Assembly: GCA_014729675.1 (NCBI GenBank)
Contig: WJJM01000034.1
Coordinates: 1-44,599 of the forward strand
Source of the DNA: Candidatus Woesearchaeota archaeon
GTDB taxonomy: Archaea > Nanobdellota > Nanobdellia > Woesearchaeales > WJKL01
Direction of reading: 5' to 3'
DNA length: 44,599 nt
Part shown: positions 1-44,599 of the stretch, in pieces
Position numbering within the stretch: position 1 is the first letter of the stretch
How the letters are laid out: every line of letters starts with the position of its first letter
Translations under genes and position numbers: made by a program
Notes under the pieces: generated by a model
The model's input: the letters and a program-made list of their open reading frames with translations, nothing else
Databases searched by the model: none
What the model was told of the DNA's origin: nothing

Positions 1-10
1 ATACAATCAA

Positions 11-145
11 TTCAGTGAAACTGAGCAGTATATCTTGCGACAGGCAGAGCATCACGCTGCTGCCTGATATCTCAGGTCGAGGTCAATGACGCTGCCCAAG
101 CTGGATACTGTGGGCTTTAGCCCACAGAGGATGTCATTTTTTAGA
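11..145 (+). ncRNA. Candidate structured non-coding RNA
   Basis: No open frame is apparent and this stretch is clearly richer in G+C than its flanks. It holds successive hairpins: TCAGT/ACTGA (12-24), GGCAGAGC pairing with GCTGCTGCC (43-64, one bulged base), CTGA/TCAG (64-75), and a perfect 8-bp stem CTGTGGGC-TTTA-GCCCACAG (108-127). The last is enclosed by AATGAC (85-90) pairing with GTCATT (133-138), giving an outer stem, large internal loop and inner stem, followed at once by a T-run. That layout recalls an H/ACA-type guide hairpin, but I cannot place an ACA box with confidence. Strand is uncertain because all the stems also form on the complement. I do not recognise SRP RNA or RNase P RNA motifs. 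The window edge may cut the element. Confidence 0.3.
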
Positions 146-200
146 ATAGAGTTTTGCACAGATACACTCCCTTCAATCGAAAATTTATTTTATAGAATAA

Positions 201-501
201 TTAGGCATTTTTAGTAATCAATTCCTTATAATCACCAATAGATTCAACTGACTTAATTCCCTCTTTTTCAGATTTATTTTAAGAATTCTTTTAATCTTCT
301 TTTTAGGTATCAATTTGAGCAGATTCAATTTTTTTTCAGTTATTATCTCATTGGGTTTTAATTTCCCGCAGAAAGTCTGATAAGCCACTCTATCAGATGG
401 ATCTTTTTTCCTAGAATTTCAAAACATATCTGATCGCTATTGATCTTTAAATAATTCAATAATAATTCTTTTATATCACTATTATCTGAAATCTGTTTCA
501 A
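201..501 (-). pseudogene. Frameshifted remnant of a small unidentified gene
   Basis: Reading leftwards from a TTG that overlaps the yqhQ stop codon, three consecutive frames look coding. They begin LKQISDNSDIKELL, then (after an A-run near 405) DPSDRVAYQTFCGKLKP, then (near 275) KSEKEGIKSVESIGDYKELI, ending at TAA (201-203). Each junction needs one extra base to restore the frame, and both lie in A-rich runs. This fits either a decayed gene or two sequencing deletions. Composition is Lys/Ile/Leu-rich and I recognise no family. Its position directly behind the yqhQ stop suggests it was the next gene of the same transcript. Confidence 0.35.
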
Positions 502-1385
502 CCCAAAACTGCTTTCAAAGCCTTGATAGCAACTTCTATCTGTTTCTTAGAAGGCTCTTTAGTTGTTATCTTCTGCAGTAATAATCCTGGCCATGATATT
601 GCCTTAACAACAATATTCTTAGGATATTTAGCAGTTAATTTAAGCAGCTCATAAGATATTCCTGCAATAGGAAACAAGAACAAGACTCTGATAGGGAATG
701 ATATCAATATCTGATAAAATAAGCTCAAATCCCTGAATCCGGGAATAACCAAAGGAATCAGCAAAGAAAGCAGTGCAAACATTACTATAGCTATGGCCAA
801 AACAAGAATTATAAAGCTTGTCCCGCATCTTGGATGCTTTGTACTGTACTTAGAAACATTCTTCACATCAAGCTTCTTTCCAGCCTCATAACAGTAGATG
901 GCCTTATGCTCTGCTCCATGATACTGGAATATTCTCCTGACATCCTTGAACTGGGCGATGACTAGCATATATCCGAATATTATAAGCCCCCTCATAACTC
1001 CGTCAACAACATTGAAAAGCAAAGGCTTTGCAGCTTCCTTCAGTCCAAGAAGAGAGGCAACAAGATATGGAACACCTTTGAAAAGCAGCAATGCAAATAA
1101 TATAGTAACAGCCAGGGTAAATCCGATCTCTTTTTTTGTTATCTTCTCATGCTCATCAAGCTGCTGGTCAGCTGACCAAAGCAAAGCCTTGACTCCGATA
1201 TACATCATATCCCAAAGATTGATTATCCCTCTAAAAAAAGGCTTTTTCCAGAATCCTTTTCTTTTCTTAAGAGAATCCTTTCTGACCTTTATCTTTCCGT
1301 CAGGCAGACGAACAGCTACAGCTATATCATCTGCTCTTCGCATCATCACTCCTTCAATAACAGCTTGCCCTCCAACTTTTTCCAT
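498..1385 (-). CDS. YqhQ-like DUF1385 membrane protein
   Basis: This is a polytopic membrane protein of the DUF1385/YqhQ family, common in Firmicutes and found sporadically elsewhere; its biochemical role is not settled. Visible family signatures are the N-terminal GGQAVIEGVMMR, a central FQYHGAEHKAI with two His and a Glu that could bind metal, HPRCGTSF shortly after, and a C-terminal TTKEP. Hydrophobic segments lie near residues 90-115, 130-150, 195-225 and 230-260. I chose the ATG at 1385 rather than 1400 because a TATA box (1409-1416, minus strand) would start transcription near 1386, giving a leaderless message that begins right at the conserved N-terminus. The longer start at 1400 adds five residues (MFKDI). 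Confidence 0.85.
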   Translation of the reverse strand: MEKVGGQAVIEGVMMRRADDIAVAVRLPDGKIKVRKDSLKKRKGFWKKPFFRGIINLWDMMYIGVKALLWSADQQLDEHEKITKKEIGFTLAVTILFALLLFKGVPYLVASLLGLKEAAKPLLFNVVDGVMRGLIIFGYMLVIAQFKDVRRIFQYHGAEHKAIYCYEAGKKLDVKNVSKYSTKHPRCGTSFIILVLAIAIVMFALLSLLIPLVIPGFRDLSLFYQILISFPIRVLFLFPIAGISYELLKLTAKYPKNIVVKAISWPGLLLQKITTKEPSKKQIEVAIKALKAVLG

Positions 1386-1408
1386 AATATCTTTGAACAT
1401 ATGTTTGC

Positions 1409-1424
1409 TATAAAAACCTTTCTA
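1409..1424 (-). promoter_or_regulatory. BRE/TATA promoter of the yqhQ-like gene
   Basis: Read on the minus strand, AGAAAGG (BRE-like) is followed by TTTTTATA. The spacing predicts a start site at about 1386, one base before the preferred ATG. Confidence 0.45.
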
Positions 1425-1488
1425 AACACATCAGCTTTTTAAACTATAATTTATGTTTAAAAATATGATAATAAAAGAAAAAGAGATA

Positions 1489-1770
1489 ATGTATAATGAA
1501 GATAAAAATAAATATGCTGTAAAAACCCAGATAACAGATAATGGGTCATTGATAATAGATGTAATGCAGGAAAATAACTATCTTCTTATGAAGTTCCCTG
1601 CTGCTTATTTTGACAGTTCTGCTGGATCTCATGAAAGATATCTTTCTAACCAAACTTCAGAAAAAAACAAAAACCTTGCGCAAAGGATATTCAAAGAATT
1701 ATCTAAAAATCCAGAATACAGCTATCTTATCCCTAAAGAACTAAAACATCCAGATGACTCACAAACCTAA
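1489..1770 (+). CDS. Small hypothetical protein
   Basis: A 93-residue soluble protein beginning MYNEDKNKYAVKTQ, with no transmembrane segment and a Lys-rich C-terminal half. I do not recognise a family. Two earlier in-frame ATGs exist: 1453, and 1465, which would be leaderless from a TTTTTAAAC box at 1436-1444. I prefer 1489 because a weak purine run (AAAAGAGA) precedes it, but the 1465 start is a real alternative. Its last 12 bases overlap the 3' end of the convergent winged-helix gene, so the two transcripts must overlap. Confidence 0.55.
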   Translation: MYNEDKNKYAVKTQITDNGSLIIDVMQENNYLLMKFPAAYFDSSAGSHERYLSNQTSEKNKNLAQRIFKELSKNPEYSYLIPKELKHPDDSQT

Positions 1771-2163
1771 ACTTTCATCAATGTCAACAGCTACTTTTCT
1801 TAATTCATCACATGTGTTCTTAAGATCAGTCTCAAGTACATCTATAAGGTGCTCAAGATTTTCAACTCTAAGATAATACCTGTTCCTGTCATTTATCACT
1901 AATCCAGCTTCCATCAGCTTGTTTATGTGATGGATAGCTGTTCCTCTTGATATTCCGACTTTCTCAGCTATCTCATCAGAACTCAGACCTTCTTCGTGTT
2001 TTGCTGACTTAAGAAGCTCTATAAATATCCTAAAGCAGGACTTGTCCTTGTCTCGCATATTAAAAAGCCCTAAAGAATGGCCAAACCACTGAAGTTCTTC
2101 ATTCAGATTTTGCTCAACAGGCTTTCTTATCTTTATTATAGTCACTCTTTTTGATATGATCAT
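1759..2163 (-). CDS. Winged-helix transcriptional regulator
   Basis: A 134-residue DNA-binding protein of the ArsR/MarR-like winged-helix type. The helix-turn-helix is clear at about residues 60-84 (SSDEIAEKVGISRGTAIHHI), with a wing at 88-98 (NDRNRYYLRV) and a C-terminal helical segment suited to dimerisation. It is transcribed divergently from grpE, 114 bp away, and the shared spacer contains an 8-bp inverted repeat overlapping the grpE TATA box. By context it may be a repressor of the chaperone operon, analogous in role to the archaeal heat-shock regulator Phr. I see no specific sequence match to Phr, so this role is inference. Confidence 0.75.
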   Translation of the reverse strand: MIISKRVTIIKIRKPVEQNLNEELQWFGHSLGLFNMRDKDKSCFRIFIELLKSAKHEEGLSSDEIAEKVGISRGTAIHHINKLMEAGLVINDRNRYYLRVENLEHLIDVLETDLKNTCDELRKVAVDIDESLGL

Positions 2164-2200
2164 CTTAAGTTTAAAAGTATAAACTCATATAAAAAGCTTT

Positions 2201-2235
2201 GCCGAAAGATTTAAATAGTATTTGTCTATTTAAGA
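2201..2235 (+). promoter_or_regulatory. grpE promoter with overlapping operator-like inverted repeat
   Basis: CCGAAAGAT (BRE-like) followed by TTTAAATA (2210-2217) forms a good archaeal promoter, giving a leader of about 38 bases before grpE. TTAAATAG (2211-2218) and CTATTTAA (2226-2233) are a perfect 8-bp inverted repeat with a 7-base spacer. It covers the TATA box, as expected for a repressor site that blocks TBP/TFB binding. The divergent winged-helix regulator is the obvious candidate ligand. Confidence 0.55.
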
Positions 2236-2277
2236 TTAACAAGGTTTACTTAAAGTCAACAAGAAAAGGGAATTACA

Positions 2278-2730
2278 ATGGAAAAACAAAAAAATAATCA
2301 AAAAAAAGCAAAAAAACAGGAAACAGAACAAAATATAGAAGAACTTACATCTGCATTAAAACAGGTACAGGCAGATTTTGAAAATTACAGAAAAAGAACA
2401 GAAAAAGAACAGGAAAAACTCTGCAGATCAGCTTCTAAAGAGCTTATAATAGATATTTTGCCTGTCTTAGACTCATTTGAACTTGCTTTAAAGGACAAGC
2501 AGGATAAGGGTCTTGAAATGCTTTATTCTCAGCTTATGAGCATATTAGAGAAAAAAGGATTAAAACAGATAGAAGCATTAGACAAGAAATTTGATCCCTA
2601 TCTTCATGAAGCCCTGCTTCAGGAAAAATCAGAAAAAGAAGAAGGTATTGTATTAGAAGAGCTGCAGAAAGGATATATGCTTAATGATGATGTTGTAAGG
2701 CATACAAAAGTAAAAGTAAGCAAGAAGTAA
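2278..2730 (+). CDS. grpE: GrpE nucleotide exchange factor
   Basis: GrpE releases ADP from DnaK so that the Hsp70 cycle can continue in the cytoplasm. The 150-residue protein has the usual layout: a charged, Lys/Gln-rich N-terminal tail, a long coiled coil (about 15-70, with the family motif QADFENYRKRTEKE), a four-helix-bundle region and a C-terminal beta domain containing FDPYLHEALL and LQKGYMLNDDVVRHTKVKVS. It is slightly short because the N-terminal tail is short. It is first in the chaperone operon, with AAGAAAAGGGAA before the ATG as a weak ribosome binding site. Presence in an archaeon implies past acquisition of the bacterial DnaK system, as in several other archaeal groups. Confidence 0.95.
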   Translation: MEKQKNNQKKAKKQETEQNIEELTSALKQVQADFENYRKRTEKEQEKLCRSASKELIIDILPVLDSFELALKDKQDKGLEMLYSQLMSILEKKGLKQIEALDKKFDPYLHEALLQEKSEKEEGIVLEELQKGYMLNDDVVRHTKVKVSKK

Positions 2731-2763
2731 GTTTCAGAAGATTAGAAAAAACCAAAAAACAAG

Positions 2764-3267
2764 ATGCAGATAACAAAAAACACAAGCAGGGAAGAAGCAT
2801 TAAAGCTTGGAAAAGAATGCAGCAGATGCGGAAACTGCTGCAGCCATGACTCTGGGTATATGCTTGAAGAAGATATCAAAAGGATAGCAGAACATCTGCA
2901 GATCCCAGAAAAAGAGCTCAAAGAAAAATATCTGAAAAAACTAAAACTATTCAATACAACAATACACAAGCCTATAACAAAAACACAACCATTTGGAGAA
3001 TGCGTTTTTTACAAAGAAAAAGCATGCACTATCCAGGATGTTAAGCCCCTGCACTGCAGGATAGGAAGCTGCTCTGAACACGGAGAAGAATTGACAGTCT
3101 GGTTTAAGCTTAATTTTTTAGTCAACCAGAACGATCCTGACTCCATAAGACAATGGAATGTCTATCTTGAGTCAGGCGGAAAAAATATCCCTGGAGGAGA
3201 ACTGGAAGAATTAGTGCCAGACAAAGAGACACTAAAAAAAGTTATGGATTACAGGATAATCAGATAA
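2764..3267 (+). CDS. YkgJ-like Cys-cluster (CxxCxxCC) protein
   Basis: This 167-residue protein belongs to the family with an N-terminal CxxCxxCC cluster (PF03692, annotated as putative zinc/iron-chelating). The cluster is seen as CSRCGNCC near residues 20-27, and two further Cys-bearing segments follow (CVFYKEKACTI and HCRIGSC), enough to bind an Fe-S cluster or zinc. No substrate is known for the family. It sits between grpE and dnaK, 33 bases after grpE and 12 before the next gene, so it is co-transcribed with the chaperones. That hints at a role in redox or metal stress rather than proving one. Confidence 0.8.
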   Translation: MQITKNTSREEALKLGKECSRCGNCCSHDSGYMLEEDIKRIAEHLQIPEKELKEKYLKKLKLFNTTIHKPITKTQPFGECVFYKEKACTIQDVKPLHCRIGSCSEHGEELTVWFKLNFLVNQNDPDSIRQWNVYLESGGKNIPGGELEELVPDKETLKKVMDYRIIR

Positions 3268-3279
3268 GGAGGAATAAAA

Positions 3280-3636
3280 ATGTCAGAAGAAAAAAAACTA
3301 AATATGAGCATAAGTGAAGGAGATGAATTTTTTGCCCATGAATTGAGCATTAATTTTAACCCGATGCAGTTTACCTTTGACTTTAAATGCGTAACTCCAA
3401 GAGTTGACGCAAGGTCAAAAGAAGCTCCTACGATCGTAGCAAAGCATAACGTGGTAATGACAGATCCTTATCATGCTAAGCAGATATTAAGCCTGCTTAA
3501 GAATGTAATAGAAAACTATGAAGAGCAGTATGGGAAGATAGAGAAGCCTTCTGCTATGAAAGAGTTTGAAAAAAAGCAGAAGAAAAAAGGCAAAGAGCCT
3601 AAAAATAAGACAAGAACACCCAGCTATTTTGGCTAG
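3280..3636 (+). CDS. DUF3467-like small protein
   Basis: A 118-residue soluble protein with a beta-rich core (ELSINFNPMQFTFDFKCVTPR), an acidic helix (AKQILSLLKNVIENYEEQYG), a Lys-rich linker and the terminal motif TPSYFG. The pattern of a short NF-x-FTFDF strand followed by a helix ending in YG matches my memory of DUF3467, small proteins of unknown function; the family assignment is tentative. A strong GGAGGA ribosome binding site precedes the ATG, and dnaK follows after 26 bases, so it is part of the chaperone operon. Confidence 0.6.
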   Translation: MSEEKKLNMSISEGDEFFAHELSINFNPMQFTFDFKCVTPRVDARSKEAPTIVAKHNVVMTDPYHAKQILSLLKNVIENYEEQYGKIEKPSAMKEFEKKQKKKGKEPKNKTRTPSYFG

Positions 3637-3662
3637 GATGATACTAAACGGAGGTCAAAAAA

Positions 3663-5588
3663 ATGACAGATGAAAAAACAGAACAGAAAACAAAAGAAGA
3701 AAACAAAGAAAAAGCACAGCCTGGAAAGACAATAGGAATAGATTTAGGAACAACTTTCTCAGCAGTCGCAGCGATGGAAGCTGGAAAAGCAAACATAATA
3801 CCGAATGCAGAAGGAGACAGGACAACTCCGTCTGTTGTTACTATAAAAGACGGAGAAAGATTGGTGGGAAAAGTAGCCAAGAACCAGGCTATAACAAATC
3901 CAGACCATACCATCAGAAGCATAAAGAGATTGATGGGAACAGATGAAAAAGTGACTATAGACGGAAAGGATTACACACCTCAGGAAGTCTCAGCAATGGT
4001 CCTTCAGAAGCTAAAGGCAGATGCTGAAGCATATCTTGGAAGCAAGGTAACAAATGCAGTTATCACTGTCCCTGCTTATTTCGAAGATTCTCAGAGGCAG
4101 GCAACAAAAGATGCTGGAAAGATAGCAGGCCTTAATGTGCTTAGGATCATAAACGAGCCTACTGCAGCATCATTGGCTTACGGCCTTGACAAGAAAAAAG
4201 ATGAGACCGTTCTTGTCTTTGATTTTGGTGGAGGGACATTCGATGTTTCCATACTTGAACTTTCAGAAGGAGTCTTTGAAGTAAAGGCAACTTCAGGAAA
4301 CAACCACCTTGGAGGAGATGACATAGACCAGCTGCTTATCGACTTTATGGCAGATGAGTTCAAGAAAGAGAACAATCTTGACCTGAGAGAGGATGCTATG
4401 GCATTGCAGAGATTAAAAGAGGCAGCTGAAAAATCAAAGATAGAGCTTTCTTCAGCGCAAAAGACAACTATCAACATCCCTTATGTTACACAGACACAGG
4501 AAGGGCCTAAGCATCTTAACATGGAGCTGACAAGGGCAAAGTTCGAGAGCATCATATCCGACATCCTGGAAAACCTGAAAAAGCCTACAGAACAGGCGCT
4601 GAAGGATGCAAAATTGTCCTCAGGAGATGTTGACGAGGTCATACTCGTAGGAGGTTCAACAAGGATCCCTGCAGTGCAGAAGATGGTCAAAGAGATTGCA
4701 GGAAGAGAGCCTAACAAGTCAGTAAATCCTGACGAAGCAGTAGCTTTAGGAGCAGCTATCCAGGGTGGAGTATTAGCTGGAGATGTAAAAGATGTTCTTC
4801 TTTTGGATGTAACACCATTAAGCTTAGGTATTGAAACTCTTGGAGGAGTATTCACAAAGCTTATAGAGAAGAACACGACAATCCCTACAAAGAAAAGCCA
4901 GATATTTTCTACTGCAGCAGACAATCAGCCTGCAGTGACTATCCAGGTATATCAGGGAGAAAGGTCTATGGCTGCAGACAACAAGCAGCTTGGAAAATTC
5001 GACCTTGTCGGAATACCTCCAGCTCCAAGAGGAGTCCCTCAGATAGAAGTAACATTTGATATAGACGCAAATGGAATAGTCAATGTATCTGCAAAAGACA
5101 TTGGAACAGGAAAAGAGCAGAAGATAACAGTGACAGGAGCGCAGCGTCTGGACGATACAGATGTTGAGAAGATGCAGAAAGAGGCAGAAGCCCACGCAGA
5201 GGAGGATAAGAAAAAGAAAGAAGAGATAGAGACAATCAACAAGGCAGATGCTCTGGTATATTCAACAGAAAAGACATTAAAAGACATGAAAGGAAAGGTT
5301 GATGATAAGAAACTGGACGATATCAAGAAGCATGTCGACGAGCTCAAGAAACTGATGGAGCCTGAGAAGAAGGAGGTAGAGAAGATAAAGGCAAAGCTGG
5401 ATGAGATAGAGAAAGTAAGCCAGGCTGCTGCAACAGAGATGTATCAGAAAGCTGCACAAGAACAGCAAAAAGCCCAGGCTCATCAGGGAAAACAAGAAAC
5501 TCCAAAAGAAGAGAAGAAAGACGACAACGTGGTTGACGCAGAATACGAAGAGAAGAAAGACAAGAAAGAAGATAAGGAAAAGAAGTAA
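3663..5588 (+). CDS. dnaK: DnaK (Hsp70) chaperone
   Basis: ATP-dependent Hsp70 chaperone that binds exposed hydrophobic segments of client proteins, working with the DnaJ and GrpE of the same operon. The 641-residue protein is full length. It has an unusual Lys/Glu-rich N-terminal extension of about 22 residues before GIDLGTT (25-31), then the ATPase domain ([13 protein letters not shown] phosphate motif; [13 protein letters not shown]), the substrate-binding beta domain ([17 protein letters not shown]), a helical lid and a low-complexity tail with VVDAEYEE, the bacterial-type C-terminal motif. A strong GGAGGT ribosome binding site lies seven bases before the ATG. The sequence is clearly bacterial-type. 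Confidence 0.97.
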
Positions 5589-5616
5589 GTTTTTTCTTTA
5601 TTTTTTATTTTTTATC
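5589..5616 (+). terminator. T-rich terminator candidate after dnaK
   Basis: Immediately after the dnaK stop come three T-runs (TTTTTT, ATTTTTTATTTTTTAT). Oligo-T tracts on the coding strand are the usual signal for archaeal RNA polymerase termination. The downstream Nudix-HAD-HD-dnaJ genes may therefore be made from partial read-through. Confidence 0.45.
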
Positions 5617-5634
5617 TTAAAAAAACCAAAGAAG

Positions 5635-6045
5635 ATGAAAACACAAGAGGCAGCAGCAGGGATAATAACAGACAAAAATAAAAAAGAATTCCTTCTGCTG
5701 AAGAAGAAAGGCGCCTGGACTGGCTGGCAGTTTCCGCAGGGAAAGATTGATAAAGGCGAGACTCCAGAGCAGGCAATAAGAAGAGAGATAGAAGAAGAGA
5801 CAGGAATAAAAGACATCATAGATATCAAAAGACTTCCATATAAGCATGATTATTGGTTTATGGAAAAAGATGAAAAGATACATAAATTTTTAACATTTTT
5901 TATCATGAGTGCAGAAAAGACAGACAATATCACTGTAAGCAAAGAGCATTCAGACTTCAAATGGTGCGGATATGAAGAAGCTTTAAAAGACCTAAAATAC
6001 AACAAGGAGATATTTGAGGAAGCAGTAAAAAACCATCTAAGATGA
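5635..6045 (+). CDS. Nudix hydrolase
   Basis: A 136-residue Nudix enzyme, which would hydrolyse a nucleoside diphosphate linked to another group. The Nudix box is complete: GKIDKGETPEQAIRREIEEE followed by TGI, fitting G-x5-E-x7-REUxEExGU. The preceding WTGWQFPQG is typical of the diadenosine polyphosphate hydrolase/RppH branch, so Ap4A or capped RNA is a plausible substrate (inference). The open frame extends upstream into the T-rich dnaK terminator, but family length and the Lys/Phe-only upstream residues argue for the ATG at 5635. Its stop overlaps the start of the HAD gene (ATGA). Confidence 0.88.
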   Translation: MKTQEAAAGIITDKNKKEFLLLKKKGAWTGWQFPQGKIDKGETPEQAIRREIEEETGIKDIIDIKRLPYKHDYWFMEKDEKIHKFLTFFIMSAEKTDNITVSKEHSDFKWCGYEEALKDLKYNKEIFEEAVKNHLR

Positions 6046-6674
6046 TAAAAAAAGAGATAAAAGCAGTATTTTTGGACTTTGACCTTACATTAGTAGATTC
6101 AAGGCCTGCTGTAAAAGCTACGTACAAAAGATTGAGCAAGCTTATAGGGAAAAAGCCAACTAAAAAAGGATTTCAGGAATATGTTGGAAGCAGGTTTTCA
6201 GAAGTTATAGAGAAACTTCATAAAGAATCAGGAATTCCCAAAAAAAAGCTGATAGATGTCTATCATAAGACATATATAGGCAATGTTTCAAAGCTAAGAT
6301 ATTATGGAAAAAGCCTGGTATCAAAACTTAATAAAAAAGGAATAACGATCATAATACTGACAAACAACCATAAAGAAACAGTAAAAAAATCATGCGATCA
6401 TTTCAATATAAGGTACAATAAGCTGATAGCAGATAAGGACATGAAAAAAGGCGAGAAAAAGCATGATGCCATAAAAAAAGAATTAAAAAGTATGAGACTA
6501 AATCCTTCAGAAGCATTATATGTGGGAGACCATATAAATGACATAAAAGAGGCAGACAAGGCTGGAATAAGTTCAGTTATTGTCCCGACTGGGGTCTTCA
6601 AAAAGCTGGAACTGAAAAGGCACAATCCTGATCTCATAATACCCAGCCTTAACAAACTTGCAAAGGTAATATAA
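6042..6674 (+). CDS. HAD-superfamily phosphatase
   Basis: A 210-residue haloacid dehalogenase-type hydrolase, probably a small-molecule phosphatase. Motif I is FLDFDLTLVDS with nucleophile Asp12 and acid/base Asp14; motif II is IIILTNN; a conserved Lys lies before motif IV YVGDHINDIKEA, which holds the Mg-binding acidic residues. The helical cap between residues 20 and 90 is of the phosphoglycolate phosphatase (Gph) type. It starts within the Nudix stop codon and the HD gene starts one base after its stop, so the three are translationally coupled. The actual substrate cannot be told from sequence. Confidence 0.82.
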   Translation: MIKKEIKAVFLDFDLTLVDSRPAVKATYKRLSKLIGKKPTKKGFQEYVGSRFSEVIEKLHKESGIPKKKLIDVYHKTYIGNVSKLRYYGKSLVSKLNKKGITIIILTNNHKETVKKSCDHFNIRYNKLIADKDMKKGEKKHDAIKKELKSMRLNPSEALYVGDHINDIKEADKAGISSVIVPTGVFKKLELKRHNPDLIIPSLNKLAKVI

Positions 6675-6675
6675 G

Positions 6676-7188
6676 ATGGTACCTTCAACAGAAGAATGCA
6701 AAAGATTATGGGATGAATTTGATATGCCTGAAAATATAAGGCAGCACTCGCTTAATGTCAATAAAGCTGCTATGCAGATAGCAGAAAAGCTTAAAAAAGC
6801 AGGAGAGGATATTGACCTTGGACTGGTAAATGCAGCTTCACTGCTCCATGATCTTGACAAGTTCAGGACACTGGATGATGTGCACAATCACGGCCATATG
6901 GCAGAATCCTGGCTAAAAGAAAGAGGCTACAATAAAGTAGGAGAGGTCATAAGAAAACACATCGTCCCTGAGATAATGAAAGACAGCAAAGCAGGCTGGG
7001 AAGACAAGGTCGTAAATTATGCTGATAAAAGGGTGCTGAACGAAAAGATAGTAAGCCTGGAAAAAAGGTTTGAATATCTGAGAAAAAGATACAGAAAATT
7101 TTTTTCAAAAGACCACGAAGATGCGATAATAGCGCTTGAAGATAAGATATTTAAAAAGATGGATATAACACCGGATGATATAATATGA
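6676..7188 (+). CDS. HD-domain phosphohydrolase
   Basis: A 170-residue HD-domain protein. The metal-binding pattern is visible as RQHSLNV (His24), SLLHDLDKF (His58-Asp59) and further His residues at HNHGHM around 70-74, with a later Asp in NYADKRV. It resembles small HD hydrolases acting on nucleotides or phosphate esters. The C-terminal helices ([15 protein letters not shown]) are very basic. The dnaJ start codon overlaps its stop (ATGA), so it belongs to the chaperone transcript. I cannot assign a substrate. Confidence 0.8.
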
Positions 7189-8279
7189 CACAAAAAGATT
7201 ACTATAAAGTATTAGGAGTAGGTAAAGATGCAACTAAAGAAGAGATAAAGAAAGCCTACAAGAAACTGGCTAAGAAGTATCATCCTGATCTTAACAAAGA
7301 TAATCCTGATGCTGAACAGAAGTTCAAGGAGCTTAATGAAGCAGCTTCTGTGCTGGCTGATGATGAGAAGAGGCAGCAGTATGACCAATATGGAACAACT
7401 GCAGATAATTTCTCAGGAGGACAGGGAGCAAGAGGATTCAATTTTGAAGACATGATGGGAGACTTTGGATTTGATTTTGACAGCATATTTGAGTCTTTCT
7501 TTGGTGGGGGAAGAAGGACAAGGTCAAGAAAAAGAGGCCATGACCTAAGATATGATATAGAGATAACATTAGAGGAGGCATTCAACGGGGTAGATAAGAC
7601 TATAACAGTTCCGCGACTTGAAACATGTCCTGAATGCGATGGAAAAGGTGCAAAATCAGAAGATGATGTAGACGAGTGCCCTGAATGCGGCGGAACAGGG
7701 GTTATGAAAAGGACACAGAGAACTCCTTTTGGACTATTCACGACTCAATCACCCTGCAGAGCATGCCATGGGCAGGGAACTTATGTAAAAAACCCATGTC
7801 CTGGATGCAGTGGAGAAGGGCGGGTTGAAAAGACAAGGAAACTGGAAGTAAAGATCCCTGCAGGAGCAGAAACAGGCACTAATCTAAGGCTTGTAGGTGA
7901 AGGAGAAGCAGGAGAGAAAAATGCAGGAACAGGAGACCTTTATGTGATAGTCCATGTAAAAGATGACAAGAGATTTGAAAGGCACGGAGATGACCTTTAT
8001 ATTGAGATAGCTATAACATTCCCTCAGGCCGCATTAGGGGCAGAGATAGATGTCCCCACAATAGAGGGAAAAGCTTCATTAAAGATACCTGCAGGAACAC
8101 AGTCTGGAACAGTATTAAGGATGAGAAACAAAGGTATGCCTAATCTCCATTCTTCAGGAAGAGGGGACCAGCTTGTAAAAGCTGTTATCCAAACACCAAA
8201 AAAAATAACTAAAAAACAGAAGGATATTCTTAAGCAGTTTGACAAAGGCAACAAGTCTAAACTCTTTGGATTGTTCTAG
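7185..8279 (+). CDS. dnaJ: DnaJ (Hsp40) co-chaperone
   Basis: Co-chaperone that delivers clients to DnaK and stimulates its ATPase. At 364 residues it is a complete type I DnaJ: the J domain with HPD at 33-35, a Gly/Phe-rich linker (about 75-110), four CxxCxGxG zinc motifs (starting at 148, 165, 191 and 205), and two beta-sandwich client-binding domains ([37 protein letters not shown]). It is last in the chaperone operon, overlapping the HD gene by four bases. The next gene converges on it with one base between stops, leaving no room for separate terminators. Confidence 0.97.
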
Positions 8280-8280
8280 A

Positions 8281-9423
8281 TCACAATACTTTATCAATAC
8301 CTTCTGCATAATAAAGCTTATTCTTTCCTCTATTTACCTCAATAGGGCCTTTTGTTACCCTGAAGGATATATCTTTTCCAATCTTTGCAGGTATGTCCTG
8401 AGGGATAACATACCTTGAAGCAGGATATCTGTCGATTATTATCTCATTATTTGAATCTGTGGGCCTTACAAAGATAACTGTTCCTTCAACAGTATCACCT
8501 TTCTTATGATATTTTTCATATTTTTCAAGCTTTTTCTCAGCAGAAGAATACTTTTCTTTAAGCTGTTCAAGTTCGTTTTTTAATGAATTGATATTTTCTG
8601 AAAGACTATCTATCTGTTTCTCGGCTACTTTTTTTATAGAATCTACATTCTTGTTCTTATCTTTTATAGTTTCCATGCTTGATTCAAGATTTTCAGCTTT
8701 TGTCTTGAACATTATCCTGTCTGCTTCAGTCTTCTTGTAATCTTTCATGACTGTTTCATAATCCTTTTTTATAGAGTCTCTTTCAGCTTCATAAGATTTA
8801 CATCTTTTCTTTAGGTTTTCCACCTGCCCATCTTTATTGTCCAGCTCAGTTCTCAAGGATTCCATCTCTATCATCTGTTTCTTATATGCACCTATCTCTT
8901 CTCTCAATCTTGCAAATTCCGAAGATGTACTTTCATGAGATCTTTCAAGGATAGCATACTTTTCTTTTGACTTTTTAAGTTTCTCTTTTATAGATCCTAT
9001 CTCTGCTTCCTGTGTTCTTAACTTTGAATTTTGGCTGCTTATCCTACTTACCATATCCTGCACAGATCCTTTTTTTCTTTCAAGCTCGTGTCTTGTATCA
9101 AGATATTTTTGGTTTAGTTCTTTAGTTTCTTTTTCCATGTTTTCTATCTGCAGCCCATACATATCTTTCATGCTATTATATGTATCATCATTCTCTTGAG
9201 CAGCTTTTTCAAGATCATCTATATCTGTTCTCATCCTTCCGCTTTTTTTGTTTATATCACTAAGTTTATCATTGAGCTCAGAATTCATATTAGCAAGTTT
9301 TTGGATCTTTGATTCTAGCATCTCTTTTTCTTTTTTGAGCTTATTATTTACATCTTTTAGTTCTTTCTCTGAACATGCTTCGCAGTCCTTTTTTCCTCTG
9401 AATATATTCAAAAGTCCACCCAT
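8281..9423 (-). CDS. Long coiled-coil protein with C-terminal OB-like domain
   Basis: A 380-residue protein of unknown function. After a short N-terminal segment with one CxxC pair (CEACSEK), residues 20-310 are almost unbroken heptad coiled coil, rich in Lys/Glu/Asp/Ser. The last 75 residues (GDTVEGTVIFVRPTDSNN, then IPAKIGKDISFRVTKGP and NKLYYAEGI) look like a small beta barrel of the TRAM/S1-OB kind, which often binds RNA. Without a signal peptide it is probably cytoplasmic. It could be an SMC-like structural protein or an RNA-binding scaffold; neither is proven. It is convergent with dnaJ, and the lipoprotein gene lies 35 bases upstream on the same strand. Confidence 0.65.
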   Translation of the reverse strand: MGGLLNIFRGKKDCEACSEKELKDVNNKLKKEKEMLESKIQKLANMNSELNDKLSDINKKSGRMRTDIDDLEKAAQENDDTYNSMKDMYGLQIENMEKETKELNQKYLDTRHELERKKGSVQDMVSRISSQNSKLRTQEAEIGSIKEKLKKSKEKYAILERSHESTSSEFARLREEIGAYKKQMIEMESLRTELDNKDGQVENLKKRCKSYEAERDSIKKDYETVMKDYKKTEADRIMFKTKAENLESSMETIKDKNKNVDSIKKVAEKQIDSLSENINSLKNELEQLKEKYSSAEKKLEKYEKYHKKGDTVEGTVIFVRPTDSNNEIIIDRYPASRYVIPQDIPAKIGKDISFRVTKGPIEVNRGKNKLYYAEGIDKVL

Positions 9424-9458
9424 ATAAGAAAAGAAAAAATAATGATTTAAAAAATTAA

Positions 9459-10169
9459 CTAATATCTGAGAACATCTTCATCTTTGACCTGGTTGACTAC
9501 AACTCCCTTGAACTCTATCCTTTTTAGCTTTTCGTCATCTTTCCAGATCTCATATTTCAAAGGGATTCCGTTGTATCCCCATATCCAGACCATAAAATCC
9601 CTTCCAAGGTCATCTTTATATTCGACTATCTTGCATTCCTTGTTGTAGACGATAGCTGTTCCGGTTATTTTTGCGCTGCCTTTTATATCTTCAAGAACAT
9701 CAAAAGGTGTTTCAGTCACAAATTCACTGTAATCGACGTTTACATCCGGCTCTTCAACATCACAGTCATCTTTTTCTTCGCAGTAGACTTCTACTGTCTT
9801 TTCAGAAATGTCAAGATAGGCTGTATCGTATTTTTCTCCAGCAGTATATTCGTCAGGAGTCTGAAAGCTATCCTGTTTCATCTTATCATCTTTAAGATAT
9901 ACATGAGTGTAAAAAGGCCCATCCTGATATCCATATTCTATGGAATCTATCTTCTCACTTTTATCTGCAAGTTTCTGTACATCTTCGCTCAACTTGCTTT
10001 TGGAAACTCCGCTTTCGTATCCAGGAACATCAGCTGTCCCTTCATCTTTTTCTGTGATCTCAGGAGGCTGGTCTGCTGAAGCATCTATCTCCATGCTTTC
10101 TTCAGGCTGTCCGCATCCTGCTAAGACCAAACTCAAAATCGCGACTATAAACAATATTTTTTTCATCAT
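9459..10169 (-). CDS. Predicted secreted lipoprotein
   Basis: A cell-surface lipoprotein of about 236 residues. It starts MMKKILFIVAILSL, followed by the lipobox LVLAGC, so the mature protein would begin at Cys about residue 18. An acidic, disordered stretch follows (EESMEIDASADQPPEITEKD), then a beta-rich domain of about 150 residues with three Cys (YCEEKDDCDV and NKECKIVEY). I do not recognise the domain; its layout resembles lipid-carrier-like outer-membrane sorting proteins (LolA-type) only in general terms. GGGGTG precedes the ATG; a GTG two codons earlier is possible but less likely. A separate BRE/TATA (GAAATTTAAATTC, minus strand, near 10200) suggests it is not simply part of the sigma transcript. 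Confidence 0.7.
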   Translation of the reverse strand: MMKKILFIVAILSLVLAGCGQPEESMEIDASADQPPEITEKDEGTADVPGYESGVSKSKLSEDVQKLADKSEKIDSIEYGYQDGPFYTHVYLKDDKMKQDSFQTPDEYTAGEKYDTAYLDISEKTVEVYCEEKDDCDVEEPDVNVDYSEFVTETPFDVLEDIKGSAKITGTAIVYNKECKIVEYKDDLGRDFMVWIWGYNGIPLKYEIWKDDEKLKRIEFKGVVVNQVKDEDVLRY

Positions 10170-10239
10170 ATGCACCCCTTTGTTTTTATATTCTTGAATT
10201 TAAATTTCTAGTTTTTAAATCTATTGTTTTTAGACATGA

Positions 10240-11631
10240 TCATAACCTTTTTCTGGTGCTTTTGTTTTTATCATATGTAAACTCTTCAAGATATTCAAGC
10301 TTTTCTGACATTACTATTCTTTGGAGCTTTCTGATCGCTTTAGACTCTATTTGCCTTATCCTTTCTCTTGTGACATCTATGCCCTGCCCTAACTCATCTA
10401 AAGTGTGTGTTTCTCCGTCTTTAAGCCCGTATCTGCCCTCTATAACATATCGTTCTCTCGCATCCAATACACAAAGGAGATTGTCTATGCTTTTTTTCAT
10501 CTGTTTGGTCTGTGTTTTTGTATAAGGGGCTTTAATCTTTGAATCCATTATAGTGCCGAATGTTGAGTTTTTTTCTTTTACAGAATCCAGAGATATTATG
10601 TTTGTTGTTTTGCTTAACTTTTCTATATTTCCCCTCTTAATGTCCAGTGCTTCAGAGATATATTCTAAATCAGGATATCTTCCATTTTCAGCAAAATATC
10701 TGTTCTTATACTCATTTATCTTTTTCTTTTCATGCACCCTGCCATTAGGCAGCCTTATTGTATCTGTGTTATCAGTTATACCTCTGTTTATTGATTGTTT
10801 TATCCACCATGTTGAATATGTTGAGATCCTTGTATCGTATATCTTTATATTAAATTTTTCTATCGATCTCATAAGTCCTATGTTTCCAAACTGTATGATG
10901 TCAAGAAAAGGCAACCCCCCATGGGCATAATTCTTTGCTATACTGACAACAAGCCTCAGGTTGCTTTCTGCAAGTTTTTTCTTCACAGTTTCATATTTTA
11001 GATACAGATTCCTGAACTTGTCCACTTTTCTTTTGTCTTTGCACTCCCAAAGGAACATATCAAAGAAATTTTTCATAAAATCTTCTTTAGGAGACATCTT
11101 TTCAACAGCATCTTTTATCTTTTTATTATATCCTGTTTTTTTCTTTTGAAGAGATTGTACTATGCCCGAAAGCATATCTTTAAGTTTATCTTCAAGGGCC
11201 ATATCATTATAATCCCTGCAGTAGAAAAACATCCTGCTTATGCCTGTAGTTGTCCCAGAATCTCTGACTCTTGAGTCTATCTCCCTGACTAAAGGAAGAT
11301 GTGTAAACATAAGGTTTGACATCTCCATGAAATTATCATGCTTAGCTTCAAGCAGCTTTCTTTCCTCTTTTTTGCTAAGAAGATCGTATCTGCTTATATC
11401 ATCAAGATATGCTCTTATTGTGGATTTATCTGAATCTGAGACAAAATTATCATCGCTTCCTGACCTATATACCTTTATCCCATTTGCTCCTAATAAGGAA
11501 ATGACCCTATCATAGCGGTTTTCAGGTATGTCATTATCTTCAAGAAACTTATGAAGCTTATCATCCCTTAACCTTTTTCTTCCATGAAAATGTTTCCTTA
11601 TCTTTTCTTCAAGGCTTTTGTCTTTTTCCAT
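10240..11631 (-). CDS. Sigma-70 (RpoD-like) transcription initiation factor
   Basis: A 463-residue protein with the full architecture of a bacterial primary sigma factor. Residues 20-53 resemble region 1.1; 68-103 are region 1.2 (STIRAYLDDISRYDLLSKKE); 104-215 correspond to the non-conserved insertion; 216-297 are regions 2.1-2.4 (AESNLRLVVSIAKNY, FLDIIQFGNIGLM, TYSTWWIKQSINR); region 3 follows; region 4.2 is at 408-440 (LDELGQGIDVTRERIRQIES). The paired Trp of region 2.3 that melt the -10 element and the Gln of 2.4 are kept; a nearby Thr is Asn. Such factors recruit bacterial RNA polymerase to promoters, a job TFB does in archaea, so its partner polymerase is an open question. It lies 21 bases after the second sigma-like gene, in one operon. 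Confidence 0.93.
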   Translation of the reverse strand: MEKDKSLEEKIRKHFHGRKRLRDDKLHKFLEDNDIPENRYDRVISLLGANGIKVYRSGSDDNFVSDSDKSTIRAYLDDISRYDLLSKKEERKLLEAKHDNFMEMSNLMFTHLPLVREIDSRVRDSGTTTGISRMFFYCRDYNDMALEDKLKDMLSGIVQSLQKKKTGYNKKIKDAVEKMSPKEDFMKNFFDMFLWECKDKRKVDKFRNLYLKYETVKKKLAESNLRLVVSIAKNYAHGGLPFLDIIQFGNIGLMRSIEKFNIKIYDTRISTYSTWWIKQSINRGITDNTDTIRLPNGRVHEKKKINEYKNRYFAENGRYPDLEYISEALDIKRGNIEKLSKTTNIISLDSVKEKNSTFGTIMDSKIKAPYTKTQTKQMKKSIDNLLCVLDARERYVIEGRYGLKDGETHTLDELGQGIDVTRERIRQIESKAIRKLQRIVMSEKLEYLEEFTYDKNKSTRKRL

Positions 11632-11652
11632 GTTTTTGCCCTATATAAAATA

Positions 11653-12780
11653 TCATAGATAATCCTCAATGCACTTTCCACCTCTTGAAAACAATATATA
11701 TAATGAATTTAAAGCTTCTTCTTCTAACTGCCTTATCCTTTCCCTGTTAAGATTAAAATATTCACCTATAGAACTTAAGCTTGGCTTTGATTTTGACTTG
11801 TTGAAAGAAGATTTTTTGATTATCTTTTCAACAAGCTGATCATCAAGACAAAATCTCGCCTTTATGATATCTTTCTTTCTTTCATCCAATGTTTCATCAA
11901 TAGCATCAAATAACATCTCTCTTAAGTCCGGTATTTTAGAAAATGTCTTAGAATTATCTTCAATTCTAAGCTCAGTTACATTTGCCTCTTCAATAAGTTT
12001 TTCAAAAGATTTTGTCCTGTATTTTCCATCCATCACATCTTTAGCCATGCTTAAGCTCATCTTAAGCTTTTTTGCAATTTCCTCAGGTGTTATCTTTGGA
12101 TTATCGTTCATAAGAAAATTAACTTTAGACATATTGTATCTTATGCTATGGGGGACAAATTCATAAAATGAATCAAGAAGAAGATTCATTGTAAATCTTT
12201 TTATCCAGAATGTAGCATAAGTAGTAAACTTTGTATTTTTTTTCAGTTCAAACCTATCAGCAGCTTCATAAAGAGCTAATCTTCCTTCTCCTCTAAGGTC
12301 CCAAAAAAGACCATCATACATTGAAAGCCCATTACTTGCTGCTAAATTACCTGATATCGAATCTGCAAGATTTTTATGAGAAAGCACGATAATATTTCTT
12401 GCTCTTGCATGATTTTCCATATCAATATACTTTGAAAGTTCCATAAATCTGAATATTTCCCTTTCCTGATTTCTACTTAGAAAATTATTCTCCTCAGCAT
12501 CATAATAATCAAATATCCTTGACTTAAGGCATATATATTCTGCACTTTCTCCTAGGATCTCTTTTATTTTCCTTTTTATTACTGAACCTTTCTTGCATCC
12601 TTTTCCTGGCTTTTTCCTTCCTTTTTGTAAAGCTCCTTTTTGCATCCTGTTCAGCAAGGAACTATGATAATAAGAACTGTCATCAAGATAATCCAGATTT
12701 TGATATACATTAAATATCTTAGTTTCGTCTCTTTCTTCTGCTAACATTTCAAGCCTTTTATCAAAATAATCTGTTCTCAT
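11653..12780 (-). CDS. Divergent sigma-70 family factor
   Basis: A 375-residue sigma-70-family protein that lacks region 1.1. Region 2 spans about 126-212 (NIIVLSHKNLADSIS, GLFWDLRGEGRLALYEAADRF, TTYATFWIKRF), with Phe-Trp in place of the usual Trp-Trp of region 2.3. Region 3 (TPEEIAKKLKMSLSMAKDVM) and the region 4.2 helix-turn-helix (SLSSIGEYFNLNRERIRQLE) follow. Region 4 carries a Lys/Ser-rich insertion before the helix-turn-helix (around 318-333). The N-terminal 125 residues contain a basic stretch (QKGRKKPGKGCKKGSVIKRK) of unknown role. It is the first gene of the two-sigma operon. Its promoter, overlapping that of the divergent methyltransferase gene, is of archaeal BRE/TATA type. Confidence 0.88.
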   Translation of the reverse strand: MRTDYFDKRLEMLAEERDETKIFNVYQNLDYLDDSSYYHSSLLNRMQKGALQKGRKKPGKGCKKGSVIKRKIKEILGESAEYICLKSRIFDYYDAEENNFLSRNQEREIFRFMELSKYIDMENHARARNIIVLSHKNLADSISGNLAASNGLSMYDGLFWDLRGEGRLALYEAADRFELKKNTKFTTYATFWIKRFTMNLLLDSFYEFVPHSIRYNMSKVNFLMNDNPKITPEEIAKKLKMSLSMAKDVMDGKYRTKSFEKLIEEANVTELRIEDNSKTFSKIPDLREMLFDAIDETLDERKKDIIKARFCLDDQLVEKIIKKSSFNKSKSKPSLSSIGEYFNLNRERIRQLEEEALNSLYILFSRGGKCIEDYL

Positions 12781-12799
12781 GATACATATACCTTATCTT

Positions 12800-12842
12800 C
12801 AATATTTAAAGATTCCTGAAATTTGATAGAAAGCTTTAAAAT
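12800..12842. promoter_or_regulatory. Divergent archaeal promoters for the sigma operon and methyltransferase
   Basis: On the minus strand GGAATCTTTAAATATTG (12816-12800) is a BRE/TATA pair about 25 bp before the sigma-operon ATG, implying a leaderless or nearly leaderless message. On the plus strand GAAAGCTTTAAAAT (12829-12842) is placed about 25 bp before the methyltransferase ATG. The two boxes are only 12 bp apart, so the two preinitiation complexes probably compete. Confidence 0.55.
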
Positions 12843-12864
12843 TAAAGCAAGATAATAGGGGAAT

Positions 12865-13401
12865 ATGGATGAAAAATTCCAGCAGATAAAGAGAAGATAT
12901 GAACGGTTCTACAGAAAGTTCAGGGAAAAGAGCCAGTACCCTGTAGCTGACACAGAAAAAGGCATCTGGGGATATGCTGATACAGATTCTTTGTTTCAGT
13001 TCTTTAAGGATATCCATCTGGAAAAGTATGGCTCTTTTGTGGATATAGGCTCAGGGGATGGAAAGGTCGTTCTCATAGCAGCTTTGTTTGGAGTAAAGGC
13101 AGTAGGTATAGAGTATGACAAAGACCTTATAGATGTGTCCAATGATATAAAACAAGAACTCAACCTAGATGCAGAATTTATCCAGGGAGACTATCTTGAA
13201 CAGAACCTAAGTGATTATGATATCATCTTTATCAATCCTGATAAAGGTTTTCATCTGAAGGTTGAAGAAAAGCTGCTTAAAGATATGAAAGATACGACAA
13301 TACTTTATGTATATAATGAGCTTTTCCAGCCAAGGTTTCTTGAGAAAATAAGCAAGCTTTGGTACAACCAGATTCCTGTAATCGAATACAGGAAAAGATG
13401 A
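12865..13401 (+). CDS. Class I SAM-dependent methyltransferase-like protein
   Basis: A 178-residue Rossmann-fold protein. Motif I for S-adenosylmethionine is FVDIGSGDGKV (about 57-67), followed by an acidic residue ending the second strand (AVGIEYDKDLI) and a motif IV-like YDIIFINPDK. The region before motif I (ADTDSLFQFF) resembles DOT1/PrmA-like small methyltransferases. The NPDK motif suggests methylation of an amide or amino nitrogen, but the substrate is unknown. It is divergent from the sigma operon and its stop is adjacent to that of the convergent DUF483 gene. Confidence 0.72.
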   Translation: MDEKFQQIKRRYERFYRKFREKSQYPVADTEKGIWGYADTDSLFQFFKDIHLEKYGSFVDIGSGDGKVVLIAALFGVKAVGIEYDKDLIDVSNDIKQELNLDAEFIQGDYLEQNLSDYDIIFINPDKGFHLKVEEKLLKDMKDTTILYVYNELFQPRFLEKISKLWYNQIPVIEYRKR

Positions 13402-14064
13402 TCAGATAAATTCAAAGAGCCTTTCTTCTATATTGAACTTTCCTTTTAATCTTTCAGAGAAATAATCAGCCATCTCAGGATCATGTTTCTTTATGATATC
13501 AAGATGATTCTTTGCCAGTTTGATAGAGTTTTCACAGTTAAAGCTGCAGGGAAAATGATTTAACAAAGTTATATCCATGCTTCTTTTCAGTATATTTGTA
13601 TAGAAAGGAAACTCACTGCCTCCTGAATTCTCTGCAGTACATACAGTATAATCACTGTCAAGCCTGCTTCTTTCAGGCTCATGTTTTTTGAAGAATCTGC
13701 AGCAGCATTCTGGATATCCTAAAGCTTTTCCAAGATTTATATGGTTGTTGTTGGCTTCATGAAAATTTGCTTTCTTTGCTTTTTCTTTGCCTTTGGAGAT
13801 ATATGCAAATACCATGCCTTCTCTTGGGTCATCTGCATCTACTTTTATCCCTTTGTTTGAATAGGCACCATGGTCCATCAAAACAATCTTGTAAGGGGAG
13901 AATTCTATATACAGGCCTTTTTCTTTGCAGAAGTCTGTTATCTTCCTGATCTCATTATGGTAGAATCCCTGCCTAACTACTGGCTTGACATCTTCTAGAA
14001 GATATAATATCTCCAAGGCTTTTGTCTTTGTCCCGAATATCTTAAACAGATTTTCTATCATCAT
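13402..14064 (-). CDS. DUF483-family protein
   Basis: A 220-residue protein resembling DUF483 (PF04467), a mainly archaeal family of unknown function. Signatures seen are LGYPECCCRFFKKHEPER in the middle and HFPCSFNCENSIKLAKNH near the C-terminus, giving at least six Cys and several His that could bind a metal. An N-terminal helical region (LFKIFGTKTKALEILYLLED) precedes. It is soluble and lies 24 bases downstream of the TFB gene in the same orientation, so it is probably in the TFB transcript. No role can be given from the sequence alone. Confidence 0.75.
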   Translation of the reverse strand: MMIENLFKIFGTKTKALEILYLLEDVKPVVRQGFYHNEIRKITDFCKEKGLYIEFSPYKIVLMDHGAYSNKGIKVDADDPREGMVFAYISKGKEKAKKANFHEANNNHINLGKALGYPECCCRFFKKHEPERSRLDSDYTVCTAENSGGSEFPFYTNILKRSMDITLLNHFPCSFNCENSIKLAKNHLDIIKKHDPEMADYFSERLKGKFNIEERLFEFI

Positions 14065-14088
14065 AAGAAAAAAATAAAAAAGAAATTA

Positions 14089-15009
14089 TTATTTCTTCTT
14101 CTTTGTCTTCTTGACCTCTTTTTCAAGGTCAAGCTTGTCAAGAAGCTCTTTGTATCTGTTTCTTATTGTAACTTCAGTTACACCAGCTACATCTGCAACT
14201 TCTCTTTGGGTTCTTTTTTCTCCATGAAGTAATGCAGAGACATACAAAGCAGCAGCTGCAATTCCAGTAGGCCCTCTTCCTGAAGTAAGCTCAGATTTTT
14301 GAGCACTTTCCAATATCTCTATACTTCTTGACTGTGATTCAGGAGAAAGCTTCAAAGCAGAGGCAAATCTCGCTATATAATCAGCAGGATTTGAAGGAAG
14401 TATTGTTATCCCTAATTCTCTTGCAACAAATCTGTATGTTCTTCCTATCTCTTTCTTTTCTATCCCAGAAGCTTCTGAAAGCTCATCCAATGTCCTTGGC
14501 ACATCATGCCTTCTGCATGCAGCATATAATGCTCCTGAAACAACAGACTCCATGCTCCTTCCGCGGACAAGGCCCCTCTGTACAGCTAAAGTGTATATCC
14601 TGGCTGATTCTTCTTCTACAGACTTAGGCAGGTTCAGATATGAAGATACTCTTTTAAGTTCAGCTAATGCTAATTTAAGATTTCTTTCTATTGCAGTAGA
14701 TATCCTGTACTGCCATTTTCTTAATCTGAAAAACTTATTCCTGTCTTTTGACCCAAGCTTAAACAAATCTCCGCTTTGTCCTACTTCTGTTCCAAGCCCC
14801 TGGTCAAATTGTGTATATGTCATAGGAGCTCCTGTCCTTCTTTTCTTTTCAGCTCCGTCAGAATCAAACTCACGCCATTCCTGGCTAAAATCAACCATCT
14901 TATCTTCTATAACAAGTCCGCAGTCTTTACAGACAACTTCCCCTTTTTCTCTGTTCCAGAATAGGTTTATTCCAGCACATTCTGGACATTTTTTTATTAG
15001 TTCAGGCAT
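14089..15009 (-). CDS. tfb: Transcription initiation factor B (TFB)
   Basis: Archaeal homologue of eukaryotic TFIIB, which bridges the TBP-DNA complex and RNA polymerase. The 306-residue protein is complete. It has an N-terminal zinc ribbon with Cys8, Cys11, Cys27 and Cys30, the B-finger/linker (GAPMTYTQFDQGLGTEVG), and two cyclin folds (about 105-200 and 205-300) ending in the BRE-reading helix-turn-helix TQREVADVAGVTEVTIRNRY. All key parts are intact, so normal archaeal initiation must operate in the cell that carries the nearby sigma genes. GAGGATG provides a ribosome binding site before the ATG. The C-terminus is a Lys tail. Confidence 0.96.
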   Translation of the reverse strand: MPELIKKCPECAGINLFWNREKGEVVCKDCGLVIEDKMVDFSQEWREFDSDGAEKKRRTGAPMTYTQFDQGLGTEVGQSGDLFKLGSKDRNKFFRLRKWQYRISTAIERNLKLALAELKRVSSYLNLPKSVEEESARIYTLAVQRGLVRGRSMESVVSGALYAACRRHDVPRTLDELSEASGIEKKEIGRTYRFVARELGITILPSNPADYIARFASALKLSPESQSRSIEILESAQKSELTSGRGPTGIAAAALYVSALLHGEKRTQREVADVAGVTEVTIRNRYKELLDKLDLEKEVKKTKKKK

Positions 15010-15090
15010 ATTTTCATCCTCGCATAGGTTTAAGTAATATTATACTTTACTTTTTATTGTTCTCCCACCACCCCTATTAACCGGGAATTA

Positions 15091-15137
15091 CAATATATTT
15101 ATATATAATATAGAGAATTCATTTATAAAGCTTTCTA
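15091..15137 (-). promoter_or_regulatory. Candidate tfb promoters
   Basis: On the minus strand, TAGAAAGCTTTATAAATG (15137-15120) is a consensus-like BRE/TATA giving a leader of about 90 bases. A second box, TTATATATAAATATATTG (15108-15091), could give a shorter one. The leader contains a conspicuous G-rich segment (GGGGTGGTGGGAG) of unknown role, possibly regulatory. Confidence 0.45.
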
Positions 15138-15152
15138 TTTTTATTCTCTTTT

Positions 15153-15192
15153 GCGAAAGCCTTAAATATTTAACTGAGAAAGATTTATAAGA
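15153..15192 (+). promoter_or_regulatory. Two strong BRE/TATA boxes facing the non-coding interval
   Basis: GCGAAAGCCTTAAATAT (15153-15169) and GAGAAAGATTTATAAG (15176-15191) each fit the archaeal BRE/TATA form well, pointing rightwards. No protein gene follows on this strand for over 4 kb; the first known gene is tRNA-Ser, more than 500 bases away with its own TATA box. They therefore argue for transcription of a non-coding RNA across the repeats that follow. Confidence 0.5.
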
Positions 15193-15337
15193 TTAACTTA
15201 TTGGTTGTTAATCCTATATCTAAGTCAGGTTTTGGTACATATTATTGAAAGTATCTATTGTTGATTATTTATGATTCTTAAGATATAAACATCTTAATCA
15301 TATCTTTAAGTCAGACTTTGATATATATCATTTAAAG
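15191..15337 (+). repeat. Tandem structured repeat, two ~86-bp units
   Basis: Two 42-base segments (15210-15251 and 15296-15337) match at about 33 positions by eye; both contain TAAGTCAG, TTTG and ATAT at the same offsets. Each is preceded by its own, different stem-loop: GATTAAC/GTTAATC (15191-15213) before the first, and GATTCTTAAGAT pairing with ATCTTAATC (15273-15299) before the second. The stems vary while the following segment is conserved. The units lie directly after two strong promoters, so they may be tandem small RNA genes or parts of one structured transcript. Confidence 0.5.
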
Positions 15338-15390
15338 CCTGCAAATTTTTTTAATATTTCCAAAAAGCAAAATAAGATTCAATCCTATTT

Positions 15391-15420
15391 GTGGCACTCA
15401 CAGCTTCGCTGTTCGTGCAC
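15391..15420 (+). repeat. Imperfect hairpin in the non-coding interval
   Basis: GCACTCACAG, a CTTCG loop and CTGTTCGTGC form two 4-bp helices separated by a TC/TC internal loop. It is more G+C-rich than its surroundings and could be part of the putative non-coding transcript or its terminator. Confidence 0.35.
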
Positions 15421-15498
15421 AGCCTCTCTTCGATTTAAGTCGAGTTCTGGCTTTGATGCAATCTACTGGTCATCTATCTAAGTCAACTGAGCACTAAA

Positions 15499-15547
15499 CG
15501 CCTCTGTCTCAGTGGTAAGGTTAGCGAGCAAAGCGAGCGTTATGAAT
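15499..15547 (+). repeat. 49-bp dispersed direct repeat, copy 1
   Basis: CGCCTCTGTCTCAG at the left end and AGCGAGCAAAGCGAGCG near the right end. It aligns without gaps to 19141-19189, with 42 of 49 positions identical by eye. The right part itself holds a direct repeat of GCGAGC. It lies in the same orientation as the other copy, 3,642 bp away, and each is followed by the variable-stem element described nearby. Confidence 0.75.
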
Positions 15548-15558
15548 TAGGAATGAAT

Positions 15559-15602
15559 AATCTTATTCATAAGGCAGCTTAACTGACTTAGAGAATAAGA
15601 TT
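15559..15602 (-). repeat. Variable-stem/conserved-loop element, unit 1
   Basis: AATCTTATTC (15559-15568) and GAATAAGATT (15593-15602) form a perfect 10-bp stem around a 24-base loop containing AAGGCAG, five bases, then CTGACTTAGA. The same loop core with different stem sequences recurs at 19226-19332, and the CTAAGTCAG motif recurs inverted at 15210-15337 and near 15478. A degenerate right half (CTGATTTAGTCAATAAGATT) is at 15994-16013. Conserved loop plus covarying stem is the pattern of a structured RNA or a small mobile element. Confidence 0.55.
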
Positions 15603-15705
15603 GAAAATTTTTAATAAAGAAATAATACTATAAGAAATCCAATTGACATATGATTCAAGACTATATTTTCAAAACTTAGCCAGAAATCAACATTTTAATA
15701 GATAG

Positions 15706-15715
15706 TTTTAAAAAT
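15706..15715 (+). promoter_or_regulatory. TATA box of tRNA-Ser
   Basis: TTTTAAAAAT preceded by GATAG, ending 23 bases before the first base of the tRNA; this is the normal archaeal spacing. Confidence 0.5.
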
Positions 15716-15738
15716 AAACCAATATCTCCTGATATTAT

Positions 15739-15900
15739 GCCAGCGTCGCATAACCCGGTATTGCGTCGGCCTTGAGCCTAACTGGTGATTTGATTGATCT
15801 TGAAATGATCCAGACGAAAGCAAGCCGATTTCCTAACGGATATCCCGGTCAGTTTGATGTAAGAGCATCAACTGGGGAAATTCAAATCCGGGCGCTGGCG
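15739..15900 (+). tRNA. tRNA-Ser(UGA) with two apparent introns
   Basis: The acceptor stem is GCCAGCG (15739-15745) with CGCTGGC (15893-15899), discriminator G15900, no encoded CCA. The D arm is GCA/TGC with A14 and GG in the loop. The anticodon stem is TCGGC (15766-15770) with GCCGA, and the loop reads CTTGA before an intron of about 45 bases that ends just before AAGCCGA; the anticodon is TGA. A long variable arm (TCC-TAAC-GGA) confirms class II, hence serine. The T stem CCCGG (15844-15848) pairs with CCGGG (15888-15892), but about 32 bases, folding as CAGTTTGATG/CATCAACTG, separate CCCGG from the loop TTCAAAT. That is a second, non-canonical intron at the T stem-loop border. Exact bulge-helix-bulge cut sites cannot be fixed by eye. 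Confidence 0.85.
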
Positions 15901-16052
15901 TATTTTACTTTTCTTAACAAAATTTCTTATCACATTCTCTAAGATTTGCATTTAAATGATATACAAAAAACTAGCAAAATCAGAGCCAGAACACTGATTT
16001 AGTCAATAAGATTAAGGTGATTTTTTAACTTATTTAAATTAGGCGTCTACAT
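15901..16052. other. Short AT-rich spacer after tRNA-Ser
   Basis: No gene seen. It contains a T-rich stretch right after the tRNA (possible terminator), a 7-bp inverted repeat AAATCAG/CTGATTT (15977-16000), and a degenerate half of the repeat element (15994-16013). Confidence 0.4.
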
Positions 16053-16913
16053 TTACTTGTTTTTGTAGTCAACTATCTCAAAGAATTCATGCTTTTTGTC
16101 TATCTTTAACTTAAGATCTGGCTTTGCTTTTTGATATATCAACAAAGTTATAGGAATATAATGCTTTACAAAATCATATACTTCTTCTTTGCTCATGCCT
16201 TTGCCTTTTTTCTTTTTCAAAGACACTTCCTGTTCATACCTCCACTTGTAATGCAATTCCAGCTCTTCTGCCTTCAGAACAATAAACATGTCAAGATAAT
16301 CCCATAATCTCTCATAGCCTGAACAAAAATTCATCATATCTTTAAGATCAGAAACATCAAACCAGGATGTATCGACATCATGATTCCTGCATATCTTCAA
16401 TAATTCCTTAGGCTCTATACATGGCATTCCCAGGATCCAGCCTTCAAAAAATACAAAATCAGGCCTTTTTTCAGCCTTTACTTCCCCAGAGATATCTCCT
16501 GCAGCATCATGCAAAGATTTGTCAAATATGGGAATCTTAAACTTCTCTCCTTTTTTAATCTTATCAAAAACCTCACTAAGATACTCAATCCTATGCGTGC
16601 CAGGCATTCCTCTTGCTATCTGATAAAAAGGATTGTCTTTAAACTTCTTAGCTAAAGATGTCCTTTCATCATAGGATTTGTAAAAATCATCTATAGAAAA
16701 ACTGATAGAACTATAATTCAGCTTATCAAGAATATTTTTCAGATATTTTACTAATGTTGTCTTTCCAGTTCCCTGGCCTCCCTGGATACCTATAATCGAT
16801 GTTTTGTTCTTATCATACTTCTCGATTATCTTCTCTACCAGTGAGGCTATGAAATTATCAAATTCTTTTTTGGAATAGTGCTTATCCTGAATATATGCCT
16901 CTTTTATTTTCAT
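16053..16913 (-). CDS. D-glycerate 3-kinase-like P-loop kinase
   Basis: A 286-residue cytoplasmic kinase resembling the plant GLYK/yeast Tda10 type of D-glycerate 3-kinase, related to phosphoribulokinase and uridine kinase. It has a Walker A motif GGQGTGKT (45-52), the substrate-binding SIDDFY (73-78), RGMPGTH (101-107), PIFDKSLHD (128-136) and FFEGWILGMP (155-164). The likely reaction is ATP-dependent phosphorylation of glycerate to 3-phosphoglycerate. It is last of a three-gene operon (4-base overlap with the HAD gene). A kinase making 3-phosphoglycerate fits a nearby GpgS, which uses that acceptor. Residues binding glycerate were not checked against a structure. Confidence 0.75.
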   Translation of the reverse strand: MKIKEAYIQDKHYSKKEFDNFIASLVEKIIEKYDKNKTSIIGIQGGQGTGKTTLVKYLKNILDKLNYSSISFSIDDFYKSYDERTSLAKKFKDNPFYQIARGMPGTHRIEYLSEVFDKIKKGEKFKIPIFDKSLHDAAGDISGEVKAEKRPDFVFFEGWILGMPCIEPKELLKICRNHDVDTSWFDVSDLKDMMNFCSGYERLWDYLDMFIVLKAEELELHYKWRYEQEVSLKKKKGKGMSKEEVYDFVKHYIPITLLIYQKAKPDLKLKIDKKHEFFEIVDYKNK

Positions 16914-17659
16914 ATTATCTTCAGTATCTCTTTCAGTTTTTTAATCCTGTAATCCGGCTCAACATCAACTTCTCCTTTTCTTAGCCTTACTTCTGGGCTT
17001 TCAAAAAGGCATGCCTTAAACCCTGCTTTTTTAGAAGCTTCTATATCTTTCAGCATGTCATTGCCTACATAGATCGCTTCTGAAGCATCTATGCCTTTTT
17101 CTTTTAACTTCTCTTTCAGCATCAGGAATACCTCCACATTAGGCTTTGAAAATCCTATCTTATAGGAAAATAACAATATATCTTCATCAAAATAATCCTC
17201 TAACTTCGCATCAAGAAGGTTATCCATGTCTATCAATGTATAGAACTGCGCATTTGATACTATTCCCAGCTTAGCTTTTTTCTTAAGCTCTTTAAGCGTG
17301 TCTTCTGCAGAAGGATACAGTATATGCTTTCCATTGAAATGATTGTGGTCATAAGCTATCTCAACAAGAAGATCTTCATCATGTTCATGGCCTATCTCAT
17401 CAAGTATCATACCCCATATCTCTACTATATTAACTTCAGGATGCTCTATGCCTTTTTTTTCCTTTTCCTGATGTACCTTATCTATATTATCTTCAAAAAG
17501 CTCAAGCAGATGTTCAGAACTTGCCTCAAGATCATATTTTTCTTTTACTCTGGAAAAAGATTTCAGCAAAAGTTCTTCTTCCTCAAGAGAATCGTCTAAG
17601 TCTCCTGTCTCAGTCTTCAACAAAGTCCCGTATATGTCAAATATGACTGCTTTTATCAT
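16910..17659 (-). CDS. HAD-superfamily phosphatase of the solute cluster
   Basis: A 249-residue HAD hydrolase with motif I FDIYGTLL, motif II GIVSNAQF, the Lys of GFSKPNVEVF, and motif IV YVGNDMLKDIEASKKAG. The helical cap (about 20-100) is strongly acidic. It overlaps the genes on both sides by four bases. In this setting it may dephosphorylate glucosyl-3-phosphoglycerate or a related phosphorylated solute, the step normally done by GpgP. Known GpgP/MpgP enzymes belong to other HAD or histidine-phosphatase subgroups, so this is a contextual guess. Confidence 0.75.
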   Translation of the reverse strand: MIKAVIFDIYGTLLKTETGDLDDSLEEEELLLKSFSRVKEKYDLEASSEHLLELFEDNIDKVHQEKEKKGIEHPEVNIVEIWGMILDEIGHEHDEDLLVEIAYDHNHFNGKHILYPSAEDTLKELKKKAKLGIVSNAQFYTLIDMDNLLDAKLEDYFDEDILLFSYKIGFSKPNVEVFLMLKEKLKEKGIDASEAIYVGNDMLKDIEASKKAGFKACLFESPEVRLRKGEVDVEPDYRIKKLKEILKII

Positions 17660-19059
17660 TTTCTGAAATATCCTATAAGTTCCTTGTTGTCTATCTCAAC
17701 ATCGGCATAAGACAGTTTCTTTGCCTTTTCTATTATCTTAAAAAGCCTGTCTGCATAAGCTTTCAATGAATAGTTCTCTATTATCTTTTTTTTGTTATGC
17801 TCGACAATATTATATCCATCATAAAGGAGATCTATCATCTTTTGAAGCTGTTCTTTTAATGCATCATAATCTGCTTTCTCCAGCAGTTCAAACTGTTTAT
17901 CATAAGAATAATCTGCAAAATCATTTCCATCTATATCTATATTATCATAAAAATGCTCAATCTCCAGACCATTCTTTTCAAGGTCCTCAAAGATGAAATC
18001 AATGCCCCTTCCGATAACTTTCTTTCCTGCAACCCATCCTTCTAGAAATGTAAATCCAAAACCTTCCTGGATAGATGTTGTTATTATAGCATCAGCAATG
18101 CCAAACAGATCATTCATCCCATACATATCTTTGCTCTCTTCAGGAGATATAAGCTCATAACCAAACCCTATAACCACAGGAAGCCCATGCCCTTTCACAT
18201 ATCTCTTGACTTTCTCAGAATATTCCCTGTCAGCAGGAGAATGCGCATCTAATGTGATAAACAGCTGCCACTCGTCTTTTATGCTGTTCAAAAGTTTCAA
18301 GATAAGAAGAGCCTCTATCACATTCTTCCTTCTTATGACCTTTACAGGATAGGCCAATCTTTTTCTATCTTTTTCAAACCTATAGCTGTTAGCTTCAGCA
18401 TATTTTCCAATATCTTCAATAAGGCCTTTGCAATCTTTGGGCTTAGCAGAAAGCTTTTCAGTATCTATCCCGTTTGGGAAAAGAGATATTCTTTCTTCAG
18501 GGATCCCTGTCTTCTCAAGCAGTCCTTTGTCTCTTGAGTTTATAGTACAATAGAGAATATTCTTTCCCAAAGGATAAGCTATAGAAGCTCCGAACTTTCT
18601 GTCTTCTTTTCCAGTACAGTTCAGCATAAGATTTAGCCTGTCCTCGCGGTTCTCTTCTGCAAAATCATGCACCTGAAATATAAGCGTGAAATCTTCTTCT
18701 TCCAGCTCTTTTGCAAGCATCCCAAGTGCAGCTCCAAGATAAGAGTTCTTGAGAAGATTTATGTTATGGCAGTGCATCACACACTCTTCAGAAAGATCCA
18801 GCCTGCTTTTTATCTTATCCTTGATTTCTGCAGCCCTCTCCAGAAGCTTTTCTTTATTTTCGAATGTCTTTTCATCATAGCCAACTTCAGGGATGTTGAT
18901 AACTTTAACATCTTTGTTCTCATAAACAGCTTTTTCACTTGAATAGATAAGATTAAGATCCATAGAACTGTATTTCTTCAGGCACGAGAAAACATTCTCT
19001 ATGACAAAAAACACACCACTGTGCTTCATATGATAATGCAGAGCATAATAATTTACCAT
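17656..19059 (-). CDS. GT4-like glycosyltransferase, paralogue A
   Basis: A 467-residue GT-B glycosyltransferase. The donor-binding C-terminal half shows YPVKVIRRKNVIEAL and the family-4 signature TTSIQEGFGFTFLEGWVAGK (catalytic Glu pair), then IGRGIDF. The N-terminal half has VHDFAEENREDRLNLM. These segments and a shared EHxYxNxxxDGxDF motif also appear in the gene at 20433-21860, so the two are clear paralogues with different N-termini. It heads the HAD-kinase operon. Beside a GpgS, it may extend glucosylglycerate or its phosphate, like the mannosyltransferase of mannosylglucosylglycerate synthesis; this is inference. A TATA-like ATATTTTAAA on the minus strand about 25 bases upstream fits a short leader. 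Confidence 0.8.
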   Translation of the reverse strand: MVNYYALHYHMKHSGVFFVIENVFSCLKKYSSMDLNLIYSSEKAVYENKDVKVINIPEVGYDEKTFENKEKLLERAAEIKDKIKSRLDLSEECVMHCHNINLLKNSYLGAALGMLAKELEEEDFTLIFQVHDFAEENREDRLNLMLNCTGKEDRKFGASIAYPLGKNILYCTINSRDKGLLEKTGIPEERISLFPNGIDTEKLSAKPKDCKGLIEDIGKYAEANSYRFEKDRKRLAYPVKVIRRKNVIEALLILKLLNSIKDEWQLFITLDAHSPADREYSEKVKRYVKGHGLPVVIGFGYELISPEESKDMYGMNDLFGIADAIITTSIQEGFGFTFLEGWVAGKKVIGRGIDFIFEDLEKNGLEIEHFYDNIDIDGNDFADYSYDKQFELLEKADYDALKEQLQKMIDLLYDGYNIVEHNKKKIIENYSLKAYADRLFKIIEKAKKLSYADVEIDNKELIGYFRK

Positions 19060-19140
19060 CTGAAAGTCAAATACCCGGATGTTTAAAATATTTTTCTTTT
19101 AAGATGCCTGAGTAGCCAGCTAAAATTTCTTAGAACTCAG

Positions 19141-19189
19141 CGCCTCTGTTTCAGATGTAGAGTCAGCGAGCAAAGCGAGCGTTATAAAT
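19141..19189 (+). repeat. 49-bp dispersed direct repeat, copy 2
   Basis: Begins CGCCTCTGTTTCAG and contains AGCGAGCAAAGCGAGCG; ungapped match to 15499-15547 with seven differences. Together the two copies bracket tRNA-Ser and the kinase-HAD-glycosyltransferase operon. Confidence 0.75.
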
Positions 19190-19209
19190 AATTATTGTTA
19201 AATTATTAT

Positions 19210-19340
19210 TTTTGAATAATAATTGCAGGGCAACTCTGTTGACCTAGAAATAATTATCGCAAGGCAGGTTTTCCTGACTTAGAGATTAGGATTTTTAGAT
19301 TATTCTCATAAGGAAACTCATTGAACTAAAGATTAAGAGT
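19210..19340 (-). repeat. Variable-stem/conserved-loop element, three tandem units
   Basis: Three loop cores follow one another: GGGCAAC-TCT-GTTGACCTAGA (ending 19248), AAGGCAG-GTTTTC-CTGACTTAGA (19261-19283), and a weaker AAGGAAACTCATTGAACTAAA (19310-19330). Each is flanked by its own A/T-rich arms, such as AATAATAATT with AATAATTAT. The middle core differs from the one at 15571-15592 only in the bases between CAG and CTG. Spacing is about 35-50 bases. Confidence 0.5.
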
Positions 19341-19380
19341 GATTTTATTTAATAATAAGATAGAGTCTAAAAATCTATAA

Positions 19381-19400
19381 TAGAAAGATTTATTAATAAG
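19381..19400 (+). promoter_or_regulatory. Promoter of the gpgS operon
   Basis: TAGAAAGATTTATTAATAAG is a good BRE/TATA match, predicting a start near 19418 and a leader of about 20 bases containing GGTG before the ATG. Confidence 0.5.
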
Positions 19401-19437
19401 TGTCTAACTAATTAAACCTAAAAGGTGTTATCCATAA

Positions 19438-20436
19438 ATGAAAGTTGAAGAATGGTTTGAAAGGAACAAGTTCAAACACGACAGCTTCAGAGATATAAAA
19501 AAGCTTGCTGAACTAAAGAGAAGAAAGAGAAAAAAGATTTCTGTTGTTATCCCTACGCTAAATGAAGAATCAACTATAGGCAGGGTCATCACAACCATAA
19601 AAAAGCCCCTCATGGAAAAGAGGAAACTGGTCGATGAGATAATTGTCGTTGATTCTGGCAGCACAGATGATACAGGAAAGCAGGCTGTCAAGCACGGAGC
19701 AAAATTCTATCTTGCTTCAGACTATCTAAAGAAAAGAGGAAAAGCAAGAGGAAAAGGAGAGAACCTCTGGAAATCATTATATCTTGCAGAAGGAGATATT
19801 ATCTGCTGGGTGGATGCAGACATAAAGAATATACATCCAAGATTTGTCTACGGACTTGTAGGGCCTCTGCTTACCCAGGATAAGGTAAAGTTCACAAAAG
19901 CATTCTATCAAAGGCCTATAAAAGTGGGTCAGGAACTGGTTCCTTTAGGAGGGGGAAGGGTTACAGAATTGACTATAAGGCCGTTGTTTAACATGTACTT
20001 CCCCAGATTGTCTGGCTTTATCCAGCCGTTGTCAGGAGAATATGCAGGAGAAAGGGAAGTTTTTGAAAAGATTCCTTTTTTCACAGGATATGGTGTTGAA
20101 ACAGCCATGCTTATAGATATCGTCAAGAAATTCGGGCTTAAGGCATGTGCCCAGGTTGACCTTAAGAAAAGAGTCCACAAGAACCAGCCTCTTTCAAGCC
20201 TTAGCAAGATGGCTTTCGGAATACTTCAGGTATTTGCAAAAAGGGCAAATACACTTGGAAAGCTTATACAGGTTAAAAATGTAAAGAAAAACCTAAGGAT
20301 TATGGAGCATGACAGAAAAGGAAACTATTATCTCAAGAAGATAGATGTTCCTGAAAAACAGAGACCTCCTATAATAACACTTCCTGAATACAGGAAAAAG
20401 TTCAAGAGAGAGCCTTCCTGGACATATATAAAATGA
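19438..20436 (+). CDS. gpgS: Glucosyl-3-phosphoglycerate synthase (GpgS)
   Basis: A 332-residue GT-A glycosyltransferase of family GT81. It would transfer glucose from NDP-glucose to 3-phosphoglycerate, the first step of glucosylglycerate synthesis. Strong family motifs are VVIPTLNEE (36-44), VDSGSTDDT (71-79), GKGENLWKSL (105-114), the metal-binding DAD in CWVDADIKNIHPRF (126-128), GGGRVTELTIRPL, FIQPLSGEYAGEREVFE and FFTGYGVETAMLID. Length is as expected for GpgS. The next gene overlaps its stop by four bases (ATGA). Related mannosyl enzymes exist, but the motif set is that of GpgS. Confidence 0.88.
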   Translation: MKVEEWFERNKFKHDSFRDIKKLAELKRRKRKKISVVIPTLNEESTIGRVITTIKKPLMEKRKLVDEIIVVDSGSTDDTGKQAVKHGAKFYLASDYLKKRGKARGKGENLWKSLYLAEGDIICWVDADIKNIHPRFVYGLVGPLLTQDKVKFTKAFYQRPIKVGQELVPLGGGRVTELTIRPLFNMYFPRLSGFIQPLSGEYAGEREVFEKIPFFTGYGVETAMLIDIVKKFGLKACAQVDLKKRVHKNQPLSSLSKMAFGILQVFAKRANTLGKLIQVKNVKKNLRIMEHDRKGNYYLKKIDVPEKQRPPIITLPEYRKKFKREPSWTYIK

Positions 20437-21860
20437 AGATAGCATTTTTGCATTATAACATAGGTCATAGGGATGGAGTTAATTCTGTTATGAGGGCAAA
20501 TGCCCACAGCCTTCTTGAAAAATATAAGAAATGCAGGATATATTTTGTAGGATCTTCAGTAAGGCCGCTGATAGAGGAGCACAAGGACAGGGTTGAGCAG
20601 ATAGATGTTCCTGAGATGGATATACTGAAGAAAAGCAAGGTTGAAGATTACTCTAAACAGGAAGTGTATGATTATATGAAAGAAGGAGTTGATCTTTTCC
20701 ATAAGCTTGATGAGATACTCGAAGACATGGATTATGTTATATTTGAAAATCCAAACATAGGAGTTCATCCTGCTGTAACCTATGCATACTACAGGCTTGT
20801 AATCAAAAACGCACAAAGGGGCATTAAAAGAAAACTGACATATAGGATGCATGATTTTGCAGAGGACAGAAGAGGAAATTTCATAAATCTGATGAAGTTC
20901 AGAGGTTCAGAATCCTCGCCTTACTGGCATAAGGTAATATTCCCAAGAGCGGAGAATCTCAGCTTTATAGTTATCAACAAGAAAGACTTTACAAAGCTGC
21001 AGTCCCACGGCATAATCGAGAACAACAGGCCTTTCTATCTTCCGAATCCTGTGAATGACAGGCTTTATTATGATGATAAGGAAACAAGCGAGAAGCTCAG
21101 AAAAAAGCTGATAAAAAAATACAGCCTCAACAAATATTCAAAGTTTCTTTTCTATCCTGTAAGGATAGTTCCCAGGAAAAATGTCGAAGAGGCAATATTT
21201 CTTACCCAGCTTCTTAATATAAAATTCAATGAAAACTATGTTCTTGTAGCGAGCTTAAAGCCAAAAGGAAAAGCAGACCTTGAGTATTTCAATACACTTA
21301 AGAAGTTTGTAAAAGAGCATAAGCTTCCGGTAATATTGGGGATAAATGACATGGTAACATTGAAAAGAACATATACAAAATCAAAAAATATTAAGACCTT
21401 TGGGCTGGGAGATATGTATAACCTCTGCGATAAGGTTATCTCGACTTCAACTCTTGAAGGGTTTGGGCTGTTTTTCATAGAATCATGGTTCTTCAACAAA
21501 GCGATAATAGGAAGAGACCTTCCGGATATTACCTCTGATTTCAAGAACAAGGGAATAAACCTTGAGCATCTCTATAATGCTTTGTTTGTGGATGGTTCTG
21601 ATTTCAAGGACTTTGGAACATTGTCAAAAAGGCTCAATCTTATACTCAAGCTGGATGACAGCAAATTCTTACAGCAGCTTGAAGATAACAATAAACAAAC
21701 TTTTGCAGGATTCTATGATCCGATAAACACTGAAGACGAGGAAAAGCTGATAAAGAAGAACAGAAAACTTGTGCTTGACAATTATTCTACAGATGTCCTA
21801 GCAAAAGAGCTTAAAAAGATACTTGACAAGACTCCCTCAAGGCTTGAGTTTAAGAAGTAA
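20433..21860 (+). CDS. GT4-like glycosyltransferase, paralogue B
   Basis: A 475-residue GT-B enzyme translationally coupled to gpgS. Motifs are MHDFAEDRRGNFINLM, LPNPVNDRL, YPVRIVPRKNVEEAI, STSTLEGFGLFFIESW (donor-site Glu pair) and LEHLYNALFVDGSDF; all have counterparts in paralogue A. Its N-terminus has the GT4-like HYNIGHRDGVNSVMRANAHS. Pairing with GpgS suggests it acts on glucosyl-3-phosphoglycerate or glucosylglycerate, adding a second sugar. The donor is unknown. Its 3' end overlaps the convergent gene by 11 bases. Confidence 0.8.
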   Translation: MKIAFLHYNIGHRDGVNSVMRANAHSLLEKYKKCRIYFVGSSVRPLIEEHKDRVEQIDVPEMDILKKSKVEDYSKQEVYDYMKEGVDLFHKLDEILEDMDYVIFENPNIGVHPAVTYAYYRLVIKNAQRGIKRKLTYRMHDFAEDRRGNFINLMKFRGSESSPYWHKVIFPRAENLSFIVINKKDFTKLQSHGIIENNRPFYLPNPVNDRLYYDDKETSEKLRKKLIKKYSLNKYSKFLFYPVRIVPRKNVEEAIFLTQLLNIKFNENYVLVASLKPKGKADLEYFNTLKKFVKEHKLPVILGINDMVTLKRTYTKSKNIKTFGLGDMYNLCDKVISTSTLEGFGLFFIESWFFNKAIIGRDLPDITSDFKNKGINLEHLYNALFVDGSDFKDFGTLSKRLNLILKLDDSKFLQQLEDNNKQTFAGFYDPINTEDEEKLIKKNRKLVLDNYSTDVLAKELKKILDKTPSRLEFKK

Positions 21861-22944
21861 ATTCTTTTCTTTTTTTAAAGAATTTTTTTGCCTGTTTTTT
21901 TATCTCTTTCTCAGCCATCTTCTGGCTCATCTTTTCAGTCTCTTCTATGAAAGAATAGACTCTCATGAAATAAAGATAGCTGAAAGCTTCAAGATAGCTT
22001 TTTGAAGATTTGAAATTCTCAAGGAATGAATAGACTATACTGCACCAGGTTCCAGCATCTGTCTTTTTTTCAGGATCAATCCCTGGAATAACTTTTTCAT
22101 AAATCTTTTTGTTTTGCCTTATGCCTTCAAGAGCTTTTTTCTTTATCTTTTTCTTGTCCACACCAAGATTCTGAGGTTTTTCATATGTCTTGTTCAGTAT
22201 CCTTGCTTTTTTTACAGTCTTCTGCTTTTTTATGAACTTTCTGTCTTTTCTTATATCATAAAACAAAGTATCTACAACTTCCCTGAACATCCTGTTTAAG
22301 CTGGGAGCAGAAGGCTTGTGTTTTTTTGTTCCTAACCCGACCTGGCATATCTTAGCTTTTTCAATAACTGCTGTGGTTGTCATAAAATTGTCTATTCCGA
22401 ATTGTCTTGTACTTTTCCTCCACCTTTGTTTAAGCCATATCCTGACCATGTTCAGGCCAAATGAAAACTCTCCTCCTATCGGCTGCCTGATGTCTCTGCA
22501 GTAAAGCCCATACACAAGAGGATAGACAATGTTGTTTGTTATCGTTCCATCATACTTATGCCTTGAGTAAAAAGGTGTGCAGAAATCATACCCTTTTTCA
22601 AGAGGATTTATCATAAGCTTTACCCACTCAGGCCTTATGCTCTTAAGGTCTGAATCGACAGTCATGCCATACTTTACCTTGTTTTTTTTCATGAACTCAA
22701 AGAGAAGCTTAAGAACATTTCCTTTTCCAGTTATATCTTTTTCCCAAAGCTGCAGCTTTTCTGTCTTTGTTTTTGTATTGTAGAAAACATCTCTTGTATC
22801 ATCGCTGCTGCCTCCGTCAAGGTTTACTATGACTGCTTTCTTTCCTGGATAGTATCTTTGAAGCCCCTTGTCTACCTGTTTTATCACGAAAGATATCCTT
22901 TTTCCTTCATTATAACTAGGAATTCCTACAGCAATATCATACAT
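21850..22944 (-). CDS. GT2/GT81-like glycosyltransferase
   Basis: A 364-residue GT-A transferase. It shows VGIPSYNEGKRISFVI, NLDGGSSDDT, GKGNVLKLLFEF, the metal-binding DSD in TVDSDLKSIRPEWVKLMINP, and RQPIGGEFSFGLNMV. The order and spacing parallel those of GpgS, but with PIGGEFSF where GpgS has PLSGEYAG. That variant recalls single-step glucosylglycerate/mannosylglycerate-type synthases, so glycerate rather than phosphoglycerate may be the acceptor (inference). The C-terminal 120 residues are Lys-rich and helical. It converges on paralogue B and starts about 25 bases from a T-rich stretch; no partner gene on its strand. Confidence 0.75.
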   Translation of the reverse strand: MYDIAVGIPSYNEGKRISFVIKQVDKGLQRYYPGKKAVIVNLDGGSSDDTRDVFYNTKTKTEKLQLWEKDITGKGNVLKLLFEFMKKNKVKYGMTVDSDLKSIRPEWVKLMINPLEKGYDFCTPFYSRHKYDGTITNNIVYPLVYGLYCRDIRQPIGGEFSFGLNMVRIWLKQRWRKSTRQFGIDNFMTTTAVIEKAKICQVGLGTKKHKPSAPSLNRMFREVVDTLFYDIRKDRKFIKKQKTVKKARILNKTYEKPQNLGVDKKKIKKKALEGIRQNKKIYEKVIPGIDPEKKTDAGTWCSIVYSFLENFKSSKSYLEAFSYLYFMRVYSFIEETEKMSQKMAEKEIKKQAKKFFKKRKEFTS

Positions 22945-23030
22945 AAGAAAAAGATTTTTTTTTGGATTATATAAAAGTTTGCATGTATTTTTTCCGTAAT
23001 TTTTTAAACCCTGTTTTTTATCTGAAAACT

Positions 23031-23342
23031 ATGGATAATGAAAATTTTGCTTTGGAAAACTTAAGGAAAGCATTGAACTATCTGGATAAGAAAGAGCCCT
23101 CTTCAAAAAGCGGCAGGTTTATAGTATCCCGCAGAGAACACTTACTTAAGAAACAGGGCTGTGATGAAGACGATATAGCAAAGGCTCATGATATACTTTC
23201 AGAAGAATACAGCCATCTTTATGTTTCATACAGGCTTGCTGAAAATAAGCTAAATGAAGATAAAAACAATTCTGAAGATTATTCAGGCGAGACAGTGGAT
23301 TTTGTAGAGAAATCTAAAGAAAGTATAGATGGGTTTTTTTAG
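23031..23342 (+). CDS. Small acidic hypothetical protein
   Basis: A 103-residue soluble protein starting MDNENFALENLRKALNYLDK, helical, with an acidic C-terminal tail. I do not recognise it. An upstream in-frame ATG (22962) would add a hydrophobic, Phe-rich stretch that overlaps the promoter (TTTTTTAAACC near 23000). Since that TATA box would start transcription around 23028, the ATG at 23031 is preferred and the mRNA would be leaderless. Its stop overlaps the convergent secreted-protein gene by four bases. Confidence 0.6.
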   Translation: MDNENFALENLRKALNYLDKKEPSSKSGRFIVSRREHLLKKQGCDEDDIAKAHDILSEEYSHLYVSYRLAENKLNEDKNNSEDYSGETVDFVEKSKESIDGFF

Positions 23343-24357
23343 GAGACTGTTAAGCTTGTTGATACTTCATTGTTGCTTTCATCTATCTCCTGAATATTTC
23401 TATTATGGTCTATAACTATCCTTGGATAATATGTTCCTGCATTTGAATAGCTTACTGTTTTTACTATAAATATCCTTTTTCCAACAGAGAGATTGGAGAC
23501 AACACCTGTCTTGTCTGGATCAGAGCTGCCTGTATATAATCTGTATCCTATATCAGAAGCATCTTTTTCTCCTATACTCTCTATGTCAAATACCATAGTT
23601 ATAGAATCTCCTGCTGATGGTGATTTAGGATACTGGTTAAAGAGATATTTTGCCTTTAGATCCGGAAGATCAGTCAAGGTCTCATCAACACAGCTTCCTC
23701 CTATGCATCCATCTGAACAGGATTCTTTAAGTTTAGAAACATCTGTATAATCACAGTTTCCTGAATTGCAGCTCCATGTACGGTATAACTGATAAACATC
23801 TCCATCACTGCAGTACTGGCTGCTTATCCAGCTGTTATCTCCGCAGTCAGCAGCAGATGAGCATTCCAAAACAAGGCACTTGCCGCTTGAACAGCCATCT
23901 GCGCATGATTTTTTTCTTTCTCTTCATCTGTATATCTGCAGTAGGCGTCGTCGGTTGATGGATTATGGCATGCCCATGTCCTGTAAGCCTGATAGACAGC
24001 TCCTGCATCACAATAAGCTTCTCCAATATAGCCTTCACTGCCACAGCCTGAATCTGAACTACATGCATATTCATCATCTTTTTCAATGCAATATCCGCTG
24101 CTGCACCTATCATCTCCGCAGTCTTTGACCTTCTTTTTTAGGGTTTCAGAATTGCAGGAAGCAGAAGCAGTTCCAGAATTCAGGCAGTCATATTTAGTGT
24201 AATCTCTGTAAGCATCCCCGTTTTCACAATACCTTGTTCCATCCCATCCGTCATCCCCGCAGTCAGAATCATCATCACAAAGATCTGCAAAAACATTTCC
24301 AGCTAGCAAGATAGATAAGATAGCTATCCCTATAGATAAATTTAGCCTTTTATTTAT
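23339..24357 (-). CDS. Secreted Cys-rich repeat protein with CARDB-like domain (frameshifted)
   Basis: One gene read in two frames, about 340 residues. It has three copies of a Cys-rich module of about 65 residues (patterns DSDCGDDGWDGTRYCENGDAY, CGSEGYIGEAYC, CGDNSWISSQYC), each with CxSGxC-like ends. A C-terminal CARDB/Ig-like domain follows (DLKAKYLFNQYPKSPSAGDS to IQEIDESNNEVSTSLTVS). Restoring one base in a run of seven T's (plus strand 23909-23915) joins EEKEK to KSCADGCSSGKC in frame. The signal peptide is NKRLNLSIGIAILSILLAG ending NVFA. No ATG or GTG precedes it; an ATA at 24355-24357 sits behind GGGGTGGA, otherwise a TTG at 24309 would cut the signal. Probably cell-surface and disulfide-rich. 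Confidence 0.65.
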
Positions 24358-24393
24358 TTAATCCACCCCAAACAATACATATTGGAGTTATAA

Positions 24394-24444
24394 CTATAAA
24401 AAATTTTCGCAAAAATCCCTTTTAAACAAAAACCTTTTAAATCA
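24394..24444. promoter_or_regulatory. Divergent promoters for the Cys-rich protein and uppP
   Basis: Minus strand: GCGAAAATTTTTTATAG (24410-24394), about 40 bases before the Cys-rich gene. Plus strand: AAACCTTTTAAATCAT (24430-24444), about 25 bases before the uppP ATG. Both fit the BRE/TATA pattern seen throughout the window. Confidence 0.5.
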
Positions 24445-24463
24445 TCAGGGATTAGGTAGATAG

Positions 24464-25228
24464 ATGGTATCAATATTTCAGGCATTAATACTCGGTATAA
24501 TTCAGGGGATAACAGAATGGCTCCCTGTATCTTCTTCAGGCCATCTAGTTCTTATGCAGAATCTTTTTGGACTTGAGCCGCCAGTTATATTTGATCTTGT
24601 GCTCCATATAGGAAGTCTGCTTGTTGTTTTCATAGTCTTCTGGAAAGACATCAAGGAACTTGTTTTGGGAGTCATAAAAAAAGACAGGAAATATCTTTCT
24701 TATGCTTTATTCCTTATCCTTTCTACGATCCCGATAGGTTTTGTAGGAATAATATTCAACAGCCAGATAAAAGCTGTATTCAATGATCCAAGGACAGTCG
24801 GTTTTTCTTTGCTTTTTACAGCGATGCTGCTTTTCCTTTCAAGGTTCCCTAAAAAGAAGAACAAGAGACTAAACCTGAAGAACATACTGGTCATAGGTTT
24901 TGCCCAGGCACTTGCTATCCTTCCTGGAGTCTCAAGATCAGGCTCCACGATCTCAGTAGGTCTTATCCAGGGAGTAAACAGGGAAGAAGCAGCAAGATTT
25001 TCATTTCTTATGTTTATCCCAGCAATATTAGGGGCCACATTGATGGAGATAAAAGATATAGCAGCACTCACAGCAGACATTCCTGCCCTGGTGATAGGCA
25101 CTTTGGCAGCAGTTATAACAGGAGTCATATCATTAAAACTTCTATTGGCAATAATAAAAAAAGACAGTTTCCATCATTTTGCATGGTACTGCCTGGCTCT
25201 TGGAATAGTTATTCTTTTGATTATATAA
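24464..25228 (+). CDS. uppP: Undecaprenyl-diphosphatase-like UppP/BacA
   Basis: Integral membrane phosphatase that recycles polyprenyl diphosphate to the monophosphate carrier used in surface glycan assembly; in archaea the lipid would be a dolichol-type polyprenol. The 254-residue protein has the two hallmark motifs, GITEWLPVSSSGHL (15-28) and PGVSRSGST (154-162), each in a re-entrant segment, and seven to eight hydrophobic helices. GGTAGATAG precedes the ATG. It stands alone but serves the glycan clusters elsewhere in the window. Confidence 0.95.
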   Translation: MVSIFQALILGIIQGITEWLPVSSSGHLVLMQNLFGLEPPVIFDLVLHIGSLLVVFIVFWKDIKELVLGVIKKDRKYLSYALFLILSTIPIGFVGIIFNSQIKAVFNDPRTVGFSLLFTAMLLFLSRFPKKKNKRLNLKNILVIGFAQALAILPGVSRSGSTISVGLIQGVNREEAARFSFLMFIPAILGATLMEIKDIAALTADIPALVIGTLAAVITGVISLKLLLAIIKKDSFHHFAWYCLALGIVILLII

Positions 25229-25298
25229 TACATGACTAATCCATGCCAAATACAGCAACAAAAACTTATATTAACCTATTATCTTCTTTTAGATAAGA

Positions 25299-25445
25299 AT
25301 GAACCATTACAAAAATATAGCCTTGCCAGATGATCTGATTGAAAAAATAGACTCAATAATAAAGAATTCTAAAATGGGTTATAAAACAAGAGGGGAGTTT
25401 GTAAAAGAAGCTGTTCGAAATTTATTAAAAGAACTTTCTAAATGA
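25299..25445 (+). CDS. Ribbon-helix-helix microprotein 1
   Basis: A 48-residue protein, MNHYKNIALPDDLIEKID to the end LLKELSK. A short beta strand (NIALP), a helix with LIEKIDSII, a GYKTRGEFV turn and a second helix VKEAVRNLL give the CopG/Arc ribbon-helix-helix fold, which dimerises and binds DNA through the strand. It is 63% or so identical by eye to the next gene. No toxin or other partner adjoins it, so it is more likely a transcription factor than an antitoxin. A TATA-like TTATATTAACC lies about 30 bases upstream. Confidence 0.75.
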   Translation: MNHYKNIALPDDLIEKIDSIIKNSKMGYKTRGEFVKEAVRNLLKELSK

Positions 25446-25530
25446 ATTCTTCACTAGTAACAGATACATAACCCATCCATCCATAGGTTACCAAAAAGAA
25501 TTATTAAGAACAAAGACTTTTTTTAGACCT

Positions 25531-25683
25531 ATGAGAAAGTATACCAATGTTGCATTGCCTGAAGATCTAATTGGGCAGATTGATGCTATCATAAAAAAAA
25601 CAGGCCTTGGCTATAAGTCAAGAGGCGAGTTTGTAAAAGAAGCAGTAAGAAACCTGCTGAAAGACATCAAGAAGCTTGAATAA
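25531..25683 (+). CDS. Ribbon-helix-helix microprotein 2
   Basis: A 50-residue paralogue of the preceding gene: NVALPEDLIGQIDAII, then GLGYKSRGEFVKEAVRNLL, ending DIKKLE. The GEFVKEAVRNLLK block is identical between the two, while the DNA-contacting strand differs slightly (KNIALP versus TNVALP). The two genes form a tandem duplication 85 bases apart and could form homo- or heterodimers. It is followed within 41 bases by the convergent KaiC-like gene. Confidence 0.75.
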   Translation: MRKYTNVALPEDLIGQIDAIIKKTGLGYKSRGEFVKEAVRNLLKDIKKLE

Positions 25684-25723
25684 CTTCATTCTTCTTCTAT
25701 TTCTTCATATTCATCATCAGTTT

Positions 25724-26446
25724 TCATCTTATGTTTGTAAAGACAGTTTCCTGCGGATAGACTTCTACTCCTTTGTTGGTTATCTGGTAGTATCTTATCT
25801 CTTTGTCATGGTTAGTTCCTCTCATCTTCCTGACAGTTATACCCGGGATAAATTTATTCCTCTGTCTTACAAGATAAAGGACAATCACACCATCCACTAC
25901 AAACTCTTCTATACCATACCTGCTTAAGTCCATGCTTCCTTCTTTTGTTTCTGATATAAAAAAAGAAGTGCATCCCAGAGAGGACAATGAATTTGATATC
26001 ATAGCCAGAGCCTTCCTTCTTTCATCTTCGTCCTTGGAAAGCATGGTAAGAAGGTTAACAGAATCTATAACAACCCTTTTTATCTTCTTTTCCTTCACAA
26101 CCTCTTCTATCTCTTCGGTTAGATTTTTTATGCTTGCATCTACCCTGTCCATATAACCTCTCAGGCCTGCAATAGGTCCGCCTATAAGTGTAAATCTCCC
26201 TGTTTTTTCAGCTTCATGGAGATCCATGCCAAACTCACTCATGTCTGCATAGAACTTTTCTTTTGTCTCTTCAAGGGTTATATACAGTCCAGGCTCGCCA
26301 TATTTCATGGCGCCGTTATACAGAAACTGCATAGATAATGTGCTTTTTCCTGATCCACAAGGTCCTGACAGCAGGATATTCCTTCCCTGCACTATACCTC
26401 CTTTTAGCATCTTGTCCAATCCGCCTATACCTGTAAACATCTTCAT
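25724..26446 (-). CDS. KaiC/RadA-type single-domain ATPase
   Basis: A 240-residue RecA-fold ATPase of the archaeal KaiC-like group. It begins with GIGGLDKMLKGGIVQGRNIL, then Walker A GPCGSGKST (28-36), the paired catalytic Glu in YITLEETKEKF, and Walker B VVIDSVNLLTM; TVRKMRGTNHD near the end is the usual KaiC arginine/lysine segment. Such single-domain proteins are common in archaea, with roles in signalling or surface appendage control (ArlH is a relative). It overlaps the rhomboid gene by four bases. No ArlI/ArlJ partners are present, so a motility role is not supported here. Confidence 0.85.
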   Translation of the reverse strand: MKMFTGIGGLDKMLKGGIVQGRNILLSGPCGSGKSTLSMQFLYNGAMKYGEPGLYITLEETKEKFYADMSEFGMDLHEAEKTGRFTLIGGPIAGLRGYMDRVDASIKNLTEEIEEVVKEKKIKRVVIDSVNLLTMLSKDEDERRKALAMISNSLSSLGCTSFFISETKEGSMDLSRYGIEEFVVDGVIVLYLVRQRNKFIPGITVRKMRGTNHDKEIRYYQITNKGVEVYPQETVFTNIR

Positions 26447-27039
26447 CTATAATCGCCTCTTAATATGTATCTTTTCTTTTTTTTCAATATTGGTTTTGCC
26501 CATCCCAGCAGAAAGAACACCAGTATTCCAAAGACAAGCCCTGAAAAATGAGATATCCCTTGTTTAAAAGCAAACATAAATTCTTCTCCAAATCCGTAGG
26601 AAAGGTAGTTCAGGATGCTGCCCATGAAGGTAAGCCCTGTAAGAAGCAGGATGATTACCTTTCCGTTTATCTTGTATTTCTTCGTCTCCTGGCTTATGAG
26701 CCCAAATCCTCCGAATATAGCATTTGAAGCGCCTAATGCAGTAAAGCTCATCAGCAGCCAGACAGGCAGAACTGAAAAAAAACCAGAAGAAAGATATGCA
26801 GATGAAAAATCAGAAAAAGCTGTCTTTAATTCCATCCCAATAAATGCGACAAGTCCCAGCCCAAGGATATTCTCGATAAGATGCTTCAGGTTAAGGTGCG
26901 CAAAAGGATAAGAGATATATCTCCAGAATTCTGAGGGCTTGTCAGGATCAAGGGAAAGCTTTTCAGCGCTTTCCGGAATAAGGAATACAGAAACATAGAC
27001 CGCAGCCAAAACTCCTGCGAATATAAGTATCTTATTCAT
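26443..27039 (-). CDS. Rhomboid-like intramembrane serine protease
   Basis: A 198-residue membrane protein with six hydrophobic segments. FWRYISYPFAHLNLKHLIEN (38-57) matches the rhomboid L1/TM2 region. The catalytic Ser is in ALGASNAIFGG (Ser105), where the usual GxSG has become GASN, and the catalytic His is in ISHFSGLVFGI (His164). Both catalytic residues are thus kept, so it is probably active, cleaving membrane helices of unknown substrates. The Asn in place of Gly in the active-site motif is unusual. It is coupled to the 43-residue gene upstream and the KaiC-like gene downstream. Confidence 0.8.
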   Translation of the reverse strand: MNKILIFAGVLAAVYVSVFLIPESAEKLSLDPDKPSEFWRYISYPFAHLNLKHLIENILGLGLVAFIGMELKTAFSDFSSAYLSSGFFSVLPVWLLMSFTALGASNAIFGGFGLISQETKKYKINGKVIILLLTGLTFMGSILNYLSYGFGEEFMFAFKQGISHFSGLVFGILVFFLLGWAKPILKKKKRYILRGDYR

Positions 27040-27163
27040 TTCCCCCTCTCAGAACAAGCTTCTTCAGCTTGTTCTTGGATTTTCTTATGTATGCAAGCAG
27101 AAAGATTCCGACAGTGATGATCCCTGCTCCGACTCCAAGCTCAACAACCTGCGCCTTGTCCAT
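27032..27163 (-). CDS. 43-residue single-pass membrane microprotein
   Basis: MDKAQVVELGVGAGIITVG begins a 43-residue protein with one transmembrane helix (about 6-25) and a strongly basic tail (YIRKSKNKLKKLVLR), giving an N-out/C-in orientation. Its stop lies inside the rhomboid gene start (8-base overlap), so the pair is translationally coupled. A TATA-like TTTATAAAAAG on the minus strand near 27205 makes this the first gene of the operon. I know no named family; it could be a substrate or regulator of the rhomboid. Confidence 0.6.
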   Translation of the reverse strand: MDKAQVVELGVGAGIITVGIFLLAYIRKSKNKLKKLVLRGGNE

Positions 27164-27243
27164 AAGTATACATATTAAAAAACCGATTATAATACTGTCT
27201 TTTTATAAACAGGAAAATAATAACATTCTCCACTGGAAGAAGA

Positions 27244-28971
27244 TTATTCCTCCAGAAAGATTATATGTTTCATGCTTTCTATTGTCTGCCTTATATTTAA
27301 CTTGTTCGCAGCCAATATCCCTATAATCATTAAGAAGATCCACGCTCCCAGCAGAAGGACCTCTATGATTACCTTGTCAAAAGACACACCATATATCATG
27401 GATTTTCTTAATGCAGTCTCAGCAATCACAAATGGATTATATTGTGAGGCTTTGTACAAAAATCCTGACATAGCCTCGACAGGCAGGATTGTATTTGAGA
27501 AAAAGAGCATGGCACTGGTGGTTATTATCGAGGATAATATGCTTCCTTCTTCAGAATTGAAGATACTCCCTATTAATATCCCCAGCAGTATAAAAAAACA
27601 AGCCACAGCCCCGAGTATCAAGACAGTATTGAGATTTACTATAAACTCCACGCTAAATACAGCTATAGATACTCCGATAAAAAGGGAAAGCTGTATAAGG
27701 ATGATGATAAAATCAGTTATAAATCTCATAACCAGGAATATTATCCTGTTGGTAGGAGAGATAAAATTCCTGAAAAATGCATTGTCCTTTTTCTCGATTA
27801 TTATATTTGTGCTGGACAGCAGTACTGAACCGAACATTATGATCAGGACAAGCAGTGTGGGAAATATGCTGTTCAGATGCGTCTTTTCAGGGGCAACAGG
27901 CCTTATGTTAGTTATAAGGGGATTAACTATCTTTGTAGCATTTCTTATGTCTATGTCCTTTGATTTTGAATAGGTCTCTTTGATGCCAGTACTGGCCAGC
28001 TCCAGCTGTTTCTTGTCATCATCAGCATTCTCATCTGCCTGCTCCAGCCTGCCCGCCATATCCTCCAGTATGCCCTTGATCATGCCTGTCTTATCTTCCA
28101 GATCATCTGAGATAGAAGTTACGTCTTTCCAGAATTCTTCATCAAAGACATCAGATTTTTCTATCTTGTCTTCTGCTTCTTCAAGCAGCTGGTCTATCTC
28201 TTCAATATCAGCCAGCCAGCCCCCTTCTCCAAGCTTGTCTTCTGCATCTTCAAGTATATCCCTGCTCTCATCTATCAGTTCAGCAAGCTCTTCAGCAAGC
28301 TCTTCAGATTTCCTTCCTTCCTTGATCCATGATCCCATCTCTTTTATCCTGGCTGACATATCATTGATGATGATGATAAGCCTGTTTACATCCCTGATAG
28401 TATCTTCCAGCATCTTTTTGGAATCAGCATTGTTCTCTGTTAGCAGGTCTATCTTTTCGCTGCTTCTTGTGCTCAATTCACTTATATGCTCAAGCCTGTC
28501 CAGCAGCGCTTCTGTAAGCCCCAGGCTTATCCTCGAAGATTCTTCTTCTATGTCTTTTGAGACAAGATTTATGATATCTTCTGCAAGATTTGCCTTTGAT
28601 TTATCCACATATGCTGTAATGCCTTTGGATTCTTTTATCTTAAGATTTGAAGGTATTATAAGGCATGCATGGTTCCTTCCCATCCTGATATTGTCTATGC
28701 ATCCTGCTTCGCTTTCAGACTTTATCACATAAAATCCGTTGTTTTCAAGCCTGTCCAGCAGCGCATCGCTAAGCTCATTGTATTCTTCTGAATAGCAGGC
28801 GATCGAGATATCATTCAGTCCTGTATTGTTAAAAGCAAGGCCCAGCAGGAAGATAAGCAGCAAAGGCCCGAAAAATATGGCGAGAACAGTATTTTTTGAT
28901 CTCCACAGAAGGATAAAATTCTTCTTGAGTATTTCCTTGAACTTATTAATCTTGTTTCTGAGCATCTTCAT
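27244..28971 (-). CDS. ABC-2 type exporter permease with coiled-coil ectodomain
   Basis: A 575-residue permease of the YhgE/Pip and ABC-2 type. One membrane helix (about 28-47, LAIFFGPLLLIFLLGLAF) is followed by a large outside domain (about 50-375) that is mostly acidic heptad coiled coil. Five or six helices follow in the C-terminal 200 residues (FPTLLVLIIMFGSVLLSSTNI; FFRNFISPTNRIIFLVMRF, the typical ABC-2 motif). It works with the ATPase gene upstream, which it overlaps by 26 bases. Substrate unknown; relatives export lipids, peptides or toxins. Confidence 0.82.
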   Translation of the reverse strand: MKMLRNKINKFKEILKKNFILLWRSKNTVLAIFFGPLLLIFLLGLAFNNTGLNDISIACYSEEYNELSDALLDRLENNGFYVIKSESEAGCIDNIRMGRNHACLIIPSNLKIKESKGITAYVDKSKANLAEDIINLVSKDIEEESSRISLGLTEALLDRLEHISELSTRSSEKIDLLTENNADSKKMLEDTIRDVNRLIIIINDMSARIKEMGSWIKEGRKSEELAEELAELIDESRDILEDAEDKLGEGGWLADIEEIDQLLEEAEDKIEKSDVFDEEFWKDVTSISDDLEDKTGMIKGILEDMAGRLEQADENADDDKKQLELASTGIKETYSKSKDIDIRNATKIVNPLITNIRPVAPEKTHLNSIFPTLLVLIIMFGSVLLSSTNIIIEKKDNAFFRNFISPTNRIIFLVMRFITDFIIILIQLSLFIGVSIAVFSVEFIVNLNTVLILGAVACFFILLGILIGSIFNSEEGSILSSIITTSAMLFFSNTILPVEAMSGFLYKASQYNPFVIAETALRKSMIYGVSFDKVIIEVLLLGAWIFLMIIGILAANKLNIRQTIESMKHIIFLEE

Positions 28972-29650
28972 ATAACAAATACATATCTTTTTTCTTTTTT
29001 ACAGGCTTTACTTTCTTATCTTCCAGGACAAACAGCCTGCTGCATACAGCAAAAAGCTCCTCAGGAAGATGGGAAGAGATGATGATTGTTTTTCCTTTTT
29101 TCTTGTTGAGAAACCGGATAAGATCCCATATCTTTTTTCTTAATCCTGGATCCAGGTCAGCTGTTGGCTCATCGACTACGAGTATATCTGGATCATGCAC
29201 TATTGAACAGGCAATATCCAGCCTTTTCTGCATCCCCTGTGATAGGCTTGAAGATATCGTATCCTTATCATCCTGCAGCCCTACTTCCTGCAGGATATTG
29301 TCTATAGTATTGTCAAGATTAGCCTTTGGCATCTCATGAAGCGAAGCGAAATATATAAGGTTCTCCTTGACTGTAAGCCTTGAATAAAAGCTTTTTTCCT
29401 GAGTAGAAAAGCCGAAATAGCTGAAATGTCTTGACCTGTTTATCTTCTCCCTATCAAATGATATATCTCCTCCATCCTTCTTAAGAAACTCTACGATTAT
29501 CTTCAGCAGGGTGGTCTTGCCTGCTCCGCTTTTTCCGACTATGCCTATCACTTCCCCTTCTTTAATCTCCAGACTTATGTCTTCAAGAACAGCCTTGCTC
29601 CCAAAGTTTTTTCTGACACCATTTAGACATATCAGGTCGTTTTTCCCCAT
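28946..29650 (-). CDS. ABC transporter ATP-binding protein
   Basis: A 234-residue ABC ATPase. It has Walker A GIVGKSGAGKTTL, Q-loop FSTQEKSFYSRLT, signature LSQGMQKRLDIA, Walker B ILVVDEPTADLDP and the H-loop His in IIISSHLPEEL. Sequence style is that of ABC-2 exporter subunits (CcmA/drug-export type). It is the first gene of a two-gene operon with the permease. About 140 bases separate it from the divergent winged-helix gene, which could regulate it or the glycan cluster. Confidence 0.92.
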   Translation of the reverse strand: MGKNDLICLNGVRKNFGSKAVLEDISLEIKEGEVIGIVGKSGAGKTTLLKIIVEFLKKDGGDISFDREKINRSRHFSYFGFSTQEKSFYSRLTVKENLIYFASLHEMPKANLDNTIDNILQEVGLQDDKDTISSSLSQGMQKRLDIACSIVHDPDILVVDEPTADLDPGLRKKIWDLIRFLNKKKGKTIIISSHLPEELFAVCSRLFVLEDKKVKPVKKKKDMYLLYEDAQKQD

Positions 29651-29790
29651 TTAACATCCAGACAAGTTCAGGAATCTTAAAACTGTTTTTTCCCCTAAAA
29701 AAAGAGAATCTTTGTTTCTTATCATAAAAACAAGAAAAAATAAATTATACAATATTACTCAGCAATGATATTTAACAACAGGGTGGGAAT

Positions 29791-30009
29791 ATGAGTGATG
29801 CATGGAAAAATCGAGTAATTGATATCCTTAAAGAAAATACAAACGGCCTGACTATAAGCGAATTAAAAGATCTTGCAGGCACGACAAGGCATACTGTTTC
29901 TATAGCCTTGGCTGAACTTAAAGGAGAAGGAAAGATATCAATAAGAAAAATAGGGATGGCAAAACTCCATTACCTGGATGATATTAAAGATGATAATGCT
30001 AAAGTATAA
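29791..30009 (+). CDS. Small winged-helix DNA-binding protein
   Basis: A 72-residue helix-turn-helix protein: GLTISELKDLAGTTRHTVSIAL is the recognition unit and GKISIRKIGMAKLHYLD the wing. It has no effector domain. GGGTGGGA is a strong ribosome binding site. The next gene starts four bases after its stop, so it heads the polysaccharide operon and may autoregulate it. It could equally act on the divergent ABC operon. Confidence 0.75.
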   Translation: MSDAWKNRVIDILKENTNGLTISELKDLAGTTRHTVSIALAELKGEGKISIRKIGMAKLHYLDDIKDDNAKV

Positions 30010-30013
30010 TGTT

Positions 30014-31393
30014 ATGTTAGAATGGGTTAAAAAAAACAGGAAAAAACTGTTTCTGCTCATATTTCTTGCTCTCTTATTTTACGGTTCTTTGATAAGACTT
30101 TACGGTTTGGAAGAAAACTCTTTTTGGATAGATGAATCAATGTCTGCTTTGGCAGCAAAAAAGATACACGAAAACGGCTATCCATTATTAGAAAGCGGAT
30201 TTGTATATTCAAGAGCACCTGTTTTTCATTATCTGATGTCTGGATTTCTTTTTTTTGGATACAATGAGTTTAATGCAAGATTGATCTCAGTATTATTTGG
30301 GGTAGCCACATGTATCCTGATTTATTTTATCGCTGCAGAATATAATAAAGACGCAGCATGGCTTGCTTTCACATTCTCCTTGTTTCTGGAGATATTTATA
30401 GTTTATTCAAGGCAGGCAAGGATGTACCAGATGGAGATGTTCTTGTTTTTTTTGACTGTATTTCTTGTCTATAAAAGCCTCTATAGGAAGACACATCTTT
30501 TGGGGGCTGGAGTATCTTTCTTGCTGGCTTACAACACCCATCCTGTAGCGCTTCTGCTCCTGCCTTTTTTCTTTTATTCTTTCTTAAAGAACAGGATGAA
30601 CAAGTGGATATATATCGCTGCAGGGCTGGTCTCATTGTATCTTGCATATTCCCTGCTGGAAAGGCTAAGCGATTTCAGGCTTTTTTATCTGGCAGACTAT
30701 ATTCTTTATCTCAGGTATTATGCACCCTTTGTTCTTGTTTCATTGGCAGGTTTTATAATTACATTGAAAAAAAGATTAACATTGTTTTTGGGTTTATCTG
30801 CTGTTCTTATTTTTGCCGCAGTAAGTTTTGAAAAACTATTTGCATTAAGATATGTCTATCTTGTTTTTTTTCCGATGGTGGTCCTTGCATCTGTAGCATT
30901 ATCCCGGATAAGGTTCAGATGGGTTGTAGCAGGGCTTTATATCCTTTGGCTTTCAAATATCTTTACTCCGATAACATATTCTTTTGTCCTGGCTCCGGAA
31001 ATGATAGTTTCCCATAATGACATTACATCTCCAAGGGCAGGATTCAGGCAGATCTACCAGGAAATTGAGGGCATATATGAGGATGAAACATTGATAGTTT
31101 CTATAACCTCTGAATCCGGATGGTATTTTAAGAATCCAGATTATTGGATATATTTTTCATTTAACAGGATACCTGTGCCTGCAGAAAAGAGCTTTACAGT
31201 ATATAACGGCAGGGATATCTATACAGGAGCAGATATAATCTATGATGCAGATGATCTCAACGATATAAAAGAAAAAAAGATTATTGTTATCGATGACTGG
31301 GCAGCAGGAAGGATAGATCCAGGAATAAACTCTGTTTTAGATAATTGCAAGATAATCTCAGAAAAAGAGGGCATAAAAGCATACAGGTGTTAA
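30014..31393 (+). CDS. GT39-like polytopic glycosyltransferase
   Basis: A membrane glycosyltransferase of about 459 residues, of the ArnT/PMT (GT39, GT-C fold) type, which uses a polyprenyl-phosphate sugar on the outer face. The first outside loop has the acidic catalytic motif NSFWIDESMSALAA, and RLISVLFGVATCILIYF follows, as in PMT_2 proteins. About ten transmembrane helices and a C-terminal outside domain of 130 residues are seen. The ATG at 30014 follows the helix-turn-helix stop closely; longer starts would run into that gene. Acceptor unknown. Confidence 0.8.
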   Translation: MLEWVKKNRKKLFLLIFLALLFYGSLIRLYGLEENSFWIDESMSALAAKKIHENGYPLLESGFVYSRAPVFHYLMSGFLFFGYNEFNARLISVLFGVATCILIYFIAAEYNKDAAWLAFTFSLFLEIFIVYSRQARMYQMEMFLFFLTVFLVYKSLYRKTHLLGAGVSFLLAYNTHPVALLLLPFFFYSFLKNRMNKWIYIAAGLVSLYLAYSLLERLSDFRLFYLADYILYLRYYAPFVLVSLAGFIITLKKRLTLFLGLSAVLIFAAVSFEKLFALRYVYLVFFPMVVLASVALSRIRFRWVVAGLYILWLSNIFTPITYSFVLAPEMIVSHNDITSPRAGFRQIYQEIEGIYEDETLIVSITSESGWYFKNPDYWIYFSFNRIPVPAEKSFTVYNGRDIYTGADIIYDADDLNDIKEKKIIVIDDWAAGRIDPGINSVLDNCKIISEKEGIKAYRC

Positions 31394-31394
31394 G

Positions 31395-32375
31395 ATGGAT
31401 ATATCTATAATAATCCCGGCATATGATGAAGAAGACAATGTTCTGCCTCTTTATGACAAAATAAAAGAAGTGATGGAAAACATGCCTTCCTATTTTAAAA
31501 AGCTCGATCAGAAAGATCTTAGCAAAAGATACAAGTCATATGAGATTATATTTATAGATGACGGAAGCTCTGACATGACTTTTGAAAATCTAAAGAAGAT
31601 AAAAGACAGGAACGTCAGGCTCATAAGGTTCAGGAAGAATTTCGGCCAGTCTGCAGCATGGCTTGCAGGATTCCATCATGCTCAAGGGGATGTAGTATTC
31701 ACTATGGATTCAGACCTTCAAAATGACCCAAAAGACATCCCCCGGCTTCTGGCAAAACTGGAAGAAGGGTATGACTGTATTTCAGGATGGAGGCGCAAAA
31801 GGAAAGACTCATTGTCAAAACATATATTCTCTAGAATAAGCAATCTGCTTAGACACAAGCTGATCAATGATAATGTCCATGATTCAGGATGCAGCCTGAA
31901 AGCGTACAGAAAAGAATGCCTTAAAGATATAGAGCTTTATGGGGAGATGCACAGATATATAACTTCTTTGATAAAACTAAGGGGATTTAGGATCGGGGAG
32001 ATAAAAGTCAGGCACATGCCGAGGATACACAACAAGACAAAATATAATCTTTACAGGATCATAAAAGGGTTCCTTGATCTGTGGAATGTCTGGTTCTGGC
32101 AGAAATTCTCAGGCAGGCCTTTGCATCTTTTTGGAGCATTGGGAATATTGATAATCTCCTTTGGGTTGATAGGAGGATTTTTTTCTGTTTATATGAAGAT
32201 CTTTAGAAAGGTTGACCTGTCAGATACATTCCTGCCGGTTATTGCGATATTTTCAGTGATGGTAGGGATACAACTGTTAGTTTCAGGAATTTTGGGGGAT
32301 ATAATAATAAAAAATTATCACAGGATAAGCGGCAAGAAAGGCTATGAATTAAGAGAGGTAATCCAAAGAAGATGA
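31395..32375 (+). CDS. Polyprenyl-phosphate glycosyltransferase (GT2)
   Basis: A 326-residue GT2 enzyme resembling dolichol-phosphate mannose/glucose synthases of the GtrB/ArnC type. Motifs are IIIPAYDEEDNV, FIDDGSSD, the metal-binding DSD in FTMDSDLQNDPKDI, and GWRRKRKDS. Two transmembrane helices lie at the C-terminus (about 240-265 and 285-305). It would make the lipid-linked sugar used by the GT39-like enzyme directly upstream, which ends one base before its start. The next gene overlaps by four bases. Confidence 0.87.
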   Translation: MDISIIIPAYDEEDNVLPLYDKIKEVMENMPSYFKKLDQKDLSKRYKSYEIIFIDDGSSDMTFENLKKIKDRNVRLIRFRKNFGQSAAWLAGFHHAQGDVVFTMDSDLQNDPKDIPRLLAKLEEGYDCISGWRRKRKDSLSKHIFSRISNLLRHKLINDNVHDSGCSLKAYRKECLKDIELYGEMHRYITSLIKLRGFRIGEIKVRHMPRIHNKTKYNLYRIIKGFLDLWNVWFWQKFSGRPLHLFGALGILIISFGLIGGFFSVYMKIFRKVDLSDTFLPVIAIFSVMVGIQLLVSGILGDIIIKNYHRISGKKGYELREVIQRR

Positions 32376-33478
32376 AGATACTGATGCTTAATTATGAATT
32401 TCCTCCTGTTGGCGGAGGAGCAGCTAATGCAAACTATAATCTACTAAAGGAGTTTGCTAAAGACAAAGATATTGAGATAGATCTAATAACATCTTCTCAA
32501 GATAAATTTAATTTTGAAGCCTTTTCAGAGAATATCAGAGTATTCAAGCTGGATGTAAAGAAGGAAAATAAACATTACTGGAAGATGGCTGAACTCTTTA
32601 GATGGAGCTTAAAAGCATATATTCTTTCAAAAAAGCTTATCAAAAATAAAAGATACAATCTTTGCCATTGCTGGTTTGGATGGCCTTCTGGATTGATTGG
32701 ATATAAGCTAAGGAAAAAGATGCCCTATATTGTTGCTCTAAGAGGAAGCGATGTTCCTGGCTATAATACAAGGCTAAGGAGCCTTGATAATATCTTGTTC
32801 AGGCCTCTTTCCAAAAAAATCTGGGGAAGCGCCGAAAATGTTATTGCAAATTCAGATGGTCTAAAAAGACTAGCATCAAAGACATCCAATTGCAAGATTA
32901 ATGTGATATATAATGGGATAGATGTGCAGGAATTTAATCCTGGGTACAGGACAAAAAAAGAATTAAGGATATTGAGCACATCAAGGCTGATAAGGAGAAA
33001 AGGGATAAAATACCTGATAGGAGCCATATGTGATTTGAAGGATGTAAGGCTGGATATTTTCGGAGATGGAAATTTAAGGACAGAGCTTGAAAGTCTTGTT
33101 TCCGGGAGAGGCATAAAAAATAAGGTTGTTTTCCATGGAAATATCCATCATCCAGAATTAAAAAGATACTATCAGGAGGCAGATGTCTTTGTCCTGCCTT
33201 CCCTGAACGAAGGGATGAGCAATTCCCTGCTAGAGGCCATGGCTTCAGGCCTTGCGGTTATAACAACAGATACAGGAGGAACAAAAGAGCTGATAAAAGA
33301 TAACGGCTTTGTTGTAAAAAAAGAATCTTCTAAAGCGATCTCTGAGAAATTAAGATTGTTTGAGTCCAAAAGAGATCTTGTTATTTCGATGGGAAAGCAA
33401 TCGAGAAAGATTGCTGAGAACATGAGCTGGAAAAAAACTGCTGAAAGATACTGGAGGATTTATGATGAACTGGCGTAA
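32372..33478 (+). CDS. GT4 glycosyltransferase
   Basis: A 368-residue GT-B transferase. The N-terminus LNYEFPPVGGGAANANYNL is typical of GT4, ALRGSDVPGYN and IYNGIDVQEFNPG follow, and the donor site shows LSTSRLIRRKGIKYLI and LPSLNEGMSNSLLEAMASGL (the EGM...LLEA Glu pair). Cytoplasmic, perhaps membrane-associated, it adds one sugar to the growing lipid-linked glycan. The sugar cannot be told. Confidence 0.88.
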   Translation: MKILMLNYEFPPVGGGAANANYNLLKEFAKDKDIEIDLITSSQDKFNFEAFSENIRVFKLDVKKENKHYWKMAELFRWSLKAYILSKKLIKNKRYNLCHCWFGWPSGLIGYKLRKKMPYIVALRGSDVPGYNTRLRSLDNILFRPLSKKIWGSAENVIANSDGLKRLASKTSNCKINVIYNGIDVQEFNPGYRTKKELRILSTSRLIRRKGIKYLIGAICDLKDVRLDIFGDGNLRTELESLVSGRGIKNKVVFHGNIHHPELKRYYQEADVFVLPSLNEGMSNSLLEAMASGLAVITTDTGGTKELIKDNGFVVKKESSKAISEKLRLFESKRDLVISMGKQSRKIAENMSWKKTAERYWRIYDELA

Positions 33479-34751
33479 GCCCATAATTTATAGTTTGCTT
33501 TATTTATCCGGAAGCAATATCCTTGGATATCTGGATGAAATCAAAAAGATAGAAAACTATCCTGAAGAAAAGATAAGAAGATATCAGGAAAGAAAATTAA
33601 AAAAGATATTGTTGCATGCCTGTAAAAATGTTCCTTATTACCGGAAGACCCTAAAAAAAGCAGAAGTTGTAAAAAACAGCAGAATAGATCTTGAAAATTT
33701 TGAAAATATCCCTTTTTTAACAAAAAACATCATCAGGAAACAGGGGAAAAATATTTATTCTAAGGATTATAGAAAAAGAAAACCCTATGAGAATACATCA
33801 GGCGGCTCTACTGGAGAGCCTGTAAGGTTTATTCAGGATAAGAGATACAATGAATGGAATATTGCAAATAAGCTCTGGATTAAACTGAAAGCAGGACAGG
33901 ACATAGGCGATAAGGAATTAAGATTTTGGGGGTCTGAAAGGGATCTACTTGAAGGAAAAGAATCATTGAAGATTAGGTTAAGAAACTGGCTTTACAACAG
34001 GAAGGAGCTTAACACCTTTAAGATGTCAAAGGAAGATATGGTCTCTTATGCCGACGAGATAAATAGTTATGGTCCTGCATGGATAGAAGCTTATGTCCAG
34101 TCAATCTATGAATTTGCAAAATTCATAAAAAAGAAGAATCTGAAAATACATTCTCCTGAAAACGGAATATTGACATCTGCAGGAACATTATATCCTGATA
34201 TGAGAAAACTGCTGGAAGAGGTATTTAGGTGTAAAGTATATAACAGATACGGCTCAAGGGAGGTAGGAGACATGGCCTGCGGAGAGGACAGCCTTAGGTT
34301 AAGTTTTTGGAATCATTTCATCGAAGTGATTAATAGAAAAATATATGTTACAGGCCTGAACAATTATAGTATGCCTACAATCAGATATGATATGGGTGAT
34401 ATTGGTAAGTTAGATGCTGATGGCTTTAATCTATCTAAGTTAGAAGGCAGGGAAATGTCAATGTTAAGAACCAATTCTGGAAAATTAATTCCTCCTGAGT
34501 TTTTTATCCATTTTATAGGCGTTGTATACAACAATAACAGCATTGAGAAATTTCAAGTAATACAAAATAGCTCAGGCAATATCAAAATAAAGGTGAAATT
34601 AATGGACAGGAATCAATTTGAAAAAGATAAAGATAAAATTGAAGAAGCGATCAAATTAGAGATGGGCAGATGTAATGTATACTGGGATATAATGGATGAT
34701 ATATCTGCTACACATAATGGAAAATATGAATATGTGAGGCGCGAGATATGA
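33462..34751 (+). CDS. CapK/PaaK-like adenylate-forming enzyme
   Basis: A 429-residue protein of the phenylacetate-CoA ligase-like superfamily, as found in capsule clusters (CapK). The nucleotide-binding loop is NTSGGSTGEPVRF; YNRYGSREVGDMACGE matches the A5 region, and YDMGDIGKLDADGF the A7/A8 hinge. CapK-like proteins in polysaccharide loci probably activate an acyl or amino-acid group for attachment to the glycan; the substrate is unknown. It starts inside the GT4 gene and overlaps the next gene by four bases. Confidence 0.82.
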   Translation: MMNWRKPIIYSLLYLSGSNILGYLDEIKKIENYPEEKIRRYQERKLKKILLHACKNVPYYRKTLKKAEVVKNSRIDLENFENIPFLTKNIIRKQGKNIYSKDYRKRKPYENTSGGSTGEPVRFIQDKRYNEWNIANKLWIKLKAGQDIGDKELRFWGSERDLLEGKESLKIRLRNWLYNRKELNTFKMSKEDMVSYADEINSYGPAWIEAYVQSIYEFAKFIKKKNLKIHSPENGILTSAGTLYPDMRKLLEEVFRCKVYNRYGSREVGDMACGEDSLRLSFWNHFIEVINRKIYVTGLNNYSMPTIRYDMGDIGKLDADGFNLSKLEGREMSMLRTNSGKLIPPEFFIHFIGVVYNNNSIEKFQVIQNSSGNIKIKVKLMDRNQFEKDKDKIEEAIKLEMGRCNVYWDIMDDISATHNGKYEYVRREI

Positions 34752-35626
34752 ACATACTTATCTTTGGAGACACCTCAGACTGGAATATCAGGGATTTTTC
34801 ATTTGAAAAAATAAATCCAAAAATATTGGCTAAGATAAAAAAAGCAGATTATGTCATTTATAATCTGGAAGGCTTGATAAGAAAAAAAAATAAATCTTAT
34901 AATCTGGCTCTAAGATCCAATACTGTCAAGAATATATTTCTCAAATCTCTCTTAAAAATTACAGGAAAAGAGCAGCCCATTGTATCATCAGATGCAGATA
35001 TTATCAGCTTGCTAAGATTAAACAAAAATACGATTGTAACCCTGGCAAACAACCATATAAAAGATCTGGGTTATAAGGGCTACAAGAATACAGTTGATAT
35101 ACTTGACCAAAACAAGATCCAGTACATTGGTGCAGGAGAAAATAACAGGAAAGCATCAGAAGACGTCATTCTTGATGATCATGCACTGATTAACTGTAAT
35201 TTTGTAGGATCAGAGAAATTTGGGATTAAGTTCAGGCTGTATAATGCAACAAGGAAAGATTATGGGGCATCTTACCAGACATATGAAAGATTAAGGTTGA
35301 AGATTAGAGGTTATCATGCCAAGGGAAAGAAAGTGATACTGATAATGCACAGCGGAAAAGAGATGCCTGACAACGAGAAGGACATGAGGATAGACCTTAA
35401 AAAGATCAGGTCCCTGGATGCAGACTATACAGTGCTTCACCATTTTCACAGGTATATCAGTACCAGCTATGAAAAAGACAATATTTTCTGCATAGGGAAT
35501 TTTATATTCCATAGACCTGGCAAACTTAAGGATAGCAGGAATGATTGTTTTATAGGCATTTCAGATAAAGGATGTTCAAAATATTTTATAGATGGGGTGC
35601 GAGGTCATATGCATGGACAAGCATAA
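34748..35626 (+). CDS. CapA-like metallophosphatase-fold protein
   Basis: A 292-residue protein of the CapA/PgsA (PGA_cap) type. Seen are LIFGDTSDW at the N-terminus, YVIYNLEGLIRKK, VTLANNHIKDLGYKG (the NH pair), KKVILIMHSGKE, and a late TVLHHFHRY followed by GNFIFHRPG. These are the metal-site positions of the calcineurin-like fold. Family members take part in poly-gamma-glutamate or capsule synthesis. No PgsB/C partners are here, so polysaccharide modification is the more likely role. There is no signal peptide. It overlaps the next gene. Confidence 0.8.
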   Translation: MNILIFGDTSDWNIRDFSFEKINPKILAKIKKADYVIYNLEGLIRKKNKSYNLALRSNTVKNIFLKSLLKITGKEQPIVSSDADIISLLRLNKNTIVTLANNHIKDLGYKGYKNTVDILDQNKIQYIGAGENNRKASEDVILDDHALINCNFVGSEKFGIKFRLYNATRKDYGASYQTYERLRLKIRGYHAKGKKVILIMHSGKEMPDNEKDMRIDLKKIRSLDADYTVLHHFHRYISTSYEKDNIFCIGNFIFHRPGKLKDSRNDCFIGISDKGCSKYFIDGVRGHMHGQA

Positions 35627-36470
35627 AGCCATATATATCGCAGGTACAGGGCATAGCGGATCCACCCTTATTGACATGCTGATAGGATCATCAGAAGATG
35701 TTTTAAGTTTAGGAGAGCTTTCTTTTTATAATCTATATAAGAATGACATCTCATACAAGAAGGGAACCAAGAAATACATATGTGCATGCGGTAAAAGATT
35801 TAAAAGATGCGATTTTTGGAGCAAGATAAGTTCATCGATCAGGATCAAAAAATTCTACAGCCTAAAAGAAAGTTTGTATATCATCCTGAATATTTTTATA
35901 CCGCAGCTAGGCATCAAAAAGATGTCTGACCAGACCAACAAGCTGATAGAAGAAATCAAAAAACATAAAACCTTCAATTATGTCCTGGATTCTTCAAAGG
36001 ATCCAAGAAGGCTTTTTTTATTGCTGGAAAATCCTGCATTAGAAGTATATTCGATTGTAATGATGCGCAGAGCAGAAGCCGTAGCTTATTCGTATAGCAG
36101 GAAAGGCAGAATCCAAAAAAGCAAAAACTATTATCTCATGATCCTGCAGTGGATTCTAATTAATTTTTTAATTAAAAAGATTCTTAAAGATAAAAAGCAC
36201 ATATTGGTTGATTATGAAGATTTTTGTAAATATCCTAAAAAATACATAAGAGCCATAAACAGGAAATTAGGCATACGCATAGATGAAGATGATTATCTGA
36301 AACAAATAAATTCTACAGCATACCATAATATCGACGGAAACATAATGAGGTTTAAAAAGATAAATTCTGTTGAATCTGACGATATCTGGAAAAAGAAGAT
36401 AACCGGCTTTAAGAAGATATATTCAATGGCAATACTAAAAATTACAAAACCATTGTGGAGTTCCTGCTAA
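35613..36470 (+). CDS. Sulfotransferase-family protein
   Basis: A sulfotransferase of about 285 residues. The 5'-phosphosulfate-binding loop is IAGTGHSGSTLIDMLIGSS, and the 3'-phosphate motif is around VLDSSKDPRRLFLLL with MMRRAEAVAYSYS. A Cys pair in YICACGKRFKRC is uncommon. It would transfer sulfate from PAPS to the glycan. The ATG at 35613 fits the family N-terminus better than 35592 and overlaps the CapA-like gene by 14 bases. No PAPS synthesis genes are in the window. Confidence 0.8.
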   Translation: MDKHKAIYIAGTGHSGSTLIDMLIGSSEDVLSLGELSFYNLYKNDISYKKGTKKYICACGKRFKRCDFWSKISSSIRIKKFYSLKESLYIILNIFIPQLGIKKMSDQTNKLIEEIKKHKTFNYVLDSSKDPRRLFLLLENPALEVYSIVMMRRAEAVAYSYSRKGRIQKSKNYYLMILQWILINFLIKKILKDKKHILVDYEDFCKYPKKYIRAINRKLGIRIDEDDYLKQINSTAYHNIDGNIMRFKKINSVESDDIWKKKITGFKKIYSMAILKITKPLWSSC

Positions 36471-36472
36471 AC

Positions 36473-37567
36473 ATGGAAAAGAAAAAAATTGGTATCATAT
36501 TAAGGAATTTAAGCAGAGCAGGCGTGACAAGATTTATCTCTAATATTCTATTTACTCTTGATAATGATAGGGATATACATAAAAGGTTTGATTTTCATGT
36601 GATTTATAATGATGATAATTCGAAACTTATAGACGGAACACCTTTAGAAAAGTTTGGCAGGAACCTTAAAAAAATAAAGATACTTGGAAAGAATATTCTC
36701 TTGTGGGATTATATTTTTTCATTTTTTGGATTGAAAGATAAAAATTTTGATGTCCTGTTATATCCAAAAAATAATATCCCACTGACCCATAATCTGTTAA
36801 GATGCAAAAAAATAAATGTAATCCATGATCTTCTTGATTTTAGCAGTATAGGAAAAAACAGGCAGCTAAACTCAGTATATAATCGTTTATTTTTCAGGAT
36901 TTCCTGCAACCTATCTGATAGAATAATCGCAGTTTCCAAGAGTACAAAAAAAGAGATAATAAGACACTTAAATATAGATAAAAAAAAGATTTGTGTAGTT
37001 TATGAAGCTGCAGATAAACAGTTTAAGGAAATGCCTCCTGATATGGATGTTTTAAAGAAATATAATATAAAAAAACCATTTATATTTTATGTAGGATCTG
37101 ATGTTCCTAGGAAAAATATAAAAAGGCTTGTTGAAAGTTTTAAATCAATATCTCATGACGTGCCTCATCATCTTGTACTTGCTGGTAATTTCAGGAAAAA
37201 GTATAAGGGGCGCAGAATCAATCAGATAGGATATATAAGCAATCATGACCTTGTTTCTCTTTACAATCTTGCCGATTTGTATGCTTATCCTTCCCTATAT
37301 GAAGGATTCGGCCTTCCCATCCTTGAAGCGCAGGCATGTGGCTGTCCTGTTCTTGCATCAAATACTGCAAGCTGTCCTGAAATTGCAGGAGATGGAGCTT
37401 GCATCATAAATCCTTATTCAGAAAAGAATATTTCAGAAGGGATAGTAAAGGTATTGACAGATGATGATTACAAAAACCAGCTGATAGAAAAGGGATATGG
37501 CAACTTAGAAAGGTTTAGCTGGGAAAAGACAGTCAGCAATATTCTTGAGGCCATAAAAGATGTATAA
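36473..37567 (+). CDS. GT4 glycosyltransferase
   Basis: A GT-B transferase of about 364 residues starting MEKKKIGIILRNLSRAGV. It has VIHDLLDF, IIAVSKSTKKEI, FYVGSDVPRKNIKRLVESF and the donor-site YPSLYEGFGLPILEAQACGC, the classic GT4 E-x7-E motif. The ATG at 36473 lies three bases after the sulfotransferase stop; the earlier in-frame ATG at 36455 would overlap that gene. It ends overlapping the methyltransferase gene by eight bases. Confidence 0.88.
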   Translation: MEKKKIGIILRNLSRAGVTRFISNILFTLDNDRDIHKRFDFHVIYNDDNSKLIDGTPLEKFGRNLKKIKILGKNILLWDYIFSFFGLKDKNFDVLLYPKNNIPLTHNLLRCKKINVIHDLLDFSSIGKNRQLNSVYNRLFFRISCNLSDRIIAVSKSTKKEIIRHLNIDKKKICVVYEAADKQFKEMPPDMDVLKKYNIKKPFIFYVGSDVPRKNIKRLVESFKSISHDVPHHLVLAGNFRKKYKGRRINQIGYISNHDLVSLYNLADLYAYPSLYEGFGLPILEAQACGCPVLASNTASCPEIAGDGACIINPYSEKNISEGIVKVLTDDDYKNQLIEKGYGNLERFSWEKTVSNILEAIKDV

Positions 37568-38300
37568 GCACGGATACAACCTAAAAAAGCAGAATCCTTT
37601 CAGCAAATACAGGGGCATTATCAGAAAGAAAGGACTCCATTATTTTATGAAGAAATGTGCTTATGTTTATTTATTTCCCCCCTATTGGCGTTATTTCAAA
37701 AAAAATAAGAAATTTGCATTTAAAGATGAAACCCTGTATTATTTTTATCATCCGTATAACCATGCCTATATAAACGAAAGAACTATAGAAATCCCCCTTA
37801 TATTGTCTTTTATCCGGAAATATACCTTTGGAGCTAAAATCTTAGAGATAGGCAATGTTTTGTCCCATTACATAGAAACTGATTGGGATATACTTGATAA
37901 GTTTGAAGAGCAGGACAATGTGATAAATAAAGACATAGTTGATTTTAAGCCTGCTGAAAAATACGACCTCATAGTTTCTATCTCCACGATGGAGCATGTT
38001 GGTTTTGATGAGGCAGTCAAAGACAACAAAAAGATACTTGCTTCTATCTTGCATATTAAAAAAAATTGTCTCAAAAAAGAAGGAAAATTTGTATTTACTG
38101 TCCCGATAGGATGGAATAAAAATCTGGATAATATCCTTAAGAGAGACGCAATAGATTTTAGCGAGGTATATTATTTTAAGAGGATATCCTGGAATAACGA
38201 TTGGAGATTGTCTGCAAAAGGCGATGTTCTGAAAACGAAGTTTGCAAAACCTTGTATTGGAGCAAACGGCATAGTTTTGGGTGTGGTCTCTGATGAATAA
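37560..38300 (+). CDS. SAM-dependent methyltransferase-like protein
   Basis: A 246-residue protein with a Rossmann core starting at AKILEIGNVLSHYIE (motif I, degenerate), followed by KYDLIVSISTMEHVGFDEA, a common post-I/II pattern of class I methyltransferases, and LKKEGKFVFTVPIGWN. The N-terminal 90 residues are basic and aromatic. In this operon it probably methylates a sugar hydroxyl or another glycan group. The Gly-poor motif I makes catalytic activity a little less sure. Confidence 0.72.
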   Translation: MYKHGYNLKKQNPFSKYRGIIRKKGLHYFMKKCAYVYLFPPYWRYFKKNKKFAFKDETLYYFYHPYNHAYINERTIEIPLILSFIRKYTFGAKILEIGNVLSHYIETDWDILDKFEEQDNVINKDIVDFKPAEKYDLIVSISTMEHVGFDEAVKDNKKILASILHIKKNCLKKEGKFVFTVPIGWNKNLDNILKRDAIDFSEVYYFKRISWNNDWRLSAKGDVLKTKFAKPCIGANGIVLGVVSDE

Positions 38301-39186
38301 TTGCTTATTTTTACTAAAGAATTACTGGAATAGGTATAAGCTGGCAGTTAAATTTTTTTTTACATCCCTATTATTTGGCATTCTGATATGGAAGATTGAT
38401 ATTAATAAAACGATTGCAAATTTCAGCAAGATCAATCTTTTAATATTGATTCCTCTGATATTATATCCTATCGGGCTATTGATAAGTACAAAAAAATGGC
38501 AAATGTCATTAAAGATAGATTATGATTATTGGTATCTATTCAGGCTATACTGGATTTCAAATTTCTTTAGTAATTTCCTGCCGTCTACAATAGGGGGCGA
38601 TTCTTATAAGCTGTTAAAACTTAAAAAACACGGGCTTAAAAAAAGCTTTGTATCTATAGTTTTAGACAGAGGTTCAGGAATGCTTGCCTTGTTTTTTCTT
38701 TTGATGGTGTTCGCAATACCTATCTTTACCTTAACTAAGAATGTATTTTTATTTTTTATTGCATCAACCCCCCTGGTTTTAGTCGTCATCATATCCATTA
38801 TTCTTATATTTATACCTTTTAAAAACAAGTATTTGATAAAAATTAAAAATGCTTTAAGAAAAAACCTGTCTCTTTTTTTTCCTTTATTTTCTCTTTCAGT
38901 ATTATTTATATTATTGGGATCTTTTAGTCTTTGGATATACTTCTATATGTTCGGGTTCTATCTGTCTTTTTTCAATGTTTTTTTAATTTATATTTTGCTT
39001 AGATTGATAGCTATGATCCCTATCTCATTGAACGGCTTAGGATTAAAAGAAGGCGCGATGATATATTTAGCAGGTTTTTTTGGAATATCCCCTGCAATGG
39101 GCTTAAGTATTGCTTTGGTTTCCAGGATGGTAATATTGGTTGCAACAGCATTTGGCGGATTGATATATCTATTTAACGATACATGA
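38293..39186 (+). CDS. Lysylphosphatidylglycerol synthase TM/AglD-like membrane protein
   Basis: A membrane protein of about 297 residues with seven or eight helices, of the UPF0104/LPG_synthase_TM type. Seen are FFSNFLPSTIGGDSYKLLKL, VLDRGSGMLALFFL and ISLNGLGLKEGAMIYLAG, the family hallmarks. Relatives are the flippase-like domain of MprF and archaeal AglD-linked proteins, so a part in moving lipid-linked sugars across the membrane is plausible. ATG at 38293 is chosen over the GTG at 38281. It is last in the operon. Confidence 0.82.
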   Translation: MNNCLFLLKNYWNRYKLAVKFFFTSLLFGILIWKIDINKTIANFSKINLLILIPLILYPIGLLISTKKWQMSLKIDYDYWYLFRLYWISNFFSNFLPSTIGGDSYKLLKLKKHGLKKSFVSIVLDRGSGMLALFFLLMVFAIPIFTLTKNVFLFFIASTPLVLVVIISIILIFIPFKNKYLIKIKNALRKNLSLFFPLFSLSVLFILLGSFSLWIYFYMFGFYLSFFNVFLIYILLRLIAMIPISLNGLGLKEGAMIYLAGFFGISPAMGLSIALVSRMVILVATAFGGLIYLFNDT

Positions 39187-39219
39187 ACATAATAAAAAGA
39201 AAGACCATACCAAAGAAGA

Positions 39220-41361
39220 TTATTCATTAAAATTATATATTTCTGCCAACCTTACATTATTTATTATTATTTCTTTTTCTAAATGTCCATTCTTAATTGC
39301 ATATTTCATATTGTTGCTGCCAGGATGGATGCTATTGTGAAGCATGTAAAAGACCCCCAGATCAGGATTCGCTTTTGTCCTCCAGGTTATTTTTCCAGGA
39401 TAATACCTTCTAAAATCTGAGCTGTATCCCATCAGAAGGATAGTTTCATTATCACCATATTCTTGAATAATATAATCAGCAGCTTCTTTATGCCCATCCC
39501 CCCATCCGGCAGGATGAAATTCATGGATATTTTTGCCAAAATTCGTCAAAGCATTATAAGATTCAAAAAAATAAGGGGAAAATACTGCTCCAGGCAATAC
39601 CACCAATAATACCGTCAGGAAAAAGACAATCTGATTTTTGTGCCTTCTGACATAATATAATCCATAGGCCATTATTACCGATAAGCATGGATAGAGGAAT
39701 AAATGGTACTTATCCCCTTTTTTTGTTGATAATGACAAAAAAAATAATGAAAATCCTATAAACGCAGTGATTAACAGATTTTTATCTTTAAGAAATCTTT
39801 TGTCTTTACTCATATACAATATACCTGCAAATAACAGCATCAATGTTATCACCGGCAGACGGACAAACAATAGGACCAGATAATAATGTATTGGCCATCG
39901 GTCATAGCTTTCCCCCATAACTTCATAGTTCGCTTCTTTGGGGTGATGCATATAAGGAGCAGCGCTTTTTAGAAAGGTTTCTTTAAAAGAATCTATGCTG
40001 TTTTTTCCATCTAACTCCGGCCAAAAGAAAATACATATCACAACTGCCAATATGATAGAAGATAATATCCAATAATTCTTTTTTTCCTGGAGCATGTTTT
40101 TAAAATAGTTCTGCCGCTTCTTTTTTATTTTTAATAAAGAGACCCATATCAAAAAAACAGGAAAAAGAACAACCGCAGATATTTTTGTCAATACTGAAAG
40201 AGAGATAAAAACAGCTAGGACTATCATCCAGATATTGCTCTTCTTAAATAGGATGTAAAAAGAGAACAATGAGCAACTTACAAAAAAAGGCAGTATTGAA
40301 TCTGGATTTGGAATCCTGGATAGGGCGATAAAATACGGATTGCAGGCCAGCAAAAGCACAGAGTAGAATGCTATCTCATTGCCCCATATCCTCTTTATAA
40401 AAAGATAAAATAAGATAAGAAAAATTGCATTGATTATTATATGCCCTACTCTTGAAGAAACAACAGGATCAAGCCAATCATTGAGTGCAATGATCGATAT
40501 CGCAGAGGTTGCTGCGGAAGTGACCCCTGGAGTTCCTGTCATGCCAACTGCATTTAAACCTGTTGAATTATTATACCATTCCACAATGCTTGGATATCCA
40601 AATTTTTCTGCTATATAATGAAATCCCCTCCCTATGTATTTGATAGTATCAGGAGCTGCGCCGGGTATTTCCAGGGCATATAAAGAAAACAGCAAAAAGC
40701 CAAGTATGACTATGAAAGATAAAATATTTGTATCTGCTAATCTTTTCTTTTCTTTATATTTCGTATTATAAAAGAACAAGGACATTGCTAAAACTCCCAT
40801 AACTGTGCCATAGCGTTGGAACCCTGCAAATAGCTCAATCTTGAATCCAAGCATTGCAAGAACAAGCAATATAAGGAAAATAATCAGAAATGTATCTAAT
40901 AATCTTTTTTTATTGGCCCCTTCATCTCTATTGATCGATGTAAATTTTCCATTCCATTCCTTTTTTTCCTTATGCTTATAGCAGGCATCCCCTTTAACCT
41001 CATAATAAATGATTAAGATTCCTGAAACCATTATCAGGGAAAATACATAGCTTAAATATTCATCTAAAAATCCAAAAGACTGCAAGGCTAGTAAAAAAAG
41101 CAGGAAAAATAAAAAGAATCTAACACTATCCTTGGCCTTAGGGCTTTCAGCAAATAACATTGCAATGGCGCTGATTAGAACAACAATATAAAAAAAGCTG
41201 TTCAAAGAGATAAACTCATCAACTGAAAAAATACCTGAATATTCTATCATCAGCAAGATGCAGAAGACTATAGTAAGGTTTATTGAGATCAGCGATATTA
41301 TATGCCTATATTGTTTTATCTTTGAGGAATAGCTGTTGATTATTTTCTGTAAGGATGTCAT
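39220..41361 (-). CDS. Large GT39/PMT-like membrane glycosyltransferase
   Basis: A 713-residue protein with 14 or so hydrophobic segments, the GT-C fold of ArnT/PMT-like enzymes. The first 220 residues hold extra helices not found in minimal ArnT. The PMT-like core starts near residue 230 (YALEIPGAAPDTIKYIGRGF, with the acidic position as PD), then LACNPYFIALSRIPNPDSILPFF. The C-terminal 100 residues are outside the membrane (YNALTNFGKNIHEFHPAGWG). It probably glycosylates surface proteins or lipids from a polyprenyl donor. It overlaps the upstream LamG gene by four bases. Confidence 0.75.
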   Translation of the reverse strand: MTSLQKIINSYSSKIKQYRHIISLISINLTIVFCILLMIEYSGIFSVDEFISLNSFFYIVVLISAIAMLFAESPKAKDSVRFFLFFLLFLLALQSFGFLDEYLSYVFSLIMVSGILIIYYEVKGDACYKHKEKKEWNGKFTSINRDEGANKKRLLDTFLIIFLILLVLAMLGFKIELFAGFQRYGTVMGVLAMSLFFYNTKYKEKKRLADTNILSFIVILGFLLFSLYALEIPGAAPDTIKYIGRGFHYIAEKFGYPSIVEWYNNSTGLNAVGMTGTPGVTSAATSAISIIALNDWLDPVVSSRVGHIIINAIFLILFYLFIKRIWGNEIAFYSVLLLACNPYFIALSRIPNPDSILPFFVSCSLFSFYILFKKSNIWMIVLAVFISLSVLTKISAVVLFPVFLIWVSLLKIKKKRQNYFKNMLQEKKNYWILSSIILAVVICIFFWPELDGKNSIDSFKETFLKSAAPYMHHPKEANYEVMGESYDRWPIHYYLVLLFVRLPVITLMLLFAGILYMSKDKRFLKDKNLLITAFIGFSLFFLSLSTKKGDKYHLFLYPCLSVIMAYGLYYVRRHKNQIVFFLTVLLVVLPGAVFSPYFFESYNALTNFGKNIHEFHPAGWGDGHKEAADYIIQEYGDNETILLMGYSSDFRRYYPGKITWRTKANPDLGVFYMLHNSIHPGSNNMKYAIKNGHLEKEIIINNVRLAEIYNFNE

Positions 41362-42848
41362 TTTTTGATATCTATTGATATCTCTATAATCCTGCTTGCA
41401 ATCTTGGGACTTCTCAAATATATATTTTTGATCCCTTCCAGTTCATCAAATACTCCGGATATATCCTGCTCTTCTGTCTTTTGGATATTCTTTGAAAGAA
41501 TAAGTTCAGGCTCTAAACTCTTGTTATATATTTTTAATCTGCTTAATGAGCCGTTTAGATTTTGTCCATCTAGATTTTCCCTCCGGCCTATTGCAAAGAT
41601 CCTGTCATCTGAATCCATAACTGTTCCAGGGCAATTTACTATATCTTTTAACTGGTTATTTAGGTAAATTTTTGCCTGTGTTCCATCATACACTCCCCTC
41701 AGTTCATACCATTCCCCTGTCCGGATATTCTCATTTTTTATTATTGCAGGAGGACAATAATCTCCTCCTTCTTTCTGGATAAAAAATCTAAGCTCATCGC
41801 TGCTCCCGCGGGCATATAGTCCATACTGCCTGTTGTCGGAAAATATCTTTGTATTGCTCTCTTTTGGATCTGAAGCGAATCTTACAGCCGTGTCAAATGA
41901 AAGTTCTTTGGTTATATTGATATTTTTTACTTCGATATAGTCATCATGTCCATCAAAATTATAATAGCCGTCATTATTTTCAGATGCCCATTCAGGATAC
42001 TTTGCCTTGTCTTTCCCCCCCAATATGCCGTGGTTTGCATTGCCGCTTTTATCCATGACAAGCCCATCAACAGGAGGTTCGTCAAAAGGCATATCTATTA
42101 AAGGATGCATCTCATCATCAGAAAATACTCCAAGATAATATCTTGGCTGCATAAAATACTCTGCAGAATTGTCAAGAACCAGGCTCTTGATATAGTCTTT
42201 TTTATCCTTGTAGCTCTGGATAGACCTGTTATGCACATAAACATTAACTCCATCTACCCTGCCCATAAATCTGTAATCTTTGATATTATCCATATACGCT
42301 GTAATCCAGCTGCTATTTTTATCGAACTTGATCTCAACGATACCTTCTTCATTCTTTAATCTTAGGGTAATCTTTGTCTTATTATCGATAATCACGTCTG
42401 GATCTAAGCTGATCTTCCCCTCTCCTTCAAGAATCCTGAAAGTTTCATCCCCGACCCTCATAGTTTCGCTTCCTTCCCATTCTGTTATACATAATCCCTT
42501 AGAGCAGTCTTCATCATCAGGATTTCCGACATCCAGCACATATGTTTTTTCAAAACCAAAAGGAAGGATATTCATATAGAGAACATACACTACTATCATC
42601 AAAGGGATCAGATAAGAAAAGATTACTGCAGTTTTATAGAACCTTGATCTGCCTTTATATCTTCTAAATTTCCATATAACAAGCCTGAAGCAAAAGAACG
42701 CGAGCAGGACAAAAAAAACATATCTTGAAACAACAAATGCCTGATGCTCTAAAAAAAAGCTCAATATCCCTCCAACTAAAGATATAATAAACATGACAAG
42801 TCCTGCTTCAACTATCAATATCTTTATCTTCTTATTCATCTTTTTCAC
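41358..42848 (-). CDS. Membrane-anchored LamG-domain protein
   Basis: A 496-residue protein with three N-terminal helices (about 8-32, 35-57, 68-92), then an outside region. Residues 120-225 form a beta-rich domain, and about 235-460 a laminin-G/concanavalin-like domain: GLVMDKSGNANHGIL, YYNFDGHDDYIEVKNI, WYELRGVYDGTQAKIYLN, GSLSRLKIYNKSL. Such domains bind glycans or surface proteins. Many N-x-S/T sites fit N-glycosylation. It is coupled to the GT39-like gene downstream, which may modify it or its ligands. Confidence 0.78.
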   Translation of the reverse strand: MKKMNKKIKILIVEAGLVMFIISLVGGILSFFLEHQAFVVSRYVFFVLLAFFCFRLVIWKFRRYKGRSRFYKTAVIFSYLIPLMIVVYVLYMNILPFGFEKTYVLDVGNPDDEDCSKGLCITEWEGSETMRVGDETFRILEGEGKISLDPDVIIDNKTKITLRLKNEEGIVEIKFDKNSSWITAYMDNIKDYRFMGRVDGVNVYVHNRSIQSYKDKKDYIKSLVLDNSAEYFMQPRYYLGVFSDDEMHPLIDMPFDEPPVDGLVMDKSGNANHGILGGKDKAKYPEWASENNDGYYNFDGHDDYIEVKNINITKELSFDTAVRFASDPKESNTKIFSDNRQYGLYARGSSDELRFFIQKEGGDYCPPAIIKNENIRTGEWYELRGVYDGTQAKIYLNNQLKDIVNCPGTVMDSDDRIFAIGRRENLDGQNLNGSLSRLKIYNKSLEPELILSKNIQKTEEQDISGVFDELEGIKNIYLRSPKIASRIIEISIDIKK

Positions 42849-43134
42849 CCGCTAATATGTTTATAAATCTGTTCAATCTGCTTTTAGGTTTATCTTTTGG
42901 TTCTTTATCCTTCCTAGACCTTATTTTGCCGCCCTGCAATGCCCTTATCTTTATATCAACCCTTTTTTCAAGATCATTCAGCTCATCTGAAAAATGAATC
43001 TTCATCCTTTTCAATACTTCTGTAAAATCGTCTTTCATAGAATCAATCTTACTTTCCATCTCCTGCTTTATATTGTCCAATTCTTCTTTAGGCTCTACTT
43101 TAACCCTATCAAAAAGATGATCAAACTCCCCCAT
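42832..43134 (-). CDS. Small coiled-coil protein
   Basis: A 100-residue protein: MGEFDHLFDRVKVEPKEELD leads into a coiled coil (about 20-70, with regular Ile/Met/Leu heptads), then a basic tail (GGKIRSRKDKEPKDKPKSRL) and INILAGEKDE. No membrane helix or known domain. First gene of the minus-strand operon; the LamG gene starts inside it. It may link the cytoplasmic side of the complex. No function assigned. Confidence 0.6.
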   Translation of the reverse strand: MGEFDHLFDRVKVEPKEELDNIKQEMESKIDSMKDDFTEVLKRMKIHFSDELNDLEKRVDIKIRALQGGKIRSRKDKEPKDKPKSRLNRFINILAGEKDE

Positions 43135-43188
43135 TTTAAACTGGAAAAAATCATTTTATTTAATCAACTTTTTCTAACTAACGGATAT

Positions 43189-43205
43189 GGTTAATATGAT
43201 TAACC
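43189..43205. promoter_or_regulatory. Palindromic operator-like site
   Basis: GGTTAAT-ATG-ATTAACC is a perfect 7-bp inverted repeat with a 3-base centre, placed between the coiled-coil gene and the surface-protein gene transcribed away from it. Its symmetry and location fit a dimeric regulator, possibly one of the small helix-turn-helix or ribbon-helix-helix proteins. No protein can be matched to it. Confidence 0.4.
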
Positions 43206-43323
43206 TTTTCCAGGTAAAAATATTTTATCTATAAAAAAGTACAAAAAAAGATTTATGACTATCCTGCGGCTTTTTCTTAATTAGTATACAGTAATTGACT
43301 TAAATTTAGGCTGGTTGTAGTAA

Positions 43324-44599
43324 ATGAAAAGAGAAAGATTAACAAGTACAATATTGACTGTCATGGTTATAGGGCTTTTACTCTTTTCCGGGCCTACAAA
43401 TGCTGTTGTTGTTACGATTGATGGAGATTCTTCAAAAGAAGCAAGTACAACAACATCCCTGGCAGTTGCAAGCCTTAATGCTACTCTTGATATCCAGTCA
43501 GCAGAACTTATCAATCTTCAGAATTATACTATAAGGATAAGCAATTCCAGCATGGACAATTTTCTTAACTGCTCATTATATCTTAATGGGTCTGAAATAA
43601 ATGACTGCCCATATATCAACAACTCCCAGATAATAACCCAAAGCAACTATACCAGCGGAAACCTGACTGCAGAAGGATATACAACATCAGGCTCAAATGA
43701 AACTTATGATTCTGGGGTTGGATTTGGTTATGGAGATTATGCAGGCGCAACAGACGAAGTAGTGATAACTTTTGACTGGGAGTTCCAGAAGCAGGGAAAA
43801 CCTGCAGGCACATATTATGTGAATCTGGATGCAGTTACTGACGATTCTACAAAAACATTCACTTCTGAAACATCAAAGGAACTGACTATAGGCTCAACCA
43901 CGATTAACGAGACCATAACAAGCTCATCTTCTTCAGAAGAATTTTCTATGACTCTCGGAAGCGGGACAGTGGATGTGCCTGCGAATGTAGGGTATATCAG
44001 CGCATCAAACATCACATCAGATGTAAGCAATTACATAAAAGGCATCGTGGGTGTGACAGAGAATATCATAATCAGCGCATCTATCGGAGAAGGGATAGGG
44101 GGAGTGACAGCAGAAAATCTGTCAACAAGTCCCAATGATCATGTTTTAAACATCTATTTTAACATAACAGGGACAGTGGATACAGCCACAAACTATTCAG
44201 ATGTCTATATTGCATTTCCAAAGTCGATGATAGATGCGATCAGTTCCACTGCTAAAAATTACATGAAAGTTTATGTAAAACATTCTGATGGGACAGACAA
44301 CCACTATGATCTGGATTATCATGAAAACATGGATACAGATTCAGAATATATCTTTTCAGCAAGGGTAACCCATTTTTCAATATTTGGAGCTTATTATGAA
44401 GAGCCTACAGCAGTGCCTGCAAATGTAAAATCCACAAACATAGAAGATGTATCTGCAATAATCTCATGGACAACAACTGATAATGTAACTGGCTATATAA
44501 ACTACGGGACAGATAGTTCTGATCTAAGCACATCAAGGTATGATATAAGGGACAATGGGGGGGAAGGCACTGCAGATATCCTTGATTATACCCATTATA
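43324..44599 (+). CDS. Secreted surface protein, N-terminal part
   Basis: An open frame of over 425 codons that runs off the window. A signal peptide is plain: KRERLTSTILTVMVIGLLLF then SGPTNAVVV. The mature part is rich in Ser/Thr/Asn/Ala with many N-x-S/T sites and few Lys. Beta-sandwich-like stretches are followed by ARVTHFSIFGAYY, a linker often seen before the C-terminal modules of archaeal surface proteins. A fibronectin type III-like domain begins at PTAVPANVKSTNIEDVSAII. Likely an S-layer-type or adhesin-like cell-surface protein and a target for the neighbouring glycosyltransferases. A TATA-like CTTAAATTT about 25 bases upstream suggests a leaderless mRNA. Confidence 0.78.
   Translation, partial: MKRERLTSTILTVMVIGLLLFSGPTNAVVVTIDGDSSKEASTTTSLAVASLNATLDIQSAELINLQNYTIRISNSSMDNFLNCSLYLNGSEINDCPYINNSQIITQSNYTSGNLTAEGYTTSGSNETYDSGVGFGYGDYAGATDEVVITFDWEFQKQGKPAGTYYVNLDAVTDDSTKTFTSETSKELTIGSTTINETITSSSSSEEFSMTLGSGTVDVPANVGYISASNITSDVSNYIKGIVGVTENIIISASIGEGIGGVTAENLSTSPNDHVLNIYFNITGTVDTATNYSDVYIAFPKSMIDAISSTAKNYMKVYVKHSDGTDNHYDLDYHENMDTDSEYIFSARVTHFSIFGAYYEEPTAVPANVKSTNIEDVSAIISWTTTDNVTGYINYGTDSSDLSTSRYDIRDNGGEGTADILDYTHY

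Follow-up and report, generated by a model that had tools for sequence, protein, structure and literature searches.

Three sigma-70 homologues coexist with TFB and an archaeal RNA polymerase in a Woesearchaeota genome

Genes at the locus

The stretch examined here (the window) is the 44,599-nucleotide contig WJJM01000034.1 of Candidatus Woesearchaeota archaeon (assembly GCA_014729675.1). The preliminary description of this DNA had placed two sigma-70 proteins and one TFB in it, and all three are present, in the following arrangement:

10240..11631, minus strand: sigma A, an RpoD-like sigma-70 protein of 463 amino acids (profile and PDB matches), with a region-1.1-like N-terminus at about residues 7-60, region 1.2 at 71-93, region 2 at 220-288 and region 4 at 386-437
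11632..11652, minus strand: 21-bp intergenic gap between the co-oriented genes of sigma B and sigma A
11653..12780, minus strand: sigma B, a divergent sigma-70 protein of 375 amino acids and first gene of the B-A pair, with a partial region 2 at 161-197 and region 4 at 297-360
12805..12816, minus strand: BRE and TATA box, GGAATC TTTAAA, at -36/-30 relative to the start codon of sigma B
12865..13401, plus strand: a methyltransferase that matches the Pfam profiles for DOT1 and for class I methyltransferases, its gene divergently oriented to that of sigma B
13402..14064, minus strand: DUF483 protein, encoded between the methyltransferase gene and tfb
14089..15009, minus strand: TFB (TFIIB homologue) of 306 amino acids, a neighbour that we do not judge to be part of a sigma unit

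The spacing of 1.3 kb between the sigma genes and tfb was borne out, measured from the sigma B start to the TFB stop; the methyltransferase gene on the other strand and the DUF483 gene lie in between. TFB is intact, with the zinc ribbon and both cyclin folds that had been described: it scores 407.7 bits against NCBIfam PRK00423 (cut-off 384), its zinc ribbon and two TFIIB (cyclin-like) repeats exceed the Pfam cut-offs, and it is 89% identical to the TFB of two genomes of the same family. No RNA families were found in the window at gathering scores.

The genome comprises 1.44 Mb in 72 contigs, with an estimated contamination of 4.76%, and carries a second TFB outside the window. A third sigma gene, sigma C, is located on another contig (C2) beside pyrBI and a methyltransferase gene. 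A search for bacterial-like rpoB/rpoC had been proposed earlier; the only Rpb2 domain 6 match in the whole genome is archaeal and lies within an archaeal operon. In this genome, three sigma-70 homologues (A, B and C) stand beside a pair of TFB genes and a single RNA polymerase, which is archaeal.

The BRE/TATA of the B-A pair sits where this genome usually places it: the combination occurs at -36/-30 in 19 of 130 upstream regions of the genome (shuffled mean 0.29, maximum 3), and the methyltransferase gene at 12865..13401 has its own at the same distance. The 80 bases upstream of sigma A contain no BRE+TATA match, with TTTATA only at -18, and we therefore infer that sigma A is co-transcribed with sigma B. 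The proposal of a shared archaeal-type promoter agrees with the element before sigma B, the 21-bp gap and the common orientation, the shared transcript itself being the inferred part. In a looser scan of archaeal sigma ORFs, a TATA-like element near -30 preceded 23 of 41, a count that uses a pattern looser than BRE+TATA and the longest ORF starts and has no background rate. Sigma C is among the 18 misses of that scan, yet has CTTATA at -30.

Relationship of the three proteins to bacterial sigma factors

Sigma A matches the Pfam profiles Sigma70_r4 (53.2 bits), r2 (43.9 bits) and r1_2 (23.4 bits, cut-off 22), all over their cut-offs, whereas r1_1 stays under its cut-off (16.9 versus 22.5 bits). 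With a home-made profile of bacterial region 1.1, for which the column range was chosen from an alignment that included sigma A, the protein reached an E value of 1.1e-5; among the 46 proteins scanned, the next whole-protein value was 0.11, and the best single stretch of sigma C had 0.01. The best PDB match is RpoD (E 3.6e-49), and sigma A is 40% identical to E. coli RpoD over RpoD residues 375-605. It retains RpoD W433, W434, Q437, D403, Q406 and N409 as well as 14 of the 15 listed region-4.2 positions, and the -35 helix residues R584, E585, R588 and Q589 are kept; the roles of the RpoD positions scored as promoter or core contacts are those we take them to have. Judged by these features, sigma A is RpoD-like in sequence: it has a region 1.2, the -35 helix and the tryptophan pair of the -10 contact, together with a putative region-1.1-like start. 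It differs from bacterial RpoD/SigA (group 1 sigma-70) in carrying F at E407, N at T440, G at H455 and H at E458 of the E. coli protein, in having altered region 3.0 and finger positions, in scoring 219.4 bits with the NCBIfam RpoD C-terminal model, below the equivalog cut-off of 354, and in belonging to a genome with an archaeal polymerase.

Sigma B and sigma C are more divergent than sigma A. Sigma B exceeds the Pfam cut-offs for r4 (37.1 bits) and r2 (25.7 bits), the r2 match spanning only profile positions 25-61, and its best PDB match is SigA (E 9.2e-15). Sigma C is over the cut-off for r4, while r2 scores 22.3 bits against a cut-off of 24 when searched as a protein and 26 bits in the genome search. 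Both keep R584, E585, R588 and Q589; the means for the -10 and core-contact residues are 0.36 and 0.23 in sigma B and 0.27 and 0.38 in sigma C. Their tree branches are very long, with 3.71 (B) and 3.64 (C) changes per column.

The sigma profiles are thus matched by both proteins of the window, where failure of both would have spoken against the preliminary description. Its statement that regions 2, 3 and 4 are readable in both was right for regions 2 and 4, which exceed the Pfam cut-offs, and generous for region 3, since neither sigma A nor sigma B has a region-3 Pfam match at E 0.01; the alignments of both to RpoD models and chains span the region-3 stretch. In Foldseek searches with structure models, the best 50 matches listed were all sigma-polymerase entries for sigma A (best E 2.1e-15) as well as for sigma B (best E 5.7e-9), with low TM-scores (0.17-0.47) and middling models (pLDDT 75.2 and 64.8, respectively).

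A role in defence was considered and rejected. The only PADLOC family matched by A, B and C at E 0.001 was MzaA, the sigma of the MZA anti-phage system, and this likeness runs over the sigma regions; sigma A, at 219.6 bits, remains far under the NCBIfam cut-off of 800.

Distribution and origin

Sigma-70 genes in an archaeal genome repeat a published kind of observation. The paper of Rinke et al. on archaeal sigma factors is said to date from 2013. PMC6126073 credits Rinke et al. with their first description, and the sigma-70 proteins of DPANN archaea form fam00359 of Castelle et al. 2021 (PMC8204110), which bears out the mention in the preliminary description that such factors had been reported. 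According to PMC8204110, these genes are prevalent among Woesearchaeota and accompany the archaeal factors that one expects there, as in our genome; their control is called unclear, no anti-sigma was identified and mis-binning was ruled out for the set studied there. Compared with the account of fam00359 given there, we add the presence of three paralogues in one genome, the region-1.1-like start of sigma A, an upstream BRE/TATA, the occurrence of tandem genes among relatives, and the tests of clamp and promoters described below. A literature search of openly licensed PMC papers found no experimental study of an archaeal sigma.

In the profile search across the phylum, Sigma70_r2 was found in 128 of the 371 genomes sampled (own genome included, as also in the genome counts 28/60 and 63/352), and in 94 of the 244 with a completeness of 90% or more and a contamination of 5% or less. 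Relatives carry sigma genes, one of them in a genome that is a single contig, and tandem sigma genes occur among them. The distribution is patchy: neither sigma A (at E 1e-20) nor sigma B has a match in the three other genomes of the same family, one of which has a different sigma.

Among the 42 archaeal sigma ORFs gathered, the one that is sigma C itself (L079) was dropped from the tree and the residue table. The 41 others keep D403 (93%), E407 (88%), W434 (95%), R584 (98%) and Q589 (93%), percentages that are biased upward because the rows were picked by similarity to the sigmas of the window genome. Finger positions are poorly kept, with a mean of 0.38 versus 0.64 in 65 bacterial rows. The latter are ORFs from the best 80 loci, all with bacterial titles; loci without an ORF over the limit were excluded, one locus gave two, and E. 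coli FliA fell under the selection limit. The tree, built by a quick method with 25 of the 65 bacterial ORFs and three E. coli rows (RpoD shortened here, full length in the residue table), leaves 38 of 69 inner branches open; in it, some archaeal rows are short-branched among bacterial RpoD rows.

A phage or mobile origin was also rejected, on the basis of viral contigs and phage records. Viral-contig scans with sigma A and sigma B, using short exact peptide patterns and hence insensitive, found no relatives, and the phage records matching sigma A at E 1e-5 (176 of 50,697) show no special tie, all being below 60% identity and none covering 80%.

Polymerase, promoters and possible roles

The clamp helices are nearly identical between 18 sigma-bearing and 11 sigma-less genomes (one genome, G120, had no Rpo1 match, and G002, with a sigma of another kind, was placed in neither group). 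At the positions of E. coli beta-prime R275, R293 and E295, presumably the sigma contacts in bacteria, the archaeal residues are I, E or D, and L or F, respectively. The search for -10/-35 promoter sets was likewise negative: TTGAC-N17-19-TATAAT was not enriched in 13 sigma-bearing genomes (61 matches, compared with 63 for the reversed order and 86 for the backward control), with 47, 38 and 57 in 10 sigma-less genomes and 139, 39 and 80 in three bacteria serving as controls. TTGA/TATAAT pairs were absent from the 130 upstream regions of our genome, but so was the reversed order, which makes this count uninformative. This consensus is of the E. coli type, and the result covers -35/-10 pairs of that type. 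Judged from these comparisons, the RNA polymerase does not look adapted to the sigmas, nor do the promoters, and both tests speak against a broad sigma-driven system. The dedicated alternative initiation system suggested earlier fares unevenly: real sigma-70s, an archaeal BRE/TATA and largely kept contacts in sigma A fit it, while a clamp that is nearly the same with or without sigma and the lack of E. coli-type pair enrichment do not.

Our best reading is that these factors either serve the polymerase of the cell itself in a narrow role or regulate by binding DNA. We tentatively prefer the first form, in which sigma A may still be a sigma-type initiation factor on the archaeal polymerase, used at few promoters. 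Made through a TBP/TFB promoter, it would have TFB and TFE as competitors for the polymerase; region 2 would hold the coiled coil of the clamp and open the DNA at a -10-like site, and an upstream element would be read by region 4. Sigma B and sigma C, in which many of the -10 and core-contact residues are gone and region-4 recognition is kept, would be accessory or antagonistic DNA-binding paralogues, and TFB would lie beside the sigmas by chance. Counted for this reading were the kept contacts of sigma A and of the 41 other archaeal sigmas, the BRE+TATA of the sigma B promoter, the TATA-like elements of the looser scan, the single archaeal Rpb2, the sigma-like Foldseek matches and the region-1.1 profile value; counted against it were the unadapted clamp, the lack of E. 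coli-type pair enrichment, the substitutions in sigma A and the patchy distribution.

It is also possible, with somewhat less confidence, that the sigmas no longer initiate at all and are DNA-binding regulators, using the helix-turn-helix of region 4, or polymerase-blocking factors, derived from bacterial genes acquired more than once and diverging fast. The -35 helix residues kept by sigma B and sigma C alongside few -10 and core-contact residues, their very long branches, the poorly kept finger positions, the unadapted clamp and the promoter counts would all fit. However, residues of region 2.2 and those for -10 melting are retained in sigma A and many of the 41 archaeal rows, although a plain DNA-binder would have no use for them, and some archaeal rows are short-branched among bacterial RpoD.

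Much less probably, the target of the sigmas would be a bacterial RNA polymerase: the archaeon would deliver them into a bacterial partner, host or prey, whose transcription they would redirect, with the archaeon's own polymerase and promoters purely TBP/TFB-driven. The sigma contacts would then stay bacterial-like because their real partner would be the bacterial polymerase, in line with archaeal sigmas that keep the core and promoter contacts we assume for bacteria while polymerase and genomes lacked matching adaptation in both tests. PMC8204110 suggests that some Pacearchaeota and Woesearchaeota with the smallest genomes may be episymbionts of bacteria; however, our genome at 1.44 Mb is not among the smallest in the sample, and sigma A has F at the core-contact position E407.

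Very improbable is a conserved module of sigma and TFB that would let the polymerase alternate between two classes of promoter, switched by TFB and the tandem sigmas. The adjacency in the window suggests it, but none of the 20 sigma contexts fetched has a TFB match (blastp, E 1e-4; pieces of 10-20 kb in which the sigma lies some kb inside either end, or, for three of them, less than 0.3 kb from one end), none of the seven tfb contexts has a sigma match, and the genome of G013, a single contig of 1.30 Mb, has tfb at 1.16 Mb and sigma at 0.37 Mb. For the genomes examined, this rules out the tandem pair plus tfb as a conserved unit; the promoter counts likewise do not favour the switch. Least likely, and rejected here, is a chimeric contig or bacterial contamination, for which the 72 contigs and the contamination estimate could be cited, and against which stand a tetranucleotide profile that is even across the junctions and fits the contig over 10-16 kb (r 0.93-0.97, although blind to a join of DNA alike in make-up), sigma C on a second contig, the sigmas of relatives and of the phylum, the archaeal Rpb2 and the published exclusion of mis-binning cited above.

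In textbooks, sigma on one side and TBP/TFB on the other separate bacteria from archaea. Finding both in one cell raises the question whether an archaeal polymerase can use a sigma factor or whether the sigma is aimed elsewhere. The clamp and promoter tests sharpen this picture: many sigma contacts are kept, while no corresponding change is seen in the helices of the clamp or in the number of E. coli-type promoters.

Sigma genes of the locus

Two sigma-70 proteins and an intact TFB at one archaeal locus, as proposed in the preliminary description, were confirmed by profile searches, and a genome search revealed a third sigma-70 gene on another contig of the same genome (1.44 Mb, 72 contigs, completeness 91.7%). 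The window itself corresponds to one entire contig, C20.

15009-14089, minus strand: TFB, first in transcription order, over the NCBIfam cut-off
14064-13402, minus strand: DUF483 gene, downstream of TFB
12865-13401, plus strand: methyltransferase gene, between the DUF483 gene and sigma B
12780-11653, minus strand: sigma B, over the Pfam cut-offs for regions 2 and 4
11631-10240, minus strand: sigma A, downstream of sigma B, over the Pfam cut-offs for regions 1.2, 2 and 4
Contig C2, about 10.4-11.7 kb (fetched locus L003, 997-2310): sigma C, 437 aa

Sigma A is nearest to RpoD/SigA (top PDB match E 3.6e-49) and scores 219.4 bits against the RpoD C-terminal model, less than the 354 required of an equivalog. 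Over the first 60 residues it looks similar to region 1.1; the Pfam score of 16.9 bits lies under the cut-off, and a region-1.1 profile built from bacterial rows matched it with E 1.1e-5 (next whole-protein value among 46 proteins 0.11; 0.01 for the best-matching single stretch in sigma C). Since the alignment of sigma A and sigma C spans almost the full length of both (E 2.5e-19), the sequences point to paralogues. Residues were compared in E. coli RpoD numbering, with functional roles that we assume from general knowledge. In sigma A both tryptophans of the pair are present, as are 14 of the 15 region-4.2 positions listed, and F stands at the E407 position; one tryptophan of the pair is left in sigma B and none in sigma C, and both retain R584, E585, R588 and Q589. 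The AlphaFold models of sigma A and sigma B have mean pLDDT values of 75.2 and 64.8, and the 50 structure matches listed for each were all sigma-polymerase entries, with low TM-scores.

Upstream of tfb, about 1 kb (15038-16052) is devoid of an ORF of 80 aa and gave no Rfam match; it contains several imperfect direct and inverted repeats (e.g. 15582-15602 and 15993-16013, 86%). The window also encodes the chaperones GrpE, DnaK and DnaJ (2278-8279), a BacA-family gene (24464-25228) and a DUF1385 gene (498-1400); many DPANN carry a bacterial DnaK-DnaJ-GrpE system, according to PMC8204110. A pyrBI-type gene lies on one side of sigma C and a gene carrying methyltransferase domains on the other. Two same-family genomes have, near pyr-like genes and 1-3 kb from tfb, a gene with a start that is similar by eye, with no sigma match there.

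Probable archaeal ownership and expression

The sole Rpb2 domain 6 match of the genome lies within an archaeal operon holding split Rpo1 and Rpo2 together with an Rpo5. Rpo1' gave one match each in 29 of 30 genomes searched (identity 59-78%) and none in one. Sigma70_r2 was found in 28 of 60 genomes of the relatives search and in 128 of 371 genomes drawn from the phylum (94 of the 244 with completeness of 90% or more and contamination of 5% or less), and within the order a search with sigma A at E 1e-20 gave matches in 63 of 352 genomes (own genome counted throughout). Together with a tetranucleotide make-up that is uniform across the junctions, which also argues against a chimeric contig, this recurrence and the archaeal polymerase operon make it most likely that the sigma genes are these archaea's own.

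TTTATA and TTTAAA peak 21-30 bases upstream of the start codon in 130 upstream regions of the genome, and 19 of these have BRE+TATA starting 31-40 bases before it (shuffled mean 0.29, maximum 3). The archaeal-type promoter suggested for the sigma pair was recovered: GGAATC-TTTAAA lies at -36/-30 of sigma B, the genome's usual position, and thus the pair is probably expressed by the ordinary archaeal machinery. The divergent methyltransferase gene likewise has BRE+TATA at -36/-30, and sigma C has CTTATA at -30; no BRE+TATA match was found upstream of sigma A or TFB.

Relatives and genomic context

The proximity of sigma genes to tfb did not recur: no TFB match was found among the ORFs of 20 sigma contexts (19 from other genomes plus contig C2), and no sigma match among those of seven tfb contexts. 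The genome has two TFBs; the second (contig C62, L169 4641-5552) is 44% identical to that of the window, and two TFB matches, one of them partial, were also seen in 5 of 14 other genomes searched. Tandem sigma genes recur, as pairs in four fetched contexts (L067, L070, L074, L078) and triples in two (L075, L076).

A quick tree with 72 rows required the archaeal label to change seven times, at least two of these changes being forced by starred branches; sigmas A, B and C had no well supported placement, and the branches of B and C were very long. Judging from these sequences, sigma genes were likely transferred from bacteria to archaea more than once.

In other genomes, 14 of 41 archaeal sigma ORFs are longer than 500 aa (longest 1741). 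L071 2316-7541, L063 5731-9060 and L064 5344-8745 (1109-1741 aa) have long extensions, the latter two also past region 4. When 14 large neighbouring ORFs, chosen by eye, were compared among themselves, those of L063/L064 (49% identical) and those of L062/L072 (common C-terminal stretch) were related and that of L074 had relatives in two other contexts; the remainder had none within the set. Beside the tandem pair of L067, a large ORF (8847-11666) resembles by eye a primase split by an intein-like stretch. The same-family genome G002 encodes a different sigma-70 protein of 253 aa (L187 2176-2937; regions 2 and 4 over the Pfam cut-off), flanked by what look by eye like a topoisomerase gene and a nucleotidyltransferase gene.

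Polymerase, promoters and possible function

The Rpo1' clamp helices hardly differ between the 18 genomes with a sigma (own included) and the 11 without, the most divergent being those of sigma-bearing G022. Where E. coli has R275, R293 and E295, which we take to be sigma contacts of the clamp, they have I, E or D, and L or F, respectively. N276, R278, Q300 and N309 are common to E. coli and the archaea, so part of the surface is present on the archaeal clamp. In the proposed search for -10/-35 promoter sets, TTGAC-N17-19-TATAAT occurred 61 times in 13 sigma-bearing genomes versus 63 in reversed order (backward control 86), 47 versus 38 in 10 sigma-less genomes (57), and 139 versus 39 in three bacterial controls (80). 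Thus no genome-wide E. coli-consensus promoter set shows up, in a count that is blind to few sites or other sequences.

We tentatively favour a reading in which sigma A would still engage the cell's own archaeal polymerase at a small number of promoters, while sigma B and sigma C may act as accessory or blocking paralogues. Nearly as likely, though itself doubtful, is that the sigmas have lost their initiation function and are used as DNA-binding regulators. The boldest reading, action on the polymerase of a bacterial partner, would account for retained bacterial-like contacts alongside an unadapted archaeal polymerase but is improbable.

The locus belongs to an already published kind, sigma-70 genes in DPANN archaea. 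PMC6126073 credits the first description of archaeal sigma factors to Rinke and colleagues; PMC8204110 describes sigma-70 genes in DPANN genomes, particularly in Woesearchaeota, with unclear control, and the genes here are of the same kind. To this our analysis adds the missing TFB link and two negative adaptation tests (clamp helices, E. coli-consensus promoters), together with a third paralogue, a region-1.1-like start, an archaeal promoter and recurring tandem sigma genes.
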